64,000 bases of DNA, taken from positions 496,001 through 560,000 of the forward strand of contig NZ_AOCK01000001.1 of assembly GCF_000348945.1 (NCBI RefSeq), in the 5' to 3' direction. The notes beneath the pieces were generated by a model. It saw nothing but the letters and a program-made list of their open reading frames with translations, was not told the origin of the DNA and ran no database searches. The stretch's first letter is position 1; each line of letters begins with the position of its first letter. This DNA is from Paeniglutamicibacter gangotriensis Lz1y (GTDB lineage Bacteria; Actinomycetota; Actinomycetes; Actinomycetales; Micrococcaceae). Positions 1 to 64,000 of this stretch are shown here, in pieces. A program made the position numbers and the translations under genes.

Positions 1-660
1 ATGGGACCAGAGCGCCGCGGCCAACGCACCCAGCAAGCCGGCAGCCAGGTCCCCGAGCGTGTCGTCATAGCCGACTCCGACTTCCGGGTTGATGAAGGTG
101 TGACCAATCCATTCGCCGATTTCCCAGAGCACGGCCAACAGGACACCCATGGACGTTACGGCCAGCAGGATTCCCGCTGCCTGGCGCCGGTCCTCGGCAG
201 CGGGAAGCATCTCGTGGTGGACCAGCATGTTGGTGAGCAGCTTGGTCAGGATGACGAGCATCAGCCCGTGGACCACAAGATCCAGCCAATCGATGGCCTT
301 GTAGGTTCCCAACACGCTAAACGCCCCGCCCAGAAGCAGCACAACCGAGCCGGCGAGATCCTCGTTCCGGGTTCGGGAGTAATAGCGGGTCAACCATGTT
401 CCTCCGCAGACCAACAGCATTGTCAGTGCAGAGAGCGGACCTGATATCACCCACGCCGCGGGGATCGCCAACAGGGTAGCCAGCCGCACGGCGTCGCCGA
501 GGTGCGGCACGAAGGTCTGCTCGTAGGCGCCCACAGGTTCCTTGCCGAACGGCGTGGCAGTCCTTGGAGGGCCAGCTGTCCATGGGCCGTCCGCATCGGT
601 CATTTCGGGGGGAATGGCCTTTTGCTGCGATATGCCGCGGGGCCGACTTTCGTCTTTCAT
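1..660 (-). CDS. DUF2238/YjdF-like integral membrane protein (C-terminus cut by window edge)
   Basis: The gene reads leftward and runs off the left edge, so only about 220 N-terminal residues are visible. A soluble, proline-rich start of about 55 residues is followed by several hydrophobic segments (roughly residues 60-95, 105-140 and 160-180). Near the cut end are WEIGEWIGHTF and GYDDTLGDLAAGLLGAL, an arrangement typical of DUF2238/YjdF-type membrane proteins of unknown function. The ATG at 660 gives the longest frame but no clear ribosome binding site was seen, and an in-frame ATG at 603 is possible. Family assignment rests on the pattern only; a function cannot be given. Confidence 0.6.
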   Translation of the reverse strand, partial: MKDESRPRGISQQKAIPPEMTDADGPWTAGPPRTATPFGKEPVGAYEQTFVPHLGDAVRLATLLAIPAAWVISGPLSALTMLLVCGGTWLTRYYSRTRNEDLAGSVVLLLGGAFSVLGTYKAIDWLDLVVHGLMLVILTKLLTNMLVHHEMLPAAEDRRQAAGILLAVTSMGVLLAVLWEIGEWIGHTFINPEVGVGYDDTLGDLAAGLLGALAAALWSH

Positions 661-879
661 TTACAGCGATTGGTGGTGTCCGCGTCTCTCGATGAGACGC
701 AAGCGTATCCCCTCTTCGAGGGACCTGAAATCGTTGGATTGCCCATCTTCATATTCTTCCATGAACGGAAAGGCCCGCCATCCTTTCACGACTCTGCGTT
801 CCGCGCCGCTGGCTGCGAAGGCTTCCACGACCCCTGGCCTGGCTGCGTCCACTGGAATGGTGGATTTTCCTCAACACCG

Positions 880-1136
880 TGCGGCCTTGCGGCGCCGGCC
901 GCGCAGGGCCGCAAGGCCGGGCGTCCAGGTTTGTCAAGAGCGGCCCGGGGAGCATGATGGGGCCCAGACCGACCCCGAAGCGCCCCGTTTGCCCGTCCCG
1001 CCGAGTGCAGCTGTTCTCGGACAGCCCATTCAGGATCCGGGAGCCGGTGGTTTTGTGCAGGTTGACCCGGTTCGCGATCTCGGTGCCCCCCAGAACGGGG
1101 CGAGGGGCACCCAGATTGTTAAACGCCCGTTCGGCG
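880..1136 (-). pseudogene. IclR-family regulator relic
   Basis: Read leftward, this stretch encodes PVLGGTEIANRVNLHKTTGS followed by RILNGLSE and GRFGVGLG. That matches, residue by residue with substitutions, the winged-helix N-terminus of the intact IclR regulator at 9450-10262 (PVLGVTEVSDRVGLHKSTVS, then RMLNGLAE and GRFRLGLG). Only the DNA-binding half survives: no matching effector-binding domain follows, the frame continues into unrelated sequence towards 750, and there is no proper start. It is best read as a decayed copy of the hydantoin-module regulator, stranded downstream of the permease gene. Confidence 0.7.
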
Positions 1137-1173
1137 GCAACTCCCTGGGGGCCAGGGAGTTGCCGCCGAACGG
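1127..1173 (-). terminator. Hairpin terminator after the 1204-2568 permease gene
   Basis: Perfect inverted repeat with 22-bp arms (1127-1148 and 1152-1173) and a 3-nt loop, placed 30 bases downstream of the permease stop codon. No strong T-tract follows on the minus strand, so it may act as a factor-assisted or bidirectional terminator. Confidence 0.7.
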
Positions 1174-1203
1174 ACGGTGTCTGTGGTTCGGAGTTCAGGC
1201 GAG

Positions 1204-2568
1204 TTAGTCGGTGCGCACGGTGCGCGGGTCGACGTTGCGGGCAGCGAAGATCAGCAGCCCGGAGGCCAGGATGGGGATGACACCCCACCACAACGCGGCA
1301 TTGATCCAGCCGCTGCCTGCGGCCAGGGTGGCGGTGATCAGCAGGCCGCCGATGATCGCACCGACCTGGCCCGAGGCGTTGACCAGCGAGCTGCCCGTGG
1401 CCCGAGTATGGACGGGGAAACTCTCGCCGGTGAAGAACATCAGGGCCGAGAAGGGGCCAATGAGGAAGAACAGTCCGGCGCTATAGAGAGCTACGATGAG
1501 CGGGAAGTTTCCGTTCGGGGCTTGGAGCATGGTGAAGAAGGAGATGGCGCACAGGATCCAACCGATGCCAATGGCGTTGCGACGTCCGATTCGGTCACCC
1601 AGCCAGCCGTGGAAGAGGTAACCGGCGAAGGCCGTGGCATTGGAGATGATCAGGACCAGTAGCGCGCTGTTGAACGCGATGTCCTTGCCGTCGGGCGCCG
1701 TCAACAGCGAGGTGCCAAGGATCGAGAAGGCCAGGACACCTAGCCAATTCAGGAGGAAGGCGCCACCGATCGTCACGGTGGAGCGCAGCGATTCCCCGCG
1801 GAAGACCGAGACCAGGGGACTGGCCTTCTCAGAGATGTCTATGCCGTACTTCTGTCCGAGCACCTGTGCCTCCTCCAGTCGACCGGCCTTGATCATCTGG
1901 TCGATCTGGTGACGATGGGAGAACTGGGGGCTTTCCTTGAGCCAGCGCCCGGCCCAAAGAATGAAGATGGCCGGTAGCGCCGCGACGACGAAGCACAGCT
2001 GCCACCCGCCGATGGGGAACAGCAGATATACGGACCCGGCTGCGAGCACGGAACCGACCGGCCAGCCGGACTGGACCAGCGAGTAGACCAGCCCCCGGCG
2101 CTTGGCCTTGGCCGGGTCGCTGTTGTGGGCGAACATCTCATTGAGGTAGGCCGCGTTGATGGCCTGTTCGGCGTAGCCGAGGCCGGCCAGCGACCGCACC
2201 AGGACCAGAAAGACGAGCCCCAGTCCGGCGGCGAGGCCGACGACCCAGCCGACCATGGCGGTCAGCAGCGAGGCCACGGCGGCGCCGGCCACGGCGATGA
2301 GGATGCCCTTGCGTCGACCGATCCGGTCCACGATCGGGCCGATCGCGAAGGCCACGATGGCCGTGCCGGCCGTGACCCAGGTGTTGATCTCGGTAGATTG
2401 GGCCCCTGTCCATCCGAGGTGCTCGGCAAGCTGGGGCAGCAGGTTCCCGAAGAGGACGAAGTCGTAGACGGCGAAGGTCCAGGCGAAGAAGCAGATCCAG
2501 GTGGCTAGCCGGACGTCCTTGGGCTGGACATCCGATTCGACGAATTGAGTGGGTTGCACAGTAGACAT
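1204..2568 (-). CDS. MFS metabolite transporter, probably for hydantoin/creatinine-type substrate
   Basis: A 454-residue major facilitator superfamily permease with about 12 hydrophobic segments. The signature loop after TM2 is seen as GPIVDRIGRRKG, and its repeat in the second half as HGWLGDRIGRRNA. The size and the TM4-5 region (RSLAGLGYAEQAINAAYLNE) fit the sugar/metabolite:proton symporter group. It lies 149 bp downstream of, and in the same direction as, the fused hydantoinase gene, with a hairpin between them, so it may be partly separately expressed. Its neighbours suggest that it brings in the substrate of that pathway. The substrate itself cannot be read from sequence. Confidence 0.85.
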   Translation of the reverse strand: MSTVQPTQFVESDVQPKDVRLATWICFFAWTFAVYDFVLFGNLLPQLAEHLGWTGAQSTEINTWVTAGTAIVAFAIGPIVDRIGRRKGILIAVAGAAVASLLTAMVGWVVGLAAGLGLVFLVLVRSLAGLGYAEQAINAAYLNEMFAHNSDPAKAKRRGLVYSLVQSGWPVGSVLAAGSVYLLFPIGGWQLCFVVAALPAIFILWAGRWLKESPQFSHRHQIDQMIKAGRLEEAQVLGQKYGIDISEKASPLVSVFRGESLRSTVTIGGAFLLNWLGVLAFSILGTSLLTAPDGKDIAFNSALLVLIISNATAFAGYLFHGWLGDRIGRRNAIGIGWILCAISFFTMLQAPNGNFPLIVALYSAGLFFLIGPFSALMFFTGESFPVHTRATGSSLVNASGQVGAIIGGLLITATLAAGSGWINAALWWGVIPILASGLLIFAARNVDPRTVRTD

Positions 2569-2648
2569 GACGATTCCTTGGGTGCGGTGGGGAAATGACA
2601 GAGGCAGGGTGGGAAAGGGACAGGGAAGGGTGGTGGATCGGGAACGAA

Positions 2649-2699
2649 AGGGGGCGGACTAGGGACCAGGCAATGACGCTGGCCTCTAATCCGCCCCCT
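2649..2699 (-). terminator. Hairpin between hydantoinase and permease genes
   Basis: Arms AGGGGGCGGA (2649-2658) and TCCGCCCCCT (2690-2699) pair perfectly, with a smaller CCAG/CTGG stem inside the loop. It starts just after the hydantoinase stop (2718) and may attenuate readthrough into the permease gene. Confidence 0.6.
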
Positions 2700-2717
2700 A
2701 CTACTACAGCTTCTGGA

Positions 2718-5700
2718 TCAGTTGGTGGGACTGAGCTCAGATGCCACGTTCTTCCGCATTTCGGCGGTGGCGACCAAATCGACCGTGAGCTGGTCGTTGA
2801 CCTCCTTGAGGACCACGCCGTAGTCGCGGGTGGCGGCCTCGGCGGTGGTGAAACCATCCAGCACGTCCTCGAGGACCTTCGAGGGGTCGCGCTTGATCGG
2901 ATCGCCGAACCCGCCGCCGCTGGGCACGGTGATCTGGAGGGAATCGCCGGCCTGCAGCTGCCAGCCGGTGACCTTGGAGGGCCAGTTCTCTTCCCCGTCT
3001 CGGCCGGGGTTCTTCACCAGGGACGCGTTCAGGCCGTCATGCCCGCCAAAGGCGCCCCAGGGAACGTCCGAATCGTGGCGTTCGCCCTCGCAAGTAACCG
3101 CGGTGTCGGTCAGGAAGGTGTTCTCCCGCACGATGCCGATGCCGCCGCGGAACTCACCGGCGGCTGCCGGATCGTCGCGCAGCTCGTAGCGGTCGGTGCG
3201 CATCGGGAAGCGCCACTCGAGTTCCTCGATCGGGTTGTTGCGGGTGTTGGCGATGAGGTTGTCCACCGAGTCGGGCCCGTCCGAGTGCTGGCGCCCGCCG
3301 TAGGAGCCTTCGTTGACCTCGAGGTAGACCCAGTACTCGCCCTGTTTCTGGTCCCAGCCGGAGTAGGACATGAAGTGGATGTGCGCCGAGTTCCCGGCGG
3401 TGACCCGCTCGGGCATCACCGGGGACAGGGCCCGCAGGGCCAGGTCCACGGCCCGCTGGACCTGGGAGAACCGGCTGAAGGTGGCCGCCGGATAGGTCGG
3501 GTTGAAGATGGTGCCTTCCGGGGCAATGACCTTCAGCGGCTTGAGCATCCCCTCGTTCTGCGGGACGAAGACCGGGAAGGCGACCTCGTCCAGGAACATC
3601 ATGCGGGTGATGAAGGTGAACGCCGAGACCGTGGTGCCTTCGAACGCGCAGTTGTAGGCGGTGGGCACCTGTTCGGAGGAACCGGTGAGGTCGTAGGTGA
3701 TCTCGTCGCCCTCGACGATGACCTTGACCACGATGGGCAGCTTCTTTCCGTAGTTGCGCCCGTCGTCGTCGAGGTAGCCGACCTCCGTCTCATAGACGCC
3801 GTCCGGGACCTTGGCGATCTCCTGGCGCAGCATCCGTTCCGAGTAGTCGATCCAGAACTGGCCGGCGTCGCGGACCGCGTCCAGGCCATAGCGTCCCACC
3901 AGCGCCAGGTAGCGGGACCTGGCCAGGTCACAGGCGGCGATCATCGCCTGGAAGTCGCCCTCGTTGGAGGTGGGTGTCCGGGTGTTGTTGAGGATGTGCT
4001 GGATCAGGGAAGCCTGGCGGACGCCCTTCTCGTAGACCTTCACCGCACGGAAGATGGTGCCCTCGGACTGGATGTCCTGGATGTCCACCATCAGCCCGGA
4101 GAACGCCCCGCCGTTGTCGATCAGCTGCCCGGAGGCGCCGGCGAAACCGACGAGTTGCCCGTCGTGGAAGATCGGTTCGATGATCGCCACGTCCGGGGAG
4201 TGGGTGGCGCCCAGGTACGGATCGTTGTGCAGGATGACATCGCCCTCGTGGATGTCATCGCCCAGCACGGAGATGACGCCCTTGACGATCTTGGGCATCG
4301 AGCCCATGAACATCGGGGTGGAGTCGGATTCGGCCAGCACGTTGCCGTCCTTGTCGAACAAACCGGCACCCAGGTCCTCGGACTCGCGGATGATCGAGGA
4401 GTAGGCCATGCGGAAGAGCACCGAGGCCATCTCCTTGGCCGCGGAGTTCAGGGCGCCGCCGATCACGCGCATCAGGATCGGGGTGGCCAGCTGCTCTGCG
4501 CTCTGGGTGGCGGCCGGGCAGGCGATGACCAGGTTGCCGGCCTCGTCGACCGTACCGGTGAAGCCCGGGGGAATGACCGTGGTGGAGTCGTACTGCTCGA
4601 TGACGACCGGGCCGGCAAAGGTGGTTCCCACGCCCATCTTGTTCCGGTCATAGAAGCCGGTGTCCAGGGTGACCGGCTGGCCGTCCTGCTGGAAGGTCAC
4701 CGGACGGGTCTCCACCAGTGCCTGTTCCAGGGAGCCGGACTTCGTGGCCTCCGGCGTAGGTAGCTCGTCCATCACGGCGCGGGCCTCCACGCGGATGTTG
4801 ATGACCTCCACGGTGCCGTCCTTGAAGCGGTGGCCATACTCCTCGAAGTGGGCGTCGTGGAAGGCGGCCTCGGCCTGGTCCAGCCAGGCGGTGTTCACCG
4901 GCCCCTCGGGGACATCGAAGCGGATCTCGTAGCCCTGGCCCTCATAGCGGGCATCGGCCAGCCAGTCGATCCTGCGCCGCTCGGCGGGGACTTCTTCGGC
5001 GTCCAGCTGGGCATTGGCGTCGCGCTCGAGCTGTTCGAAGGACGCCTGGATGGCCGCCGGATCGGCGTCGGCGAACCTGAACCGGTTGGTGGCAACGAAC
5101 TCGTACTGTTCGTCGGTGGCCAGCAGCCCGATGCCGGCGATGATGCCCGGGTGGGCCGGGACCAGCACGTGGGGCACTTCGAGCTCGGCGGCGATTTCGC
5201 AGGCGAACAGCGCGCCGGCTCCGCCGGCGGCGACCAGGGTGAAGTCGCGCGGGTCGTAGCCGCGACGCACCGAGTTCTGCTCGATGGCCTGGGTCATGCC
5301 GAACTTCTGGACCTGCAGTGCACCCAGGGCGGCTTCCTCGACGGACATGCCGAGCTTGTCTGCCAGTTTCTCCATGGCCGTGCGGGCGCCGTCGAGGTCC
5401 ATGTCCAGGCCCGAGCCGGCCAGCATGCGGTCCGGGCGCATCCGGCCCAGTAGCACCTGGGCGTCGGTCGAGGTCGGCTCCGTGCCGCCGTGGCCGTAGC
5501 AGACCGGTCCCGGCACGGCACCGGCCGACTGGGGGCCGACGCGGAAAACTCCGCCGGCATCGACATAGGCGATGGAACCGCCGCCGGCGCCGATGGTGTC
5601 GATGTCCACCATGGGGACCATGGCCTGGTGGTCACCGATCTTGGTGTCCAGCAGGTGGCGCATGCGCAGCTCGCCCTGGTAGGCGACTCCGATGTCCGCC

Positions 5701-6584
5701 GAGGTGCCCCCGATGTCCAGGGTGACGACGTTCTCGAAGCCGGACTGCTTGGCGGCCCACATGCCGCCGATCAGGCCCGCGACCGGACCGGACATCATCA
5801 GGGTGACCGGCCGCTTGGCGGCCTCGCGGATGGGCACCATGCCGCCGGAGGACTGCATCAGCAGGATCTCGCGCCGGTAACCCAGGCCTTCGGCCTCTTC
5901 CTGCAGACGGTGCAGGTAGCGCGAGACCCGCGGCCCGACATAGGCATTCAGTGCGGTGGTGGAAAAGCGCTCGTACTCCCGGTACAGGGGGACGATCTCG
6001 CTGGAGAGGGACAGATAGGCCTCGGGGAACTCCTCGTTGACGATCTGCCCGATGCGTTGTTCGTGGGCGGGGTTCAGGTAGGAGTGCAGCAGGCACACGG
6101 CGATGGCCTGGACACCTGCGGCCTTGAGTTCGCGTACCCGGGTGCGGACCTCGTCCTCGTCCAGGGGAACCAGAACTTCGCCGTTTGGGGCGGTGATGCG
6201 TTCCTTCACGGTGAGCCGGTGGCGGCGCTTGATCAGCGGCTTGGTCTGCCACGGCAGGTCCTGCTGGAGGGAGAAGTTGTGTGGCTTCTTGTGGCGGGCG
6301 ATGTGCAGGATGTCGCGGAATCCCTCGGTGGTGATCATCCCGACCTCCGCCCCGGTGTGCGTCAGCGCGGTGTTCGTGGGCACCGTGGTCCCGTGCACCA
6401 ACTGCTCGATCTCCGACAGAGGCACGCCGGCCTTCTCGCAGAGCAGCTTGATGCCGTTGATCACGGCCTCGGACGGGTCATGGGGGGTGGAGGGAACCTT
6501 CTCGACGACGGCGATGCGGCGTTCGTCATCTGAATAGTAAAGGTCGGTGAATGTGCCGCCGACGTCGACTCCGATGCGCTTCAT
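2718..6584 (-). CDS. hyuAB: Fused HyuA-HyuB ATP-dependent hydantoinase/oxoprolinase, probable N-methylhydantoinase
   Basis: A 1288-residue protein of the hydantoinase/oxoprolinase family, whose members open a cyclic amide at the cost of ATP. The N-terminal HyuA part (about residues 1-690) starts with the phosphate-binding motif GVDVGGTFTD and contains VTLDIGGTSADIG. The HyuB part begins near residue 700 (ATPILMRVIGGAL). Bacteria often keep these as two genes; the fused form has the size of eukaryotic 5-oxoprolinase. The start at 6584 is chosen because AAAGGACTC precedes it and the conserved motif follows; a longer open frame to 6794 has no support. The divergent N-carbamoylsarcosine amidohydrolase gene makes N-methylhydantoin (from creatinine) the likely substrate, giving N-carbamoylsarcosine. 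5-oxoproline or hydantoin remain possible. Confidence 0.88.
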   Translation of the reverse strand: MKRIGVDVGGTFTDLYYSDDERRIAVVEKVPSTPHDPSEAVINGIKLLCEKAGVPLSEIEQLVHGTTVPTNTALTHTGAEVGMITTEGFRDILHIARHKKPHNFSLQQDLPWQTKPLIKRRHRLTVKERITAPNGEVLVPLDEDEVRTRVRELKAAGVQAIAVCLLHSYLNPAHEQRIGQIVNEEFPEAYLSLSSEIVPLYREYERFSTTALNAYVGPRVSRYLHRLQEEAEGLGYRREILLMQSSGGMVPIREAAKRPVTLMMSGPVAGLIGGMWAAKQSGFENVVTLDIGGTSADIGVAYQGELRMRHLLDTKIGDHQAMVPMVDIDTIGAGGGSIAYVDAGGVFRVGPQSAGAVPGPVCYGHGGTEPTSTDAQVLLGRMRPDRMLAGSGLDMDLDGARTAMEKLADKLGMSVEEAALGALQVQKFGMTQAIEQNSVRRGYDPRDFTLVAAGGAGALFACEIAAELEVPHVLVPAHPGIIAGIGLLATDEQYEFVATNRFRFADADPAAIQASFEQLERDANAQLDAEEVPAERRRIDWLADARYEGQGYEIRFDVPEGPVNTAWLDQAEAAFHDAHFEEYGHRFKDGTVEVINIRVEARAVMDELPTPEATKSGSLEQALVETRPVTFQQDGQPVTLDTGFYDRNKMGVGTTFAGPVVIEQYDSTTVIPPGFTGTVDEAGNLVIACPAATQSAEQLATPILMRVIGGALNSAAKEMASVLFRMAYSSIIRESEDLGAGLFDKDGNVLAESDSTPMFMGSMPKIVKGVISVLGDDIHEGDVILHNDPYLGATHSPDVAIIEPIFHDGQLVGFAGASGQLIDNGGAFSGLMVDIQDIQSEGTIFRAVKVYEKGVRQASLIQHILNNTRTPTSNEGDFQAMIAACDLARSRYLALVGRYGLDAVRDAGQFWIDYSERMLRQEIAKVPDGVYETEVGYLDDDGRNYGKKLPIVVKVIVEGDEITYDLTGSSEQVPTAYNCAFEGTTVSAFTFITRMMFLDEVAFPVFVPQNEGMLKPLKVIAPEGTIFNPTYPAATFSRFSQVQRAVDLALRALSPVMPERVTAGNSAHIHFMSYSGWDQKQGEYWVYLEVNEGSYGGRQHSDGPDSVDNLIANTRNNPIEELEWRFPMRTDRYELRDDPAAAGEFRGGIGIVRENTFLTDTAVTCEGERHDSDVPWGAFGGHDGLNASLVKNPGRDGEENWPSKVTGWQLQAGDSLQITVPSGGGFGDPIKRDPSKVLEDVLDGFTTAEAATRDYGVVLKEVNDQLTVDLVATAEMRKNVASELSPTN

Positions 6585-6751
6585 GATGAGTCCTTTCGAT
6601 AGGGGGATGCCCAGGATTGTGGTGGAAAAGGAATGTCCCGGGGAGGAATAGGGGATGCAGGGAATGGGGCCCGTACCGGGCCGCGGATGGGAAGGATGGT
6701 CCACAGTGGTGGGGCCTTCCTCCGACAGGCGTGTGATGGGCCTCACGCGAC

Positions 6752-6794
6752 GTTGCTTAGGTAGCAATCTAATGCCCCTCTGAGCAACAAGCAA
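6752..6794. promoter_or_regulatory. Operator-like repeats in the hydantoinase promoter
   Basis: GTTGCTTAGGTAGCAAT (6752-6768) is an imperfect inverted repeat that closely matches GTTGCTTGGTTAGCAAC at 7361-7377 in front of the amidohydrolase gene. A further element, AGCAACAAGCAA (6783-6794), is found exactly, inverted, at 10399-10410. The three sites point to one shared regulator, most likely the IclR protein encoded at 9450-10262. Confidence 0.6.
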
Positions 6795-7350
6795 TGCCTA
6801 AGTGGGATCCATTCGATATTTTTTTGCGCGCGGAGTGATCTGTTGCGGATGTTATCCCCGCAGCCCCCTGCTTATCCGGTGATCTAGCCCGGAGGGCCCG
6901 TGGGGTGGGCGCCGGGTGCCGTCTCGATGGGCTGCTACTTCCGGTCGGTGGGCGGGGCCCCTTCGGTGTCCCTATGAACCCCGCGTCTTCATTTCGGTCT
7001 CGATAGGGGAGCTGCGGGCCGGTGGCCTCGGCAATGTGAGCGCCATCCGCGGTCTCCTTTCGGGCCAACCCGGTGGCAGCGTCACTGGGCGGACCGGCGC
7101 CCCGATTGTCGGCGCGGGAGGGCGGCCCCGCTCACCTTCGGCGCGGAGGGGCCCTCGGCATTTACCTGAGGCTCGGTTCCAATCCTGTTGCCGGGCCTGG
7201 TGATCGCGCGGGGTGAGGGGCGGGCCTTGCTGGGTTGTAGGAGTGGCGCAGCAGCCGATACCCGCACCCTGCCGAGCGGTGGGCCCGAGAAAGATTCGGG
7301 TTTCGTGCACCCCTGGCGCTGGGCCGTGATGTAGGTTATAGTATTTACCA
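6795..7350. other. Intergenic region between divergent hydantoinase and amidohydrolase genes
   Basis: About 550 bases without a gene I can support. Open frames here have no homology I recognise. The two ends carry the operator-like repeats; a -10-like TATAGT lies at 7337-7342 in front of the amidohydrolase gene. Confidence 0.6.
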
Positions 7351-7360
7351 GAGCAACACA

Positions 7361-7377
7361 GTTGCTTGGTTAGCAAC
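7361..7377 (+). promoter_or_regulatory. Operator of the N-carbamoylsarcosine amidohydrolase gene
   Basis: Inverted repeat GTTGCT-N5-AGCAAC, with an extra AGCAAC half-site at 7352-7357. It lies about 20 bp downstream of the TATAGT element at 7337 and 29 bp upstream of the start codon, a position where a bound protein would block transcription (inference). The same motif occurs at 6752-6768. Confidence 0.6.
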
Positions 7378-7405
7378 ATTCCGATGGATGAGAGTGGAGA
7401 GAAAA

Positions 7406-8200
7406 ATGACTGAATCGACAGGGAAGTTCAACGACATCGAAGCCCGCCTTGCAGCAGTGCTGGAAGAAGCGTTCGAAGCCGGGACGAGCATCTACAACGA
7501 GCGCGGCTTCAAGCGCCGGATCGGCTACGGCAACCGCCCCGCCGTCATCCACATCGACCTCGCCAACGCCTGGACCCGTCCGGGCCACCCGTTCAGCTGC
7601 CCGGGCATGGAGACGATCATCCCGAATGTGCAGCGGATCAACGAAGCAGCGCGCGCCAAGGGTGTCCCGGTCTTCTACACCACCAACGTGTACCGCAACC
7701 GCGACGCGACCTCCGGCACGAACGACATGGGCCTGTGGTACTCGAAGATCCCCACGGAAACCCTTCCGGCGGATTCCTACTGGGCGCAGATCGATGACCG
7801 CATCGCGCCGGCAGAGGGCGAGGTCGTGCTCGAGAAGAACCGTGCCTCGGCATTCCCGGGGACGAACCTCGAGCTCTTCCTGACCTCCAACCGCATCGAC
7901 ACCCTGATTGTGACCGGTGCAACCGCAGCCGGGTGCGTGCGCCACACCGTCGAGGACGCGATCGCGAAGGGCTTCCGCCCGATCGTCCCCCGCGAGACCA
8001 TCGGCGACCGTGTCCCGGGCGTCGTGCAGTGGAACCTCTACGACATCGACAACAAGTTCGGTGACGTGGAGTCCACGGATTCGGTGGTGCAGTACCTGAA
8101 CGAACTCCCGATGTTCAAGGACACCGTCCCGAAGACCCTCTCGGATCCCCAGCCCGAGGTGGAGGCACCGGCAGACCCGGTGTTCGCCGAACAGCACTAA
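7406..8200 (+). CDS. N-carbamoylsarcosine amidohydrolase
   Basis: A 264-residue cysteine hydrolase of the isochorismatase-like fold that cleaves N-carbamoylsarcosine to sarcosine, CO2 and ammonia. The sequence follows the structurally characterised Arthrobacter sp. enzyme almost throughout from memory. The catalytic triad falls at the same numbers: Asp51 (HIDLANAW), Lys144 (EKNRASAF) and Cys177 (ATAAGCVRHT). The start at 7406 (MTESTGKF) is chosen over an in-frame ATG at 7388 because GGAGAG precedes it and it gives the known length. It is transcribed away from the hydantoinase gene; both promoters share an operator motif. Together the two genes convert N-methylhydantoin to sarcosine, the lower part of creatinine breakdown by the deaminase route. 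Creatinine deaminase and sarcosine oxidase genes are not in the window. Confidence 0.95.
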   Translation: MTESTGKFNDIEARLAAVLEEAFEAGTSIYNERGFKRRIGYGNRPAVIHIDLANAWTRPGHPFSCPGMETIIPNVQRINEAARAKGVPVFYTTNVYRNRDATSGTNDMGLWYSKIPTETLPADSYWAQIDDRIAPAEGEVVLEKNRASAFPGTNLELFLTSNRIDTLIVTGATAAGCVRHTVEDAIAKGFRPIVPRETIGDRVPGVVQWNLYDIDNKFGDVESTDSVVQYLNELPMFKDTVPKTLSDPQPEVEAPADPVFAEQH

Positions 8201-8238
8201 TCATCGTCCTACCGGCCGGCGGCCCTGAGCCGTGGCGA

Positions 8239-8276
8239 CAACAGTCCGGCACCCCTTGGTGGGTGCCGGACTGTTG
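8239..8276 (+). terminator. Terminator of the amidohydrolase gene
   Basis: Perfect 16-bp stem (8239-8254 with 8261-8276) and a 6-nt loop, beginning 38 bases after the stop codon. No T-tract follows. Confidence 0.75.
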
Positions 8277-8352
8277 CGCATCCGGGAGGGCATTGAAATC
8301 CCGGGCATTCGTGCGATGGGATTGACCGCAACTCGTGGACACTGGTTCTGCA

Positions 8353-8682
8353 TCACGCGGCCCGCGTGAGCACGTCTTTCCGCCCTGCACCATTCTCGGC
8401 GCGGGCCCGCGTGGCCTGCACGCACTCCACCGACGGGAGCATCCCAAGCCTGGAATGGCGCCGTCGGCGATTGTAGAAATCCGCGCTCCACCGCGGGACA
8501 TTGGCCTTCGCCTCGTCGCTGGTTCTCCAGCCCGCCAGTCGAAGAATGAGGCCTTCAGCGTCGACCCGAGCCGCTCCTGCATGTCGTTGCCACGGCCGGT
8601 GCGCCCCACCGATCACAGGATGCCCAGGTCCCTGGCGGCCTCCCAAGGCTGCGTCGAGGTGAGCTGCGCCTCGCGATCGAAA
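8353..8682 (-). pseudogene. IS3-family transposase (OrfB) C-terminal relic, leftward
   Basis: Read leftward, the stretch opens with FDREAQLTS, a degenerate form of the DRGSQYTS motif of IS3-type DDE transposases. It continues with DLGILCSVGRTGRGNDMQER and STLKASFF, then in another frame SADFYNRRRRHSRLGMLPS, the usual IS3 C-terminal signature. At least one frameshift separates the halves and everything N-terminal to the motif is missing. No terminal inverted repeats were found. Confidence 0.75.
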
Positions 8683-8691
8683 TTAGGCCGG

Positions 8692-9000
8692 CATAATTCC
8701 GATCGCGGCAGCCAATACACTTCGACCGCTTTCCAGGGGTGGTGCGTGGCTTCCGGGGTGCGGCAACCGAGGGGGAAAACAAGGGTGCTGGTAATACCGT
8801 CGCTGGGTCTGCCTTTTCAACGTTGAAGAACGAGATGCGTCACTCTCGGGCGTTCACCCACCTCAGCGCGGCTCATACCGCGGTCATGGAACATATCGAG
8901 CTCTGGTATAACCGGCGCAGGACCCGCCGGACCCACAGGAGCAACGACGGGTCAGCCCGCTGGCCACGCGTGAGCGCTACCGTGTTGCCCAGGTTCCGGG
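8692..9000 (+). pseudogene. IS3-family transposase (OrfB) C-terminal relic, rightward
   Basis: Read rightward it begins HNSDRGSQYTSTAF and, after a frameshift, continues STLKNEMRHSRAFTHLSAAH and IELWYNRRRTRRTH. This is again the last third of an IS3-type OrfB. It starts within 10 bp of where the leftward relic starts, so two truncated transposases stand head to head, each cut at the same motif. The sequences differ enough to be two different elements and not a simple inverted duplication. Confidence 0.75.
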
Positions 9001-9449
9001 CCTCACGGCCCAAATTACTGAAAGGAAATCAAACAAACTGTCTTAAAAGCTTGACCAGCTCATATTGAGTCATGGGGAGAATCCGACGGGTGGCACCACG
9101 GGGGCGTCCATAGTGTCAGAGCGATTTAGGGTGAATACGCGGCGCTCTGAAACGGTCGACCCAGCAGGGATGGTGATCGCCAGTTGCATCGAGCCGCAGC
9201 TCTTGGGCGAAGAGCTGCGACGTCCTGGGTGGTGGACCCGGTGGCCATGGCCGCGATGCCGTGCAATGTGACGTCTTTCGACGTTGACACCCACGTCGAG
9301 CATTCCCGGCCTGCGACGGCATGAATAGTATCCAGGACAAAACGGGCAGGAAAACTTAACTACGCAACGATTCGTTGATACCCGCGGCTTTTGGCCCGGC
9401 TTGCGTCGTCGCCGGGCGTCGTGGATCAAACTCAGCCGGCGGCTGGGAA
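9001..9449. other. Gene-poor stretch between IS relics and regulator
   Basis: No open frame here has recognisable homology or a convincing ribosome binding site. It is probably decayed insertion-sequence or accessory DNA, judging by its position next to the transposase relics. Confidence 0.4.
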
Positions 9450-10262
9450 TTAGGCTACGTTGTCACCGTTGCCGTGCTGAAGACCGAGACGCGCCGACAC
9501 CGCACGGGCAGTCTCCTTGGTCGCCTCCGCCAGCTCGTCTCCGATTCCCAGATGCTGTACGCGGGAGCGGGGAGCGCTGACGGTGATGCAACCGGCGATC
9601 TTGCCACGGTAGTCCCAGATGGCGGCCGAAACCCCGAATTCCTCGTAGGTCGTTTGGCCGTCGTTGACGGCCAGGCCAGCGTCCCGGATCATGGCCAAGT
9701 GGGCTGCTGCGTCCGCATAGCCCCCATCAATACGGTCCTGCTCGGTGACTTCGATGGTCCCGGAATCCACCAGTTGTTCCACGGTCCCCATGTCTAAGGT
9801 GGAGAGGAGTATCCGCACCGACGAGGAAGCCCAGCGCGTATAGCGCGTACCGATGTGGGCAGAGTGCTTGACCTGGTGCGGGCTGGCAACCTGCTCAATG
9901 ACCACGGCCTCGTTGCCGTTCCACAGTGAAATTGCCGAGGTTTCGCTGGTGCGTGCAGTCAGGTCCTCCAGATGTGGAAGCGCGGCACGGCGCACATCCA
10001 GTTCCGCGAGCAGCGGTGCGGCCAGTCCCAGCAAGCCGAGCCCCAGTCGGAAACGCCCGCTGCCCTCGTCGCGCTGGACGTAGCCGGCCTCGGCCAATCC
10101 GTTGAGCATGCGCGACACCGTGGACTTGTGCAGACCGACCCGGTCGGAAACTTCGGTGACTCCAAGAACCGGGTGGGCGGTGGTGAAGGCCTCCAGCACC
10201 GCCAGCCCGTTGAGCAGTGAGGCAGCCGCCCCCTGCGGTTGCGTGCCAACGCGTTCGGTCAT
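9450..10262 (-). CDS. IclR-family transcriptional regulator of the hydantoin/carbamoylsarcosine genes
   Basis: A 270-residue IclR-type regulator. The N-terminal winged helix spans about residues 10-85 (VTEVSDRVGLHKSTVSRMLN is the helix-turn-helix); the C-terminal effector-binding domain covers about residues 90-260. It is divergent from the truncated amidohydrolase paralogue at 10479. The repeated GTTGCT/AGCAAC motif at that promoter, the hydantoinase promoter and the intact amidohydrolase promoter makes it the obvious candidate for local control. Whether it represses or activates cannot be told from sequence. A relic of a close homologue lies at 880-1136. Confidence 0.88.
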   Translation of the reverse strand: MTERVGTQPQGAAASLLNGLAVLEAFTTAHPVLGVTEVSDRVGLHKSTVSRMLNGLAEAGYVQRDEGSGRFRLGLGLLGLAAPLLAELDVRRAALPHLEDLTARTSETSAISLWNGNEAVVIEQVASPHQVKHSAHIGTRYTRWASSSVRILLSTLDMGTVEQLVDSGTIEVTEQDRIDGGYADAAAHLAMIRDAGLAVNDGQTTYEEFGVSAAIWDYRGKIAGCITVSAPRSRVQHLGIGDELAEATKETARAVSARLGLQHGNGDNVA

Positions 10263-10398
10263 CGGTCTGGGTCCTCATCTGTGGTTTTGGGGTTGTCGCG
10301 GTCTTGCCGGTTCGCAACGTTCGGCGTACTCAATGTTCCCATAAGCGACCGTGGAAGCCGTTCATGTGCAGTACGTCACAAAAACTTCCCGAAAACTC

Positions 10399-10443
10399 TT
10401 GCTTGTTGCTGAGTCGGGAACTATGTTGATATGAAAGCAACAA
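10399..10443 (+). promoter_or_regulatory. Operator-like repeats upstream of the truncated amidohydrolase
   Basis: TTGCTTGTTGCT (10399-10410) is the exact reverse complement of 6783-6794 in the hydantoinase promoter. TTGTTGCT (10403-10410) and AGCAACAA (10436-10443) form a spaced inverted repeat. The element is therefore shared with the intact pathway genes. Confidence 0.55.
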
Positions 10444-10478
10444 ATTTGCGAATGTAGATCCTAACCACAGGGAGCAAG

Positions 10479-10799
10479 ATGTCGGAAAACTCCCACGCAG
10501 CACTCGAAGCCCAGCTGGAAGCGCTGCCCGAGAAGGTCTTTGCGGCAGGCGCCGAAGAGTGCAACAAGCGCGGATGCAAGCACCGCGTTGGCTACGGAAC
10601 CCGTCCGGCCATCATCCACATCGACATGGCCAATGCCTGGACCCGTCCGGGCCACAACTTCACCTGCAGGAACTTGGATGTCATCATCCCGGCCTGCCAG
10701 AACCTGAACGCCACAGCACACGCCAACGGTGTCTCGTTCGTCTTCACCACCACCACCACCTCGTTGTCGGTGAACAACAAGGTAGCGGTCAACGGCTAG
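10479..10799 (+). pseudogene. Truncated N-carbamoylsarcosine amidohydrolase paralogue
   Basis: The 106-residue frame matches the first part of the intact enzyme at 7406: GYGTRPAIIHIDMANAWTRP aligns with GYGNRPAVIHIDLANAWTRP, so the equivalent of catalytic Asp51 is present. It stops shortly after the equivalent of residue 95, so the lysine and the nucleophilic cysteine are missing and the product cannot be an active hydrolase. Divergence from the intact copy shows an old paralogue rather than a recent duplication. The promoter region still carries the operator-like repeats. No continuation was found in the 196 bases downstream. Confidence 0.8.
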
Positions 10800-10995
10800 A
10801 CGAGGTCGCAAAACGTCCCATCAGTGTTCTGGGCAGAAGCTGGTCACGTCAACCGTGCATAATGGTGCGCGGTGGATACGGCCCGCTTTCGCCTACGGGC
10901 AAGAGGCTGCCGCCCCCAGTGGTGGGAGCCCCCCAAAAAGCTATCGTCCGCAGAAATGCGGTATTTTCCCCGAATGAAAATGAGGCGAGTCACCC

Positions 10996-12390
10996 ATGAA
11001 GCAGCACCGCACCGAACCTTCCCCGGCCCGTTTGGGCCCCGATCCGTCGCCTCCCGAAGACTACGGGGTCAAGCCGGAAACGCTGCGCCGGGCGACCCTT
11101 GCCGGCTTCGCGGGCACCGTGGTGGAATGGTTCGATTTCGCTGTCTATGGTTTCATGGCACCGATCATCGCCCAGACGTTCTTCGCCTCGGAGAGCGCCG
11201 TCATGTCCCTGTTGCAGACCTTCGCGGTTTTTGCCGTGGCCTTTGCCCTTCGCCCGGTGGGTGGAGCCTTGTTCGGCATGCTGGGGGACCGGCTGGGTCG
11301 CAAGCAGGTGCTGATCACCACGGTCCTGCTTATGTCAGGATCCACTGCCGTCATCGGGCTGTTGCCCGGCTACCAGCAGATCGGCGTGTGGGCGGCGGTC
11401 CTGCTCACGCTGGCGCGCTGCGCCCAGGGCCTGTCGGCCGGCGGCGAGTATGCCGGGGCGGTCACCTATGTCATCGAGCATGCCCCGGCGCATCAACGGG
11501 CCCGGTGGGGATCGGCGATGCCCACCGCCACATTCTTTGCTTTCGCGGTGGCTGCCCTGCTGAGCTTCCTGCTCTCCGCCGGGTTGGGGCAAAGCGTCAT
11601 GGAAGAGTGGGGCTGGCGCATACCATTCCTGGTGGCCGCGCCCCTGGGGTTGGTGGCCTTCTGGATCCGTCGGCATTTGGATGAGTCCCCGCTCTTCCAG
11701 GAGATCAAGGATTCGACCGCGGCCCCGGAGCATGCACCCCTGCGCACCACCCTGGCCGAACAAGGCAAACCCATGCTCATCTTGGGCGGGTACATCTCCC
11801 TGACCGCGCTGTCCTTCTACATCTTCTCCACCTACATGACCACATTCCTTCGCAATGTCGTGGGGATGGACGCCACCTCCGTGTTGCTGTCGAACGTGAT
11901 CGCTTTGTCGTGTGCCGCAGTGCTGGCGCCCTTCGTTGGGATCCTGTGCGACCGGATCGGACGGCGGCGGACCATGTTTGCCTCGGTGTTCCTGCTGATC
12001 CTCACCGCCTATCCCGGCTACTTGCTCGCTTCCTCGGGGACCTTCAGTGGAGCGCTGGGCGGCCAAATGATGATCATGCTGGGTACCGTGAGCGCGAATG
12101 TGGTCACCGCGGTGCTGCTTACCGAGGTCTTCCCAACCCGGGTGCGTTACACCGCGGCCGCAATCACCTACAACGTCAGCTACGCGCTGTTCGGCGGCAC
12201 GGCCCCGTTCATTGCCACCTTGCTGATTGACCTGACCGGCTCGCCCATGGCCCCGGCGGTTTACCTGACGGCCATCGCAGTGGGCGCGTTTGTCGCGGCC
12301 ATGCTCCTGCCCGAAACTTCCGGACGTCGCCTGGGTGCTGGCGTGGACGAAGGCTCCATCACCACGGCTGCGGAACCTGGCCCGCGCTAG
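10996..12390 (+). CDS. MFS transporter of the metabolite:H+ symporter (MHS) type
   Basis: A 464-residue permease with 12 predicted membrane segments. It opens with GTVVEWFDFAVYGFMAPIIA, the hallmark of the MHS group (ProP, ShiA, KgtP). The loop signature is GMLGDRLGRKQV, and the TM4 region reads RCAQGLSAGGEYAGAVTYVI. MHS members carry small organic acids, betaines or shikimate. It lies between the truncated amidohydrolase and the hyuA relic, so it may have been the importer of the decayed second module, but the gene itself looks intact. An alternative substrate cannot be excluded. Confidence 0.85.
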   Translation: MKQHRTEPSPARLGPDPSPPEDYGVKPETLRRATLAGFAGTVVEWFDFAVYGFMAPIIAQTFFASESAVMSLLQTFAVFAVAFALRPVGGALFGMLGDRLGRKQVLITTVLLMSGSTAVIGLLPGYQQIGVWAAVLLTLARCAQGLSAGGEYAGAVTYVIEHAPAHQRARWGSAMPTATFFAFAVAALLSFLLSAGLGQSVMEEWGWRIPFLVAAPLGLVAFWIRRHLDESPLFQEIKDSTAAPEHAPLRTTLAEQGKPMLILGGYISLTALSFYIFSTYMTTFLRNVVGMDATSVLLSNVIALSCAAVLAPFVGILCDRIGRRRTMFASVFLLILTAYPGYLLASSGTFSGALGGQMMIMLGTVSANVVTAVLLTEVFPTRVRYTAAAITYNVSYALFGGTAPFIATLLIDLTGSPMAPAVYLTAIAVGAFVAAMLLPETSGRRLGAGVDEGSITTAAEPGPR

Positions 12391-12410
12391 TTTCCGCCGC
12401 CCGGTGCGCA

Positions 12411-12452
12411 GGCGCGGCAGCCGACCCCGAACGCGGGGTCGGCTGCCGCGCC
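12411..12452 (+). terminator. Terminator after the MHS transporter gene
   Basis: Perfect 18-bp stem (12411-12428 with 12435-12452) and a 6-nt loop GAACGC, starting 20 bases after the stop codon. Confidence 0.75.
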
Positions 12453-12830
12453 ATTCCCGGATTCCTGGACGTGGATGTTCGTCCCGAATCAGTGATCCAC
12501 AACTTGCATGTCCTTGCAATGAGGCGTTTTTGGTACTAGGGGGCCGTGCAATCGGGGGTGACCTGCGGTGTTGCGGCAGCTCGAAACCAGCCCGTGAGAT
12601 CGGTCAAGAAATTTGCCAGACCCATTGCATCCTGGCTCTCAGAGCAGCTGGGTTGGTCACAGAGCAAAACAGTCTGGTGTTGGGCTTCCCGCAAGTGGAT
12701 GGGCCAGCCCCGGAATAGTTCCGGCAGGGCTTTCATTGTCGCAGCACTCGCGACACACCACCCCGTCAAACCCGCCACCCCGCACCCCACGGCATTGCCG
12801 TATGGGGGGGAACTGCGAAGTGCCACGGAA
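12453..12830. other. Stretch without a supportable gene
   Basis: Short open frames exist on both strands but none has recognisable motifs or a convincing start. It leads directly into the hyuA relic and may be decayed coding DNA. Confidence 0.4.
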
Positions 12831-13498
12831 GAAAATACACACTGAAGCTCATCGGAGTCATCGAAAAGACTCTATCCACCCCGCACGACCTCTCCGAGGC
12901 CGTGATCGGCAGGCTGAGGCGGCTGGGCCTCAAGGCCGGGATCCCGCTTTCCGAGGTCGACCATCTGGTGCACGGTACCTCGGTGCCCACCTACACGGCG
13001 CTGACGCACCGCGGGGTGGAGGTCGGAATGATCATCACCGAGGGCTTTCGCGGCATCCTGTACATCGCGAGACACAAAAACCCTCAACGTCTCACTGCAA
13101 CAGGACTTGCCTTGGCAAACCCGACCGCTGGTCAAGCACCGGCACCGAGCCGACCACCACCGACGCGTCGTTGAGCCAGGGCCGGATGCGCCCGGAACGG
13201 GTGTTGGCCACGACTCGGGCCTTGATCTGGACGTGGATCAGGCAGGCTAAGCCTTGGCCAGGGTTGCCGCCCGCGTCGGCGTGAGCGCGGAGGAAACGGC
13301 ACTCGGGGCCTTGCAGATCCAGACGTACGGCATGGCCCAGGCCATCGAGTAGAACTCGGTGCGCCGCGGTGACGATCGGCTGGGCTTCACCTTGATCGCT
13401 GGCTGCGGGCGGTGCACTGTTCGCCTTCGAAACCGCCGCCCACCCGGCATCATCGCAGTCACCGGGCTGCTGGCCTCCGATGAGCAGTACGAGTGTTA
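12831..13498 (+). pseudogene. hyuA (hydantoinase A subunit) relic
   Basis: In pieces spread over different frames it matches the fused hydantoinase at 2718-6584. Matching pieces are VIEKTLSTPHDLSEAVI, GIPLSEVDHLVHGTSVPTYT, EVGMIITEGFRGILYIARHK, then SLQQDLPWQTRPLVKHRHR, then GTEPTTTDASLSQGRMRPER, and finally GIIAVTGLLASDEQYE before a stop. The jump from the DLPWQT block to the GTEPT block removes about 250 residues relative to the intact protein. The extreme N-terminus, including the GGTFTD motif, and the whole HyuB part are missing. Frameshifts, an internal deletion and an in-frame stop make it non-functional. Confidence 0.85.
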
Positions 13499-14632
13499 AT
13501 TGGCTCTCGTGTAAATCTCGGCAGCCAGCAATTCACGGGTGCGGCGTTGGGCCTCGGCGTCGCGTATGCCCAGCTTGTCCACCAGGTTCTGCAACTTGTC
13601 GATCTGCTGCAGGTAATCGGTTCCGAGCCGTTGGGACAGCGGACGGGCGGCGAGGTCGTCCGCCATCCGCCAGGCCACGGCCAGGGCCCGTTCAAAGATC
13701 CGTTGGTCGGCTTCCGCGCTGGTGGCCGCCGGGCCTGCGCCCAGCACGGCCACGATATTGAGCCGCGAATCGTCCAGGCCGAGCGCGAGGCCGTCGAGCT
13801 GGCCGCGCAGTCGGCGCAGTGTCTTGGCATTGCGCCCAAAACGGCCCAGCCGCATCGAAACGGTGCCGCCGTAAGCGATGACCTGGGTGAGGGTGACCAG
13901 CGCGAGGGCAAAGGTCAGCGTCAGCAGCCAATAAAGCAGTGATTCGTTGAGGGGTTGCTTGGTGAACCCGTTGCCTTGCAAGCCGCGCGCGAGTTCCTCG
14001 ATGCTGTTGGCGACCTTGAGTTCGGGGTAGGTCGAGACGTAGTAGCTGCCGTACTTCCACGAGGTGTCGACCAGCCTGCTGTTGCCGCCCAGGCCCATCG
14101 CGCCGGTGATCTGGACCGGTATCGTCACGGTTCCATCGGGGAAGGTCCACACGGGGATGATGCTCTGGTCGGGGAAAAGCTCGCCGGTGGCTGGATCGAC
14201 CAAGTCCGGGAATTCGCCCTTGATCTTCCACAGGGCATCGATCAGCACCGTCGGATCGATTTTCTGCCTGGTGGCTTCGTCGTCCGTGTCCGGCTCGGCG
14301 CGTACCAACAGGTGTTCCTCCGCATCGCGCACCGCGAGGGTGACATCCACCTGCTCGGTGAACTTGTCCTCCAGGTATCTGCGGATTCCTGCTTCGGTGA
14401 TCGCCGTGGTGTTTCCGTCGATGGCCAGGGAGCGCAGGGGGTGGGTCCCCGTCAGCGTCCACGCAGGGCGCATCGTTAGCTTGTCGGTGGCCACGCCACC
14501 GGCGATGAGCGAGGCCAATGTGATCGCTCCGCCGATGCCGATCCACACTCCTCGATGGCGGATGCGTGGCAGTGGCAATTTCCGGCGGCGGCGCGGGGCT
14601 GCGGGCTCCCGGTATCCCAGGGCTTGGGGCAA
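13496..14632 (-). CDS. Membrane-anchored protein of unknown function
   Basis: An open frame of 378 residues with a strongly basic start (RRRRKLPLPRIRHRG), a hydrophobic segment near residues 30-48, an extracytoplasmic-type domain to about residue 225, a second hydrophobic segment near 228-250 and a cytoplasmic C-terminal part rich in charged helices. I recognise no family. The only available start in this frame is a TTG at 14632 without a ribosome binding site. Codon usage stays typical upstream of it to about 14690, where the frame of a UPF0158-like start takes over. The gene is therefore probably the 3' part of a longer, frameshifted gene beginning at 14822. Its stop overlaps the end of the convergent hyuA relic. 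Confidence 0.6.
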   Translation of the reverse strand: MPQALGYREPAAPRRRRKLPLPRIRHRGVWIGIGGAITLASLIAGGVATDKLTMRPAWTLTGTHPLRSLAIDGNTTAITEAGIRRYLEDKFTEQVDVTLAVRDAEEHLLVRAEPDTDDEATRQKIDPTVLIDALWKIKGEFPDLVDPATGELFPDQSIIPVWTFPDGTVTIPVQITGAMGLGGNSRLVDTSWKYGSYYVSTYPELKVANSIEELARGLQGNGFTKQPLNESLLYWLLTLTFALALVTLTQVIAYGGTVSMRLGRFGRNAKTLRRLRGQLDGLALGLDDSRLNIVAVLGAGPAATSAEADQRIFERALAVAWRMADDLAARPLSQRLGTDYLQQIDKLQNLVDKLGIRDAEAQRRTRELLAAEIYTRAN

Positions 14633-14690
14633 GGGGCCGAACAGCGCCCTGGCTGCGGCGTTGGCGCCGTTCTTCGGGATCGGGATTGCA

Positions 14691-14822
14691 TTCTTCGTCG
14701 TCGAATCCGTTGACGACGATCTCTCCGGACACGATGTTCAGGTAGTAACCCAGGCCCATGGAATCGCCTTGCTGCATGGCATCGGCGATCTGTTCGAGAT
14801 CAAAGTCTTCGAGATTCAACAT
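14691..14822 (-). CDS. UPF0158-like N-terminal segment, frameshifted relative to the membrane protein
   Basis: Begins with a well-placed AAGGAC and ATG at 14822 and reads MLNLEDFDLEQIADAMQQGD, followed by YYLNIVSGEIVV. This is clearly related to the start of the intact UPF0158 protein at 19352-19795 (MLKLEDLDLEEIAWAMHDDR, YYLDLYTGEVIV). After about 43 residues the similarity ends, and good codon usage moves to the +1 frame, which is that of the membrane protein. Either a genuine single-base frameshift, a sequencing error, or a fusion gene read through a shift would explain this. Confidence 0.5.
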
Positions 14823-14926
14823 GCTGTGTCCTTGTTGCGCGAGGGCGTGGAGTGTTTTATCCAGCCTTGTCCGTCGGCACGTTTCGCGCAAGGGCTGTAC
14901 CGGAGAATAGGCGGAGCGGTGCATTT

Positions 14927-15697
14927 CTAGCGGCGAGAAACCTCGATGCTGCCGGACATGGAACGAACGGCTTCGCGCAGAGGGCCCTCGACCCGGGCGA
15001 GGTATTCCTTCCGCGGCTCGCGAGCCGTCGGGGTCGGTGCGCTGAACGCGGCCAGTTGGCCCCGGGGGAACTGGAACGCCATGGACATGGTTCGGATGCC
15101 TGCGGTGTGTTCTTCCTCCACGAACGCGTACCCCCGGGTTCGGGCCAGCTCGATCTGCTTCAGGATCTGTTCGGGCTCCGTCAGCGTGTGTTTCGTGTGC
15201 GGTTCCCGTTGTGTTTCTCCCAGCAACCGGGTGGCGCCGTCGCCGGGCATCAAGGAGAGCATCGCCCGCCCCATGGCCGTGCAATAGGCCGGCAGAAGCC
15301 TGCCGCGCTCAACCCGGATTGCCAGTTCGTGCGTGGCTTGGACATCTAGGACGTTGAGGACTTCGTCGCCCTGAAGCAGCGTGAGCGTGGTGGTCTCGTT
15401 GATGCGGCCGGTGAGTTCCTCCAGCACCGATTGCGCACGAAGGGTCGGATCGTTGGCGGCAAGATAGGGGTCCGAGAGTTCGAGTAACTTGGCCTGCGCC
15501 GAAAAACGGCCATCGCGGTGGGTGAAGTACCCCAGTTCTGTCAGCGTGCCCAGGTAGCGTCGTGCCGCGGCGGGTGGCATGCCGACCCGCTCGGCGACCT
15601 CGGAGAGGGTGAGGGGAGACCCATCAAAGCCGGAAATCACCGCCAACCCGCGTTCGAACGCCTGGACGTACTCGTTGCGTGGGGACCCTGCATCCAT
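14927..15697 (-). CDS. IclR-family regulator (PcaR/PcaU type)
   Basis: A 256-residue regulator with an N-terminal winged helix (SEVAERVGMPPAAARRYLGT) and a C-terminal effector domain (RGRLLPAYCTAMGRAMLS). The PPAAARRYL recognition helix and the LPAYCTAMGRA stretch resemble the PcaR/PcaU/PobR branch, which usually answers to aromatic acids. It is transcribed away from the ABC importer operon at 15828, and two TTTCG/CGAAA repeats lie between the two start codons, so it most likely controls that operon. Confidence 0.88.
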   Translation of the reverse strand: MDAGSPRNEYVQAFERGLAVISGFDGSPLTLSEVAERVGMPPAAARRYLGTLTELGYFTHRDGRFSAQAKLLELSDPYLAANDPTLRAQSVLEELTGRINETTTLTLLQGDEVLNVLDVQATHELAIRVERGRLLPAYCTAMGRAMLSLMPGDGATRLLGETQREPHTKHTLTEPEQILKQIELARTRGYAFVEEEHTAGIRTMSMAFQFPRGQLAAFSAPTPTAREPRKEYLARVEGPLREAVRSMSGSIEVSRR

Positions 15698-15777
15698 GGT
15701 GTGGCCCTTCAGGTGGCTTAATAGTCGCGACGGTTGCGGAGAACCCTTGACGGGAGATGTCGATCACATCAATACTG

Positions 15778-15812
15778 TTTCGTATAGCGAATATTATTTT
15801 CGCACAACGAAA
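15778..15812 (+). promoter_or_regulatory. Tandem IclR-type operators before the ABC importer operon
   Basis: TTTCGTATAGCGAA (15778-15791) and TTTCGCACAACGAAA (15798-15812) are two inverted repeats of the form TTTCG-N5-CGAA(A), spaced about two helical turns centre to centre. They end 15 bases upstream of the substrate-binding protein start codon. Confidence 0.65.
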
Positions 15813-15827
15813 CCGAAAGGTGAAGAG

Positions 15828-16739
15828 ATGCGCCGCAAATTGTTCACTGTCACTGCATCTGTCTCGCTATGTCTGACGGCGACTCTGGCCCTGAGCGGCT
15901 GCGTCATCCTGCGCCCCGGGGTCTCGGCCAACGAGCAAGGCGCGGTGCAGGGCGAGGCCCATACCCGGATCGTCGAGCTTCCGGCCTCGGTGAAGGACAA
16001 AGGTGTGATGGTGATCGGGTCCCAGCTTGCTTCACCTCCGTTGATCTTCCAGCAGGACGGTGGAAAACAGATCGAGGGCATCAACAAGGACATCGCAGAC
16101 GAGGTCGGAAAGCGGCTCGGCGTCAAGGTCGAATGGAAGCAATTCCCATTTGCCGGCCTGATCCCCGCCGTCCAATCGGGACAGATGGATGGCGGCATGG
16201 ACCTGATCGGCGACACTGAGCAACGGCGGGCGGCCGTCGACTTCGCCAACTACATGAACCAGGCAACCTCTCCGCTGGTGCGCCGCGGCAACCCGCATCA
16301 CATCGAATCCGCCGCGGATTTGTGTGGCCTACCAGTGGCCATCGTCCGCGGCGGCGTCCAGCTAGAGTTGGCCGAGCAAACGAGCAAGGACTGCGTGGAG
16401 CAAGGCAAGAAGCCCGTGGAGATCAACCAATATGGCGCTCCCGGCGATGCCAGGCTTTCGGTCCAGGCTGGACGCGAGGCTGCCTTCTTGGGCAACACTC
16501 CGGTGATGCGCTACATCTCCGAGCAGAAGGCCACCAGCTCGATCTTTGAAATGGGCGGGGAAGCAACCTACCAACTCCAGCCCATCGGCATCATCACCGC
16601 CAAGGGCAACCGCGAGGTCCACGAATCAATCCAGTCGGCTCTGGACCTGATGCAAGCCGATGGCACCATCGCCGGAATCCTCAAGGAATGGAACACCGAG
16701 GATCTCGCCCTGGACACCGAATCTAAGGAAGCCAAATGA
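15828..16739 (+). CDS. Amino-acid-type ABC transporter substrate-binding lipoprotein
   Basis: A 303-residue secreted solute-binding protein (family 3). The signal peptide ends in LALSGC, a lipobox whose cysteine would be lipidated for anchoring to the outer face of the membrane. The mature domain shows the family's features: INKDIADEVGKRLGVKVEW, GLIPAVQSGQMDGGMD and a closing QADGTIAGILKEWN. The start at 15828 follows GAAAGGTGAAG. The stop overlaps the permease start (ATGA). The bound ligand cannot be deduced. Confidence 0.9.
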   Translation: MRRKLFTVTASVSLCLTATLALSGCVILRPGVSANEQGAVQGEAHTRIVELPASVKDKGVMVIGSQLASPPLIFQQDGGKQIEGINKDIADEVGKRLGVKVEWKQFPFAGLIPAVQSGQMDGGMDLIGDTEQRRAAVDFANYMNQATSPLVRRGNPHHIESAADLCGLPVAIVRGGVQLELAEQTSKDCVEQGKKPVEINQYGAPGDARLSVQAGREAAFLGNTPVMRYISEQKATSSIFEMGGEATYQLQPIGIITAKGNREVHESIQSALDLMQADGTIAGILKEWNTEDLALDTESKEAK

Positions 16740-17620
16740 GCAACGCACTGCTTTCCGATCGACAAGCCGCCTTGGCCAAAGTCAATGACATGGTGGCGAC
16801 CAAGCGCCATCCCTGGCGCATCGTATTCGGCGTCTTGGCCGCAGTCGTAGTGGTCTGGGGTGCACTGAACCTTTGGCTCAATCCGGCGCTGGACCATGCA
16901 ACGATCTTCAAGTACCTCACCGCCGAGTCGATTCTCACCGGGGTAAAGAACACCATCGTGCTGGCGGTGATCTCCATGGTGATTGGCACCGTGGGCGGCT
17001 ACTTGGTCGCCGTCATGCGACTGTCCCACAACCCGGTGTTGCGGGCCATCGGTTTTGGCTACGTCGCCTTGATCCGCAGTATCCCGTTGTTGGTGCTCAT
17101 CCTGTTCATGGGCAACCTGGCCCTGTTCTGGTCCAGGGTGGACATCGTCAACCCGTTCAACCAAGACGAGGTATGGATCGGTTGGGGCATGAACGATCTG
17201 GTCACTCCATTTATCGCCTCGATCTTGGCACTGGCCATCAACGAGGCCGCTTACATGGGTGAGGTGATTCGTTCGGGTCTGCGCTCGGTTGACCAAGGCC
17301 AGCGCGAGGCGGCCACTGCCCTGGGCCTGGGCTCGGGGCACACGATGTCCAAGGTCATCCTGCCCCAAGCTATGCGAGTGATCCTGCCCCCGGCCGGCAG
17401 CCAGTTCGTGACAATGATCAAAATGACCTCGCTGGTCTCGGTGATCGCCGGTGGCGATTTGCTGACCGAGGCCCAGAACATTGCGGCCACCAACCTGCGA
17501 ACACTTGAACTGCTAGTGATCGCTTCCGCCTGGTACTTGCTGGTGACCGGGATCGCGACCATAGGCCAGTCCATCCTCGAACACCGCCTTGAGCGCGGCC
17601 AGAGAAGGGTTTCGATCTGA
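16736..17620 (+). CDS. ABC transporter permease (HisM/GlnP type)
   Basis: A 294-residue inner-membrane permease with a hydrophobic N-terminal helix and the usual core helices. The EAA loop contacting the ATPase reads [20 protein letters not shown], followed by [17 protein letters not shown]. This matches polar amino acid importers. It overlaps the binding-protein gene by 4 bp and ends 2 bp before the ATPase gene, so the three are translationally coupled. As only one permease is encoded it probably acts as a homodimer. Confidence 0.92.
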
Positions 17621-17622
17621 TC

Positions 17623-18390
17623 ATGGCACCGACCACACTGCTGGACATCTCCGAGGTCCACAAGTTCTACGCCAACCACCATGTACTCCAGGGGGTGAGC
17701 CTCCAGGTGCCCGAGGGCACCGTGGCCTGCCTGCTGGGCCCCTCCGGCTCCGGAAAGTCCACGTTGCTGCGTTGCATCAACCACCTGGAGTCCATCGACG
17801 CCGGGCGCATCACCATGGACGGCACCACCCTGGCCTACGAGGAACGAAACGGGCAGATGCATCAGCGTCCGCGCGCCAAGGTGGACAAGCAACGCCAAGA
17901 CATCGGTATGGTATTCCAACACTTCAACCTGTTCCCGCACTACACCGTGTTGCAGAACATCACCTTGGCCCCGAGCCTGCTCAAGAAAGCGTCAAAAGCC
18001 AAAGCCACCGCGCGGGCCCTGGAACTTCTCGAGAAGGTCGGGCTGGCCGACAAACGCAACGCCTACCCTTCATCGCTCTCCGGCGGACAGCAGCAACGCG
18101 TAGCGATCGCCCGGGCGCTGGCCATGGAACCCAAGGTCATGCTCTTTGACGAGCCGACTTCCGCCTTGGACCCCGAGCTGGTCGGCGAGGTGCTCAAGGT
18201 GATGAAGGACCTCGCTGCCGGCGGCATGACAATGATCGTGGTGACCCACGAAATGTCTTTTGCCCGCGAGGTTGCGGACTCCGTGGTCGTCATGGACGGC
18301 GGGGTCATCATCGAATCCGGGACACCTGCGGCGATCTTCGACAACCCGCAGCAGGAGCGCACCAGGGACTTCCTGCGCCACGTACGCTGA
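17623..18390 (+). CDS. ABC transporter ATP-binding protein (GlnQ/HisP type)
   Basis: A 255-residue ATPase with Walker [11 protein letters not shown]-loop [12 protein letters not shown], signature LSGGQQQR, Walker [13 protein letters not shown] and switch histidine VVTHEM. An insertion around [20 protein letters not shown] is typical of some amino-acid-type ATPases. It powers the importer encoded by the two preceding genes; the metal-dependent hydrolase gene follows after 31 bp. Confidence 0.95.
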
Positions 18391-18421
18391 TCCCCGCGAC
18401 CAAGAAGAAGGAAAACATCAC

Positions 18422-19258
18422 ATGAAAAGCTCACTCGTTTTGCTGGGAACTGGCGGCGGACCGACACCAAAATCCGAGCGCAATGCCTCCTGCAACGCCA
18501 TTGTGGTGGGGGATGCCACCTACATCATTGACGCAGGAAACGGGATCGCGCGGCAAATGGCCTTCGCCGAACTCCCTTTTGATTCGATCCGCGCCATGGG
18601 AATCACCCACCACCATTCGGACCACAATGCCGATGCCGGGACGCTGATGCACCTTGCCTGGTGCGCAAACCTGCAGGGGCCGGTGGAAACATTCGGGCCA
18701 GCGCCCTGGTCCGGAATCTGGGAGTCCTTCCTGGCCTACTCCGCCACGGATGTGGAGATTCGCAAGGTCGATGAAGGCCGCCCCGATTTCGCAGCAATGG
18801 TCACCGCCAAGGACATCGTGGAACCCGGTGTGGTCCATGAGGACGACCGCGTGCGGATCACCGCGGCGTGGGTCAACCACCCGCCGATTCCGGCACTGGC
18901 ATACCGAGTGGACACCGAGGACCGCTCCTACGTGATCTCGGGCGACACCACCCCGTGCGAGAGCCTTATCGAGCTGGCCCGGGGGGCGGATGTGTTGGTG
19001 CATGAGGTCATGCATATCCCCAGCATCGACCCGTTGCTCAAACGCTCCAACGGGGCCAGACTGCGCGAACATCTGATCAACTCTCACACCTCGTCCACCG
19101 CCGTCGGAAGCATTGCCGAACAAGCCGGCGTTGGCCAGTTGGTGCTGTCGCACTTCGTGCCGGGCAGCCCTGCTGTCCCCGAGGAAATCTGGCTTGCCGA
19201 TGCGCGGGAGGGTTTCGGCGGGAAGATCGTTGCCGGACGGGACCTCATGGTCATCTAG
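18422..19258 (+). CDS. Metallo-beta-lactamase-fold hydrolase (RNase Z/arylsulfatase-like)
   Basis: A 278-residue MBL-fold enzyme. The metal-binding motif THHHSDHN is at residues 62-69; further ligands are in SGDTTPCESL and the C-terminal SHF. The start LGTGGGPTPKSERNAS is typical of the RNase Z-like/arylsulfatase-type branch that includes small-molecule hydrolases. The start at 18422 is preceded by AAGAAGGAAAAC. It ends the ABC importer operon, so it most likely hydrolyses the imported compound in the cytoplasm; the bond attacked (ester, sulfate, lactone) is unknown. Confidence 0.82.
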   Translation: MKSSLVLLGTGGGPTPKSERNASCNAIVVGDATYIIDAGNGIARQMAFAELPFDSIRAMGITHHHSDHNADAGTLMHLAWCANLQGPVETFGPAPWSGIWESFLAYSATDVEIRKVDEGRPDFAAMVTAKDIVEPGVVHEDDRVRITAAWVNHPPIPALAYRVDTEDRSYVISGDTTPCESLIELARGADVLVHEVMHIPSIDPLLKRSNGARLREHLINSHTSSTAVGSIAEQAGVGQLVLSHFVPGSPAVPEEIWLADAREGFGGKIVAGRDLMVI

Positions 19259-19259
19259 T

Positions 19260-19282
19260 CCGGGCCGGGCCGGGCCGGGCCG
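19260..19282. repeat. CCGGG pentanucleotide tandem repeat
   Basis: Four consecutive CCGGG units plus a partial unit immediately after the hydrolase stop codon. A short slippage-prone tract with no assigned role. Confidence 0.8.
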
Positions 19283-19351
19283 TGCGCGGCTGCGGTTCCG
19301 GGGTGGAAACCGGGGCAGAGCCACGTCCAAATATTCCGGCACCTTGGTTCC

Positions 19352-19795
19352 CTACGAAGTCTCGGCATTCATGCCGGGCCCGGGGTCCTCGATGGCCTTG
19401 ATGCCGACCAGCCACTCGACAACGACCTTGTTCATGGCCTGGTCCTTGAACTTGTACCAGGTCTCGAGTTCCTTCGGGAAGTATTCCAGTGCGTCCTTGA
19501 AATGCCGGAACGGCTTGCTGCGGACTAGCGCCTGTTCGAGTTTCAACCGCGCCTCGCCGTCGGGAAGGCCGACGGTGAAATCTTCCATGTGCCGGTAGGA
19601 CTCGTAGGATTCAAGGCGGTCGACGTAGGCGTAGTTGCCCTCGTCGATATCCTCCAGGGTGATGTCCTCGTCGAGCCCCGGCACGATGACTTCCCCGGTA
19701 TAGAGGTCGAGGTAATACTCGTTGCCCATGGAACGGTCATCGTGCATGGCCCAGGCAATTTCTTCCAGATCAAGGTCTTCGAGTTTTAGCATCAT
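19352..19795 (-). CDS. UPF0158 family protein
   Basis: A 147-residue acidic soluble protein of the UPF0158 family, whose function is unknown. Visible features are the start MMLKLEDLDLEEIAWAMHDD, the segment YYLDLYTGEVIVPGLDED, and the C-terminal half with KPFRHFKDALEYFPKELETW, typical of this family. The start at 19795 or 19792 is chosen by homology to the family and to the paralogous segment at 14822; longer open frames upstream lack support. The ribosome binding site is weak. It converges with the hydrolase gene and is divergent from the dehydrogenase gene. Confidence 0.82.
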   Translation of the reverse strand: MMLKLEDLDLEEIAWAMHDDRSMGNEYYLDLYTGEVIVPGLDEDITLEDIDEGNYAYVDRLESYESYRHMEDFTVGLPDGEARLKLEQALVRSKPFRHFKDALEYFPKELETWYKFKDQAMNKVVVEWLVGIKAIEDPGPGMNAETS

Positions 19796-20078
19796 GCTTC
19801 GTTGCCGCGCGTCGGTGTCTTGACCTCCCCAGCCTTGCGCCACCTCGATGATCGCGCAAGGCCCCCCCCCCGTGCGCCGGGCGGGCTGAGCCGGCAACCA
19901 GATTTTCTTGCAGATTCCATGCTTGACTTCGCTTCGTCTCGAAGGGATAGCATGAAGGTAGTGGGCCATGTCGCTTGCGCGCCATCGATGGTTTCACCGA
20001 AATCGTGCGGCAGACGACGCGCGTGCCCCCAGCGGGCATGCGTTTCCTTGTGACGCACAAGATCTGTTGGGAGAACTC

Positions 20079-21176
20079 ATGAAGACCAGAGCAGCTGTGG
20101 CAATTGCCCCCGAAACCGACCTTGAGATCCGTGAAGTCGATCTCGACGAACCTCGTGCGGACGAGCTTCGCGTGAAGATCGTGGCCTCCGGGGTGTGCCA
20201 CACCGACGCCATCATCCGCGACCAGTGGTACCCGGTGCCGCTACCGGTGGTTCTGGGCCACGAAGGTGCCGGGATCGTCGAGGCGGTTGGCTCGGCCGTG
20301 CAGGGGTTCTCCGTTGGCGACAAAGTTGTCATGGGTCCGGCATTCTGCGGCGCCTGCGAGCAGTGCCTCGCCGGGCACCCGATGTATTGCGTGAACTTCT
20401 ACGACCGGAACTTTGGCGTCCAGCGTCCGGACGGCTCGAAGGCCTTTTCTGACTCGCAGGGTGCGATCGGATCGCACTTCTTTGGACAGTCTTCCTTTGC
20501 CGAATACACCAACGTTGTGGCCCACGGTGCGGTCAAGGTCCCCGACAACGCTCCGTTGGAGATCCTCGGTCCGCTCGGCTGCGGCATCATGACCGGTTCC
20601 GGGGCCGTGCTCAACGTCCTGAAGCCCACGCCCGGATCCTCCATCGCGGTGTTCGGCACCGGGTCCGTGGGCATGTCGGGCATGCTTGCGGCCAAGGCCG
20701 CCGGCGCCACGACCATCATCATGGTGGACATCGTTCCCGAGCGTCTGGAATTCGCCAAGGAACTGGGTGCCACCCACATCGTGAACTCCAAGGAAGTTGA
20801 CCCGGTCGAGGCGATCAAAGAGATCACCGGGGGCGGGGTCGACTACGCGTTGGACACCACTGGTGTCCCTGCAGTGTTCGCGCAGATGACCAAGTCACTG
20901 ACCATCAGGGGCCACGGCGCACTGGTAGGTGCCGCGAAATTGGGCACGGAGGCACCGTTCGACATTGGCACGCTGCTGTTGACGGGTATCAAGATTTCCA
21001 TGGTCATCGAGGGCGACGCGGTGCCCAAGGAATTCATCCCGAGACTAATCAGCCTCCACGCCCGAGGCATGTTCCCCTTCGACAAGCTGATCAAGAAGTA
21101 CAAGTTTGAGGACATCAATCAGGCCTTCGTCGATTCGGCGGACGGATCGACCCTCAAGCCGGTTATCGTGTTCTAG
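20079..21176 (+). CDS. Zinc-dependent (aryl-)alcohol dehydrogenase
   Basis: A 365-residue medium-chain dehydrogenase that oxidises alcohols with NAD. Catalytic zinc ligands are Cys40 (ASGVCHTD) and His61-Glu62 (LGHEGAG); structural zinc cysteines are 90, 93, 96 and 104. The nucleotide-binding motif is GTGSVGMSG. The SHFFGQSSFAEY segment and overall length fit the benzyl alcohol dehydrogenase (XylB-like) branch. The start at 20079 follows TTGGGAGAAC. It stands alone, so its pathway is open; oxidation of a benzylic alcohol would fit the aromatic theme of the window. Confidence 0.88.
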   Translation: MKTRAAVAIAPETDLEIREVDLDEPRADELRVKIVASGVCHTDAIIRDQWYPVPLPVVLGHEGAGIVEAVGSAVQGFSVGDKVVMGPAFCGACEQCLAGHPMYCVNFYDRNFGVQRPDGSKAFSDSQGAIGSHFFGQSSFAEYTNVVAHGAVKVPDNAPLEILGPLGCGIMTGSGAVLNVLKPTPGSSIAVFGTGSVGMSGMLAAKAAGATTIIMVDIVPERLEFAKELGATHIVNSKEVDPVEAIKEITGGGVDYALDTTGVPAVFAQMTKSLTIRGHGALVGAAKLGTEAPFDIGTLLLTGIKISMVIEGDAVPKEFIPRLISLHARGMFPFDKLIKKYKFEDINQAFVDSADGSTLKPVIVF

Positions 21177-21397
21177 CGCATACAGATCCGGTTTGACGGG
21201 TGAGCGAATGCGTGCCCGCTGGGGTCCGTCCATCCGCCCACCCTCCCCGGGAATGGACCGGTGCCGGACTCAACCACCCCATGTGAAACGCAGTCACCTG
21301 CCCTCCGCGACTGAGATCGATGACGCCAATGCCGCTCAGCGGTAGCACGGGGGTTCTCCTTTGAAATGCTACGTTGTAGGTTCTGGGGGCGTGGGGT

Positions 21398-21885
21398 CTA
21401 GCAAATAGTTGGGAGTACAAGTGCACCGACAAGAGCAATGGGTCCGACGACGGCCATGGGCATTGGCCACTGGATGAGTAGCTGATTGATGCGGGAGCGT
21501 TCATCTTCATCGGCGGTGGCTACAAGCGTCGCACCCACCGTCCGAACGCTAAGAGGTCCACGATCGGGGAACAAAAGCCAATCGCCGCGATCAATGCGCG
21601 GCCGGCGATGTCGCCGAAGCCACAAGCGGGATCGCCCACGGCACCAGGGCCGCGAGTATTCCGGTGGTTGATGCGAGGGCAGGGACAAGCCAGTCGATCA
21701 GGCAAATGGCAAGAGCCGCGATCAATGGACTTACTATCTGACTTGCGGCATCGCCCAAGAACTAAGCACCCATCGTTTGCAGGCCTCCGACGAAAGTGAT
21801 GCTGCCACCAACCATCAGGACCGTGGACCAATCGATTTTGGCCACCGCAGTCTTGCCGGTCTTGGGGTCGACCAGTGTCATGACA
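21398..21885 (-). pseudogene. SLC13-type anion permease C-terminal relic
   Basis: Read leftward in two or more frames, with an internal stop at 21762, the translation gives DWSTVLMVGGSITFVGGLQT, then WLVPALASTTGILAALVPWA, then a segment like SRINQLLIQWPMPMAVVGP and ALVGALVLP to a stop. The order, the GGxxTFVGxL helix and the ASSTGILGALVP-like motif are those of the last helices of SLC13/CitM-type permeases. The N-terminal part is gone: at about 21886 the sequence changes to a different gene relic on the other strand. Confidence 0.65.
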
Positions 21886-22062
21886 GCGGTCGGCTTCGCC
21901 GCCGGCGAAAAGGGCACCCTGCTGGCCACGAGCGCGCAGAACCTTGCCGAACTCGGACGCCAGAGCGTGCAGAGCCTCGCCGGGTCCCTGGCCGGAAAGG
22001 ACGTCGCGGCAACCGTCGCCGTTACCGTTGACACAGTGATCGCCGAGAATACCGGCGCATAG
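21886..22062 (+). pseudogene. Periplasmic sugar-binding protein (RbsB-like) C-terminal relic
   Basis: About 58 codons reading GTLLATSAQNLAELGRQSVQ, then LAGKDVAATVAVTVDTVIAE and a stop. This matches the closing segment of RbsB-type sugar ABC binding proteins (ATVAQNP..MG.., LAGK.V, VDTVLVT). It ends 93 bp before ribokinase in the same direction. A normal operon order of binding protein, kinase and pyranase is therefore preserved, but the binding protein has lost everything upstream and has no start. Confidence 0.6.
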
Positions 22063-22155
22063 ACCAAGTAGCATCCTCTGGGGAGCCCCGCGCATGTCGA
22101 AGGCTCCCACGCCCGCAACACGGGCAGCACACTCCAAGCACCGCACAAAGGAACA

Positions 22156-23076
22156 ATGATCATGGCATCGACTACGCAAGTGACCATCGTGGGCTCATCA
22201 AACGTGGACATCACCGCGCTGATGAATCGGCTGCCCGGCCCGGGCGAGACGGTCCTTGCCGATTCGTACCGGCTCACTCCCGGCGGCAAGGGCGCCAACC
22301 AGGCCCTCGCCGCGGCTCTCGCCGGTGCCAGAACCGAATTCATTGGTGCCGTCGGCAATGACCCGCACGCGGAGATCGCCCTGGGCCAGTTGGCCGAGGC
22401 AGGGGTGGCCCTCGATCGTGTCAAACATATTGAAGGTGCGACAGGCGTTGCCATCATCAGCGTCGACGCCAAGGCGGAAAACAGCATTGCGGTGATCTCC
22501 GGTGCCAACTCGAGTATGGAGGCTGCGGCGGTCACCGCCGCCGGCGCGCTTGAGGGCGTGCTGGTCTTGCAGGGAGAAATCCCCGAATCAGGGATCCGCG
22601 CGGCCATCGATGCCGCCACCGGGCCCATCGTGCTGAACCTGGCACCGGTCATCGACCTGGACCGCGACTACCTCTGCCGGGCCAACCCGCTGGTGGTTAA
22701 CGAACACGAGGCCGCCCTGATCCTGGCCCAGCTCGAGGGAAGCAAGGAACTGAGCACCGACCCCGAGCCGGTCATTGCCCAGCGCCTGTGCGATGAAGGC
22801 ATCGCCTCGGTAGTCATCACCCTCGGCGGGGAGGGCGCACTGGTGGCGGTGCGCGGAACCGATGGCGCCGCCGAGATCACCACGTTGCCCGCCGTGAAGG
22901 TCACCGCCGTTGACACCACCGGTGCCGGAGATGCCTTCACCGGCGCCCTGGCCGCGCGCCTGGCCGCCGGTGAAACCCTGATCGAAGCCGCCGGATTCGC
23001 CGGCCGCTTTGCCGCGCTGACCGTGCAGGAACACGGAGCCCAAGCCTCCTACCCGCGCTCGCTGAACAACCTCTAA
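22156..23076 (+). CDS. rbsK: Ribokinase
   Basis: A 306-residue PfkB-family sugar kinase that phosphorylates D-ribose at O5. Typical motifs are NVDITALMNRLPGPGET, TPGGKGANQALAAA, the anion-hole/catalytic motif DTTGAGDAFTGAL and the N-terminal GSSNVD. The start at 22156 follows AAAGGA. It is followed after 35 bp by rbsD. No intact ribose transporter is in the window, since the upstream binding-protein gene is broken. Confidence 0.93.
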   Translation: MIMASTTQVTIVGSSNVDITALMNRLPGPGETVLADSYRLTPGGKGANQALAAALAGARTEFIGAVGNDPHAEIALGQLAEAGVALDRVKHIEGATGVAIISVDAKAENSIAVISGANSSMEAAAVTAAGALEGVLVLQGEIPESGIRAAIDAATGPIVLNLAPVIDLDRDYLCRANPLVVNEHEAALILAQLEGSKELSTDPEPVIAQRLCDEGIASVVITLGGEGALVAVRGTDGAAEITTLPAVKVTAVDTTGAGDAFTGALAARLAAGETLIEAAGFAGRFAALTVQEHGAQASYPRSLNNL

Positions 23077-23111
23077 ACAATCCCCAAGATCCCCGAAAGC
23101 CCAGGACACCC

Positions 23112-23495
23112 GTGCTCAAAACCGACATCCTCAACGCGCCTCTGCTCAGCGCACTGGCCACCCTGGGACACACCGACACCGTGGTGATCGCCGATTGCGG
23201 GCTGCCCATTCCTGCCGGCCCCAGTATCATCGACCTCGCGCTGGTGCGCGGGACCCCCAGCTTCGAAGACATCCTGGAGGTCTTGGCCAGGAACTTGGTC
23301 ATCGAATCAAGCACCCTGGCCAGCGAGGCACAAGGGACCGGAGTCGAGCGGATCTGCCAAAACCACGGGCTTGCCGCGGACTTCCTCACCCACGAACAGC
23401 TCAAGGAAGCCCTGCCGCGTGCCAAGGTTGTGGTGCGCACCGGCGAAACCACCCCGTACGCCAACGTGATCCTGCACTGCGGGGTCGATTTCTAG
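23112..23495 (+). CDS. rbsD: D-ribose pyranase
   Basis: A 127-residue RbsD that converts beta-pyranose ribose towards the furanose form used by ribokinase. The catalytic histidine is His20 (ATLGHTD), followed by VIADCGLPIP; the C-terminal RTGETTPYANVILHCGVDF is characteristic. GTG start at 23112 with CAGGA upstream. Cotranscribed with rbsK. Confidence 0.93.
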   Translation: MLKTDILNAPLLSALATLGHTDTVVIADCGLPIPAGPSIIDLALVRGTPSFEDILEVLARNLVIESSTLASEAQGTGVERICQNHGLAADFLTHEQLKEALPRAKVVVRTGETTPYANVILHCGVDF

Positions 23496-23540
23496 TCCTG
23501 TGACTCCTTGCCCTCCCGGGCAGGGAACAAGCCGATGTGC

Positions 23541-23588
23541 CGAAGACCGGCCGTGTACCCGCACCCGCGGGGACGTGGCCGGTCTTCG
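23541..23588 (+). terminator. Terminator of the rbsKD operon
   Basis: 12-bp stem CGAAGACCGGCC/GGCCGGTCTTCG (23541-23552 with 23577-23588) 46 bases after the rbsD stop. Confidence 0.6.
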
Positions 23589-23699
23589 CTTTGTGCCCAC
23601 GGTGCACCCTTGCAGTGTGCACCGTGGGATAGGTTCATGGAGGGAAGAAGCAGCCCAGAGAAAATCCGGGCGCGCACCAGTTCGAGGAGACCGTAAACG

Positions 23700-26600
23700 A
23701 TGTTCCACAGTGACTACGTGGGAGCCGCATTGGATGTGGTCTCGAATGCTCTGGCCTCGTTGACGGCGCAAAAACGCGTGGAACGGACGGCAAATGCCGG
23801 GCTGAGCTCTCTGGCCGCACGGCTCGAAAGCGCCGTGGGAACCCCGGAACCAGCAGTCGGTCTGATGACTTTTCCGACCGCGATGCGTGACTACCTCGCA
23901 TTCGCAGCCGAACATCCCGAATCCCGCCAGCCCGAACACGACATCCGGAGTCTGCAAGAAATCCACCGGGTGTGGGCGACCGGCGCCACCATGTCGGAAG
24001 CGGACATGCAGGTGGCCTTTCAGACCTGTCAGGAGTTTCTCAGCGCACTGCAATTGGGCGATGCGGCGCAGCAGGTTCAGGCGCTGCTGAACGCCGCCGC
24101 AGCCGGAGATCCTGCCACCGCGTGGGGCCACACCCCGGTCGGCGACCACCTTCTGATCGATATTGCACACAGTAAATCGGTCAACTATGTCACGGCCCAC
24201 AGCCACGCCCGGATTCTGGAACAAGTGGTGCTGGATAACCGAGCCGGGCATGCTCGTTCGGTGCTGGTGACTGCCGTGGTGATGAGCGGCAACCTGCCGG
24301 TCTCCGCGGTGGCCGATCGCCGACTGGAGCTGCCTCCGGGGGTGAGCACCGTCGAGAATCTGGACGTGGTGCTGGATCCCGCGGCTTTCTCGCTGATCGA
24401 TTCGACGCGTCAGGGACAGCTCATCGTGCGGATCGCCGAACATTCGACGCTGGTCGCCGAGGCCTCGGAAAGCATCGAACTGCTGCCGGCCAACCACTGG
24501 CCTGGTGCCGCAACCCAGGTCAACGCGGAGCTGCTGGCCTCCTTCGTGCAGCCGCAACACCCCGCATTGACCCAATTGCTTTCCGAGGCGAGCGACCTCT
24601 TCCGCACCCGCACCGGGAACCTCGAGGCCCGGATCGGTAGCACCGAAAGGGCCGACACCTCGGTCCAGTGCATCTTCGATGCGTTGGGTACCCGCGGGAT
24701 CAGCCGTGCCGCATCGCCGGTGGGCCGGGAGCTGACAGATCCGGGCGGAGAATACCTCCGCGATGCCCAGGAGATCCTTAGCGCACGGGTTGCATCTTCA
24801 GTGGAATCCACGCTGCTGTTTTCCGGGTTGCTCGAGGCGGTGGGCATCAACTCGGTCATCTTGTTGGCGCGCGGGCACGCATTCCTGGCCTACTGGCGCA
24901 CGCCCGATGGCTCGCTGCCCAGCGTCAGCCTCGACTCCGAGGGTGCAGGGGCGCTGACCAACCTCGTAGCTGCAGGGCAGCTGCGCATCGTGGAAACCAC
25001 GGCCATCACCGCCGAAGCCGGCGCGCTCAATGCCGAGTCTTCGGCCACGACCAGAAAAGAGTTCGCGCAAGGTCCGGAGGCGGAAGGCCTGCTCGTTTTC
25101 GCCATTGATATCAAGGCCGCACGGCGCTCGGGCATCACGCCGCTGCCGGCCAAGGGTGTTTCGGCGGCCGGCAAACCGATCGTCGTGCGGTACCAGGCCG
25201 CGGCCACCGACACACTCGAACGCTTCTTCAAGGAAAAAGCCGAACGCCAGCAAACAGTTCCATCTTCACAAGGGAAACCGGCGCCTGCCCGCATCGCCGC
25301 ATGGAAGAACGGGCTGCTGGACCTCTCCTTGCGCAACCGGTTGCTGAACTTCACCGAACGCTCGCGCTTTGAACTGGCGGTGCCCGAGTCGGTGGTGGAC
25401 GGCTTCGAGGATCTGGTCAACAACTCCAAGGCCATCGAGCTGCTGCCCGCCGACGAGATCGGCGCCTTGGACAAAGAGCGGTACAAAGCCGGTCCGCTGC
25501 TACCAGTGGAGCGCCGTGTCGAGCTGCTGTTTTCCCGCAGCCGGGTCTACACCGGGCTCGAAGCTGACCGGTATCTGACGCGGTTGCGCAGGATGGCCAG
25601 TGAAGCCAAGCGGATCATTGACGACAACGGTGCCAACAACCTCTACCTGGCCCTGGGATCGTTGAACTGGTCCATGGATGGCAAGGCCTTGCGCTCCCCG
25701 TTGTTTCTGGTCCCCGTCCACCTGAAACCTGCAGGGCGCGGCAAGCACTATCGCATCGAAATCGACGACACCGGCAGCTCCACCCCGAACTACTGCCTGG
25801 CCGAGAAATTGCACGAACAGTTCGGTCTGCGCATCCCCGGATTCGAGGACCCCGAACAGGACGGCTCGGGCATCGACCTGGCCGCTGCCCTCGATGCACT
25901 GCGCAACGCACTGGTGCAAGCGGAGCTTCCCTTCCACATCGAGGGAACCGTGGACCTGGCGATCCTGCAATTTGCGAAGTTCCGCATGTGGAAAGATCTG
26001 GACGAGAACTGGGAAACGTTTATGGCCGCACCCCTGGTGCGGCACCTGGTAGAAACCCCGACCAGCGAATTCACCGACCCCGCGGGCACCGCTGCCCGGA
26101 AGCCGTCAGTGGACCTAGACCAGCTGGCCGCAAGGCTTCCTGTCCCCGCGGACTCCTCCCAGCTCGAGGCGGTTGCCGCGGCACAGTCCGGGCGCACCTT
26201 CGTGCTCGAGGGCCCGCCAGGCACCGGAAAATCCCAGACCATCACCAACCTGTTGGCCCACGCCATGGCCTCGGGCCAACGCGTGCTCTTCGTGGCGGAG
26301 AAACGTGCAGCGCTTGAGGTGGTGCGCAAACGCCTCAACGAGGTAGGGCTCGGGGAATTCGCTCTTGACCTACACGACAAGCGCTCCTCCCCGAACGCCG
26401 TCCGGGCACAGATCAAGGCGTCGCTGGACCACCTGGTTTTTGCCGATACGACCGGGATGAAGCTGGCCGCCGGCGACCTGAAGACCTCCGTGCGCCTGCT
26501 CGCCGGCTACGCCCACGACCTGCACGCGCCCAACCCTGCCGGTTACACCGCCTACGGCGCGCACACCACGGCCCTGTCCATGGACTGGGACATCGAAGCG

Positions 26601-29600
26601 CTACCAATCCCGGAGCGCTTCGCCGCCCGCGCCGGCCACGACGAGATCGAAGCGGTCCGAGAGGCACTACTGCGGCTGCCCGAAACCGCACAGGGGACAG
26701 ACCCGCGGACCGAACACCCCTGGGGCTTTGTCGGCGGCCCCCTGGCTCAGCCGCACCACTTAGAACTTCTGGAAGCCACCGACATGCTGGGCACGACGTT
26801 GGCCGGCGCAACCCGCTTGCACCAGGACGACGCCCTGGCCTCGCTGGTGGACACCGCGGCCGAACCCGCGGACCTTCGCCGGCTCGCCGAGCTGTTGGAG
26901 GGCCAGGTGCCACCACACATCCTCGACGCCGCAGCATCACCGGTCTGGCAGCAGCAAAGCAGCGAGCTGTTGGCCGAGGCACGGGACCTTGCAAAAAACC
27001 TGGCCTGGTTGCCGAACACCGTTGCACCCGCGGTGCTTGAACGGGACCTCGCCCCGGTACACACCGCGGCCGTTGATGCCGACAGGTTCGGATTCCTCGG
27101 ACTGGGCCGCACCAAACGCCGCCGGGCGGTGATCACCAAGCACTTCGGTTCGAACTGGCGGGGCACTGAAACCGATACCAAAAACCTCGTACCCATCCTC
27201 GAGTCGTTGGTTGAGGCACGGGCCCGCTGCGCCGGGATCGTGGCGGGCTTCGCGGAAATACCAGAGATCCGGCTCGGTCGGCATTGGAACCCGTTCAGCG
27301 AAGACGACATTAACTCCGTGGCCGGGCAGCGCGAGAAGCTGGTGCACCTGGCCGGGGAGTTCGCCGGCTACGGAGGCCCCGCGGTGGACGGTCCAGCCGA
27401 AACGGCTCTGCGGGACGTCTTGGAGCGGGCCGAGCCCGCCGACGCCGGATTGGGTGCTGAACTGCGGGAGCTGGCCACCGCATGGGATGCGCTGCTCGGA
27501 GCACTGCCGGTGGAACTGCGCACCCGTTCGACGTGGCCCGGCACCCCCGCGTTCCTCGGCCGCTTCGGACGCACCCGCGAAGAGCGCGGCACCGGGCTCC
27601 AAGCCGAGCGCGGCCTCCAACGGTGGTCGGCGTTCCTCGAAGGCCTTGAACCAGTCAAAAGCCACGGACTCGATGTTGCGTGGGTGCAATTGGCCACCGG
27701 GGCCTTCGACGCCGCTGACGCACTGCGTGGATTCATGCGCGGCACCGCAGAGTCGGCCCTGGCCGAAAGACTCGCGGCCCAGGGGCTTGATACCTTCAAC
27801 TCCGAGACCCAGAAGCGCACCATCGAGCGGTTCGCCGTTTCCTCCCACGCGATGCGCACACACGTGGGCAAGTCCCTGCCCGAGGCGATCACGCGGGAAC
27901 GCGCAACAAAATTGAAAACAGCCGAGAAACGCATGGGGGAGTTAGCCAGGCAACTCGAACGCCGCCGTGGTGGGCTCAGCGTGCGCCGGCTGATGGACTC
28001 CTATGGGGACTTGGTCACCACCATCCTGCCGTGCGTGCTGGTCAGCCCCGACTCCGCCGCCCGATTCTTCCCACCGCGGGCCGGGGAATTCGACATCGTG
28101 GTTTTTGACGAAGCCTCGCAGATCCGTGTTGCCGACGCGATCGGTACCCTGGGGCGGGCTAAGTCCGCGGTCATCGTGGGCGATTCCAAACAGATGCCGC
28201 CTAGCTCCTTCGCCGAGGTGTCAGTGGACCCCGGAGACGATTCCGACGCCGAACTGCTGGTCGCCGACGAGGAATCGATCCTGAGTGAGGCAGTCATGGC
28301 CAGGGTGGACCGGCGCTGGCTGTCCTGGCACTACCGCAGCCAAGATGAATCCCTGATTGCGTTCAGCAACAAGCATTACTACGACGGCAAGCTCTCTTCC
28401 TTCCCGTCCCCACGCAACGGGTCCGCGGCCCGCGAGGGCTACGGAATTTCCCTCATCCGAGTCCACGGCACCTTCCACCGCACGGGAACCGCCGGGGTGC
28501 TGCGCACCAACCCGGTGGAGGCCGGACAGATCGTGGAGGAGATCAAGAAACGCTTCGATGCTTCGCCGGCTACCTTCCCCTCCATCGGCGTGGTCACGTT
28601 CAATGCCCCGCAACGCGATCTCATTGAAGGCCTGTTGCGTGATCACGAAGACGAGCGCCTGGGCGCTGCGTTGGAGACGGACTTGGAGGGATTGTTTGTC
28701 AAAAACCTGGACAACGTGCAGGGCGATGAACGCGATGTGATCTTGTTTTCCACGGCCTTCAGCACCAACGCACAGGGCCGGTTGCCGTTGAACTTCGGCC
28801 CGTTGAACAACATCGGTGGCGAACGCCGGCTGAACGTGGCCATCACCCGCGCTCGGCGCCAGGTCAAGGTGTTCTCCAGCTTCGATCCCGTGGACCTGCG
28901 GGCCGAAGAATCCTCCGCGCTGGGCATCAAACACCTGCGTGCATACCTGGATCTGGCCGCCGAGGGCACCCGCGTGCTGGGCAACGGGTCGATGGACTCC
29001 CTCGCCCGGGACAGGCACCGCAAGCAGGTGGCCGAAGCTCTGCGCGGGCGCGGACACCACGTGGCCACAAACGTAGGGCTCTCCGACTTTCGGATAGATA
29101 TCACCGTGGCAGATCCTCAGCGCCCCGACGAACCCTTGATGGCGATCCTGCTCGATGGCGAAGCCTGGGCCGCGCGCAAGACTGTGGGGGACCGCGACGG
29201 GTTGCCGCATCAGATCCTGCGGAACCTGTTGGGCTGGGAGACAGTCGCCCGGATCTGGTTGCCGGCCTGGCTCCAGGACGCGGAAGCGGTGCTCGAGTCC
29301 ATCGATGCCGAACTGGCGAACGCAGGAAAGACGCGGGAAGCCAAGGAAACGGCACCACGCAAGGCGAACCCAGTGAGCAGGAACGCCGAAACTCCGGGTT
29401 CTGCAGCCAAGGATGCCCTTGATACAGCGCCCGAGGGAAAGCGGCGCGATTACGCCGGTTCGGCCCAACCCTTCACACCGTGGGGTTCGCGCCAAGTCGG
29501 TGCCATCGATGAACTCGACGAGCTCAAGCGGGCCGCAGGCAAGAGGAAAGCCGCAGCACTGCTGGCCGAGATTGTGGAAGCCGAAGGGCCGATCCATCGG

Positions 29601-30014
29601 CGGCGGTTGGCCCGGTTGGCCAACGGCGCCTATGGCTTGGGCAGGGTCTCGGCGGCACGGGAGAAGTCGATGTTGGCGGCATTGGACAAGAAATCCCACA
29701 CCACGGACTCCGACGGATTCATCTGGCCATCGAAGCAGGAGCCCACCAAATGGATCGATTATCGGACTGGCTTCGCTGCGCACGAGCTGAACATCGAGGA
29801 GATCAGCCCCCGGGAGATCTCCAACCTCATATGTGCCAGGGTATCGCTGGCCGGAGAATCCGGTGTGGACGAGCTCAAGCGCAAGGCCATGGGCATCCTG
29901 GGCTACGGGCGGATGACCGAGAAGGTTTCCGCCTGGCTGCAGCAGGGGCTGGAGCTTGCGGTGCGCGAGCAACGCCTGGAATCAGTGGCCGGCAGGATTC
30001 GTCCGAGCCTGTAG
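23700..30014 (+). CDS. Giant DUF4011-type SF1 helicase with C-terminal Vsr/PD-(D/E)XK-like nuclease domain
   Basis: A 2104-residue cytoplasmic protein. Residues about 290-420 resemble the transglutaminase-like N-domain of this family (STLLFSGLLEAVGINSVILL, GHAFLAYW) but without the catalytic cysteine. A DUF4011 region begins near 530 (GLLDLSLRNRLLNF). The SF1 helicase has Walker A GPPGTGKS near 838, Walker B VVFDEASQI near 1466, and later motifs SWHYRSQDESLIAFSN and LDNVQGDERDVI. Residues about 1775-1880 form a Vsr-like/MTES_1575-type nuclease (DFRIDI, LLDGEAWAARKTVGDRDGLP), and a DUF3320-like domain follows near 1935-2015. Similar single-gene DUF4011-helicase-nucleases have been linked to phage defence. 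Here it is an orphan gene, uninterrupted, without recognisable partner defence genes. Confidence 0.85.
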   Translation: MFHSDYVGAALDVVSNALASLTAQKRVERTANAGLSSLAARLESAVGTPEPAVGLMTFPTAMRDYLAFAAEHPESRQPEHDIRSLQEIHRVWATGATMSEADMQVAFQTCQEFLSALQLGDAAQQVQALLNAAAAGDPATAWGHTPVGDHLLIDIAHSKSVNYVTAHSHARILEQVVLDNRAGHARSVLVTAVVMSGNLPVSAVADRRLELPPGVSTVENLDVVLDPAAFSLIDSTRQGQLIVRIAEHSTLVAEASESIELLPANHWPGAATQVNAELLASFVQPQHPALTQLLSEASDLFRTRTGNLEARIGSTERADTSVQCIFDALGTRGISRAASPVGRELTDPGGEYLRDAQEILSARVASSVESTLLFSGLLEAVGINSVILLARGHAFLAYWRTPDGSLPSVSLDSEGAGALTNLVAAGQLRIVETTAITAEAGALNAESSATTRKEFAQGPEAEGLLVFAIDIKAARRSGITPLPAKGVSAAGKPIVVRYQAAATDTLERFFKEKAERQQTVPSSQGKPAPARIAAWKNGLLDLSLRNRLLNFTERSRFELAVPESVVDGFEDLVNNSKAIELLPADEIGALDKERYKAGPLLPVERRVELLFSRSRVYTGLEADRYLTRLRRMASEAKRIIDDNGANNLYLALGSLNWSMDGKALRSPLFLVPVHLKPAGRGKHYRIEIDDTGSSTPNYCLAEKLHEQFGLRIPGFEDPEQDGSGIDLAAALDALRNALVQAELPFHIEGTVDLAILQFAKFRMWKDLDENWETFMAAPLVRHLVETPTSEFTDPAGTAARKPSVDLDQLAARLPVPADSSQLEAVAAAQSGRTFVLEGPPGTGKSQTITNLLAHAMASGQRVLFVAEKRAALEVVRKRLNEVGLGEFALDLHDKRSSPNAVRAQIKASLDHLVFADTTGMKLAAGDLKTSVRLLAGYAHDLHAPNPAGYTAYGAHTTALSMDWDIEALPIPERFAARAGHDEIEAVREALLRLPETAQGTDPRTEHPWGFVGGPLAQPHHLELLEATDMLGTTLAGATRLHQDDALASLVDTAAEPADLRRLAELLEGQVPPHILDAAASPVWQQQSSELLAEARDLAKNLAWLPNTVAPAVLERDLAPVHTAAVDADRFGFLGLGRTKRRRAVITKHFGSNWRGTETDTKNLVPILESLVEARARCAGIVAGFAEIPEIRLGRHWNPFSEDDINSVAGQREKLVHLAGEFAGYGGPAVDGPAETALRDVLERAEPADAGLGAELRELATAWDALLGALPVELRTRSTWPGTPAFLGRFGRTREERGTGLQAERGLQRWSAFLEGLEPVKSHGLDVAWVQLATGAFDAADALRGFMRGTAESALAERLAAQGLDTFNSETQKRTIERFAVSSHAMRTHVGKSLPEAITRERATKLKTAEKRMGELARQLERRRGGLSVRRLMDSYGDLVTTILPCVLVSPDSAARFFPPRAGEFDIVVFDEASQIRVADAIGTLGRAKSAVIVGDSKQMPPSSFAEVSVDPGDDSDAELLVADEESILSEAVMARVDRRWLSWHYRSQDESLIAFSNKHYYDGKLSSFPSPRNGSAAREGYGISLIRVHGTFHRTGTAGVLRTNPVEAGQIVEEIKKRFDASPATFPSIGVVTFNAPQRDLIEGLLRDHEDERLGAALETDLEGLFVKNLDNVQGDERDVILFSTAFSTNAQGRLPLNFGPLNNIGGERRLNVAITRARRQVKVFSSFDPVDLRAEESSALGIKHLRAYLDLAAEGTRVLGNGSMDSLARDRHRKQVAEALRGRGHHVATNVGLSDFRIDITVADPQRPDEPLMAILLDGEAWAARKTVGDRDGLPHQILRNLLGWETVARIWLPAWLQDAEAVLESIDAELANAGKTREAKETAPRKANPVSRNAETPGSAAKDALDTAPEGKRRDYAGSAQPFTPWGSRQVGAIDELDELKRAAGKRKAAALLAEIVEAEGPIHRRRLARLANGAYGLGRVSAAREKSMLAALDKKSHTTDSDGFIWPSKQEPTKWIDYRTGFAAHELNIEEISPREISNLICARVSLAGESGVDELKRKAMGILGYGRMTEKVSAWLQQGLELAVREQRLESVAGRIRPSL

Positions 30015-30202
30015 CCCGACGGCTCCGGGACAGGCCCGCCCAGAAGCTTGGTTACTTGGCGGAGCGCTCGTAGGGGATCTCTTTTCCTGCCTCGATCACG
30101 ATCTTCAGCCGGTTCTCCACTGGTGGAAGCGGGCAGGCTGCTCGGTATACAAAACCAGATTGGCAGCTGAGATGAGCAAAGGAGCTGGCCACGAGGCAAA
30201 CC

Positions 30203-30601
30203 TTGGATCCGGAGCTCAAAGCGCAAAAACTCGTCGACGACCTTGACGAGCTTTCCGCAGCGAAGCAGGCCCGCGATCGTGGACTCAACCAGCGAAGTAT
30301 CGCAGAACTGTTGGGCACCCACCAGGCCAAGGTGCACCGCCTACTGAAGGCCATTGAACGCCGAAGCGGAGATCTGCCACCGGGGCCGGAAGAAATCCTG
30401 CTGAGGGCTTATGTCGAGGGACGCGACCGAGCCGCGGTGCTGGAGGAGCACAAAAGTTTCCACTACACCGATGGGCAGGACGCACCGTACCCATCCGAGG
30501 GCCGAATTCCCGGCGCTTGGGACCAAGTGGTCGCCTCATTCGCCAAAGATCTGCTCCAGAAGGCCGAATTCGACGAGATCAGCACGGCAGTTGGACACTA
30601 G
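30203..30601 (+). CDS. Small helix-turn-helix protein
   Basis: A 132-residue protein with an N-terminal helix-turn-helix seen as NQRSIAELLGTHQAKVHRLL (about residues 29-48), like sigma-70 region 4 or transposase/Xre-type HTHs. The C-terminal half has no motif I recognise. It uses a TTG start at 30203, with a GAGG upstream. It lies 188 bp after the giant helicase in the same direction; the gap argues against tight coupling, but it could be its regulator. Confidence 0.6.
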   Translation: MDPELKAQKLVDDLDELSAAKQARDRGLNQRSIAELLGTHQAKVHRLLKAIERRSGDLPPGPEEILLRAYVEGRDRAAVLEEHKSFHYTDGQDAPYPSEGRIPGAWDQVVASFAKDLLQKAEFDEISTAVGH

Positions 30602-30649
30602 GAAAGCGCAGCTGCACCAGGGGGGCTCCTTGACGCGATGCCCCGAAAA

Positions 30650-30700
30650 CCCCGTGTCCCGGGTGCAGCTTCGCAGGGAAGCTCCACCCGGAACACGGGG
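30650..30700. terminator. Hairpin between convergent HTH and ptsH genes
   Basis: Long imperfect stem CCCCGTGT...ACACGGGG with inner CCGGGTG/CACCCGG and AGCTT/AAGCT segments, between the convergent genes ending at 30601 and 30720; likely serves both. Confidence 0.65.
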
Positions 30701-30719
30701 GCAAACGCCGGGACCACGC

Positions 30720-30995
30720 TTAGGCGTCGTGGTCCGTTTCCAAAATCGCTGCCAAGGTTTCGAGCACTGACTCCGCACCCTCACCCTCGGCACGCAAGAC
30801 GACCTTGGTGCCGTACTCGGCGCCCAAGCCCATCAGCGAGAGGATGCTGGCGGCGTCCAACGCCTCGTCGGCCGGCTCTCCCTCACGGGCGATGGTGACC
30901 TCGAGGTCCTGGTTGCCGGCGGCCTCGGCGAAGATGGCTGCCGGACGGGCGTGCAAGCCGACACGGCTGGCGACGGTGGCTGTACGTTCTGCCAT
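30720..30995 (-). CDS. ptsH: Phosphocarrier protein HPr
   Basis: A 91-residue HPr that carries phosphate from Enzyme I to the fructose-specific Enzyme II. The phosphorylated His15 sits in VGLHARPAA, and the second signature is ALDAASILSLMGLGA. The start at 30995 follows AAGGAG; a frame extension to 31028 is not needed. It is the last gene of the fruR-fruK-fruA-ptsH operon, 55 bp after fruA. Confidence 0.95.
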   Translation of the reverse strand: MAERTATVASRVGLHARPAAIFAEAAGNQDLEVTIAREGEPADEALDAASILSLMGLGAEYGTKVVLRAEGEGAESVLETLAAILETDHDA

Positions 30996-31050
30996 GACTG
31001 GCTCCTTAGACTTGTGGATTCTTGACATGGAATATTAGATGCTCGGGCCG

Positions 31051-33087
31051 CTATGCGGAGACCGTGGCTGGTTCTTCGGCCGTGATGGCCTGCGGTGCGC
31101 TCTTGCGGACGAACTTCTTCAGCACGATCACCAGGATGGCCGAAACCACGGTTCCCACCAGGGTGGAGAGAAGGAACATCGGCCAGGTGTTGTTCATGGC
31201 GAAGAAGACGAAGATGCCACCGTGCGGTGCCTGGGAGAGCACGCCGAAGCCCATGATCATGGCTCCGGTGATCCCGCCGCCGACCATCGAGGCCGGGATG
31301 ACGCGCAGCGGGTCGGAAGCAGCAAACGGGATGGCACCCTCGGAGATGAAGGAGAAGCCCAGCAGCCAGGCGGCCTTGCCGTTTTCACGCTCGGCACCGG
31401 TGAACAGCTTCGGTGAGATGACCGTGGCCAGGGCCATGGCCAGCGGGGGAACCATACCTGCGGCCATCACGGCGGCCATGATCATCAACGGTGCGGGGTT
31501 CTCGGCAATCGAGCCGGCACCCAGACCTGCCACGGCAAAGGAGTAAGCGACCTTGTTCACCGGGCCACCCAGGTCCACTGCCATCATGAGTCCCAGGATC
31601 AGGCCCAGGGCCACCGCGGCGGTGCCGGTCATGCCCGAAAGCCAGCTGTTCAGTGCCACGGTCAGTTGGGCGATGGGTCCGCCCAAGATCAGGAACATCA
31701 ACCCGGAGGCGATGATCGAGCCCAGCAGCGGCACGATGACCACCGGCATCAGTCCGCGCATGAAGCGCGGGACCTTCCAGGAGCTGATCCAGCGAGCGGC
31801 CAAACCGGCGAGCACGCCGCCGACGATGCCGCCGAGGAAGCCTGCACCCATGAACCCGGCAACCGCGCCGGCGGTGAAGCCCGGGGCGATGCCCGGCCGA
31901 TCGGCGTAGGCGTAGGCGATGTAGCCGGCCAGCGCCGGGACCAGGAAACCCATGGAGAGGTTACCGATCTTGAAGGCGACGGCACCCAGGTAGGCAGCCA
32001 GCCCGGCATCGGGCAGGTTGAAGATCGTATTGTCGGCCAGGTAGGTGTCTGCGACGTCGGTGATCGCGTAGCCGCCGAGCAGGAAGCCCAACGCCATGAG
32101 CAGACCACCGCCTGCAACAAACGGGATCATGTAGGAAACGCCGGTGAGCAGGGCGCGCTTGAGCCCTCCGCCGAAGGACTCCTTGTCGGTGGAGTCGTTT
32201 CTTTCCTCGGAGCCGGTGCCGGCCGGGACACGGCGGGAGTGCGGATCCTTGGAGGCGGCGATGGCATCGTTGATAAGTTTGGCTGGTTCGTCGATGCCGC
32301 GCTTGACCGGGACCTGGATCAGCGGTTTGCCGGCAAAGCGGCCGCGATCGCGCACATCCACATCCACGGCGAAGATCACCGCATCAGCGGAGTCGATAAT
32401 CGACTGGGCCAGCGGGGTGGAACCCGAGGAACCCTGGGTTTCCACGGAGAATTCGACGCCCATTTCTTCGGCGGTCTGGGCCAAGGAATCGGCTGCCATG
32501 TAGGTGTGGGCGATGCCGGTGGGACAAGCTGTGACCGCGACGATCCGCGCCACCGGCGCGCTTGCGCCGGGTGCTTCGGTCGGGGCCGCGGCGGGAGCTG
32601 CAGTGGCGGCGACCGCGGCAGCTGCAACTGCCGGGTCATCGGAGAGCACCGCGGACACCAGCTCCACGATCTGCTCCGGGGAGGTGGCAGCGCGCAGGGC
32701 AGCGGTGAAAGACTTCCTAACCAGCGCGCGGGCCAGCTTGGAGAGCAGCTTCAGGTGCTCGGTGTCCGCCCCTTCCGGGGCGGCAATGAAGAACACCAGG
32801 TCCGCCGGGCCATCCTTGGCACCGAAGTCCACGGCCGGGGCCAGCCGGGCCATGGCCAGAGTGGGTTCCAGTACCGCGGCGGAACGGCAGTGCGGGATGG
32901 CGATGCCGCCGGGAACACCGGTGGCGGTCTTGGCTTCACGAGCCTTGGCATCTGCGGCCAGGGCAGTGGCGTCGGTGGCCCGGCCCTGGGCGGCGACGAG
33001 CCGCGCGAGGTGGTCGATGACCTCGTCGGTGGCGGAGCCCAGATCGGCATCCAGGCTGACCAGATCGGGATTGATGAGTTCGATCAT
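31051..33087 (-). CDS. fruA: PTS fructose transporter subunit IIABC
   Basis: A 678-residue fused Enzyme II that imports fructose and phosphorylates it to fructose 1-phosphate. IIA comes first (His66 in GIAIPHCRS). An alanine/proline-rich linker leads to IIB (Cys188 in VTACPTGIAHTYMAA), and the membrane IIC domain fills residues about 310-660 (MIPFVAGGGLLMALGFLLGG). Its start overlaps the end of fruK by 4 bp. Confidence 0.96.
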   Translation of the reverse strand: MIELINPDLVSLDADLGSATDEVIDHLARLVAAQGRATDATALAADAKAREAKTATGVPGGIAIPHCRSAAVLEPTLAMARLAPAVDFGAKDGPADLVFFIAAPEGADTEHLKLLSKLARALVRKSFTAALRAATSPEQIVELVSAVLSDDPAVAAAAVAATAAPAAAPTEAPGASAPVARIVAVTACPTGIAHTYMAADSLAQTAEEMGVEFSVETQGSSGSTPLAQSIIDSADAVIFAVDVDVRDRGRFAGKPLIQVPVKRGIDEPAKLINDAIAASKDPHSRRVPAGTGSEERNDSTDKESFGGGLKRALLTGVSYMIPFVAGGGLLMALGFLLGGYAITDVADTYLADNTIFNLPDAGLAAYLGAVAFKIGNLSMGFLVPALAGYIAYAYADRPGIAPGFTAGAVAGFMGAGFLGGIVGGVLAGLAARWISSWKVPRFMRGLMPVVIVPLLGSIIASGLMFLILGGPIAQLTVALNSWLSGMTGTAAVALGLILGLMMAVDLGGPVNKVAYSFAVAGLGAGSIAENPAPLMIMAAVMAAGMVPPLAMALATVISPKLFTGAERENGKAAWLLGFSFISEGAIPFAASDPLRVIPASMVGGGITGAMIMGFGVLSQAPHGGIFVFFAMNNTWPMFLLSTLVGTVVSAILVIVLKKFVRKSAPQAITAEEPATVSA

Positions 33088-34064
33088 GACTTCGTCCTTG
33101 GGGTTGTGATCAGCTCGGCGACGCTGACGGCATCGTGGTCCAGCTGGTAGGGGGTGGGAATTGCCGAACCCGGCAGGGACGCGGCGGCAGAACCGTAGGC
33201 CACTGCCCGGGCCAGGCGCTGCGGGGCGGGTTCGCCTGCAGCATCGGCCAGCAGGTAGCCGGCCAGTGATGAATCTCCGGCGCCCACGGTGGAGCGCGGG
33301 GTGATGGGCGCATGGGCGGCATGCCAGGAGCCTTCGGAATCCACCAGCACCGCGCCGCCGGCCCCGAGGGTCGCCAGCACCGTGCCGACCCCGCGGTCAA
33401 CCAGCAGCTGGGCTGCGGCGGCGGTAACTGTCGGAGAATTCTCGAAGTCGGTGTCCGGTCCCTGGTCGGTGAGTTCGGCCAGCTCCTCGGCGTTGGGTTT
33501 GATCAAATCCGGCAGTTCGGTGACCTCCGCGGCGAAAAGTGCGCGCAACGGGTCCCCGGAGGTATCCACAGCAATCTTGGGGGCCGCGAGGCCCAGAGAC
33601 CCGCGCACCGTGGCCAGCAGGTCCGCGTAGAAGGAATCTTTGACACCCGGAGGCAGCGAGCCGGCCAGCACCAGCCAGCTGGCCGAGCGGGAAAGCTCCA
33701 CGATGACTCGAACGATTTCTTCCAGCACCGCCTTATTGAGCAGCGGGCCCTGCTCGTTGATCTTGGTGGTGGTGCCATCGGGGTCGGTGATGGTGATGTT
33801 GGTGCGCAGCAGGTGGTCGATGTGCACCGAGCGGTGTTCCACATCATCGGCGACCAGCTGGCGCAGCAGCGGATCGGTTCCGGCACCCGGCAAGACCGCC
33901 AGCGTGCGCCCTCCGGCCTGCTTGATGGCGCGCGAGACATTCACGCCCTTGCCCGCTGCCTGGGTGTGGGTGCCACGCGAGCGCTGCACCCCTCCGTGGT
34001 CCAGGGCGGCATCCAGCTCGATGGTCTTATCCAGCGCCGGGTTCATGGTCAGGGTGATGATCAT
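33084..34064 (-). CDS. fruK: 1-phosphofructokinase
   Basis: A 326-residue PfkB-family kinase that converts fructose 1-phosphate to fructose 1,6-bisphosphate. Motifs: N-terminal TLTMNPALDKTIEL, GKGVNVSRAIK and the catalytic TVGAGDSSLAGYL. Overlaps fruR upstream and fruA downstream by 4 bp each, so all three are translationally coupled. Confidence 0.95.
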   Translation of the reverse strand: MIITLTMNPALDKTIELDAALDHGGVQRSRGTHTQAAGKGVNVSRAIKQAGGRTLAVLPGAGTDPLLRQLVADDVEHRSVHIDHLLRTNITITDPDGTTTKINEQGPLLNKAVLEEIVRVIVELSRSASWLVLAGSLPPGVKDSFYADLLATVRGSLGLAAPKIAVDTSGDPLRALFAAEVTELPDLIKPNAEELAELTDQGPDTDFENSPTVTAAAAQLLVDRGVGTVLATLGAGGAVLVDSEGSWHAAHAPITPRSTVGAGDSSLAGYLLADAAGEPAPQRLARAVAYGSAAASLPGSAIPTPYQLDHDAVSVAELITTPRTKS

Positions 34065-34837
34065 GCCAGCACCACCTCCACGTCGGCGGCCTCGAGGGCG
34101 GCGGCCAGTTCGCCGTTGGGGGCGGCATCTGTGACCAGAGTGTCGATTGCATCAAGTTTCGCGAATTGCACGAGGGTGAGCCTTTCGAATTTGGAGGAGT
34201 CGGCCAGCACGATCACGCGTTGGGCGCTGGAGACTATGGCGGTTTTGACCGTGGCTTCCAAGGGATCAGGGGTGCTCAGGCCGAAGGTGGAGTGCAGGGC
34301 ATTGGTGCCGATGAAGGCCACGTCGGCGTTGAGCTTCGAGAGCTGGTCGACGGTTCCGGCTCCGGTGGCGGCGCTGGTCAGCCCGCGGACCCTGCCGCCG
34401 ATGAGCTCCAGGGGGATCTGGGTGTTTGTGGCAATGCGGGCGGCAATGGGAAGTGCGTGGGTGATCACCAGTGAGGGGGTGTTAGTGGTGTCCTGGGCGA
34501 TCAGCCCGGCCAAAATCTCGGTGCTTGTTCCGGCGTCGAGCATCACCGAGACGCCTTCTGCGGGGAGGAGCCGATGGGCTGCCCGGGCAATGCGGGATTT
34601 GGCCTCGGAGTGGATGGTGGTGCGCTCGAAATGGCTTTCTTCTCGGGTGCTGGCGGCCTGGGTGGCCACGGCGCCGCCGTGGACCCGGCGCAGCGTGCCC
34701 TCGGACTCGAGCTGGGCCAAATCCCGCCTGACGGTTTCGCGGGTGATATCGAAGCGTGCCGAGAGCTCGGCGACGGTGACCTTCCCGTTGCCGGCGATCA
34801 TCTCGGTGATCAGGCGGTGCCGTTCTTCGGCGAACAT
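34061..34837 (-). CDS. fruR: DeoR-family regulator of the fructose operon
   Basis: A 258-residue DeoR-type repressor. The N-terminal winged helix has VTVAELSARFDITRETVRRD; the C-terminal sugar-phosphate-sensing domain contains DAGTSTEILAG and ADSSKFERLTLVQF. The start at 34837 follows GAGGAAGC; an ATG at 34867 is less likely. It is the first gene of the fructose operon and presumably autoregulates it, with a fructose phosphate as inducer. Direct repeats upstream are its probable boxes. Confidence 0.92.
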   Translation of the reverse strand: MFAEERHRLITEMIAGNGKVTVAELSARFDITRETVRRDLAQLESEGTLRRVHGGAVATQAASTREESHFERTTIHSEAKSRIARAAHRLLPAEGVSVMLDAGTSTEILAGLIAQDTTNTPSLVITHALPIAARIATNTQIPLELIGGRVRGLTSAATGAGTVDQLSKLNADVAFIGTNALHSTFGLSTPDPLEATVKTAIVSSAQRVIVLADSSKFERLTLVQFAKLDAIDTLVTDAAPNGELAAALEAADVEVVLA

Positions 34838-34900
34838 TGCTTCCTCGCGTCCAGTGATGTGCCACACATGAATCTGTGTTTAACTGACTTTATGCCCGAT

Positions 34901-34932
34901 TGTGTGGGAACGTCAAGTGGTTTGTGTGGGAA
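34901..34932 (-). promoter_or_regulatory. Probable FruR boxes
   Basis: TGTGTGGGAA occurs at 34901-34910 and again at 34923-34932, 22 bp apart, about two helical turns, in front of fruR. Direct repeats at this spacing are common for DeoR-family repressors. Confidence 0.5.
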
Positions 34933-35179
34933 ATGTGAGTTTGCCTGCGGATGAGCCCGCTTTCTTGGCGAATGGCCCGCGGATCTGATGCGCTGATTTG
35001 CGCCTGGCCGTCAGGATTTCATCGGGCCGCGTAGCCCTGGTTAGGTTCCGTTCACCCGCAGTTTTCTGCTCGTTCATGAGAGCTCTCTCATCAAACACTC
35101 CTTTTCATCTCATCTTGGATCAATATTGTCCTAGTCAGACAGGGAATGAGTTTCCTCCAACGAGATGAAGGAGTTCGAC

Positions 35180-35848
35180 ATGCAGAACTTTTGGATAGCA
35201 CTGGCAGCCAACCTGATTGCGATGTTGGTATTGGTATGCGGCATCTACTACCGCCGGCACTTCCGCAAGGACTTGGCCCTGGCGTATCTGGCGCTGAACT
35301 TCGGAATCTTCGGGGTGACGATGCTGCTCAACGGTTCCGGCGCCGGAGCCGGCCTTGGCTTGGGACTGTTCGGCATCCTGTCGATCATCCGGCTTCGCTC
35401 GGACACCCTCACCCAGGAGGAAGTCGCCTACTACTTCATTTCGCTGGCCATCGGCCTGATCAACGGCCTGCACCCTGACCCGTTCTGGCTTTCCCCGGCG
35501 CTGAGCCTTGCCATGGTGCTGGTCATGTTCGTGGCCGACCACCCAGCCTTCGGCCGCCGCACCATGCGCCAGACCGTCACGCTTGATGCTGCCTATGCCC
35601 AGCAGCAGGACCTGCACGCTGCGCTGGCCGACCTGCTTAACGCCAAGGTGCTGCGCACCGTGGTGCTCGAGCTGGACATGGTCCGTGACCTGACGATCGT
35701 CGATGTGCGCTTCCGCGCCAACACCACGGCCGGCAAACAGCAGAAGCTCGTCGATGCCCCGGACATCGAGTCCATCCCGTCCCCGGCCGAACGGCTCCAG
35801 GCCCAGCGCTCAGGGGAGCGGGACTTCGCCCAGCAGCAGGGGCGCTAG
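35180..35848 (+). CDS. DUF4956 membrane protein
   Basis: A 222-residue protein with about four hydrophobic segments in the first 120 residues (FWIALAANLIAMLVLVCGIY; LALNFGIFGVTMLL) and a cytoplasmic C-terminal domain. The GLFGILSIIRLRSDTLTQEE loop is the typical signature of DUF4956. The start at 35180 follows AAGGAG; an in-frame ATG at 35165 overlaps that site. Two bases separate it from the VTC-domain gene. This pair is common in bacteria and is thought to link membrane biology and polyphosphate, but the role is not established. Confidence 0.85.
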   Translation: MQNFWIALAANLIAMLVLVCGIYYRRHFRKDLALAYLALNFGIFGVTMLLNGSGAGAGLGLGLFGILSIIRLRSDTLTQEEVAYYFISLAIGLINGLHPDPFWLSPALSLAMVLVMFVADHPAFGRRTMRQTVTLDAAYAQQQDLHAALADLLNAKVLRTVVLELDMVRDLTIVDVRFRANTTAGKQQKLVDAPDIESIPSPAERLQAQRSGERDFAQQQGR

Positions 35849-35850
35849 CC

Positions 35851-36681
35851 ATGACCACGACCCAATACTCCGAAACCGAAGTGCTGGCCGGGTCCTGTGC
35901 CCAAGCTCTGGCCGAGGCAGCCGAGGCTGCGGATCCGATTTCACTGGAGGACGTTGTCAGTGAGGCCGCCCTGATGACCCGGGTGGATAAGAAGTTCCTG
36001 CTGAATGCCGGACAGTTCACCGAGCTGATGGCCCGGCTGGGTCCGTCTTTTCGAATCATGCAGATCGGGGAGCGGCGGATGTTCACCTACGAATCGGTGT
36101 ATTTTGATACTCCCGATTTGGAGATGTTCACCGCGCACAAGCAGGGGCGCCGACGCCGATACAAAATCCGCACGCGTACCTACGCCGATTCTGGGTTGTG
36201 TATGTTTGAGGCGAAGTTCAAGGGATTGCGCGGGCAGACCGTGAAACACCGGATCCCCTACGACGTCTCGGAACGCAACACCATCAACGCCGAGGCCCAC
36301 GGCTTCCTCACCGAGCAGCTGAGCACCCAGTACAACCAGGAACTTCCGCATCTGGAACCGGTGATGCGCAGCGACTACATCCGCGGGACGTTCGTGAACC
36401 CGCTGGATGAGGAACGCCTGACCTGCGACGTGAACTTGGTCTACACCCAGAATGGAACCGTGGTGCACGGCCCGGATCTGTTCGTGATCGAAACCAAGAC
36501 CGCCGACGGGCGGGGCGCCGCCGACTCGGCGCTGGCTACGATGGGCATCCGCCCGGTAAGTATGAGCAAGTACTGCATCGGGATTGCGCTGCTGCACCCG
36601 CACCTGGCCGCCAACAAATGGAGCAGACTGCTGAAACAGAAATTTGGGTGGAATCGTACCCCGCGCCAGATATCGCGCTAA
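35851..36681 (+). CDS. VTC-domain protein (polyphosphate polymerase-like)
   Basis: A 276-residue member of the VTC/triphosphate-tunnel fold. Features include RVDKKFLLN at about residue 44, TYESVYFDTPDLEMFTAHKQ with the following basic RRRRYKIRTRTY, FEAKFKG, and the late SMSKYCIG, all lining the tunnel in yeast Vtc4-like enzymes that make polyphosphate from ATP. Coupled to the DUF4956 gene upstream. Confidence 0.85.
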   Translation: MTTTQYSETEVLAGSCAQALAEAAEAADPISLEDVVSEAALMTRVDKKFLLNAGQFTELMARLGPSFRIMQIGERRMFTYESVYFDTPDLEMFTAHKQGRRRRYKIRTRTYADSGLCMFEAKFKGLRGQTVKHRIPYDVSERNTINAEAHGFLTEQLSTQYNQELPHLEPVMRSDYIRGTFVNPLDEERLTCDVNLVYTQNGTVVHGPDLFVIETKTADGRGAADSALATMGIRPVSMSKYCIGIALLHPHLAANKWSRLLKQKFGWNRTPRQISR

Positions 36682-36691
36682 GCACCGGATT

Positions 36692-36744
36692 CAACGGAGC
36701 GTCGTGGCCTCACCACAACCTGGTGGGACCACGACGCTCCGTTG
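36692..36744 (+). terminator. Terminator of the DUF4956-VTC operon
   Basis: 16-bp perfect stem (36692-36707 with 36729-36744) and a smaller CCAC/GTGG stem in the loop, 10 bases after the stop. Confidence 0.75.
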
Positions 36745-36791
36745 CTGTGTGCGGGAGTTCAATCGCATCCACCGCTTGGATGCGATTGGTC

Positions 36792-36945
36792 GTTAAAGGT
36801 TTGAGCACCGGCCGGAAGATTCGGGGGAGGAATCTTGTTTCCAGCCGGTGCTCGCATCACTCGCACCTTCATGAGGTACTAACGACTCTATGATGCAAAC
36901 CTATGGATTTGATGTGGCCGGCCATGACGTTGAGTGTGAAAAATC
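36792..36945 (+). repeat. Dispersed hairpin repeat, copy 1
   Basis: The core 36792-36890 is 99 nt and differs from copy 2 (39129-39227) by one base. GAGCACCGGC (36803-36812) pairs with GCCGGTGCTC (36844-36853), and AAGATT pairs with AATCTT inside. A weaker similarity continues to about 36945 (CTATGGAT, CCATGACGTTG, GTGTGAA). It sits at the 3' side of the leftward MFS gene. Confidence 0.85.
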
Positions 36946-36960
36946 GTCGTGGGTTGCGTG

Positions 36961-38232
36961 TCAGCGACTGGATGCCGCGGCGGCTACCAAACGGATGCGC
37001 TTGGCTCGTGAACCGATCAGCAGTGCGAGTGCGACCAATGACAAGGTCACCACGAGTGCAGCGTAGCCGTAGACCACGTTCTGCAGTCCGAAGTTGGGTA
37101 TCAGCAGTCCGGCCACCAGCGTAGGTATGCCGAACGCGAGGTAGGAGACCAGGTACACGGAGGAAAGCGTCCCGCCGCGTTGCCGGGCCGGAAGTAATTC
37201 GAGGACCGAGCGGAGCCCGCCTTGGAATCCCGCGCCGAAACCGATGCCGCCAATGATGCTGGCGGCGAAGAATATCCAGGTGCTTTCCATGGCCACCGCG
37301 GCGGCGATCGCGGCCACGCCGAGGATGAGTGCGACGGCGCCCGTTGCCATCACTTTCTCGCTCTTGATCCGGAAGCTGAGCAGCCCCGTCAGGGCCCCGG
37401 TGCCGGTCAGAGCGAAGATGGCTAATGCCCCGAGCGAAGGGGAAGCAATGTTCAGCAACGTCTTGCTGACGTTGGGTCCGATGCCCAGATACAGGCCAAC
37501 CAGCGCCCAACTGGCGCACAAGGCACCGACCGCCGTGAAGAATCGATCGCGGACCTCGCGGGGAATCATGAGCGCGGGAACCAGCGAGCGCAGCATGCCG
37601 GCCCGGCGGGGGTGCTTCTCCTTCAGGAAAGCAGCGGCGGCACAGGCGAGCAGCAGCGGAATGAAGACCACGATGTAGGGAACTTGGAACGGGTGGGAAG
37701 AAAATTCCACCAGTACGCCACTGAGCAGGGCGCCGAGTCCCAGGGATGCTGGCGGCAGTGCGCCGTTGATCATGGCGACCCTGGCATGTTTCCACGCGGG
37801 GCTGTAATCCAGTAACGCCGCACCAAGCGTGCCGAACCCCAATCCCGAGGCAACGCCCTGAAGCACGCGGGCGGCGACCAGGTCGCCGAATCCGTCGGCC
37901 AGGGCAAGAACCGCCATGGAGGCCGCGGCAACAAACAAGGCGGCCATGGCGACGGGCCTCCGGCCGATATGGTCCGAAAGTCCGCCGGCGGTCAGCAAGG
38001 TGGTGATGAGCCCCAGGATATAGGCGGCAAAGACAGTGCTGATGGCCAGCGGCGTCAAGCCCCACTGTTCGGCATAAAGCGGAAAAAGCGGGGAGGGTGC
38101 ACCGGAATGTGCGGCCAGAAGCGCGAGCCCCACCGCGGCGATGAAGAAGCCGCGACGATCCGCAGTGTAGATCGCCGGTGTGGGTGTGAGGTCGGAGGGG
38201 CCGGCCTCAGATGCTCGGATGGGCTGCGCCAT
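36961..38232 (-). CDS. MFS efflux-type transporter
   Basis: A permease of 423 residues with 12 membrane segments, of the DHA1-like drug/metabolite group. The motif-A loop is GGLSDHIGRRPVAMA after TM2; LPLFPLYAE-like residues lie in TM1. The start at 38232 is preceded by AAAGG; an ATG at 38247 overlaps the TetR stop as ATGA and is also possible. Because a TetR repressor is encoded just upstream in the same operon, export of a toxic compound is likely. The substrate is unknown. Confidence 0.85.
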   Translation of the reverse strand: MAQPIRASEAGPSDLTPTPAIYTADRRGFFIAAVGLALLAAHSGAPSPLFPLYAEQWGLTPLAISTVFAAYILGLITTLLTAGGLSDHIGRRPVAMAALFVAAASMAVLALADGFGDLVAARVLQGVASGLGFGTLGAALLDYSPAWKHARVAMINGALPPASLGLGALLSGVLVEFSSHPFQVPYIVVFIPLLLACAAAAFLKEKHPRRAGMLRSLVPALMIPREVRDRFFTAVGALCASWALVGLYLGIGPNVSKTLLNIASPSLGALAIFALTGTGALTGLLSFRIKSEKVMATGAVALILGVAAIAAAVAMESTWIFFAASIIGGIGFGAGFQGGLRSVLELLPARQRGGTLSSVYLVSYLAFGIPTLVAGLLIPNFGLQNVVYGYAALVVTLSLVALALLIGSRAKRIRLVAAAASSR

Positions 38233-38243
38233 GAGGGGGCCTT

Positions 38244-38837
38244 TCATTTGTTGGCGAGCAGGCCGTTGAGGGAAAGCTCGATGGTGTTGCGGAGGGTGGT
38301 CTGGTCCAGTTCGCTGGTGTCGCGCATCAGCCGGAAGACGGCCGCGCCGAAGATGACATCGATGGCCACGTTGATGTCCACATCGGCAACGATCGCACCG
38401 GCGTCGATGGCGCGGGTGAACAGCGGAAGCATAGTTTCGCGGCGGGGGCCCAGATAGTACTCCTGAAAATACAGGGCGCCGCTCGGCTCCATCGAGCAGG
38501 CGGCCAGCAGCTGGAAGAACACCCTGCCACTTTCGATGCTGTGAAAGCTCAGTGAGGCGACCGCGAAGTCAATCAGATCCGCCAGGGGATCGACGCACTC
38601 GGGGATCGTGAGGGCCGCGGTGGCCGTGCGCCCGAATGCCTCGGCCACGATGGCGTTCTTTGACGGCCAGTGCTTGTAGATGGTTGCGGTGCTGACACCT
38701 GACCGGGTAGACAGGCGTTCGATGGTTACTCCAGGGAAGCCCGCCTCGAGCAGCAGTTCATTGGTGGCGGCCAGGACCACTTGGTGCGTTTGCTGGCTCC
38801 GGGGCCGGGTGCTGACTGGCCAAATGCTGATATCCAC
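38244..38837 (-). CDS. TetR-family repressor
   Basis: A 197-residue TetR-type regulator. The helix-turn-helix VTIERLSTRSGVSTATIYKH with WPSK following is typical; the C-terminal ligand domain has no obvious specificity. The start is taken at GTG 38837 because AAGGGG lies 7 bases upstream; TTG 38843 is the alternative. It forms an operon with the MFS gene and probably represses both through the palindrome at 38852-38873. Confidence 0.88.
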   Translation of the reverse strand: MDISIWPVSTRPRSQQTHQVVLAATNELLLEAGFPGVTIERLSTRSGVSTATIYKHWPSKNAIVAEAFGRTATAALTIPECVDPLADLIDFAVASLSFHSIESGRVFFQLLAACSMEPSGALYFQEYYLGPRRETMLPLFTRAIDAGAIVADVDINVAIDVIFGAAVFRLMRDTSELDQTTLRNTIELSLNGLLANK

Positions 38838-38851
38838 GCGCAACCCCTTAA

Positions 38852-38873
38852 CTAAAGTGACACTTCACTTTAG
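38852..38873 (-). promoter_or_regulatory. TetR operator palindrome
   Basis: CTAAAGTG-N6-CACTTTAG, with a nested AAGTGACACTT, lies 15 bp upstream of the TetR start codon. Size and symmetry fit an autoregulatory TetR site. Confidence 0.65.
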
Positions 38874-39128
38874 CATTGGAGCAAATACATCGCCTGGGAA
38901 TGCGGAGGTGATACCGGGCACCAGCAGTGGGCGGGCCGTGATAGGTGGGCACCGGCAGCATCGAGTGTTGCTGCGTCGGAATGGATCCGCCGAGGGCTGC
39001 CGAAGTCCTAAAAGCGAACCGCTGTCAAAGGTGCCATGGCGATGCGAGGAGCACGACAGGGGCTCTGCCACATGGAGTGCGTGGCGGATGTTGCCGGCAC
39101 GGTTTCCTGGACGATGAGGAAACACGTG
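38874..39128. other. Intergenic stretch upstream of repeat copy 2
   Basis: Nothing coding that I can support; no recognisable motifs apart from the TetR operator at its left edge and the repeat at its right edge. Confidence 0.4.
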
Positions 39129-39280
39129 GTTAAAGGTTTGAGCACCGGCCGGGAGATTCGGGGGAGGAATCTTGTTTCCAGCCGGTGCTCGCATCACTCG
39201 CACCTTCATGAGGTACTAACGACTCTAGGGTCCGGAGCTATGGATACGATGTGCCTGTCCATGACGTTGGGTGTGAATAC
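39129..39280 (+). repeat. Dispersed hairpin repeat, copy 2
   Basis: Core 39129-39227, 98 of 99 positions identical to copy 1. The single difference turns AAGATT into GAGATT, which keeps pairing with AATCTT as a G-U pair if the + strand is the RNA. Similarity weakens but continues to about 39280. It lies 155 bp upstream of the antitoxin gene. Confidence 0.85.
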
Positions 39281-39434
39281 GTTGCTCGAGGGTGGCCAGC
39301 AGGTAACGCGTGTCAAAGTCATAAGGCGCGAGCGCCGGCGATGCATGCACACCACTTGAAATGCAGTTCTGTCGATCCGTGGACTTGGAGCTGGCCCCGT
39401 ACGTACAATGTGAGTACAAGAAAGGTGGCGTGTA

Positions 39435-39713
39435 ATGGAAACGAGACCCCAGAAGACGCAGAGGATCAATTTACGGGCGACTGCCAGCCAAGAAGAAGCC
39501 ATTCGACGTGCGGCCGATGCGACTCATAGGTCAGTCACTGACTTTATCTTGGAAGCAGCAAGCATTGAAGCGGACCGGGTCATGGCAGACCGCCACCGAT
39601 TTGCCCTCAGCGCAGCGCAATTCTCGGAATTTGAGCGGCTGCTCGATCAGGAATTGCCTTCGAATTCCAAGTTGGCAAAACTTACCCGACGCCCGAGCCC
39701 ATTCAAGGGCTAG
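39435..39713 (+). CDS. DUF1778 ribbon-helix-helix antitoxin (TacA-like)
   Basis: A 92-residue antitoxin. The N-terminal ribbon-helix-helix reads RINLRATASQEEAIRRAADA and VTDFILEAA; the C-terminal tail would wrap the toxin. RBS AAAGGTGG precedes the ATG. It is followed after 3 bp by a GNAT toxin gene. Such antitoxins usually repress their own promoter with the toxin as corepressor. Confidence 0.88.
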   Translation: METRPQKTQRINLRATASQEEAIRRAADATHRSVTDFILEAASIEADRVMADRHRFALSAAQFSEFERLLDQELPSNSKLAKLTRRPSPFKG

Positions 39714-39716
39714 GCG

Positions 39717-40229
39717 GTGGAGCAAACTGATTTTCAGGTTCCTCGACGGCTCATGACAGACGACGATCGGACCTCATTTGCAAGCGGAGCCCCCGAACTA
39801 GATCGCTGGTTCCAGCGCTCCGCTCTTGAAAGCCAACGTGCGAATCGAGCCGTCACCTACGTTGCGACTGATGGCCAATCGATCATCGGATATTATTCGA
39901 TTGTTGTCTCGGCGGTCGAAAAAGCCGAGACTCCGGCAAAATTTGGCAAACCGTCCGACCCCCGACTGATACCTTGCATTTTGCTGGCACGTTTAGCGGT
40001 TTCGCAGCAACATCAAGGCATGGGGGTTGGGGCAGGACTGTTCAAGGACGCACTGGAGCGCTCGGCGTTCTTGAGTGAATCGGTGGCGGCGCAGGCGATG
40101 CTGATTCATGCAAGGGAAGAAGCAGCCAAGGCCTTCTACAAAAACCTCGCCGAGTGTTTTGAGTTGCCGGGCAATCCCCTGCACCTGATGATTCCCATGA
40201 AATGGATCCGCTCCAATTTTCTTCCGTAA
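39717..40229 (+). CDS. GNAT-family toxin (TacT-like tRNA acetyltransferase)
   Basis: A 170-residue acetyltransferase. Family toxins acetylate the aminoacyl group of charged tRNA and stop translation. Visible are ARLAVSQQHQGMGVGAGLFK (the acetyl-CoA-binding motif) and AFYKNLAECFELPGNPLHLM with the catalytic-region tyrosine. GTG start at 39717 directly after the antitoxin stop. Pairing with DUF1778 makes the toxin-antitoxin assignment firm. Confidence 0.88.
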   Translation: MEQTDFQVPRRLMTDDDRTSFASGAPELDRWFQRSALESQRANRAVTYVATDGQSIIGYYSIVVSAVEKAETPAKFGKPSDPRLIPCILLARLAVSQQHQGMGVGAGLFKDALERSAFLSESVAAQAMLIHAREEAAKAFYKNLAECFELPGNPLHLMIPMKWIRSNFLP

Positions 40230-40267
40230 TCCGCTGAAAACTGGTGATCTCCAATGAGCGCCAAGCC

Positions 40268-40298
40268 GCCGGTCAGATGGTTTCTCCATCTGACCGGC
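40268..40298. terminator. Bidirectional terminator between toxin and cre operon
   Basis: 13-bp perfect stem GCCGGTCAGATGG/CCATCTGACCGGC with loop TTTCT, between the convergent genes ending at 40229 and 40315. Confidence 0.75.
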
Positions 40299-40314
40299 AA
40301 CCCGGTTTCCGGCA

Positions 40315-41817
40315 TCAACGGCGGTGAATCGACTTATAGCTCAGGTACGCGGCCAGTCCCTCGGGGCCGTATTCAGTGCCCAACCCGGAATCATTGCGCC
40401 CGCCAAAGGGTGCGGCATGGTTGGACGCGAAGAAGTTGATGCCGACGCTGCCGGTGTCCATGCGCTCGGCGGCGGCCTGCGCGGCATCGGTATCGGCGCC
40501 AAAGACGAGGCCGCCCAGACCGAACTCGGTGTTGTTGGCCAGTGCTATACCCTCATCGATCCCGTCGTAGCGCAATATCGAGACCACCGGCCCGAAGATT
40601 TCCTCCCGGGATATCCGCATCCCGGGTGTCACATCAGCAAACACCGTCGGGGCAATGAAGTAGCCTGCGTCCAGGCCACCGCCCAACTGCACCTTGTGTC
40701 CGCCGGTGGTGGCACGGGCGCCCTCTGCCCGGCCCGACTCGATGTAATCGAGCACCGTGCGGTACTGGCTGGCGGTGGCCGTGGGTCCGAAGACCGTGGC
40801 CGGATCCAACGGGTCCCCCTGGGGCGCGGCGGAAATCGTGGAGGTCACCAGCTCCACGACCTCGTCGTAGCGCTGCGTCGGGGCGAGGATTCGCGTGGAA
40901 ATGTAGCAGGTCTGGCCGGTGTTGCGCATGCAAGAGCGAATTAGATTGCTCCCCATGGCGTCCAGATCCGCATCGGGAAGCACCAGCGCGCTGGACTTGC
41001 CTCCCAATTCGAGGGTGACCGGACGCAGCAGTTCCCCGCAGGCGGAGGCGATCTTGCGTCCCACCGGCGTGGAGCCGGTGAACGCCACCTTGTTGACCAG
41101 CGGGTGCTTGACCAGCGCATCGCCCAGCCGTCCCGACCCGGTGACCAGGTTGGCCACACCATCCGGAACACCTGCGGCGGCCAACGCATCCATGATGATC
41201 CTGAATGACAGTGGCGTGGGGGAGGCAGGCTTCATCACCACGGTGCACCCGGCCAGGAGCGCGGGCGCCAGCTTGATGACCATCAGGTTGATCGGGAAAT
41301 TCCACGGGGCAATCAGCCCACACACACCCACCGGGTCCCGGCGCACCAAGGATTCACCCAGACCGTTGGGGAACGGACGGACATCCTCGGATTCCAGCAA
41401 CGGGGCCAGCGAGGCGAAGTAGCGGAAGATGGACGCCGCGTTTGCTGCTGCACCCTTGGTCTCCGAGATCGGAGAGCCGTTCTCCAACGTGTTGGTCAGC
41501 GAGAGCTCGGTGGATCGCGCCTCGATCTGATCGGCAACGCGCAGCAGCACCACGGCGCGTTCGGACGGGGCCAAGCGCGGCCACGGACCGGAGTCGAAGG
41601 CGGTACGAGCGGCGACTACCGCCTTCTCGAGGTCTTCGGTGGTGCCCTCGGCGACCGAACCCCACACCAATGCGGTGGCCGGGTCGGTGACGTCGTTTCG
41701 GGCGGTAGTCGTTGACGCAATCCAGACACCGTCGATGAAGTGGGTGTCGACGTGGCGGTAGGGAAGGACAATCGCTTCGCGCGCGGCCGCGGAGCCAAGC
41801 AGCTGTTGCATGCTCAT
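40315..41817 (-). CDS. creC: Aldehyde dehydrogenase of the 4-cresol pathway
   Basis: A 500-residue NAD(P)-dependent aldehyde dehydrogenase. The catalytic cysteine is in MRNTGQTCYI and the general-base glutamate in LELGGK; cofactor-binding motifs are APWNFPINL and FTGSTPVGRKIA. In the operon it would oxidise 4-hydroxybenzaldehyde (or its phosphate ester) to the acid. Its start overlaps the HD phosphohydrolase gene by 4 bp, and it is the last gene of the cluster. The letter creC follows gene order in the C. glutamicum cluster and my memory; it could be swapped with creG. Confidence 0.82.
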   Translation of the reverse strand: MSMQQLLGSAAAREAIVLPYRHVDTHFIDGVWIASTTTARNDVTDPATALVWGSVAEGTTEDLEKAVVAARTAFDSGPWPRLAPSERAVVLLRVADQIEARSTELSLTNTLENGSPISETKGAAANAASIFRYFASLAPLLESEDVRPFPNGLGESLVRRDPVGVCGLIAPWNFPINLMVIKLAPALLAGCTVVMKPASPTPLSFRIIMDALAAAGVPDGVANLVTGSGRLGDALVKHPLVNKVAFTGSTPVGRKIASACGELLRPVTLELGGKSSALVLPDADLDAMGSNLIRSCMRNTGQTCYISTRILAPTQRYDEVVELVTSTISAAPQGDPLDPATVFGPTATASQYRTVLDYIESGRAEGARATTGGHKVQLGGGLDAGYFIAPTVFADVTPGMRISREEIFGPVVSILRYDGIDEGIALANNTEFGLGGLVFGADTDAAQAAAERMDTGSVGINFFASNHAAPFGGRNDSGLGTEYGPEGLAAYLSYKSIHRR

Positions 41818-42518
41818 CGCAGTACCGCCGTATGCAGCAGGTCGCGCGAACGCTCCAGGTCAGTGGTCGCCATGTCCACAGCGGCGGCGGTGATGAGCTC
41901 CGGGATGATCTCGGTTTCCAGCCGGTCCGTGTAATCGGCAGGGTTCTGCGAGAACCAGCCGGCGGCCAGCGCGATGCCGGCATGGTCGAAGCGCCACAGC
42001 CTGTCGGCGTCGCGCATCAGCGCGTCCTCTAGGGAGTGAGCCACCGGACGGGTGTCGTGCCCGTCGATGATGGCACAGACCGCCTCGATGAACTCGAGCT
42101 CGTAGCCCAGTGGAGGCAAGACTCGCCGGGCCACCTCGCAGCCCAGCCGTTCGTGCTCAAAGCGGATGCCTGCCTTGCGCCAATCACCGCGGAAACCCTC
42201 GGAGATGATCTTGGTTTCATCCACATGTGCCCAGCCGGTGTCGTGCAGCAAGGTGGAAACCAACACCAGCTCACGGTTCGCTTCGGGGTAGGCATCACAC
42301 AGGCGGCGGGCGAAGGCCAGCGAGATCGGCAGGTGGATGTCGTTGCCGCGGGCCCGGGTCTCTGGAACTACCGCGGTCCACAGCGGAAGCAGATCCGGTT
42401 CGAGGCCAGGAGTGAGGCAAATCGGGCTGGTGTCCACCTGCTCGGGTGTGGGAATGGGGCGTTGCGGGTAGGCCGCGGCAAAGTCGGCACCGGGATCGGT
42501 ATCGGTGAGGGTATTCAT
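41814..42518 (-). CDS. creD: HD-domain phosphohydrolase, aryl phosphate hydrolase of the 4-cresol pathway
   Basis: A 234-residue metal-dependent HD-superfamily enzyme. Metal-binding residues are seen in STLLHDTGWAHVD, the FEHERLGCEVA histidine, IIDGHDTRP and RDADRLWR. In the known pathway CreD removes phosphate from the oxidised aryl phosphate, releasing 4-hydroxybenzyl products. The start at 42518 is preceded by AAGGAG; an ATG at 42539 is less likely. It overlaps the aldehyde dehydrogenase gene by 4 bp. A paralogue lies at 50470-51219. Confidence 0.82.
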   Translation of the reverse strand: MNTLTDTDPGADFAAAYPQRPIPTPEQVDTSPICLTPGLEPDLLPLWTAVVPETRARGNDIHLPISLAFARRLCDAYPEANRELVLVSTLLHDTGWAHVDETKIISEGFRGDWRKAGIRFEHERLGCEVARRVLPPLGYELEFIEAVCAIIDGHDTRPVAHSLEDALMRDADRLWRFDHAGIALAAGWFSQNPADYTDRLETEIIPELITAAAVDMATTDLERSRDLLHTAVLR

Positions 42519-42566
42519 GTCGCGTACGGCTCCTTGCATCAGAGAAAAGTATGGGGGCGAGGGGGA

Positions 42567-43865
42567 CTAGGCAATCAAGGTCTTGAGCATCGTGGCCGGA
42601 TCTGCCGCGGCCACCGAGTCAATGGACCTGCCGGCGGCCAGAGCCTGTTTGACGGCCATGAAATCCAACGGTGCATTGACCGCGTCCGCGGCAATGATCC
42701 GCCCGGAGCGGTAGTAGAGCACCGTGAATTTTCCTCTCTCCGGATCCCTGCGGAGCACCGTGGAATCGAACCCGGTGGACAGCCCGGCGATCTGCAGCTT
42801 CATATCGGCCTGGTTGGACCAGAACCAGGGGATACCTGCATATTCCTCACTGCGCCCCATGAGCGAATAGGCCGCGACCTTCGCGTGCTCGATGGCGTTG
42901 TTCACCGATTCGAGACGGATGCGCTCACCGGTCGGGGCGCCCGGGACCGGGTTGGGCATGTTGGCCACATCCCCGACCACGATGGTGGTGCCGTCGGAGG
43001 CCACAGCCCCGGAATCGACGAGGATACCGTTGTTGACTTCCAGGCCCAGGGCCTCACCGAGCTCGGTATTGGGGATGACGCCGATGCCCACCAAGACGAT
43101 CTGGGCTTTGAGCACGTCACCGTCCTCAAGTTTGACTCCGCACAGCGCACCATGGCCGTCATCAATGATTTCTTCGATGCGGGCACCGATGCGGATGTCC
43201 AGGCCGCGCTTGCGGTGTTCGGTGAGGAAATATTCACTGGTTTCCTCACCCACGGCTCGGCCCACCAACCGCGGCCCGTATTCCAAGACCGTGACACGCT
43301 TGCCCATGGAAGCCAGGGAACTCGCTGCCTCCAATCCGATGAAACCGCCGCCGACCACGACCACGTCGGTGGTGGTTGGTGCCAGCTCCTTCAGACGCAA
43401 AGCGTCGTCGGCGTTGCGCAGGTATACGACCCCGTCCAATCCGGCGCCGGGTGCTTCCAGCAGCCGCGGGCGGGCCCCGACGGTCAGGGCCAGCCGGGTA
43501 TAGGGGTAGTCGGTACCCGAGGTGCCGTGGGCGAATCCGCTGCCGTCGGGGTTGGAGTCCAGAGACGCGATCCGCTCGCCCTTGACCAGCGTGATGTGGT
43601 GTTCAATCCAGTACTCGTTGGTGCGGAAGATCAGCGACTCGGAACCGACCTTGTCCTGGAGGAATTCCTTGGACAGCGCGGGGCGTTGGTAGGGGCGGTG
43701 GTCCTCATCGCCCAGCAGCGTGATGTGTTCGGTGTAGCCCAGGGCGCGTAAGGAAATGGCCAGCTGCACCCCGGACTGGGAAGCTCCGATGATGAGCAGC
43801 CCGGTGGCGGTGCCCGCGGTAGGAGCCTCGGCGCCGGCGAGCGAGGGGACGATGAGCGTTTCCAT
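42567..43865 (-). CDS. creE: Ferredoxin reductase for the P450 system
   Basis: A 432-residue FAD- and NAD(P)H-dependent reductase of the putidaredoxin reductase type. The FAD-binding start is LLIIGASQSGVQLAISL, the NAD-binding motif VVVVGGGFIGLEAAS, and the late FAD motif GDVANMPNP. It passes electrons to the ferredoxin encoded 3 bp upstream and so to the P450. Letter assignment creE versus creF rests on gene order. Confidence 0.88.
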   Translation of the reverse strand: METLIVPSLAGAEAPTAGTATGLLIIGASQSGVQLAISLRALGYTEHITLLGDEDHRPYQRPALSKEFLQDKVGSESLIFRTNEYWIEHHITLVKGERIASLDSNPDGSGFAHGTSGTDYPYTRLALTVGARPRLLEAPGAGLDGVVYLRNADDALRLKELAPTTTDVVVVGGGFIGLEAASSLASMGKRVTVLEYGPRLVGRAVGEETSEYFLTEHRKRGLDIRIGARIEEIIDDGHGALCGVKLEDGDVLKAQIVLVGIGVIPNTELGEALGLEVNNGILVDSGAVASDGTTIVVGDVANMPNPVPGAPTGERIRLESVNNAIEHAKVAAYSLMGRSEEYAGIPWFWSNQADMKLQIAGLSTGFDSTVLRRDPERGKFTVLYYRSGRIIAADAVNAPLDFMAVKQALAAGRSIDSVAAADPATMLKTLIA

Positions 43866-43868
43866 GTT

Positions 43869-44189
43869 TTAAACCTGCGTTTCCGGGGTGGTCACGTGCA
43901 GTTCCTGGCCTTCGGCCAAGCGGATTTGGCAGGAGAGCCGGGAGTTATCCGCACGGTCCTCGGCGGTTCCGTAGAGCATCTCATCCTCCATCTCGCCCAT
44001 GGGTTCCAGGCTCGGCAGATCGGCCTCGGCCACAAAAACGTGGCAGGTGGCGCAGGAGAGCGAACCGCCGCATTCGGCGACGATGGCCGTGACGCCGTTG
44101 CGGACGGCGGTCTCCATGACCGAATCGCCGGCATTGGCGTTGATGGTGGTGGTGGCACCTGCTGCATCGGTGAAGTGGACTGTAGTCAT
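43869..44189 (-). CDS. creF: [2Fe-2S] ferredoxin for the P450 system
   Basis: A 106-residue adrenodoxin/putidaredoxin-type ferredoxin. Cluster ligands are Cys40, Cys46, Cys49 (ECGGSLSCATC) and Cys87 (RLSCQIRL). The start follows AAAGGTCC. It lies between the reductase and SDR genes and serves as electron carrier from the reductase to the P450. Confidence 0.93.
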   Translation of the reverse strand: MTTVHFTDAAGATTTINANAGDSVMETAVRNGVTAIVAECGGSLSCATCHVFVAEADLPSLEPMGEMEDEMLYGTAEDRADNSRLSCQIRLAEGQELHVTTPETQV

Positions 44190-44207
44190 GGTGGTCTTCG
44201 GACCTTT

Positions 44208-44969
44208 CTAGATGAACTGGCGGCCACCGTCGACGACGAGCGTCTGACCGGTGATGAACGATGAGTCGGGGCCGGCAAGGAAAAGCGCGGCACCGACGAT
44301 GTCTTCTGGTTGGCTGGCCCGTTTGAGTGCGCCGCGGTCGACCCCGTAGCTTTCGGCGTTTTCCATCAGCCCGAAGCTGGCCTCGGTGAGGGTGAAGCCC
44401 GGAGCGATGGTGTTGACAGTGATGTCTCGTCGGCCCAATTCCTTGGCCATAACCCGGGACAAGGCAATGACACCGCCCTTGGAAGCGACGTAGTGGGCCC
44501 ACTGCTCGGAGCCGGAATAGACGGTGGCGGAGGCCAAGTTGATGATCCGCGAGCCGGCGCCCAGATGGGGACTCAGGGCTCTGGCCATCAGCCACGGACC
44601 CTTGAGATTCACGGCCATCACCCTGTCCCACTCGTCGGTATCGATATCTTCGAAGGGGGAGCGGGTGACGGTGGCGTAGATGGCCGCGTTGTTGATCAGG
44701 ACTTGGATGTGCCCGCCGGCAAATCCCGCGACTTCGGCGGCGAGGGCCTCGGTGGAGGCGCGGCTGGTGACATCGACGGTGAAGCCTGCGGCGGTGCCGC
44801 CGGCGGCCTGGACCAGCTCAACGGTGGTGGCAGTGCCTGCCGGATCGATATCCGCCGCGGCGATCCGGTAGCCGCGCTTGGCGAAGCCCAGGGCAAAGGC
44901 CCTGCCGAGTCCTCCTGCGGCGCCGGTGATAAGCACCGTGCCGGGGGCGGTGGGTGATTCGGTGTTCAT
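44208..44969 (-). CDS. creG: Short-chain dehydrogenase (benzylic alcohol dehydrogenase of the pathway)
   Basis: A 253-residue SDR with cofactor motif TGAAGGLGRAF, NNAA, catalytic Ser in LASATVYSG and YVASK (Tyr-x3-Lys). Acidic residues after beta-2 (AAADIDPAG) favour NAD. In the cluster it should oxidise 4-hydroxybenzyl alcohol to the aldehyde. The start at 44969 gives the standard SDR length; the longer open frame to 45338 lies in the preceding gene. Assigned creG by position; the exact letter is uncertain. Confidence 0.8.
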   Translation of the reverse strand: MNTESPTAPGTVLITGAAGGLGRAFALGFAKRGYRIAAADIDPAGTATTVELVQAAGGTAAGFTVDVTSRASTEALAAEVAGFAGGHIQVLINNAAIYATVTRSPFEDIDTDEWDRVMAVNLKGPWLMARALSPHLGAGSRIINLASATVYSGSEQWAHYVASKGGVIALSRVMAKELGRRDITVNTIAPGFTLTEASFGLMENAESYGVDRGALKRASQPEDIVGAALFLAGPDSSFITGQTLVVDGGRQFI

Positions 44970-45097
44970 GTGCTGTACCTGGGGGCCTTTCACGGGGACG
45001 GATGCCGGGGTGGAAAATCTGCTGGGGTGGTGGGCGGGGCCTTGGGGTGCCCCGCCCGCCTGTGGATGCCAGGGTCTGCTCTTGGGGGCGAGCAGTC

Positions 45098-46963
45098 TTA
45101 GGCGTGCGTGTGGGAGTGCGCGCCGGGTCCGGAGACCACCGGTGACTCCTCCAGGATTTCGACGGTGCCCTTGGTGCCATCCACGCGCAGCATCTGGCCG
45201 GTGCGGATGGTGGTGGAGGCGCTTCCGGTTCCGGTGACGGCCGGCAGCCCGTACTCGCGGCAAACGATCGCCGCGTGGCTCATCATCCCGCCGATGTCGG
45301 TGACGGTCGCCTTGATCTTGCCGAAGATCGGGCCCCAACTGGGTGCGGTGATCGGTGCGACGAGGATTTCCCCCGGCTGCACCTCGGAGAGGTCATCGGC
45401 GTGCATGACGACCCGGGCCGGGCCCTCGACCCGGCCGGGGGAGGCCGCCATGCCCTTGAGCACACCGGTTTCGCCCTCCTCGTCCCCGCCCAGCCACTGC
45501 TGGACCTGCTCGGTGGTGATGCCCCACAGCATCCGGGTGAACGGCTCGGTGATGATCTCCGGCGGGGTGTTCAGGGCCGGGGCCGGGCGGGCGGTCTTCA
45601 GCGCATCGACGATGCCGCGGCGGCGTTCGATCTCCTTCGGCCACACGACGTTGCCGATCGGGTCTCCGGCGCCGATGCCCCAGGAAGTGACGAGGTCAAA
45701 GAGCACGTCGCGGACCTCGTTGCGGCCCAGGTAGAGCATGTCCTCGGGTTCGTTCCACAGGCCCTGGGCATGGAGCATGCGGCTCAGTTCGCGGACCTTG
45801 CGCCAGAACACGCCCATGGTCCAGTGCTCGATGTAGAAGTTGTGGTTTTCCACGTACGGGTAGGCGGTGGCGGCCAGGGTGCGCTTGGCATCGAAGACCT
45901 CGCGGATTTCCGGATCCAGCAGTTCCCGGTATTCGGAGACGATGCGGTCCTTCTCCTCGATCAGCTTCGCCGTGGGGCGCATGATGTTCGCACCGTCCTG
46001 CAACCGGCGGATGTAGTCGGCGATGAAGCCCAGCGGGATCTCCTGGTGCTCGATCCAGTACTTGTCGTGCCCGTAGAAGCCGTTGCCGATCGTGAAGTTG
46101 AACCAGGGGTCCTTGGCTTCTTCCCAGCGGGCCAACCAGGTTTCCCCGCCCTGTGAGGCGGCAATGGTCGCCAAGGTGGCGGCTGGGTCATCGGTGTTGG
46201 AGAACGAGTCGGTGATTTCCAGTTCCACGGCCAGCTTGGCCAGGTCCTTGAGTTCATCATCGGGGCGGAAAAGTTCCATGTCCACGCCCTGGACCATGGT
46301 GGCGATCGACTGGTCGGGCATGTTCGGGAAGACTTCCTTGCAGAAGTTGAAGAAATCCAGGTAGGCAATGTAACCCAGGTTCAGGAACTCAAAGTGGTAC
46401 TGCCAATTCTGGTAACAGAGCTGGATCAGCCGGTCGTAGTTCTCCAGCAGCACCTCCGAACCATCCTTGGCCTTGCCGGAGAGAATGTCTTCCATCGGCA
46501 CCATCTCGGGCAGGGCCTCGAAGCTGAGAGCCTCCATATCGCTGATGGTGCCCTTGACCTTCACGTGCCACTGCTCCAGTAGGGTTTCCCAGTTGGCGAA
46601 GTAGTGTCCGATGCGGGCCTCGAATTCCGGGACACGGGCGGCGATCTGTTCTTCCGGCACGGGCAGGGGGGACATATAGAGGTAGCCGAGGTGGATGCGG
46701 AAGTCGATGCCGTTGGCGTTGGGGATCATCAGGTGGCGGGCGTTGTACTGGCCCAGGCACTTGACGGCGAATTCCCCGCCGATGGTTTCAAAGGGCTTGA
46801 AGACGGTGGGCCAGTGCTGCGAGTCGCAGAACCAGAACTTCTCGTCTTCCTCGGCCTTCAGTGCGTCCTGGAAGACCAGGTAGTACGGGTAGAGCTCCTC
46901 CCAGCCTTCGGCGCCCGGAGGGACTTGGAGATCGGAGGGCTTGGGAAAGGATTTCATGCTCAT
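45098..46963 (-). CDS. creH: Aryl phosphate synthase subunit with phosphohistidine domain (CreH-like)
   Basis: A 621-residue PEP-utilising-enzyme-family protein. The C-terminal swivelling domain holds the phosphorylated histidine in GGMMSHAAIVCREYGLPAV (His near residue 562). The N-terminal 450 residues are the specific acceptor region, rich in aromatic residues (WQYHFEFLNLGYIAYLDFFN). Size and split organisation match the large subunit of phenylphosphate synthase and 4-methylbenzyl phosphate synthase CreH. With the ATP-grasp subunit it would phosphorylate the phenolic hydroxyl of 4-cresol using ATP. A His-rich tail (AHSHTHA) ends the protein. Confidence 0.85.
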   Translation of the reverse strand: MSMKSFPKPSDLQVPPGAEGWEELYPYYLVFQDALKAEEDEKFWFCDSQHWPTVFKPFETIGGEFAVKCLGQYNARHLMIPNANGIDFRIHLGYLYMSPLPVPEEQIAARVPEFEARIGHYFANWETLLEQWHVKVKGTISDMEALSFEALPEMVPMEDILSGKAKDGSEVLLENYDRLIQLCYQNWQYHFEFLNLGYIAYLDFFNFCKEVFPNMPDQSIATMVQGVDMELFRPDDELKDLAKLAVELEITDSFSNTDDPAATLATIAASQGGETWLARWEEAKDPWFNFTIGNGFYGHDKYWIEHQEIPLGFIADYIRRLQDGANIMRPTAKLIEEKDRIVSEYRELLDPEIREVFDAKRTLAATAYPYVENHNFYIEHWTMGVFWRKVRELSRMLHAQGLWNEPEDMLYLGRNEVRDVLFDLVTSWGIGAGDPIGNVVWPKEIERRRGIVDALKTARPAPALNTPPEIITEPFTRMLWGITTEQVQQWLGGDEEGETGVLKGMAASPGRVEGPARVVMHADDLSEVQPGEILVAPITAPSWGPIFGKIKATVTDIGGMMSHAAIVCREYGLPAVTGTGSASTTIRTGQMLRVDGTKGTVEILEESPVVSGPGAHSHTHA

Positions 46964-47033
46964 GGTGGTGGATGCCTTTCAAAAGTTGCTGTTGCGGAGT
47001 CGTCGAAGAAGCGACGAACGAGTGTGCGGAACG

Positions 47034-48128
47034 TCAGGAAGCGGAATTCATCAGCGAAGCGGTGATTGAGGGAATGTTGAAGCCCGCGCCCAGGCCGAGG
47101 GAGGAGGCGTAGCCGCCACCCGTGGGCTTGGCGGTGGTCTTGGAAGAGTGCACCGTCTCGGGGCGGGACTGAAGCAGAAGCAGGTTATCGCCTTCCGGCA
47201 AATCCGCATCCAGGGCCCACTCAATGTCTTGCGGGCAGCCGTAGTGTTTCTCGGCGCGTTTGGCCAGCTGGGCGACCAAGGCCAAATCGACGTCTGACAG
47301 GCAGCGCACCGCTCGACGCTCCTCACTGACTTCGACCTCCACCAAGGAGTTGGTGGCGGTATCCGGGATCAGCTCGGCATGCTTGGCACCGATGTGCTCG
47401 GTGATGATCGCCAGGGTGACCTTGTCCAGCTGGATGTTATCCGGGGTGACAGTCCCGGAGACGACCATTTCCCCGACACCGTAGGAGGCATCGATGGTGA
47501 TCTTGGAACGGTCCCCGTTGGTTGGATCCAGGGTCATGGCCACGCCGGAAGCGGAGGAATTGACCATTTTTTGCACGACCACGGCCATGGACAGGCCCTC
47601 GTCGGGGATGTTGTTCTTCAGCCGGTACAAGATGGCCCGCGAGGTGTAGAGCGAGGCCCAGCACTGGCGGATGTGTTCGGTGACCGAGGCGTAGCCGTTG
47701 AGCCAGAGATAGGTGTCCTGCTGCCCGGCAAACGAGGCATCGGGCAGGTCCTCGGCGGTGGCCGAGGAACGTACGGCCAACGGGACCTCTGCTGTGAAGC
47801 CCTCCTGCAGGGTGGTGTAGGCATCCTTCGTGACTTCACGCAGGGCTGCGGGCACCGGGCGTTGGGTGATCATCAAGCGGATCGTGGCGCTGGCGGCGTC
47901 GAGGGCCTTGACGTCCTCGGGATCGAGGCCCGCCAGCAGGGCGTTGATCTCTGCGGTGATGCCACCTTCCATGAAGGCGTCAAATGCGGCGGTGGTGACG
48001 ACAAAACCGGGAGGCACCGGCATTCCGGCGGAGGTCATGGTCACCAGCGAGGCACCTTTGCCACCGAGGTTTTCCAGTTTTGGTTCGGCGCCGCCGTCGA
48101 AGAATTCGATGAAGTCGTTGTTGCTCAT
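47034..48128 (-). CDS. creI: Aryl phosphate synthase ATP-grasp subunit (CreI-like)
   Basis: A 364-residue protein consisting of the PEP/pyruvate-binding (PPDK N-terminal) ATP-grasp domain only. Motifs: LGGKGASLVTM, VRSSATAEDLPDASFAGQQD near residues 119-138, and LLLLQSRPETV near the end. It lacks the phosphohistidine domain, which is supplied by the next gene, 70 bp downstream. It overlaps the P450 stop (ATGA). Full PEP synthases fuse these parts; the split form is typical of phenol-phosphorylating enzymes. Confidence 0.86.
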   Translation of the reverse strand: MSNNDFIEFFDGGAEPKLENLGGKGASLVTMTSAGMPVPPGFVVTTAAFDAFMEGGITAEINALLAGLDPEDVKALDAASATIRLMITQRPVPAALREVTKDAYTTLQEGFTAEVPLAVRSSATAEDLPDASFAGQQDTYLWLNGYASVTEHIRQCWASLYTSRAILYRLKNNIPDEGLSMAVVVQKMVNSSASGVAMTLDPTNGDRSKITIDASYGVGEMVVSGTVTPDNIQLDKVTLAIITEHIGAKHAELIPDTATNSLVEVEVSEERRAVRCLSDVDLALVAQLAKRAEKHYGCPQDIEWALDADLPEGDNLLLLQSRPETVHSSKTTAKPTGGGYASSLGLGAGFNIPSITASLMNSAS

Positions 48129-49411
48129 GCCTGGGATTCCTTCCAGCTCACGTTGACGTATTCGGGGACGCGGAAAGAGATGTTCTTGCGGAACGTGATG
48201 TCTTCCCCGTCAATCAGTTCAAGGCCCGGGATTCTGGAGCTCAGTTCCTCCAGGGCGATCTTGGCCTGCAGTTTGGCGAGCATGTTGCCCAGGCAGTAGT
48301 GGATGCCGAAGCCAAACGAGAGATGTTCGCGGGCGTTGGTCCGGGTGATGTCGAAGGCCTCGGGGTTCTCGAAGCGGTCTCCATCGCGGTTGGCGGCGCC
48401 CATCAACAGCAAAAGCTCTGCACCTTCGGGGATTTTGACCCCGGCAACCTCGGTGTCCTTCAGCGCCTTGCGGCGCCAGCCGACAATCGATCCTGCGTAA
48501 CGCAGCACCTCGTCGATGGCCGCCGAGATGGACTTGGGGTTTTCGACAATCTGGTCCCAGGCTTCGCGGTGGGCCAACAGGACGCGGACGCAATTGGATA
48601 TCAGCGTGGTGGTGGTTTCGTGCCCGGCGAAAAGCAGAGAGTAGAGCAGCGACGCGATCTCGTGGTCGGTGATTTCCGCGCCCTCGGTTTGGGCCTTGAC
48701 CAGGTCCGCGGTGAGGTTGTCCCCACCGTGTTTGTGGGCGTGGGCCACCAAGCGCAGGCATTCGGCCCAGTACTCAACGAGATTGTGGGCGTGCGGGATC
48801 TGTTCCTCATCGCTCAAATCGCCCCAGGTCATGGCCGCACGCGAATCGCTCCAGCGCTTGTAGGTATCTACCTGGGTGACATCGGCTCCGATGAGGGTGA
48901 GGATGGTGATGGTCGGGATGGCGTAGGCCAGATCCTTGACGATGTCCCCTTCAGCAGACTCACGGGCCAGCATGGCTTCGATCGAGGTCACGACGTTTGC
49001 GCGGATGGAGGGTTCAAGGGCCTTGAAGCGGCGTGGAGTGAAGGCTTTCTGCGCGATGGCCCGGATACGGGTGTGTTCCGGCGGGCGGCGGGCCGAAAGG
49101 CCGGAATAGGTGGTGAAGCCGCCGTCGTTCATGATCTGGGTGGCCTGCGGGCCGCGCTTGCGCACCGGGGCCTGGGCATTCTCTGAGGAGAAAGTCTCCC
49201 AGTCCTCGAATACCGCCTTGACGTCGTCGTAGCGGGTGACGACGTAGAGTCCGACGCGTTCGTCGAACATCACGGGTTGTTCGTCGCGGAGGTTCGAGTA
49301 GGAGGGAAACGGGTTTTCCATGGTGAACGGTTCATAACCGTGGTGGTCGGCAGGTGCCGTGGCACCGTGCCCCATGGGGCAAACCCCTGCTGCAACGTCG
49401 CTGCTGGACAT
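48125..49411 (-). CDS. creJ: Class I cytochrome P450 (CreJ-like aryl phosphate methyl hydroxylase)
   Basis: A 428-residue soluble bacterial P450. Visible are the I-helix oxygen-activation motif AGHETTTT (about residues 262-269), the K-helix EVLRYAG (ExxR), and the haem loop HLSFGFGIHYCLGNMLA with the ligand cysteine near residue 375. AAGGAG sits 9 bases before the ATG. It heads the operon; the P450 in the known pathway oxidises the methyl of 4-methylphenyl phosphate stepwise to the carboxylate. Ferredoxin and reductase for it are in the same operon. Confidence 0.87.
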   Translation of the reverse strand: MSSSDVAAGVCPMGHGATAPADHHGYEPFTMENPFPSYSNLRDEQPVMFDERVGLYVVTRYDDVKAVFEDWETFSSENAQAPVRKRGPQATQIMNDGGFTTYSGLSARRPPEHTRIRAIAQKAFTPRRFKALEPSIRANVVTSIEAMLARESAEGDIVKDLAYAIPTITILTLIGADVTQVDTYKRWSDSRAAMTWGDLSDEEQIPHAHNLVEYWAECLRLVAHAHKHGGDNLTADLVKAQTEGAEITDHEIASLLYSLLFAGHETTTTLISNCVRVLLAHREAWDQIVENPKSISAAIDEVLRYAGSIVGWRRKALKDTEVAGVKIPEGAELLLLMGAANRDGDRFENPEAFDITRTNAREHLSFGFGIHYCLGNMLAKLQAKIALEELSSRIPGLELIDGEDITFRKNISFRVPEYVNVSWKESQA

Positions 49412-49547
49412 GGAACGGACTCCTTGAGGAAAGAAGGTCGGGTAGTCGCTGCCGGTTTGTGGCCTGCGCTACATTCATTGCCTCAAGTGTTACCCATGAC
49501 ACATCGAATGGGTGTGGATCATTTCTCACTCAGTGGAAACTGTTTCA
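49412..49547 (-). promoter_or_regulatory. Promoter region of the cre-like operon
   Basis: The 136 bp between the IclR gene and the P450 start. It holds the 11-bp palindrome GAAACTGTTTC (49536-49546) next to the IclR stop, a possible regulator site. No terminator hairpin was seen, so readthrough from the regulator gene is possible. Confidence 0.4.
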
Positions 49548-50387
49548 TTACTCGCTATGGGGTGGCTGAAGAAGCTCGCCCGATGTGAGACTTCCCAGCA
49601 GGGTTTCGAGTGGGATATGCGCGGTCGACGCCTCGATCCGCTGGGAGATTCCTTGCAGCACGGGAAGATGCCGGAGCATGGCGCCAGCGTTGGTCGATGC
49701 CACGACCAGACCGATCGAGCAGCCAATGCGTCCGGTGTGAAAGACCGGGACGGCAATCGAGCACGCCCCAAGGATGACCTCCTCCTGGGTTGCGGCATAC
49801 CCTCGGGCCCTCACCTGGGCCAGCTCGGTGCGTAACCGGCCCGGATTGACATGGGTGTGTCCGGTGATCGGCGCCAAGGGCTGGCTCAGGTAGGCATCGG
49901 TGACCCAGTCTTCCGAATAGGCAAGGATCACTTTGCCCACCGCCGTGGCGTGCAGCGGCAACCGGCCGCCGACCCGTGAGGCACGCGGAACCCTCTTGGA
50001 GCCATACACCCTGTCGATGTACAGGGCCATATTTCCGTCGCGCACGGCCAGCTGGCTGGTTTCCCCGGTCAGTGAGAACAGGTCCTGGACGAAGGGGCGC
50101 GCGGTGTCACGCAGTTGGCGCCCGGCATTCTGGGCGATGGCCCACAACCGCAACCCCAGTTGGACCCCACCGGTCGACCCTCGGCTGAGCATGCCCCATT
50201 CGATCAGCTCATTCACCAATCGATGTGTGGTGCTCAGTGGTACGCCAGAGGCCTCGGAAATCTCGGTCAGGCTCAAGGCCCGACGCGAGGTCTCGAACAC
50301 TTCCATGATCGCAAGGACCTTGGACGTCACGGTGCTTCCCGGCACCCGGTTCCCGCCGGCCATCAGCTCACTCCTCTTGCGTCCCAT
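49548..50387 (-). CDS. IclR-family regulator of the cre-like operon
   Basis: A 279-residue IclR-type regulator. Winged helix: SLTEISEASGVPLSTTHRLV; effector domain with RLPLHATAVGKVILAYSEDW and EEVILGACSIAVPVF. RBS GAGGTG precedes the ATG. It is directly upstream of the P450 gene in the same direction, so it most likely controls the aryl phosphate pathway, with the phenol or an aromatic product as effector (inference). Confidence 0.86.
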   Translation of the reverse strand: MGRKRSELMAGGNRVPGSTVTSKVLAIMEVFETSRRALSLTEISEASGVPLSTTHRLVNELIEWGMLSRGSTGGVQLGLRLWAIAQNAGRQLRDTARPFVQDLFSLTGETSQLAVRDGNMALYIDRVYGSKRVPRASRVGGRLPLHATAVGKVILAYSEDWVTDAYLSQPLAPITGHTHVNPGRLRTELAQVRARGYAATQEEVILGACSIAVPVFHTGRIGCSIGLVVASTNAGAMLRHLPVLQGISQRIEASTAHIPLETLLGSLTSGELLQPPHSE

Positions 50388-50469
50388 GCGTGCACCTCGG
50401 GTGCACAGCTTGAGTCTAACGGCGTGCGCTGGGGGCGGGTCTAGGGGAGACGGAAGAACGGGCGGGGTA

Positions 50470-51219
50470 TCAGGAACCCTTCTGCAGTTCCTGACTTCGC
50501 GGCCAGAGGTTGGCCTGTTCCAGGGCGATCAGCCCGTTTGCCATGGTGGTTGCCTCGGGTGTGAAAAGTTTGCCCACCACCCGGGATGCGCACAGTCGCA
50601 GGGCCTGGCCGCGATGCAGCCCGAACCAGTCCATGATGGTGTCCAGCCCGTGCGGGGTTAGACGCCAGAGCTTGTCTGCGTCCTTGACGATCTCATCGTC
50701 GGGGTTCAGTGCGTGGGTGCGCGAGTCATGGCCGTCGATGATCGCCGCTACCTTCTCGATCACCAGCGAATCCACGCCCAAGGATTCAAGGATCTCGGTG
50801 GCCAGCCGGGCACCTTCCTTTTCATGCAGCAGCACCAGATCGGGTCGACCGCCGCCGGGGGCGATTGCCGAGAGGACCAGTCCTGGCTCGACCTGTGACC
50901 ACCCAATGTCGTGCAGCATCATGGCCGGCAGGACCACATCTGGGTCTGCCTGCTCTCGTTCATCGAGCAACGCGGCAGCCAACGCCACGGCGTAGAGCGT
51001 ATGCGAGTCGTTGTCGCGCACTGCCAACAGGCCTCGTGCCCGAGCCCAGATTTCGCCGAGCAACGGATAGATCTCGAAAAGATCGGGACGGGGCAACGGG
51101 ATGTGGTCGGAGGTATCGAATCCGAAATGGTTTGCCAGCGGGGCCAATTTGATCATGGGCACATGCTTGCACCTGTGTGCTCGTTCCCCAAGCAATTTCT
51201 CCCGGGCAGTGGAATCCAC
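50470..51219 (-). CDS. Second HD-domain phosphohydrolase, paralogue of the pathway enzyme
   Basis: A 249-residue HD-superfamily protein that shares with the enzyme at 41814 the segments MMLHDIGWSQVE (LLHDTGWAHVD), LHEKEGARLATEIL, IIDGHDSR and KDADKLWR. It therefore has the full set of metal ligands. It lies 82 bp upstream of the IclR gene in the same direction. The start is uncertain: GTG at 51219 gives the longest frame, while ATG at 51156 (MIKLAPLANHFG) would be closer to the family length. It may hydrolyse a second aryl phosphate or broaden the pathway's substrate range. Confidence 0.78.
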   Translation of the reverse strand: MDSTAREKLLGERAHRCKHVPMIKLAPLANHFGFDTSDHIPLPRPDLFEIYPLLGEIWARARGLLAVRDNDSHTLYAVALAAALLDEREQADPDVVLPAMMLHDIGWSQVEPGLVLSAIAPGGGRPDLVLLHEKEGARLATEILESLGVDSLVIEKVAAIIDGHDSRTHALNPDDEIVKDADKLWRLTPHGLDTIMDWFGLHRGQALRLCASRVVGKLFTPEATTMANGLIALEQANLWPRSQELQKGS

Positions 51220-51285
51220 GTTGGTCCAGCGTGCGGGCGATCCCCGGCATTCAGCCCGTGAAATTCCCGTTTGCAGGTCCGTAAC

Positions 51286-51380
51286 TTAAATGAGTGAGCA
51301 CCGGTCGGGAGATCCTTGGGGGAAATCTTCCGGCCGGTGCGTTCATCACTCGCACCTTCATGAGGTAGTACCTACTCTAG
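51286..51380 (+). repeat. Dispersed hairpin repeat, copy 3 (diverged)
   Basis: Shares GAGCACCGG and the nearly identical right part CATCACTCGCACCTTCATGA with copies 1 and 2, but the middle has changed. The hairpin is kept: 51298-51313 pairs with 51325-51340 over 16 positions including two G-U type pairs. It lies at the 3' side of the leftward MFS gene, as copy 1 does. Confidence 0.8.
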
Positions 51381-51442
51381 GGAAGCCTTCTGTGCTTCCG
51401 GTATGCGCAGGCATCACGTTCTATGTGATTGTCGGGTGGGCG

Positions 51443-52720
51443 TCAGGAATGTGAAAAATGCATGCTTCCGCGCCGCCCGACCAGGACCACGGACAAGATG
51501 ATGCCCAAGGCGGCGAAGGCACAGGTCATCCACCACGTGGAAGACCACCCGCCGGTGGTCATGGCCAGCCAAGCCACGATCATCGGTCCGGTGAAGTTCC
51601 CAATGTTGTAGATCTGCTGCATGAGTCCCATGGCCGCGGGGGCAGAGCCTCCCTCGGGTGCCAGATCCACGGCCATCCGTGTCATCGTCGCCGGGATCAT
51701 CGCACCGGAGAAGGAAAAGAACCCGACGCAGGCTACCTGCCAGACGAGGCCACCGGGAATGGAAGACCAGTCGACGGCGAAGGTGAGCAGGCTGGCTCCT
51801 CCCATCAAAATGAACGACAGGAACAACAGCACCCGTGCCGGGGCACCACGTTGCAGCAAGATACCGGTGATGATCGCGCCGACTCCGTTGAGTCCGCCGA
51901 CGATGGCGGAGAGGATTCCGGCGTGCGTGCCGCTCAGGCCGCTTTCCCCGTATACCGTGGGCAGGAAACCCACCACTGCCATCCATTGCACGGTGTAGCA
52001 GCCGAACACCAGTCCGGCGATCCACACTTTGGGCGAACGAGCGGTGATGCCGATGCGCCCGGCGGCTGCCTTGGCCCCGCCGGCACCCGCGGGTTGGTCC
52101 TGGGGGACCATCCGCAACACCAATGGGATCGGAACCAGCGTCACTGCGGCCATGACCCACCACCACAGCTGCCAGGTGCCGATCTGCAGGAAGTAGGCGC
52201 TGGCGATCAACCCGATGAATGTCGCCGTCCCTTGATAGGCACTCCAGCAGCCCACTGCCATGTTGACGCGGCGAAACGGTGCGTGGCGGCGGATCAGGCC
52301 GGGGCCCACCACCGTGGCGACAATAAAACCGATACCTTCGATGGCGCGGGAGGCTAGCAGCGTGTCCGCACCGATCGACAGGCCTCCCAGCACCGAACCC
52401 ATGCTGAGGAAGACCAAACCCAACAGCAGTGTGCGGCGTTCGCCGATGTTTTCGGCCAGCAAGGACACCGCCAGGCCGCCGAGCATGCCGGCCACCTGCA
52501 CGATGCCAAGCAGTACTCCCGCGGTCAGCAGGGACAATCCCAGATCCTCTTGGATCAAGGGAAGAGCTGCGGGCAACTTCCAGATATGCAGGGCTGCGGT
52601 GATGCCGGCAATCACCACGACAATCCAGGCTGCATCGCCGCTGGAAGCGCGTTGGAGGTTAGGGCGGGTGACGGTCAAGGTAGAAGGTCCTTCGATGGGC
52701 AATAGAACGGATTCTTCCAT
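51443..52720 (-). CDS. MFS transporter (CynX/NarK-like)
   Basis: A permease of about 425 residues with 12 membrane segments, opening AAWIVVVIAGITAALHIWKL and with a TM2-3 loop AENIGERRTLLLG. It resembles the cyanate/nitrate-nitrite or general anion group of MFS rather than the drug exporters. The start at 52720 is chosen by family length; no strong ribosome binding site is seen, and the frame is open upstream. It follows the aryl phosphate gene cluster in the same direction but is 5' of it by 220 bp and a repeat, so a role in that pathway is possible, not shown. Confidence 0.75.
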   Translation of the reverse strand: MEESVLLPIEGPSTLTVTRPNLQRASSGDAAWIVVVIAGITAALHIWKLPAALPLIQEDLGLSLLTAGVLLGIVQVAGMLGGLAVSLLAENIGERRTLLLGLVFLSMGSVLGGLSIGADTLLASRAIEGIGFIVATVVGPGLIRRHAPFRRVNMAVGCWSAYQGTATFIGLIASAYFLQIGTWQLWWWVMAAVTLVPIPLVLRMVPQDQPAGAGGAKAAAGRIGITARSPKVWIAGLVFGCYTVQWMAVVGFLPTVYGESGLSGTHAGILSAIVGGLNGVGAIITGILLQRGAPARVLLFLSFILMGGASLLTFAVDWSSIPGGLVWQVACVGFFSFSGAMIPATMTRMAVDLAPEGGSAPAAMGLMQQIYNIGNFTGPMIVAWLAMTTGGWSSTWWMTCAFAALGIILSVVLVGRRGSMHFSHS

Positions 52721-52877
52721 GTCGGTGAGCTGGAACACGAAGATATGTCGCTGTGGGAGAGATGCGGTGGAAGCCTGTTGTGTCGTGCAGACGTGTCGGG
52801 TTCCTTCAAGACCGCAGGCCCCCTGCGGCGTTGAATGAAGATCCAGCAAAACATCCAGCAACGAAGGGTGCACGATC

Positions 52878-53411
52878 ATGACCACGAATCCAGCGACCAC
52901 GGGCGTCGTCGGAGCCCACACCACCAGCGGGGTGCCGCATGGTTTCACCGCGCTGACACCGTTCATCGTCGTGGACCCTGCCCACCGGGCCATCGAGTTC
53001 TATCGTGAGGTCTTCGGTGCAACGGTGCTCTCGGTGATGCCCGGAGCGCCGCGAGAGGACGGCAGCGCCACCGTCTCACACGCCCAACTCGACTTCGGAA
53101 ACGGCATGCTCCAACTCTCGGACCCGCAGCCGGGCTATGGGTTGGTCGCCGCCGATGCGCGACACACCAACAACTCCCTTGCCATCTACGTCGCTGACGT
53201 GGACGCGGTCTTCGCCCGCGCTCTGGAACATGGGGCCGCGGCCGTCGAGCACCCCGCGGACTTCGTCTCCGGGGACCGCTTTGCGACCTTTGTGGATCCC
53301 TTTGGTCGGCGCTGGAACGTCATGACGCGCATCGAGGATCTTTCCCGGGAGGAGTCCGAACGCCGGGTCAACGCCTGGCTCGCATCCTTCAACTCCGCGG
53401 ACGCGAAGTAA
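52878..53411 (+). CDS. VOC-fold protein (glyoxalase/PhnB-like)
   Basis: A 177-residue protein with one vicinal-oxygen-chelate domain: TPFIVVDPAHRAIEFYREVF, AQLDFGNGMLQLSD and RFATFVDPFGRRWNVMT. The layout resembles PhnB/YaeR-like members, often annotated as bleomycin-resistance-like proteins. Metal ligands are not obvious. It converges with the AraC regulator; no substrate can be assigned. Confidence 0.8.
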   Translation: MTTNPATTGVVGAHTTSGVPHGFTALTPFIVVDPAHRAIEFYREVFGATVLSVMPGAPREDGSATVSHAQLDFGNGMLQLSDPQPGYGLVAADARHTNNSLAIYVADVDAVFARALEHGAAAVEHPADFVSGDRFATFVDPFGRRWNVMTRIEDLSREESERRVNAWLASFNSADAK

Positions 53412-53427
53412 GCAGAAGGGGAATCGG

Positions 53428-54255
53428 TCAGCCGTTAGGTGAGCCGGCATGGACCTGGCGTACGTATTCGCCCGGGCTCATGCCCGTTACACCGGTGAAG
53501 TCCCGGGTGAAATGCGCCTGGTCCGCATATCCCAGCGCATGGGCCAGCCGGGCCAGATCCGGACCTGCACCCCTGCCCATCAACGCCGCTGCTTCCTGCA
53601 AGCGGGTCCGTTGTAACAGCCATTTCGGGGTGATCCCCATGCGGGTGCGCACCAGACGCTGCAGAGTGCGTTCACCGATCTTCCAGCGGTCGCAGATCTG
53701 GCCCACACGTTGGATGTCCGGCGTGGATTCAATATCGACACAGATTCGGTTCAGCAGGGCCCCTTCGTCGTCCATGCCGGAGGGGAGTCGGCGTGCGATC
53801 CATGATTCAAATATGGTGATGGCGTCCAGCTGCCGCTGGCTCGTGCTCCGCTCCGCGTCGAGGGCCACCTGGATGGCTTTGGCCTGGTCAAGTCCCCAGG
53901 TACTGGCCGGGGTCACGGAATCAACCAGTTCTTGCAGGGGCACATTGCTCAGCAGTGCCCCGGTCCCTGGACGGAACAACACCCCGAAGGCGCGGCCCGA
54001 ACCGGAAAGCCGCTTGGTGGAGAGCCGGGTGACGGGCCCATGGATTGTCCCGATGCCATCCTCGATGGCCAGGTTGCAACCGGGGTAGGTCAAGATCCGT
54101 TGTTCGTGGATGACGCCGTCGGGAATCTCCCAGCTCGGCAGCCAATAGTGCACCACCAGATCACGCACGGCCTCGGTCGGGGCCAGGCGTGCGACGGTTG
54201 CAATGCCGGCTCCGAGCGGCAGCAGGGGGCCGCGAGGGTTGTCCATGAAAGACAT
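53428..54255 (-). CDS. AraC-family regulator
   Basis: About 275 residues, with the C-terminal double helix-turn-helix: QRVGQICDRWKIGERTLQRL and ARLAHALGYADQAHFTRDFT, ending GVTGMSPGEYVRQV. The N-terminal part has the form of the AraC ligand domain preceded by DUF6597-like residues (VVHYWLPSWEIPDG). The start near 54255 is chosen by length; a longer open frame to 54489 overlaps the divergent gene and is not supported. Confidence 0.82.
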   Translation of the reverse strand: MSFMDNPRGPLLPLGAGIATVARLAPTEAVRDLVVHYWLPSWEIPDGVIHEQRILTYPGCNLAIEDGIGTIHGPVTRLSTKRLSGSGRAFGVLFRPGTGALLSNVPLQELVDSVTPASTWGLDQAKAIQVALDAERSTSQRQLDAITIFESWIARRLPSGMDDEGALLNRICVDIESTPDIQRVGQICDRWKIGERTLQRLVRTRMGITPKWLLQRTRLQEAAALMGRGAGPDLARLAHALGYADQAHFTRDFTGVTGMSPGEYVRQVHAGSPNG

Positions 54256-54378
54256 TATGCTGCCGTGGGCCAGGAATGTGGCGGCCGAGCACGTCTGAAA
54301 CTGCAAGATACCGCTCCCTGCGACGCATCGGAGCGCCGCTCTACCCATGGTGGAGCGTCCATGCCGCAGACTTGAACC

Positions 54379-55815
54379 ATGAAGAATCTGCGGACCCAGC
54401 ACACGCTGCACCTTGAACTTTATGGCTCCGAGCCGACCATCTGGCGGCGCATCGAGGTTGATGGGTCCATGACCCTGGCACGCTTCCATGAGGTCCTACA
54501 GGGCGCGCTGGGCTGGACCGACTCGCACTTGCACCTCTACATGGATAGCAACCCCTTGAATCGTAGCGGTGCTGCCTCCGGCGACACGCCGGTCACCTGG
54601 CACATGTCGGGCAGCCTTGACGATGGTCTTGAAGGCGAAAACGAGGAACATACAACGCTGACCAAGGCGTTGGCCCGCTCAGGGGGCACGCTCTGGTACG
54701 AATACGATCTCGGCGATAGCTGGACGCACCTGATCACCGAGGAATCCTCCCGCGCACTGGACCCTGCGGCTCCTGCGGCAAGGGTGCTCGAGGGGGCCAT
54801 GCGGGTTCCTCTGGAGGACAGTGGGGGACTGAGCGGCTGGTACGAAACACTCAAGCTTTCCCAAGCTGCCTCGGTGGACCCGGAACGTAGCTACGTCGTG
54901 GACTGGTACAAGAGCCACCACAGCTACTTCACGCCCGTGGACCCAGAGGCCTTCGACGTGGAGCTGGCGAACGTACAGGTGCGGTTGCATCTCGACGGAC
55001 CGCCTGCGGGAACCGTTGCCGGCACATGGCTATCCACGATGCCCAAGTACGCATGTCACGTGATGGCCGATGCCCTCATGCGGGTGGGAGTGGACGTGTT
55101 TGCCGGAGATACGGTGCCGCACCTGCCCGAAGAAGCGCCGCGCGCCATGGAATCGATCCTGTGGTGGATCCGGGCCTGCGAAGGTGACGGGCTGCCGCTG
55201 ACCGCGGCGGGCTACCTGAGCCCTGCCGCACTACCGGGCGTGATCGCCGGAATTGGCTGGGAGCATGAAGACTTCGTGCAATTTGGCGCTAAAACCGAGG
55301 TTCATCTCCATGCTCTCCTAGATTTCCGCGAAATGCTGATGGACATTGGCCTGCTCAAGGCCCAGGGCAAGAAGCTGGTGGCGACACCCACCGCCGTGCG
55401 CGTGGCCCAAGACCCGGTCAAGCTGTGGGCTCATCTGGTGAAGCGGGCCAGAAACTCGCGAACGGACCAGGTCACCTACGACGTGACCATGTTGGCGCTC
55501 TTGGCGGCGGCCGGGGACGGGGCAGCGGATAGGAAAACCATCAACGCCCGCATCAACCAGGGCATGCGTCTGCTGGGCTACGCCCACAACGACGGGGAAC
55601 CGATTGCCGACGGCGACTTTAACCGGCTCGGGGGCAGATATGAGGCCATCACCAAGGCCTTTAGGATGGCGCTGCTGAAGAACGGCAACAAGGGCCGTGC
55701 CGTCGAGCTCGAGCGCGACTTCGCCCTGGCGGTGCTGCGTTCCAGAATCCGGCGGTGGCGCACCAAGGCCCCGGTGTTTCCCTTCGCGAGGGAAACACCG
55801 GGGCCTTGGTCGTAG
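54379..55815 (+). CDS. Plasmid pRiA4b ORF-3-like family protein
   Basis: A 478-residue protein. Its first 190 residues match the pRiA4b ORF-3 domain: LHLELYGSEPTIWRRIEVDG, FHEVLQGALGWTDSHLHLY, WYEYDLGDSWTHLI. Function is unknown. The C-terminal half is an unrecognised extension with a possible winged-helix-like region. The last 17 codons are inside a perfect 20-bp hairpin, so the terminator is part of the coding sequence. It is divergent from the AraC gene. Confidence 0.82.
   Translation: MKNLRTQHTLHLELYGSEPTIWRRIEVDGSMTLARFHEVLQGALGWTDSHLHLYMDSNPLNRSGAASGDTPVTWHMSGSLDDGLEGENEEHTTLTKALARSGGTLWYEYDLGDSWTHLITEESSRALDPAAPAARVLEGAMRVPLEDSGGLSGWYETLKLSQAASVDPERSYVVDWYKSHHSYFTPVDPEAFDVELANVQVRLHLDGPPAGTVAGTWLSTMPKYACHVMADALMRVGVDVFAGDTVPHLPEEAPRAMESILWWIRACEGDGLPLTAAGYLSPAALPGVIAGIGWEHEDFVQFGAKTEVHLHALLDFREMLMDIGLLKAQGKKLVATPTAVRVAQDPVKLWAHLVKRARNSRTDQVTYDVTMLALLAAAGDGAADRKTINARINQGMRLLGYAHNDGEPIADGDFNRLGGRYEAITKAFRMALLKNGNKGRAVELERDFALAVLRSRIRRWRTKAPVFPFARETPGPWS
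55763..55809. terminator. 20-bp hairpin inside the end of the pRiA4b-like gene
   Basis: Arms 55763-55782 and 55790-55809 pair perfectly, loop TTCGCGA. It precedes the TAG at 55813-55815 and the stop of the convergent MFS gene at 55828, so it probably terminates both transcripts. Confidence 0.75.
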
Positions 55816-55827
55816 TGCGCGGTAGCG

Positions 55828-57189
55828 CTACTGCACCTGGGCGCCCGAGGTGCTTTTAACCTTGTGTGCGGTGCGGCCCAGCAGGTGCGTAGGCACCTTG
55901 TAGGTTTCCTTGGCCGTCAGTGCCGAAACCGTGGCGATCAGTGCGATCGCGGCGGTGAACAGGCTGATGACCACCCAGCCGCCAGGCTCCAACCCGCCCA
56001 GGGCCGCAACGATGGACGGGGCGAAGCCCGCCATCAGGAAGCCAAGCTGGGTGCCGATGGCCAGGCCGGAGAAACGCACCTGGGAGGAGAACATCTCCGC
56101 ATAGAAGGAGGGCCAGACGGCGTTGGCCGCGGCGTAGGCGCAGGAGAAGACCAGTACCGAGAGCGCGAACTGCAACATGGTGTTGTTGGTTTCCATGGAG
56201 CGCAGGTAGAACGGCATGAAAACGGCCGAGGAGATCGCACCGTAGATGAAGACCGGTTTGCGGCCGATCCGATCGGCCAGCTTGCCGAAGAACGGCTGGG
56301 TGAACAGGGCACCGACGTTGCCCGCCACCACCAGCCAGAGGGTGACCGATTCATCCATGTGCCCGATGTTCTTGCCGTAGGAAATGGCCAGGGTGCCATA
56401 GACGGTGGAGACAGCGGCGATGAAGGCGCAGAAGACCACGCGCAGCACGTCGCGCCAGTGGAAGCGGATCAGCACGCCCAGCGGCAGCTTGGCGATCTCG
56501 TTGTTCTTCTTGGCGTTCTCGAATTCGGGGGTTTCGTTCAGCGAGCGGCGGATGAAGAAGGTAATGAGGACCACCACGGCGGAGAGCCAGAACGGGATGC
56601 GCCAGCCGATGCCGAACTTGAACTCGTCGTCCATGGCCACCACGGGGATGAAGATCAACGCGGCAAGGATCTGTCCGCCCTGGGTGCCGGTCAGCGTCCA
56701 GGAGGTGAAGAAGGAGCGCCGGTTATCGGGAGCGTGTTCAAGGGTCAGCGAGGAGGCTCCGGCCTGCTCACCGGCGGCCGAGAGGCCCTGCAGCAGCCGG
56801 GCGAGGACCAGCAGTGCCGGTGCCCACCAGCCGATCTGGTCGAAGGTCGGTATGCAGCCAATGGCAAAGGTGGCCGCGCCCATCAGGACCAGGGTGAACA
56901 TCAGCACCTTCTGCCGCCCGACTCTGTCCCCGAAGTGACCCAAGATGACAGCGCCGATGGGGCGGGCGATGTAGGCGAACCCGAAGGTTGCCAGGGACAT
57001 GATCGAGGCGTTGGCATCCGCGTCGGGGAAGAACACATGCGGGAAGATTAGTGCCGCGGCGGAGCCGAAGATAAAGAAGTCGTAGTATTCCACGGCGCTT
57101 CCCATGAAGCTGGCCAGGGCGGCCTTGACCGGCGTCCGGCCCTCGGTGCCGGGCGCGGAGGGCGCCGGTTGGTTCTCGGTGTGGGGCAT
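55828..57189 (-). CDS. MHS-type MFS transporter, probable shikimate/quinate importer
   Basis: A 453-residue permease with 12 membrane segments. The start FMGSAVEYYDFFIFGSAAAL and loop GHFGDRVGRQKV are MHS signatures; TM4-5 reads LLQGLSAAGEQAGASSLTLE, as in ShiA-like proteins. It is divergent from the shikimate dehydrogenase-like gene across a 155-bp region with a palindromic operator. Import of shikimate or quinate is the likely job, comparable to QsuA in C. glutamicum. Confidence 0.85.
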   Translation of the reverse strand: MPHTENQPAPSAPGTEGRTPVKAALASFMGSAVEYYDFFIFGSAAALIFPHVFFPDADANASIMSLATFGFAYIARPIGAVILGHFGDRVGRQKVLMFTLVLMGAATFAIGCIPTFDQIGWWAPALLVLARLLQGLSAAGEQAGASSLTLEHAPDNRRSFFTSWTLTGTQGGQILAALIFIPVVAMDDEFKFGIGWRIPFWLSAVVVLITFFIRRSLNETPEFENAKKNNEIAKLPLGVLIRFHWRDVLRVVFCAFIAAVSTVYGTLAISYGKNIGHMDESVTLWLVVAGNVGALFTQPFFGKLADRIGRKPVFIYGAISSAVFMPFYLRSMETNNTMLQFALSVLVFSCAYAAANAVWPSFYAEMFSSQVRFSGLAIGTQLGFLMAGFAPSIVAALGGLEPGGWVVISLFTAAIALIATVSALTAKETYKVPTHLLGRTAHKVKSTSGAQVQ

Positions 57190-57255
57190 CGGGGACTCCT
57201 AGATTAAGACTGGTGCTGGGGGAAGACGAACGACTATATGTGCGCATTGCGTACT

Positions 57256-57276
57256 GTTGTACGTTTTGCGTACAAC
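57256..57276. promoter_or_regulatory. Operator in the divergent shikimate/quinate promoter
   Basis: GTTGTACG-N5-CGTACAAC (57256-57263 with 57269-57276), with an extra GCGTAC half-site at 57249-57254. It lies between the start codons of the MFS and dehydrogenase genes and is the likely site of the local IclR regulator. Confidence 0.65.
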
Positions 57277-57344
57277 CATTAGAGTAGAGCTAAATCACAC
57301 CCAAGACAATCCTCACGCGGAAAAATCTCAAGGACCGGAGCATT

Positions 57345-58217
57345 ATGAGCACCATCACGCAGTCGTACCTTGTAGGCCTGATCGGCGACGGGGTCGTTCC
57401 TTCGCTGACCCCTCCGATGCACGAGGCGGAGGCGGATGCCCACGGATTGCGCTACCTCTACCGCCCCATCGACCTTTCGGTCATCGGCAAGGAGGGTGCG
57501 GAGGTGGGCGAGCTGTTGCGCGCAGGGGCCCTGCTGGGGTTCAATGCCTTCAACATCACCCACCCCTGCAAACAGCTGGTGCTCGAGCACCTGGATGAAA
57601 TCAGCGACGAGGCCCGCGCCATCGGCGCGGTGAACACCGTCATCATCAAGGACGGCAAGTTCCACGGCTACAACACCGACGCCTCGGGCTTCTCCTGGGC
57701 CCTGGCCCACGGGCTGCCCGGCGCCACGCTGGATTCCGTGCTGCAACTGGGTGTCGGCGGAGCAGGTTCGGCCGTGGCCTTCGCGCTGCTCGACTCCGGG
57801 GTCAAGGAGCTGCTGCTGGTGGATCCCGAGGCCGCCCGCGCCGCAGAACGCGCGGCAACGCTCTCCCTCCAGTTCCCCGAGCGCACCATCTTGGCCTGCA
57901 CCCCGGACCAGGTCCCGGCGCTGCTGCCCCAGGTCGACGGACTGCTCAATGCCACCCCCATCGGCATGCACCACCACCCCGGCCTGCCGCTGGACATCGC
58001 CGGGCTCACCAAGGAGCACTGGGTCGCCGATGTGGTCTATCGACCCGTTGACACCGAATTGATCACCGCGGCCAAGAAACTGGGCGCCAAGACCCTGGAC
58101 GGCGGAAACATGGCCGTGGGTCAGGCCGTCGACGCCTTCGAAATCATCACCGGCATCACCCCCGACACCGCGCGGATGCGCGCCCACCTGCTTTCGATGC
58201 TGGAGGCAGGCCTCTAA
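57345..58217 (+). CDS. Quinate/shikimate dehydrogenase (AroE-like)
   Basis: A 290-residue shikimate-dehydrogenase-family protein. Substrate-site motifs: GVVPSLTPPMHEAEADAHG, NAFNITHPCKQLV (with the catalytic lysine) and YNTDASGF; the cofactor motif is LGVGGAGSAVAFALL followed by LVDPE, where the acidic residue favours NAD over NADP. This suits a catabolic enzyme oxidising shikimate (or quinate). It is directly followed, without gap, by the 3-dehydroshikimate dehydratase gene. Confidence 0.9.
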   Translation: MSTITQSYLVGLIGDGVVPSLTPPMHEAEADAHGLRYLYRPIDLSVIGKEGAEVGELLRAGALLGFNAFNITHPCKQLVLEHLDEISDEARAIGAVNTVIIKDGKFHGYNTDASGFSWALAHGLPGATLDSVLQLGVGGAGSAVAFALLDSGVKELLLVDPEAARAAERAATLSLQFPERTILACTPDQVPALLPQVDGLLNATPIGMHHHPGLPLDIAGLTKEHWVADVVYRPVDTELITAAKKLGAKTLDGGNMAVGQAVDAFEIITGITPDTARMRAHLLSMLEAGL

Positions 58218-60056
58218 ATGCGCACCTCCATCGCCACCGTCTGCATTTCCGGCACCCTGGAGCAGAAGATGCTCGCCTGCGCCAAGGCAGGCTTCGACGG
58301 CATCGAGATCTTCGAACAAGACCTCACCGTCTCGGCCATGTCCCCCGAGGAGGTCAAGGCCCTGGCCGACCGCCTGGGCCTCACGCTGGACCTCTTCCAA
58401 CCCTTCCGCGACTTCGAAGGGGTTGACGCCGCAACCTTGGCCGCGAACCTGGCCCGCGCCGAGGCCAAGTTCAAGCTCATGGGGCGCCTGGGCATCGATA
58501 CCATCCTGCTGTGCTCCAACGTCGGCACCGCCACCATCAACGACGACGCACTCTTTGCCGCCCAGATCCGCGAGCTGGGGCTCCTGGCCGCTGCCTACGG
58601 GGTGAAGATCGCCTATGAGGCCCTGGCCTGGGGCACGTTTGTGAACACCTATCTGCACTCCTGGCGCCTCGTTGAACTCGTGGACCTGCCCAACGTGGGG
58701 CTCTGCCTGGACTCCTTCCACATCCTCTCGCGCGGGGACGACCCGGCCGGCATCGAAACGATTGACGCAGAAAAGATCTTCTTCGTCCAGCTGGCCGACG
58801 CCCCGGTGCTCTCCATGGACATCCTCTCCTGGTCGCGGCACTACCGCGTGTTCCCCGGCGAGGGCGGGTTTGAACTCGATACCTTCATGGGCCACCTGGT
58901 GCGCAGCGGCTACGACGGGATCGTGTCGCTGGAGATCTTCAACGATGTTTTCCGCCAGTCGAATGTGGAGCGCACCGCCGTGGATGGGATGCGCTCGCTG
59001 ATCTGGCTGCAGGATCTCACCTGTACGCTGCTGGGCGACGGCGCGCAGGGGCACCCGCTGGGTATCCGCGCACTGCCCGAGGCGCAGAGACCCGATGGTT
59101 TCGACTATGCCGAAATCCGCACCGAGGACCCCGAGGCGGTGGCCGGCATGCTGGCCCAGCTTGGCTTCACCTTCCGCGGTCAGCACCGGCGCAAGCCCGT
59201 CACGCTGTGGAGTGCGGGGGCTGCCCGGATCATCATCAACACTCAGCGCAGCCGCGGCATCACCGCCGAGGTCTCCGGCTTTGGAATTCAGATCCCGGAT
59301 GCGGCCCTGGCCACCGAGCGGGCGTCGGCCTTGCAGGCCCCCGCCGTCCCACGTCACCACACCCCCGATGAGCAACCCCTGCACGGCATCGCGGCCCCCG
59401 ATGACACCGAGGTGTTCTTCGGAACCAGCGCCGCCCAGCCGCCCTGGGCGGTGGAATTCGGCCACCCACACACTACCGAGACCGGATTGATTACGGGCAT
59501 CGACCACATCAACCTGGCCCAACCGTGGCAGGCCTTCGATGAATCGGTGTTGTTCTACACCTCCACGCTGAATTTGGCCGCGCGGCCGGGCACCGAGGTC
59601 CCCAGCCCCATGGGTCTGGTTCGGTCCCAGGTGCTGCGCACCGATGACGGTGCGGTGCGCCTGGCGTTGAACATCGTGCCGCACGGATTGGAAAACACCA
59701 CCGATCGCGCGCTGCGCTACCCGGAGCACATCGCGCTGCACACCGATGACATCTTCGCCCTGGCCCGCCGCGCGGCAAGTGCGGGGATGGAGTTCCTGGC
59801 GGTGCCGAAGAACTATTATGAGGATCTGGCGGCACGGTTCGGCCTCGATGCTCCAACCCTGGCGCAGCTGGCGGAATTGAACCTGCTGTATGACCGCGAC
59901 GAGCACGGTGAGTTCCTGCATTTCTACACCGAAACGGTGGGCACCATGTTCTTCGAGGTGGTGCAGCGCCGCGGCGGCTACGACGGGTACGGGGCACCAA
60001 ACGCCCCGGTCCGCCTGGCCGCGCAATTCGAGCGCAACCGCGCCATGCAGTACTAG
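58218..60056 (+). CDS. qsuB: 3-dehydroshikimate dehydratase, QsuB type with HPPD-like C-terminal domain
   Basis: A 612-residue two-domain protein. The first 280 residues form a TIM-barrel of the sugar-phosphate isomerase type: AGFDGIEIFEQDL, KIAYEALAWGTF with the metal glutamate, LCLDSFHIL, FFVQLADAP and DGIVSLEIFND. The last 330 residues resemble 4-hydroxyphenylpyruvate dioxygenase (GIDHINLAQP, HIALHTDDIFA, GTMFFEVVQRRGGYDGYG). The same fusion is known in QsuB of Corynebacterium, which turns 3-dehydroshikimate into protocatechuate. The ATG follows the preceding TAA directly. Confidence 0.9.
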   Translation: MRTSIATVCISGTLEQKMLACAKAGFDGIEIFEQDLTVSAMSPEEVKALADRLGLTLDLFQPFRDFEGVDAATLAANLARAEAKFKLMGRLGIDTILLCSNVGTATINDDALFAAQIRELGLLAAAYGVKIAYEALAWGTFVNTYLHSWRLVELVDLPNVGLCLDSFHILSRGDDPAGIETIDAEKIFFVQLADAPVLSMDILSWSRHYRVFPGEGGFELDTFMGHLVRSGYDGIVSLEIFNDVFRQSNVERTAVDGMRSLIWLQDLTCTLLGDGAQGHPLGIRALPEAQRPDGFDYAEIRTEDPEAVAGMLAQLGFTFRGQHRRKPVTLWSAGAARIIINTQRSRGITAEVSGFGIQIPDAALATERASALQAPAVPRHHTPDEQPLHGIAAPDDTEVFFGTSAAQPPWAVEFGHPHTTETGLITGIDHINLAQPWQAFDESVLFYTSTLNLAARPGTEVPSPMGLVRSQVLRTDDGAVRLALNIVPHGLENTTDRALRYPEHIALHTDDIFALARRAASAGMEFLAVPKNYYEDLAARFGLDAPTLAQLAELNLLYDRDEHGEFLHFYTETVGTMFFEVVQRRGGYDGYGAPNAPVRLAAQFERNRAMQY

Positions 60057-60085
60057 CAAAGAAACTCACAGGGGAGCGGGAGACC

Positions 60086-60865
60086 ATGGGCGAACAGCCT
60101 GATTACTTCGTGAAGTCGGCGGAAAAGACGCTGGCAGTGTTGTTGGCGTTCAACGCGGCCCACAAGTCGCTGACCGTCACGGAGGTGGCCGGCGCCATTG
60201 GTGTTTCGCGTGCCGCGGCCCGCCGCTTCCTGCTCACCCTGGTGGATTTGGGCTACCTGGAGGTGGAAGGCAGCGCCTACCGGCAGACCCCGCGGGTGCT
60301 GGATATCGGGGCCTCGTACCTCGCCGGGCTGACCCTGCCTCAGGTGGCCAGGCCACACCTGCAGGCCCTGGCCAACCGGCTCTCGGAGACCACCTCGCTG
60401 TGTGTGCTCGATGACCAGGACATCCTCTACGTGGAGCGGATCAGCAATCCGCGCCTGCATTCGATGACGGTGTCCATCGGCAACAGGCTGCCGGCCTGGG
60501 CCACCTCCATGGGTAGGGTGCTGGTCGCCGAACTGCCCGAGGCGGCGCGCGAGGAGTTCCTGAACAACGCCAAGCTGCAGCACTACACCGCCAAGACCGT
60601 CTCGAGCATCGATGAGCTGCGCGCCGAGCTGGACACCGTACGGGAGCAAGGCTGGTCCTTGGTCGCCCAGGAACTGGATGAGGGGTTGCGCGGACTTGCC
60701 GTTCCTGTATACCGGGGAGCCCAGCTTTTGGGTGCATTGAACGTCTCGGTGCAACCCGGACGCATCGGTTCGGCCTCCATCACCGATGAGATGCTGCCGC
60801 TGATGCGCCAGGCCGCCATCGACATCGCCGATGACTTCGGCGGGCGCACCGCGGAGCAGAATTAA
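60086..60865 (+). CDS. IclR-family regulator (PcaR/PobR type) of the shikimate/quinate block
   Basis: A 259-residue regulator with VTEVAGAIGVSRAAARRFLL (helix-turn-helix) and the effector domain RLPAWATSMGRVLVAELPEA, ending in SASITDEMLPLMRQAAIDIA. RRFLLTLVDLGYLE places it near PcaR/PcaU/PobR proteins that sense aromatic acids. It is the last gene of the shikimate operon, 29 bp after the dehydratase. It probably acts at the palindrome at 57256-57276. Confidence 0.9.
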   Translation: MGEQPDYFVKSAEKTLAVLLAFNAAHKSLTVTEVAGAIGVSRAAARRFLLTLVDLGYLEVEGSAYRQTPRVLDIGASYLAGLTLPQVARPHLQALANRLSETTSLCVLDDQDILYVERISNPRLHSMTVSIGNRLPAWATSMGRVLVAELPEAAREEFLNNAKLQHYTAKTVSSIDELRAELDTVREQGWSLVAQELDEGLRGLAVPVYRGAQLLGALNVSVQPGRIGSASITDEMLPLMRQAAIDIADDFGGRTAEQN

Positions 60866-60910
60866 GCGGGCGGCCAGTTCAGATCAGGCCAAGAAACCGG
60901 AGCAATAAAA

Positions 60911-60948
60911 AGCGGGGCCGGAAGGGAGGATTCCCTTCCGGCCCCGCT
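60911..60948 (-). terminator. Rho-independent terminator of dps
   Basis: 17-bp perfect GC-rich stem (60911-60927 with 60932-60948), loop GGAT, followed on the minus strand by TTTTTATT. It lies just after the dps stop codon and can also stop the convergent IclR transcript. Confidence 0.9.
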
Positions 60949-60970
60949 GAACCGCTGTGGTCGGTGAGTG

Positions 60971-61531
60971 CTACTTGGCTTTCTTAGCCGCACCCTTCTC
61001 GGTGCGAGCATCCTTAGTGACCAAGGTGCCTTCGTCGTTTTCCAGATGCGAGCGCATGAACCACTGGAACTGCTCCAGTTCGCCGGTCTGCCCGATGAGC
61101 ATGTCCTCGGTGACCGGGTCCAGCTTGCCAACCTTTTCGATGGTCTTGCGCATGGATTCGATGATCCCGGTATAGACCAGGTCCAGTGCGGCGAGGTGCT
61201 CACTGGTGCTGGCACGGCCGATCTCGTAGTCGTCCCAGGCACGGGCCGCCACCAGGGCGCCGGGCAGGCCGTTGGGCGAGACGCCCATGGTGGCCATGCG
61301 TTCGGCCAAGGCATCGATCATGCCGCGGACCAGTTCGATCTGTGGGTCAAGCATCTCGTGGACGCCGATGAAGTCGCGGCCCACCACGTTCCAGTGCGCG
61401 TGCTTGAGGGTCAACTGCAGGTCGTTGAATGCGTGGATCCGCATCTGCAGGGCGTCGGCGACCTGGTGACCGTTGTCCAGGGTCAGCCCCGGAACCGTGA
61501 ATCCCGCGTAGTTTGAGTTTTTTGCTGCCAT
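60971..61531 (-). CDS. dps: Dps-family DNA-protecting ferritin
   Basis: A 186-residue Dps that forms a 12-mer, binds DNA and oxidises iron with peroxide. The ferroxidase motif is LKHAHWNVVGRDFIGVHEML with further ligands in the DPQIELVRGMIDALAERMA helix. A lysine-rich C-terminal tail (GAAKKAK) probably binds DNA. The start follows GAGGCAG. Single-gene transcript with its own terminator. Confidence 0.95.
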   Translation of the reverse strand: MAAKNSNYAGFTVPGLTLDNGHQVADALQMRIHAFNDLQLTLKHAHWNVVGRDFIGVHEMLDPQIELVRGMIDALAERMATMGVSPNGLPGALVAARAWDDYEIGRASTSEHLAALDLVYTGIIESMRKTIEKVGKLDPVTEDMLIGQTGELEQFQWFMRSHLENDEGTLVTKDARTEKGAAKKAK

Positions 61532-61690
61532 AACTGCCTCCTCGATGCGTGACTGCTGAGCAGTCTTCCGTGGATATCCATGTGATGTAGCCGTACTTAG
61601 GAACGTATCACGAGCATCTGGCGAAACGCCCGGGGATTTCGCGAACAGAAAACATCGACTCGATGCTGCGGGTGTTCCGGGACCCTGCGG

Positions 61691-62182
61691 CTACTCTGCG
61701 GGCAGCGAGGTGCGCGGGGTGACGATGCGCGGCAACACCAGCAAGAGAAACAGCGCCGAGGCCATCAAGATCCCGCCCACCAGCAAACTCATCTGCCAGC
61801 CGTGCAGCACCTGCACGACGAACCAAACGCACCCTGCCACCAAGACTCCGACGCCCAGGACCACGAACCTGGACACCAGGTGGCCCAGATGCACGGTGGT
61901 GGCCTTCAGCTGCTGCCCGAAGAAGTGCCGGTGCACCGCCACGGGGGTCACCAACATGATGATCAGCAGGGCAGAGGCCACCAGCAGCACCAAGTAGAAG
62001 ATTTCATCGGGGGCCTCGAGGGTGTCGAAACGGGATTGAAAGGGCAGGACCACCAGGAAGGCCGCGAGGATCTGGGCCCCGGTCTGCATGACCCGCATTT
62101 CCTGCAGCAACTCGTTCCACTTGCGGTGCAGCTCTTCGTCGCCGTCCTGGCTCGACGTGTCGGTGTGGCTGTGCTTGGCCAT
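61691..62182 (-). CDS. DUF6328 family membrane protein
   Basis: A 163-residue protein: a charged cytoplasmic start (HRKWNELLQEMRVMQTGAQI) and four hydrophobic segments (residues about 38-50, 62-80, 103-122, 128-150). The ELLQEMRVMQTGAQILAAFL signature followed by RF and a short loop is typical of DUF6328. Function unknown. It is divergent from the UvrA-like gene. Confidence 0.85.
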   Translation of the reverse strand: MAKHSHTDTSSQDGDEELHRKWNELLQEMRVMQTGAQILAAFLVVLPFQSRFDTLEAPDEIFYLVLLVASALLIIMLVTPVAVHRHFFGQQLKATTVHLGHLVSRFVVLGVGVLVAGCVWFVVQVLHGWQMSLLVGGILMASALFLLLVLPRIVTPRTSLPAE

Positions 62183-62326
62183 GTCGGCTCCCTTGTGCGT
62201 CAGTGTGGTCGTGGAAAAACCTTAGACGAAACCGCTGGGTACAGCGAGCAACACGGCCGAGCCGAGAAGTGCCCAGTTTGGAACCGGGCTGGAGATCGGG
62301 GGCTCACCGGATCTAGGGTGGGGAAG

Positions 62327-64000
62327 GTGAGACACATTAGGCAGGACACCGAGTACACACCGGCCACCAACCGACACGACGGATTCGTCCATGTGCGTGG
62401 GGCCAACGAGAACAACCTACAAGATGTCGAGGTGCGCATCCCGCGTGATGCCATCGTCGCTTTCACCGGGGTCTCCGGATCAGGGAAGTCCTCGCTGGCC
62501 TTCGGCACCATCTTCGCCGAGGCACAGCGCCGGTTCCTGGAATCCGTGGCGCCCTATGCCCGACGATTGATCGCCCAGGGCCACACACCCCAGGTCGAGT
62601 TCATCTCCGGCCTGCCGCCGGCGGTGGCCCTGCAACAGCGCCGCGCCACGGCTTCCTCCCGCTCCACCGTCGGCACGCTGACCACGCTGTCGAACTCGGT
62701 GCGCATGCTCTTTTCCCGGGCCGGGGATTACCCGGCCGGGGCGGAGCGCCTGGACTCGGATTCTTTCTCGCCTAATACCGCGGTGGGCGCCTGCCCGCAG
62801 TGTCACGGGCTGGGCATCGCCCACAGCGTGAGCGCCGAAACCCTGGTCCCTGACCCGTCCTTGAGCATCCGCGAAGGAGCGATCGCTGCCTGGCCCGGAG
62901 CCTGGCAGGGTAAAAACCTGCGCGACATCACCACCCACCTGGGCTATGACGTGGATGTGCCTTTCCGCGAGCTGCCGGCCAGTGCGCGCGATTGGATATT
63001 GTTCACGCAGGAACAGCCCGTCGTGGAGGTGGTGCCCGAACGCGATCGGATCGCCAAGCCCTACCAGGGCAGGTTCTGGAGCGCGAAGCGCTACGTGCTG
63101 CACACCGTGGCCGAATCGAAGTCGGAGACCATGCGTGCCAAGGCGTTGGCCTTCATGTCTTCCGGTCCCTGCCCGGACTGCGCCGGGACCGGGTTCCGGC
63201 CCGAAGCCCTGGCCGTGAGAGTGGCATCCTTGGACATCGCAGCCTTCAATGCCACGGCCCTGGGTGCCCTCGCCGGGGTACTGCGCCCACTGGCGGAGCC
63301 GAGGGACCCAGAATCCGATGACCTTGCAGCAGATGTCGCGGCATCGATCGCCGCCGACCTGCTCGAGCGCATCGAGGTGCTGGTCAACCTGGGCCTGGGC
63401 TACCTGAGCCTGGACAGGGGGACCCCGACGCTTTCTCCCGGGGAGATGCAGCGCCTGCGTATCGCCACGCAGCTGCGCTCGGGGCTATTCGGGGTCATCT
63501 ACGTCTTGGACGAGCCTTCCGCCGGCCTGCACCCGGCCGACGCGGCCCCGCTGTTGGATGTGCTCGAGGCGCTGAAGGCCGGAGGGAACTCGGTGTTCGT
63601 GGTGGAACACAACATGGAAGTGGTCTCCCGTGCGGATTGGATCGTGGATGTGGGCCCCGGCGCCGGGGCAGGCGGTGGCAAGGTGCTCTACAGCGGGCCC
63701 GTGGCCGGTCTGGCACAGATCGAAGAATCGCTGACCCGCGAATTCCTTCAGCCACGGGCCCAGGCCGCGGTTGCCCGCACACGACGGGAACCCGCGCACT
63801 GGCTGGAGATCGAGGGGGTACACCTGCACAACCTGGTGGGCCTGGATGCGCGCTTCCCGTTGGGAGTGCTCAGTGCCGTGACAGGGGTATCGGGCTCGGG
63901 CAAGTCGTCCCTGGTCAGCCAGGCGTTGGCCGATGCTCCCGGGTTGGCCCAAGACGCCGTGGCGGGCAGCGACGCTGCAGCATCAAACGGACAAGGGCAG
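62327..64000 (+). CDS. UvrA2-like excinuclease ABC ATPase (C-terminus cut by window edge)
   Basis: 558 residues are visible. The protein has the UvrA layout: first Walker A FTGVSGSGKSSLAFGTIFAE, two zinc-finger half-sites (CPQCHGLG and CPDCAGTG), ABC signature LSPGEMQRLRIA, Walker B VIYVLDEPSAGLHP, then the second Walker A VTGVSGSGKSSLVSQ near the edge. The stretch after the first Walker A lacks the UvrB-binding domain, so it belongs to the UvrA2/DrrC-like class, linked to DNA-damage or drug tolerance rather than core excision repair. GTG start at 62327 after GGGGAAG; GTG at 62318 is possible. Confidence 0.88.
   Translation, partial: MRHIRQDTEYTPATNRHDGFVHVRGANENNLQDVEVRIPRDAIVAFTGVSGSGKSSLAFGTIFAEAQRRFLESVAPYARRLIAQGHTPQVEFISGLPPAVALQQRRATASSRSTVGTLTTLSNSVRMLFSRAGDYPAGAERLDSDSFSPNTAVGACPQCHGLGIAHSVSAETLVPDPSLSIREGAIAAWPGAWQGKNLRDITTHLGYDVDVPFRELPASARDWILFTQEQPVVEVVPERDRIAKPYQGRFWSAKRYVLHTVAESKSETMRAKALAFMSSGPCPDCAGTGFRPEALAVRVASLDIAAFNATALGALAGVLRPLAEPRDPESDDLAADVAASIAADLLERIEVLVNLGLGYLSLDRGTPTLSPGEMQRLRIATQLRSGLFGVIYVLDEPSAGLHPADAAPLLDVLEALKAGGNSVFVVEHNMEVVSRADWIVDVGPGAGAGGGKVLYSGPVAGLAQIEESLTREFLQPRAQAAVARTRREPAHWLEIEGVHLHNLVGLDARFPLGVLSAVTGVSGSGKSSLVSQALADAPGLAQDAVAGSDAAASNGQGQ

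Follow-up and report, generated by a model that had tools for sequence, protein, structure and literature searches.

Organization of the cre locus

The window, a 64,000-nucleotide stretch from the soil actinobacterium Paeniglutamicibacter gangotriensis Lz1y, carries eight open reading frames on its minus strand, running from 49411 to 40315 in the transcription order creJ-I-H-G-F-E-D-C (Table 1). The preliminary description had listed eight colinear genes of these types as a complete 4-cresol operon, and all of them, creC to creJ, were recovered at these coordinates from the ORF and Pfam analyses. It had also relied on short gaps and ATGA overlaps. Two ATGA overlaps are present, at creJ/creI and creD/creC, but among the intergenic gaps (-4, 70, 128, 18, 3, 27 and -4 nt from creJ to creC) those of 70 and 128 nt are too long for that wording. 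The 128-nt creH-creG gap yields a strong hairpin on folding; a tally of this gap across 78 loci (median 10.5 nt) holds impossible negative values and was set aside. A hairpin repeat lies immediately past creC in three congener loci (L002-L004) and about 1 kb past it in the window. For this repeat, an Rfam search of positions 36500-53500 returned one match (E 0.58) that was judged to be chance, as were the viral-contig matches to a 15-base piece of it (91 loci), which were left unused.

Table 1. Features of the cre locus in the window.
Feature	Position	Strand	Description
creJ	48125..49411	-	Cytochrome P450, 428 aa; predicted oxidation of the methyl on 4-methylphenyl phosphate
creI	47034..48128	-	ATP-grasp subunit of aryl kinase, 364 aa; Pfam PPDK_N, 360.9 bits
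creH	45098..46963	-	Swivel/phosphohistidine and substrate subunit, 621 aa; Pfam PEP-utilizers
creG	44208..44969	-	SDR of 253 aa, predicted to act as 4-hydroxybenzyl alcohol dehydrogenase; Pfam adh_short_C2
creF	43869..44189	-	2Fe-2S ferredoxin, 106 aa; Pfam Fer2; four-cysteine motif
creE	42567..43865	-	FAD ferredoxin reductase, 432 aa; Pfam Pyr_redox_2 and Reductase_C
creD	41814..42539	-	HD-domain phosphohydrolase, 241 aa; predicted aryl phosphate removal; Pfam HD
creC	40315..41817	-	Aldehyde dehydrogenase of 500 aa, predicted to convert 4-hydroxybenzaldehyde into 4-hydroxybenzoate; Pfam Aldedh
IclR-family regulator gene	49548..50387	-	Pfam HTH_IclR and IclR_C
HD2	50470..51219	-	Second HD-domain hydrolase, CreD paralogue; Pfam HD; 30% identical to CreD across 198 aa
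Candidate operator	49523..49538	-	Degenerate palindrome copy TTCCACTGAGTGAGAA; pattern conserved upstream of creJ
Hairpin repeat	39126..39277	-	Terminator-like; 3' of operon, ~1 kb past creC
Hairpin repeat	51286..51382	-	Terminator-like; between upstream MFS gene and HD2

Correspondence with the C. glutamicum operon

The cre genes of Corynebacterium glutamicum, cg0637-cg0645, which act on 4-cresol, are tabulated in the order C-D-E-F-G-H-I-J (PMC7764795). The window operon agrees with that table, as the preliminary description had it, and with the Corynebacterium loci L094 and L095. Gene-by-gene alignment, which had been proposed as a check, upholds orthology throughout and in the same order: each of the eight proteins is 64-77% identical to its counterpart in L094 (64% for CreD, 72% for CreG), a locus used in place of C. 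glutamicum for every protein except CreJ and whose own CreJ is 95.8% identical to PDB 5gwe. The window thus resembles the C. glutamicum operon in all eight genes, in their order and in a CreJ 77% identical to 5gwe, and differs from it in its gaps of 70 and 128 nt. It also has HD2 before the IclR gene, whereas no HD2 was found in L094 or L095 (17.5 kb), and it occupies a different genomic site, both of those loci having an upstream 440-aa ORF that appears SecY-like by eye.

The identity of CreJ to 5gwe, which we take to be the C. glutamicum protein, is 77.1% over 402 aa, with an E-value of 1e-214 against 1e-70 for the next-best P450s. Structure matches place two CREJ entries on top (Z 48), the next standing at 41.5. 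Both 5gwe and 5xjn are titled P450 CREJ, the latter bound to (4-ethylphenyl) dihydrogen phosphate. By these comparisons the window P450 is assigned as an orthologue of CreJ, and it has the heme motif FGFGIHYCLG. Motifs are likewise present in CreG (YVASK and TGAAGGLG), CreC (ELGG and GQTC) and CreD (HD), for the last of which a PDB search gave weak matches (best E 0.018).

Distribution of the operon

Among 87 loci recruited by CreJ (82) or CreH (5), a count conditional on one of these genes, all eight genes are colinear on the same strand in 82, with partial matches at contig ends counted; of the other five, four run into a contig end and one is a true variant. Such colinearity argues that the gene order is more than chance. 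Of 245 genomes sampled within Micrococcaceae, the family of the window's genome, 45 carry CreJ. At class level a cre-type CreH (67-100% identical) is present in 3/394 sampled genomes, that of the window included, and the homologues in 18 other genomes are 44-54% identical. The earlier suggestion that the strategy extends beyond the type system is borne out by the 82 complete loci and the family count, and by the latter "rare" proves unsuited to this family.

Kinases that form a clade and are predicted to act on 4-alkylphenols are already mentioned in the consulted part of PMC9618137, so that spread beyond one strain is no new idea. No description of a cre operon outside Corynebacterium, or of cre beside toluene monooxygenase genes, was found in the open-access literature among the matches listed. 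Rhodococcus opacus 1CP degrades p-cresol by a meta-cleavage route, and the sections consulted of that report make no mention of creH or phosphorylation (PMC13101518); not all p-cresol degraders of these genera are therefore reported, at least there, as cre users.

A probable phosphorylate-first route from 4-cresol

We consider it very probable that the window operon is orthologous to cre of C. glutamicum and encodes a phosphorylate-first 4-cresol route. The analysis establishes which genes are present, how they are ordered, their orthology and motifs, and likely genes for the onward route; each catalytic step, the identity of the substrate and control by IclR are modelled on characterised homologues. 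The two-part dikinase CreHI would transfer phosphate via phosphohistidine onto the phenolic hydroxyl of 4-cresol, and CreJ, with electrons from CreE and CreF, would oxidise the para-methyl group on the aryl phosphate. CreD would then take the phosphate off, and CreG followed by CreC would convert alcohol to aldehyde and aldehyde to acid. The product, 4-hydroxybenzoate, would pass through PobA and pca genes elsewhere in the genome into the beta-ketoadipate pathway. The same genome holds pobA-like and pcaC-, pcaD- and pcaB-like genes (NCBIfam), with pcaH- and pcaG-like genes recognised by eye. The PobA-like protein scores 384.6 bits, below the TIGR02360 cut-off of 538.7 but above that of NF006091; the pcaC-like gene lies above the TIGR02425 cut-off, and the pcaB-like and pcaD-like genes lie below their curated cut-offs, the best match of the former being a nitrosuccinate lyase model. 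On these assignments the genome would possess an onward route from 4-hydroxybenzoate.

Neighbouring genes in other genomes bear on the substrate. Toluene-4-monooxygenase converts toluene to p-cresol, and clusters encoding it adjoin cre on two plasmids of Rhodococcus, arranged differently on each, with an edge fragment of such a cluster beside cre in R. opacus ATCC 51881; this association is an independent pointer to p-cresol. The hybrid locus in genome G240 reads HD2-IclR-creJ-G-F-E-C, without I, H and D, and adjoins a cluster of Hpe-like kinase and biotin carboxylase. A broader reading, which we put forward tentatively and regard as rather doubtful, takes HD2-IclR-creJIHGFEDC as the true unit and cre as a modular aryl-phosphate oxidation kit, in which HD2 would act as a further aryl-phosphate phosphatase, of distinct substrate range, and could replace CreD as in G240. 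Longer-chain 4-alkylphenols in G240 would then pass from an Hpe-type kinase to a CreJ-type P450 and on to an acetophenone-phosphate carboxylase, while on the Rhodococcus plasmids the kit and toluene-4-monooxygenase would form a toluene pathway via 4-methylphenyl phosphate.

An unlikely alternative keeps the phosphorylate-first chemistry but gives the enzymes a different p-alkylphenol as natural substrate, for example 4-ethylphenol, or several with 4-cresol among them. The ligand of 5xjn is consistent with such a substrate, as are the creJ-type P450 that G240 has beside its Hpe-like kinase and biotin carboxylase and the range of p- and m-alkylphenols oxidised by a C. glutamicum-derived system, as described in the excerpt consulted (PMC9549646). 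Against this, the aldehyde dehydrogenase and SDR fit a methyl-to-acid route, the Rhodococcus neighbours indicate p-cresol, and the substrate of the pob-pca genes is 4-hydroxybenzoate.

Upstream region and possible loss of the operon in congeners

Of the 76 loci that have 4 kb or more of upstream sequence, 62 carry a same-strand IclR gene no more than 1.4 kb upstream, and by analogy with characterised homologues the window's IclR-family gene likely regulates the operon. A TTCCRYTSARYGGAA-type palindrome occurs upstream of creJ in 61 of 84 loci, where 200 block shuffles gave a mean of 0.025 and a maximum of 1. The window's own copy is degenerate and fails the strict pattern. A TCTCATTCAATGAGA-form palindrome or close variant is also found upstream of pobA, in 15/20 cre-bearing and 8/10 cre-less genomes. 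Co-regulation of pobA by the cre IclR protein was rejected because association with cre is absent, and this frequency with and without cre makes a regulator of its own, with a related site, the more likely explanation.

Of these 76 loci, 34 have HD2 no more than 4.5 kb upstream of creJ, 31 of them on the same strand. HD2 is kept in all three cre-less congeners examined (G727, G625 and G695), which weakens the idea that its function is confined to the cre pathway. G727 and G625 still have fragments of the IclR gene and creC, and G695 has no remnant except HD2. Given these remnants and the retention of HD2 in all three, a recent insertion of the cre region is not favoured and cre loss is the better fit. 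Decay or silencing of the operon in the window's genome itself, to which the degenerate candidate operator and the remnants in congeners might point, is nevertheless very improbable: the eight frames are open, their lengths are normal and the catalytic motifs are intact, and identity to the proteins of three congeners that carry cre (L002-L004) is 87-94% across the eight.

Lineage of the kinase pair

CreH matches NCBIfam NF006150, a subfamily named "hypothetical protein", at 1239.6 bits, and has the motif GGMMSHAAIV, with His563 as the predicted catalytic residue. The residue before this histidine is Ser, which follows the pattern given in the consulted part of PMC12167813, where CreH and PpsA have Ser and HpeH has Cys. 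In a tree in which Corynebacterium relatives represent C. glutamicum CreH, and PpsA-like and Hpe-like proteins represent T. aromatica PpsA and GD02 HpeH, window CreH and Corynebacterium CreH form one clade (support 100/100), outside which lie these PpsA-like and Hpe-like proteins. CreI falls in a CreI clade in a quick tree (SH-aLRT 100). Grouping of CreH with the anaerobic phenylphosphate synthases, named beforehand as the outcome that would tell against a cre operon, did not occur. Matches on plasmids of Thermomicrobium and Haladaptatus proved to be distantly related kinases whose neighbours differ.

PpsAB, the phenylphosphate synthase of anaerobic phenol degradation, is a homologous dikinase (the Azoarcus KH32C copy is 45% identical to CreH) but lies outside the cre clade, with carboxylase genes for phenylphosphate adjoining. 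The hydroxyphenylethanone kinase HpeHI of Rhodococcus rhodochrous GD02 is likewise a homologous two-component dikinase with phosphorylate-first logic (PMC9618137 and PMC12167813, in the parts consulted); according to these, a biotin enzyme carboxylates next, with no P450 oxidation. None of the ten window proteins scanned with Pfam is a phenylphosphate or biotin-dependent carboxylase, whereas the contrast loci have such genes: ppcB, ppcD, ppcA and ppcG in Azoarcus (L098) and a biotin carboxylase in Rhizobium (L101). The window therefore has neither the PpsA lineage with carboxylase neighbours of a phenylphosphate synthase operon nor the Hpe lineage with biotin-dependent carboxylase neighbours of the Hpe pathway. 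That the pair is nonetheless one of these two kinases with incidental neighbours, as family homology might suggest, is hardly credible, being contradicted by the CreH tree, the lack of such carboxylases among the ten scanned proteins and the eight-gene colinearity in 82 of 87 loci.

Implications

The comparison makes IclR control at a conserved palindrome, the role of HD2 and a possible plasmid-borne toluene route through aryl phosphate testable, and it puts many orthologues on offer for engineered alkylphenol oxidation systems. The gene set to phosphorylate and then oxidise 4-cresol emerges as a stable module common to many actinobacteria and not a peculiarity of C. glutamicum.

Gene content and order of the cre operon

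The eight genes creJ-I-H-G-F-E-D-C of the window, read in a preliminary description as a complete 4-cresol operon working through aryl phosphates, are real; all are encoded on the minus strand, and their ends agree with those given there. Their proteins carry, in this order, the Pfam domains P450, PPDK_N (ATP-grasp), PEP-utilizers (phosphohistidine swivel), short-chain dehydrogenase, Fer2, pyridine-nucleotide reductase with Reductase_C, HD and Aldedh. Reversed, the C. glutamicum list reproduces the window order as proposed; an excerpt of PMC7764795 gives it as cg0637 creC (aldehyde dehydrogenase), cg0638 creD (phosphohydrolase), cg0639 creE, cg0640 creF, cg0641 creG (4-hydroxybenzyl alcohol dehydrogenase), cg0642 creH, cg0644 creI and cg0645 creJ. 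Over 402 residues, the window P450 shares 77.1% identity with PDB chain 5gwe ('cytochrome P450 CREJ'), and in a structure comparison its model (mean pLDDT 78) matches 5gwe and 5xjn ('CREJ in complex with (4-ethylphenyl) dihydrogen phosphate') at Z 48, with the next chain at Z 41.5. A CreJ identical to 5gwe was found in none of the genomes reached; that of Corynebacterium G091 is 95.8% identical to it, and this genome has all eight genes in the window's order, with proteins 64–77% identical to those of the window.

The intergenic gaps are −4, 70, 128, 18, 3, 27 and −4 nt, the two −4 nt gaps being the ATGA overlaps already described. The 128-nt creH-creG gap holds a GC-rich hairpin that is similar in the cre-bearing congeners L002–L004 and differs in sequence in two Glutamicibacter loci (L005 and L007); by eye, no U run follows it in the window or L002–L004. 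This hairpin may mark RNA processing that splits the kinase-P450 part from the remaining genes. Given this gap and its hairpin, a single transcript of all eight genes is likely rather than certain.

Positions of features in the window and in compared loci
Feature	Sequence	Positions	Strand	Remark
cre operon, creJ to creC	window	49411 to 40315	−	
creH-creG gap	window	44970-45097		
Palindrome copy	window	49523-49538		
Hairpin repeat	window	36789-36940, 39126-39277, 51286-51382		four copies in the window's genome
Hairpin repeat	L194	4673-4781		
Two ORFs, 92 and 170 aa	window	39435-40229	+	DUF1778-type antitoxin / GNAT-type toxin pair, look-alike by eye
Toluene-4-monooxygenase beside cre	L096	1967-16311		
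Toluene-4-monooxygenase beside cre	L102	6062-21189		
Toluene-4-monooxygenase beside cre	L075	3-170		TmoF fragment
Kinase pair with Rieske oxygenase-like gene	L141	7980-13041		
G240 hybrid locus	L159	5941-12700		
G240 hybrid locus	L152	8849-15257		

Lineage of the kinase subunits

Of 124 CreH homologues extracted, 68 were placed in a tree, where the window protein falls inside a clade of 48 rows with 100/100 support. This clade comprises all 43 rows labelled creJ-adjacent and five others, namely the window, two loci with creJ at a contig edge, and two genomes taken as short stretches, both of which show a full cre operon in larger stretches (L135 and L136). Outside it lie an Azoarcus KH32C protein adjoined by phenylphosphate carboxylase (ppc) genes, a Rhizobium protein adjoined by a biotin carboxylase gene, four distant rows, a 13-row clade from other families and a Haladaptatus row; several outside rows sit on long branches, and their branching order is unsure. 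Grouping of the window CreH with phenylphosphate synthases was thus not seen, and a quick CreI tree agrees (cre clade, SH-aLRT 100). The catalytic motif of the window CreH is GGMMSHAAIV. Passages of PMC12167813 describe the dikinase mechanism and place Ser before the catalytic His in CreH and in the phenylphosphate synthase subunit PpsA, and Cys in HpeH of the hydroxyphenylethanone pathway.

Both the earlier observation and its interpretation stand; the system is already known, and by its sequence the window operon is a well-preserved member.

Other actinobacterial families hold a separate group of CreH/CreI-like kinases (L137–L150; CreH 50–54% identical) that lacks cre neighbours. One member, L141, has a gene after the kinase pair that looks Rieske oxygenase-like by eye, with no NCBIfam match at E 1e-20. 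The group is possibly another phosphorylate-first pathway.

Distribution and upstream region

The best 80 of 119 confirmed CreJ-type candidates in a scan of named genomes include loci from Arthrobacter, Pseudarthrobacter, Glutamicibacter, Paeniglutamicibacter, Sinomonas, Brevibacterium, Corynebacterium, Nocardia, Rhodococcus, Streptomyces, Nocardioides, Microbacterium and Georgenia. Together with two Corynebacterium, two plasmids and three further genomes they make 87 loci, among which all eight genes are matched and colinear in 82, four are cut by contig ends and one (L159 of G240) has J, G, F, E and C only. Counting the window's own genome, 45 of the 245 genomes sampled from its family (E ≤1e-150) and 7 of 15 from its genus have CreJ. 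Among Corynebacterium, 12 of 201 sampled genomes have it (E ≤1e-100). Class-wide, 21 of 394 sampled genomes had a CreH homologue (E ≤1e-60): three, own included, are 67–100% identical and belong to the cre clade, and the other 18 are 44–54% identical.

Arthrobacter sp. C2 carries two copies of the operon, in L003 (CreJ 92% identical to the window) and in L047 (71%); close to the L047 copy lies another kinase pair (50% and 43%). The G240 locus is a hybrid, HD2-IclR-creJ(59%)-G-F-E-C, that lacks creI, creH and creD; neighbouring genes encode a kinase pair of the Hpe-like type (46/42% to CreH/CreI), a biotin carboxylase and a carboxyltransferase.

In 62 of the 76 loci with enough upstream sequence, creJ is preceded by an IclR gene. 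A palindrome of the type TTCCRYTSARYGGAA occurs upstream of creJ in 61 of 84 loci, whereas 200 block shuffles gave 0.025 on average and at most 1; the pattern was defined after ten of these regions had been viewed, and shuffling does not correct for shared ancestry. Its arms co-vary across genera (TTCCACTGAGTGGAA, TTCCGTCCAACGGAA), and one arm of the window copy, TTCCACTGAGTGAGAA, is degenerate. A pattern built around this copy has only the copy itself as an exact genome match; at ≤2 mismatches it gives 44 matches, and the reversed control pattern gives 21. Only one match has a single mismatch; it is found 143 nt upstream of pobA, where the site occurs independently of cre presence.

Flanking repeats and loss of cre within the genus

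Copies of a hairpin repeat, with no Rfam match, lie in sense ~20–70 nt 3′ of a stop codon; the three window copies have z of −3.2 to −5.3 on the sense strand. The repeat looks like a repeated terminator. In L002–L004 its copies flank HD2-IclR-cre, HD2 being a second HD hydrolase gene, and it follows creC directly, whereas in the window the putative antitoxin-toxin pair lies between creC and the repeat. The stop-codon spacing of the 39126 copy is seen in congeners only, this copy lying ~1 kb after creC in the window. The stretch with the putative pair is also found in G727 by blast.

The window was blasted against three of eight cre-less congeners, G695, G727 and G625 (loci L286, L287 and L289), whose emptied cre site differs in state, two having IclR or creC remnants. 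G727 matches window 39119-40276 and, after ~20 bp, 50220-51431, a segment with HD2 and a 5′ fragment of IclR; in G625 a 3′ fragment of creC (40314-41071, 84%) remains beside HD2. These remnants show separate cre losses. In G695, HD2 stands between two hairpin-repeat copies with no other trace of the cre region by blast, a state that fits loss without proving it. HD2 is retained in all three cre-less congeners, which speaks for an independent role of this gene.

Metabolic context

A pobA homologue with adjoining pcaH-, pcaG-, pcaB-, pcaD- and pcaC-like genes lies some 135 kb ahead of the window, pcaG and pcaH being identified by eye. A TIGR cut-off is passed by pcaC alone; pobA scores above the cut-off of NF006091 and below that of TIGR02360, and the pcaB-like protein scores highest with a nitrosuccinate lyase model, also below its cut-off. 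Taken together, these genes nonetheless look like a pob-pca cluster, and 4-hydroxybenzoate can thus probably feed into the beta-ketoadipate pathway.

Toluene-4-monooxygenase converts toluene to p-cresol. On plasmid pRB98 of Rhodococcus oxybenzonivorans its cluster lies directly upstream of IclR-cre, and a conjugative plasmid of Rhodococcus ruber has a related cluster (TmoA 76% identical) downstream of cre on the opposite strand, with IS1380 transposase genes to either side of cre and monooxygenase. A TmoF fragment also stands upstream of cre in R. opacus ATCC 51881, at the edge of the contig. In the other loci compared, most spanning ~10 kb each side, no toluene-4-monooxygenase match was found at E ≤1e-15 save in a second pRB98 stretch. 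Since the two layouts differ, they suggest two separate associations. These neighbours are an independent pointer to p-cresol as the cre substrate, and the arrangement suggests a toluene route via p-cresol and p-cresol phosphate on Rhodococcus plasmids.
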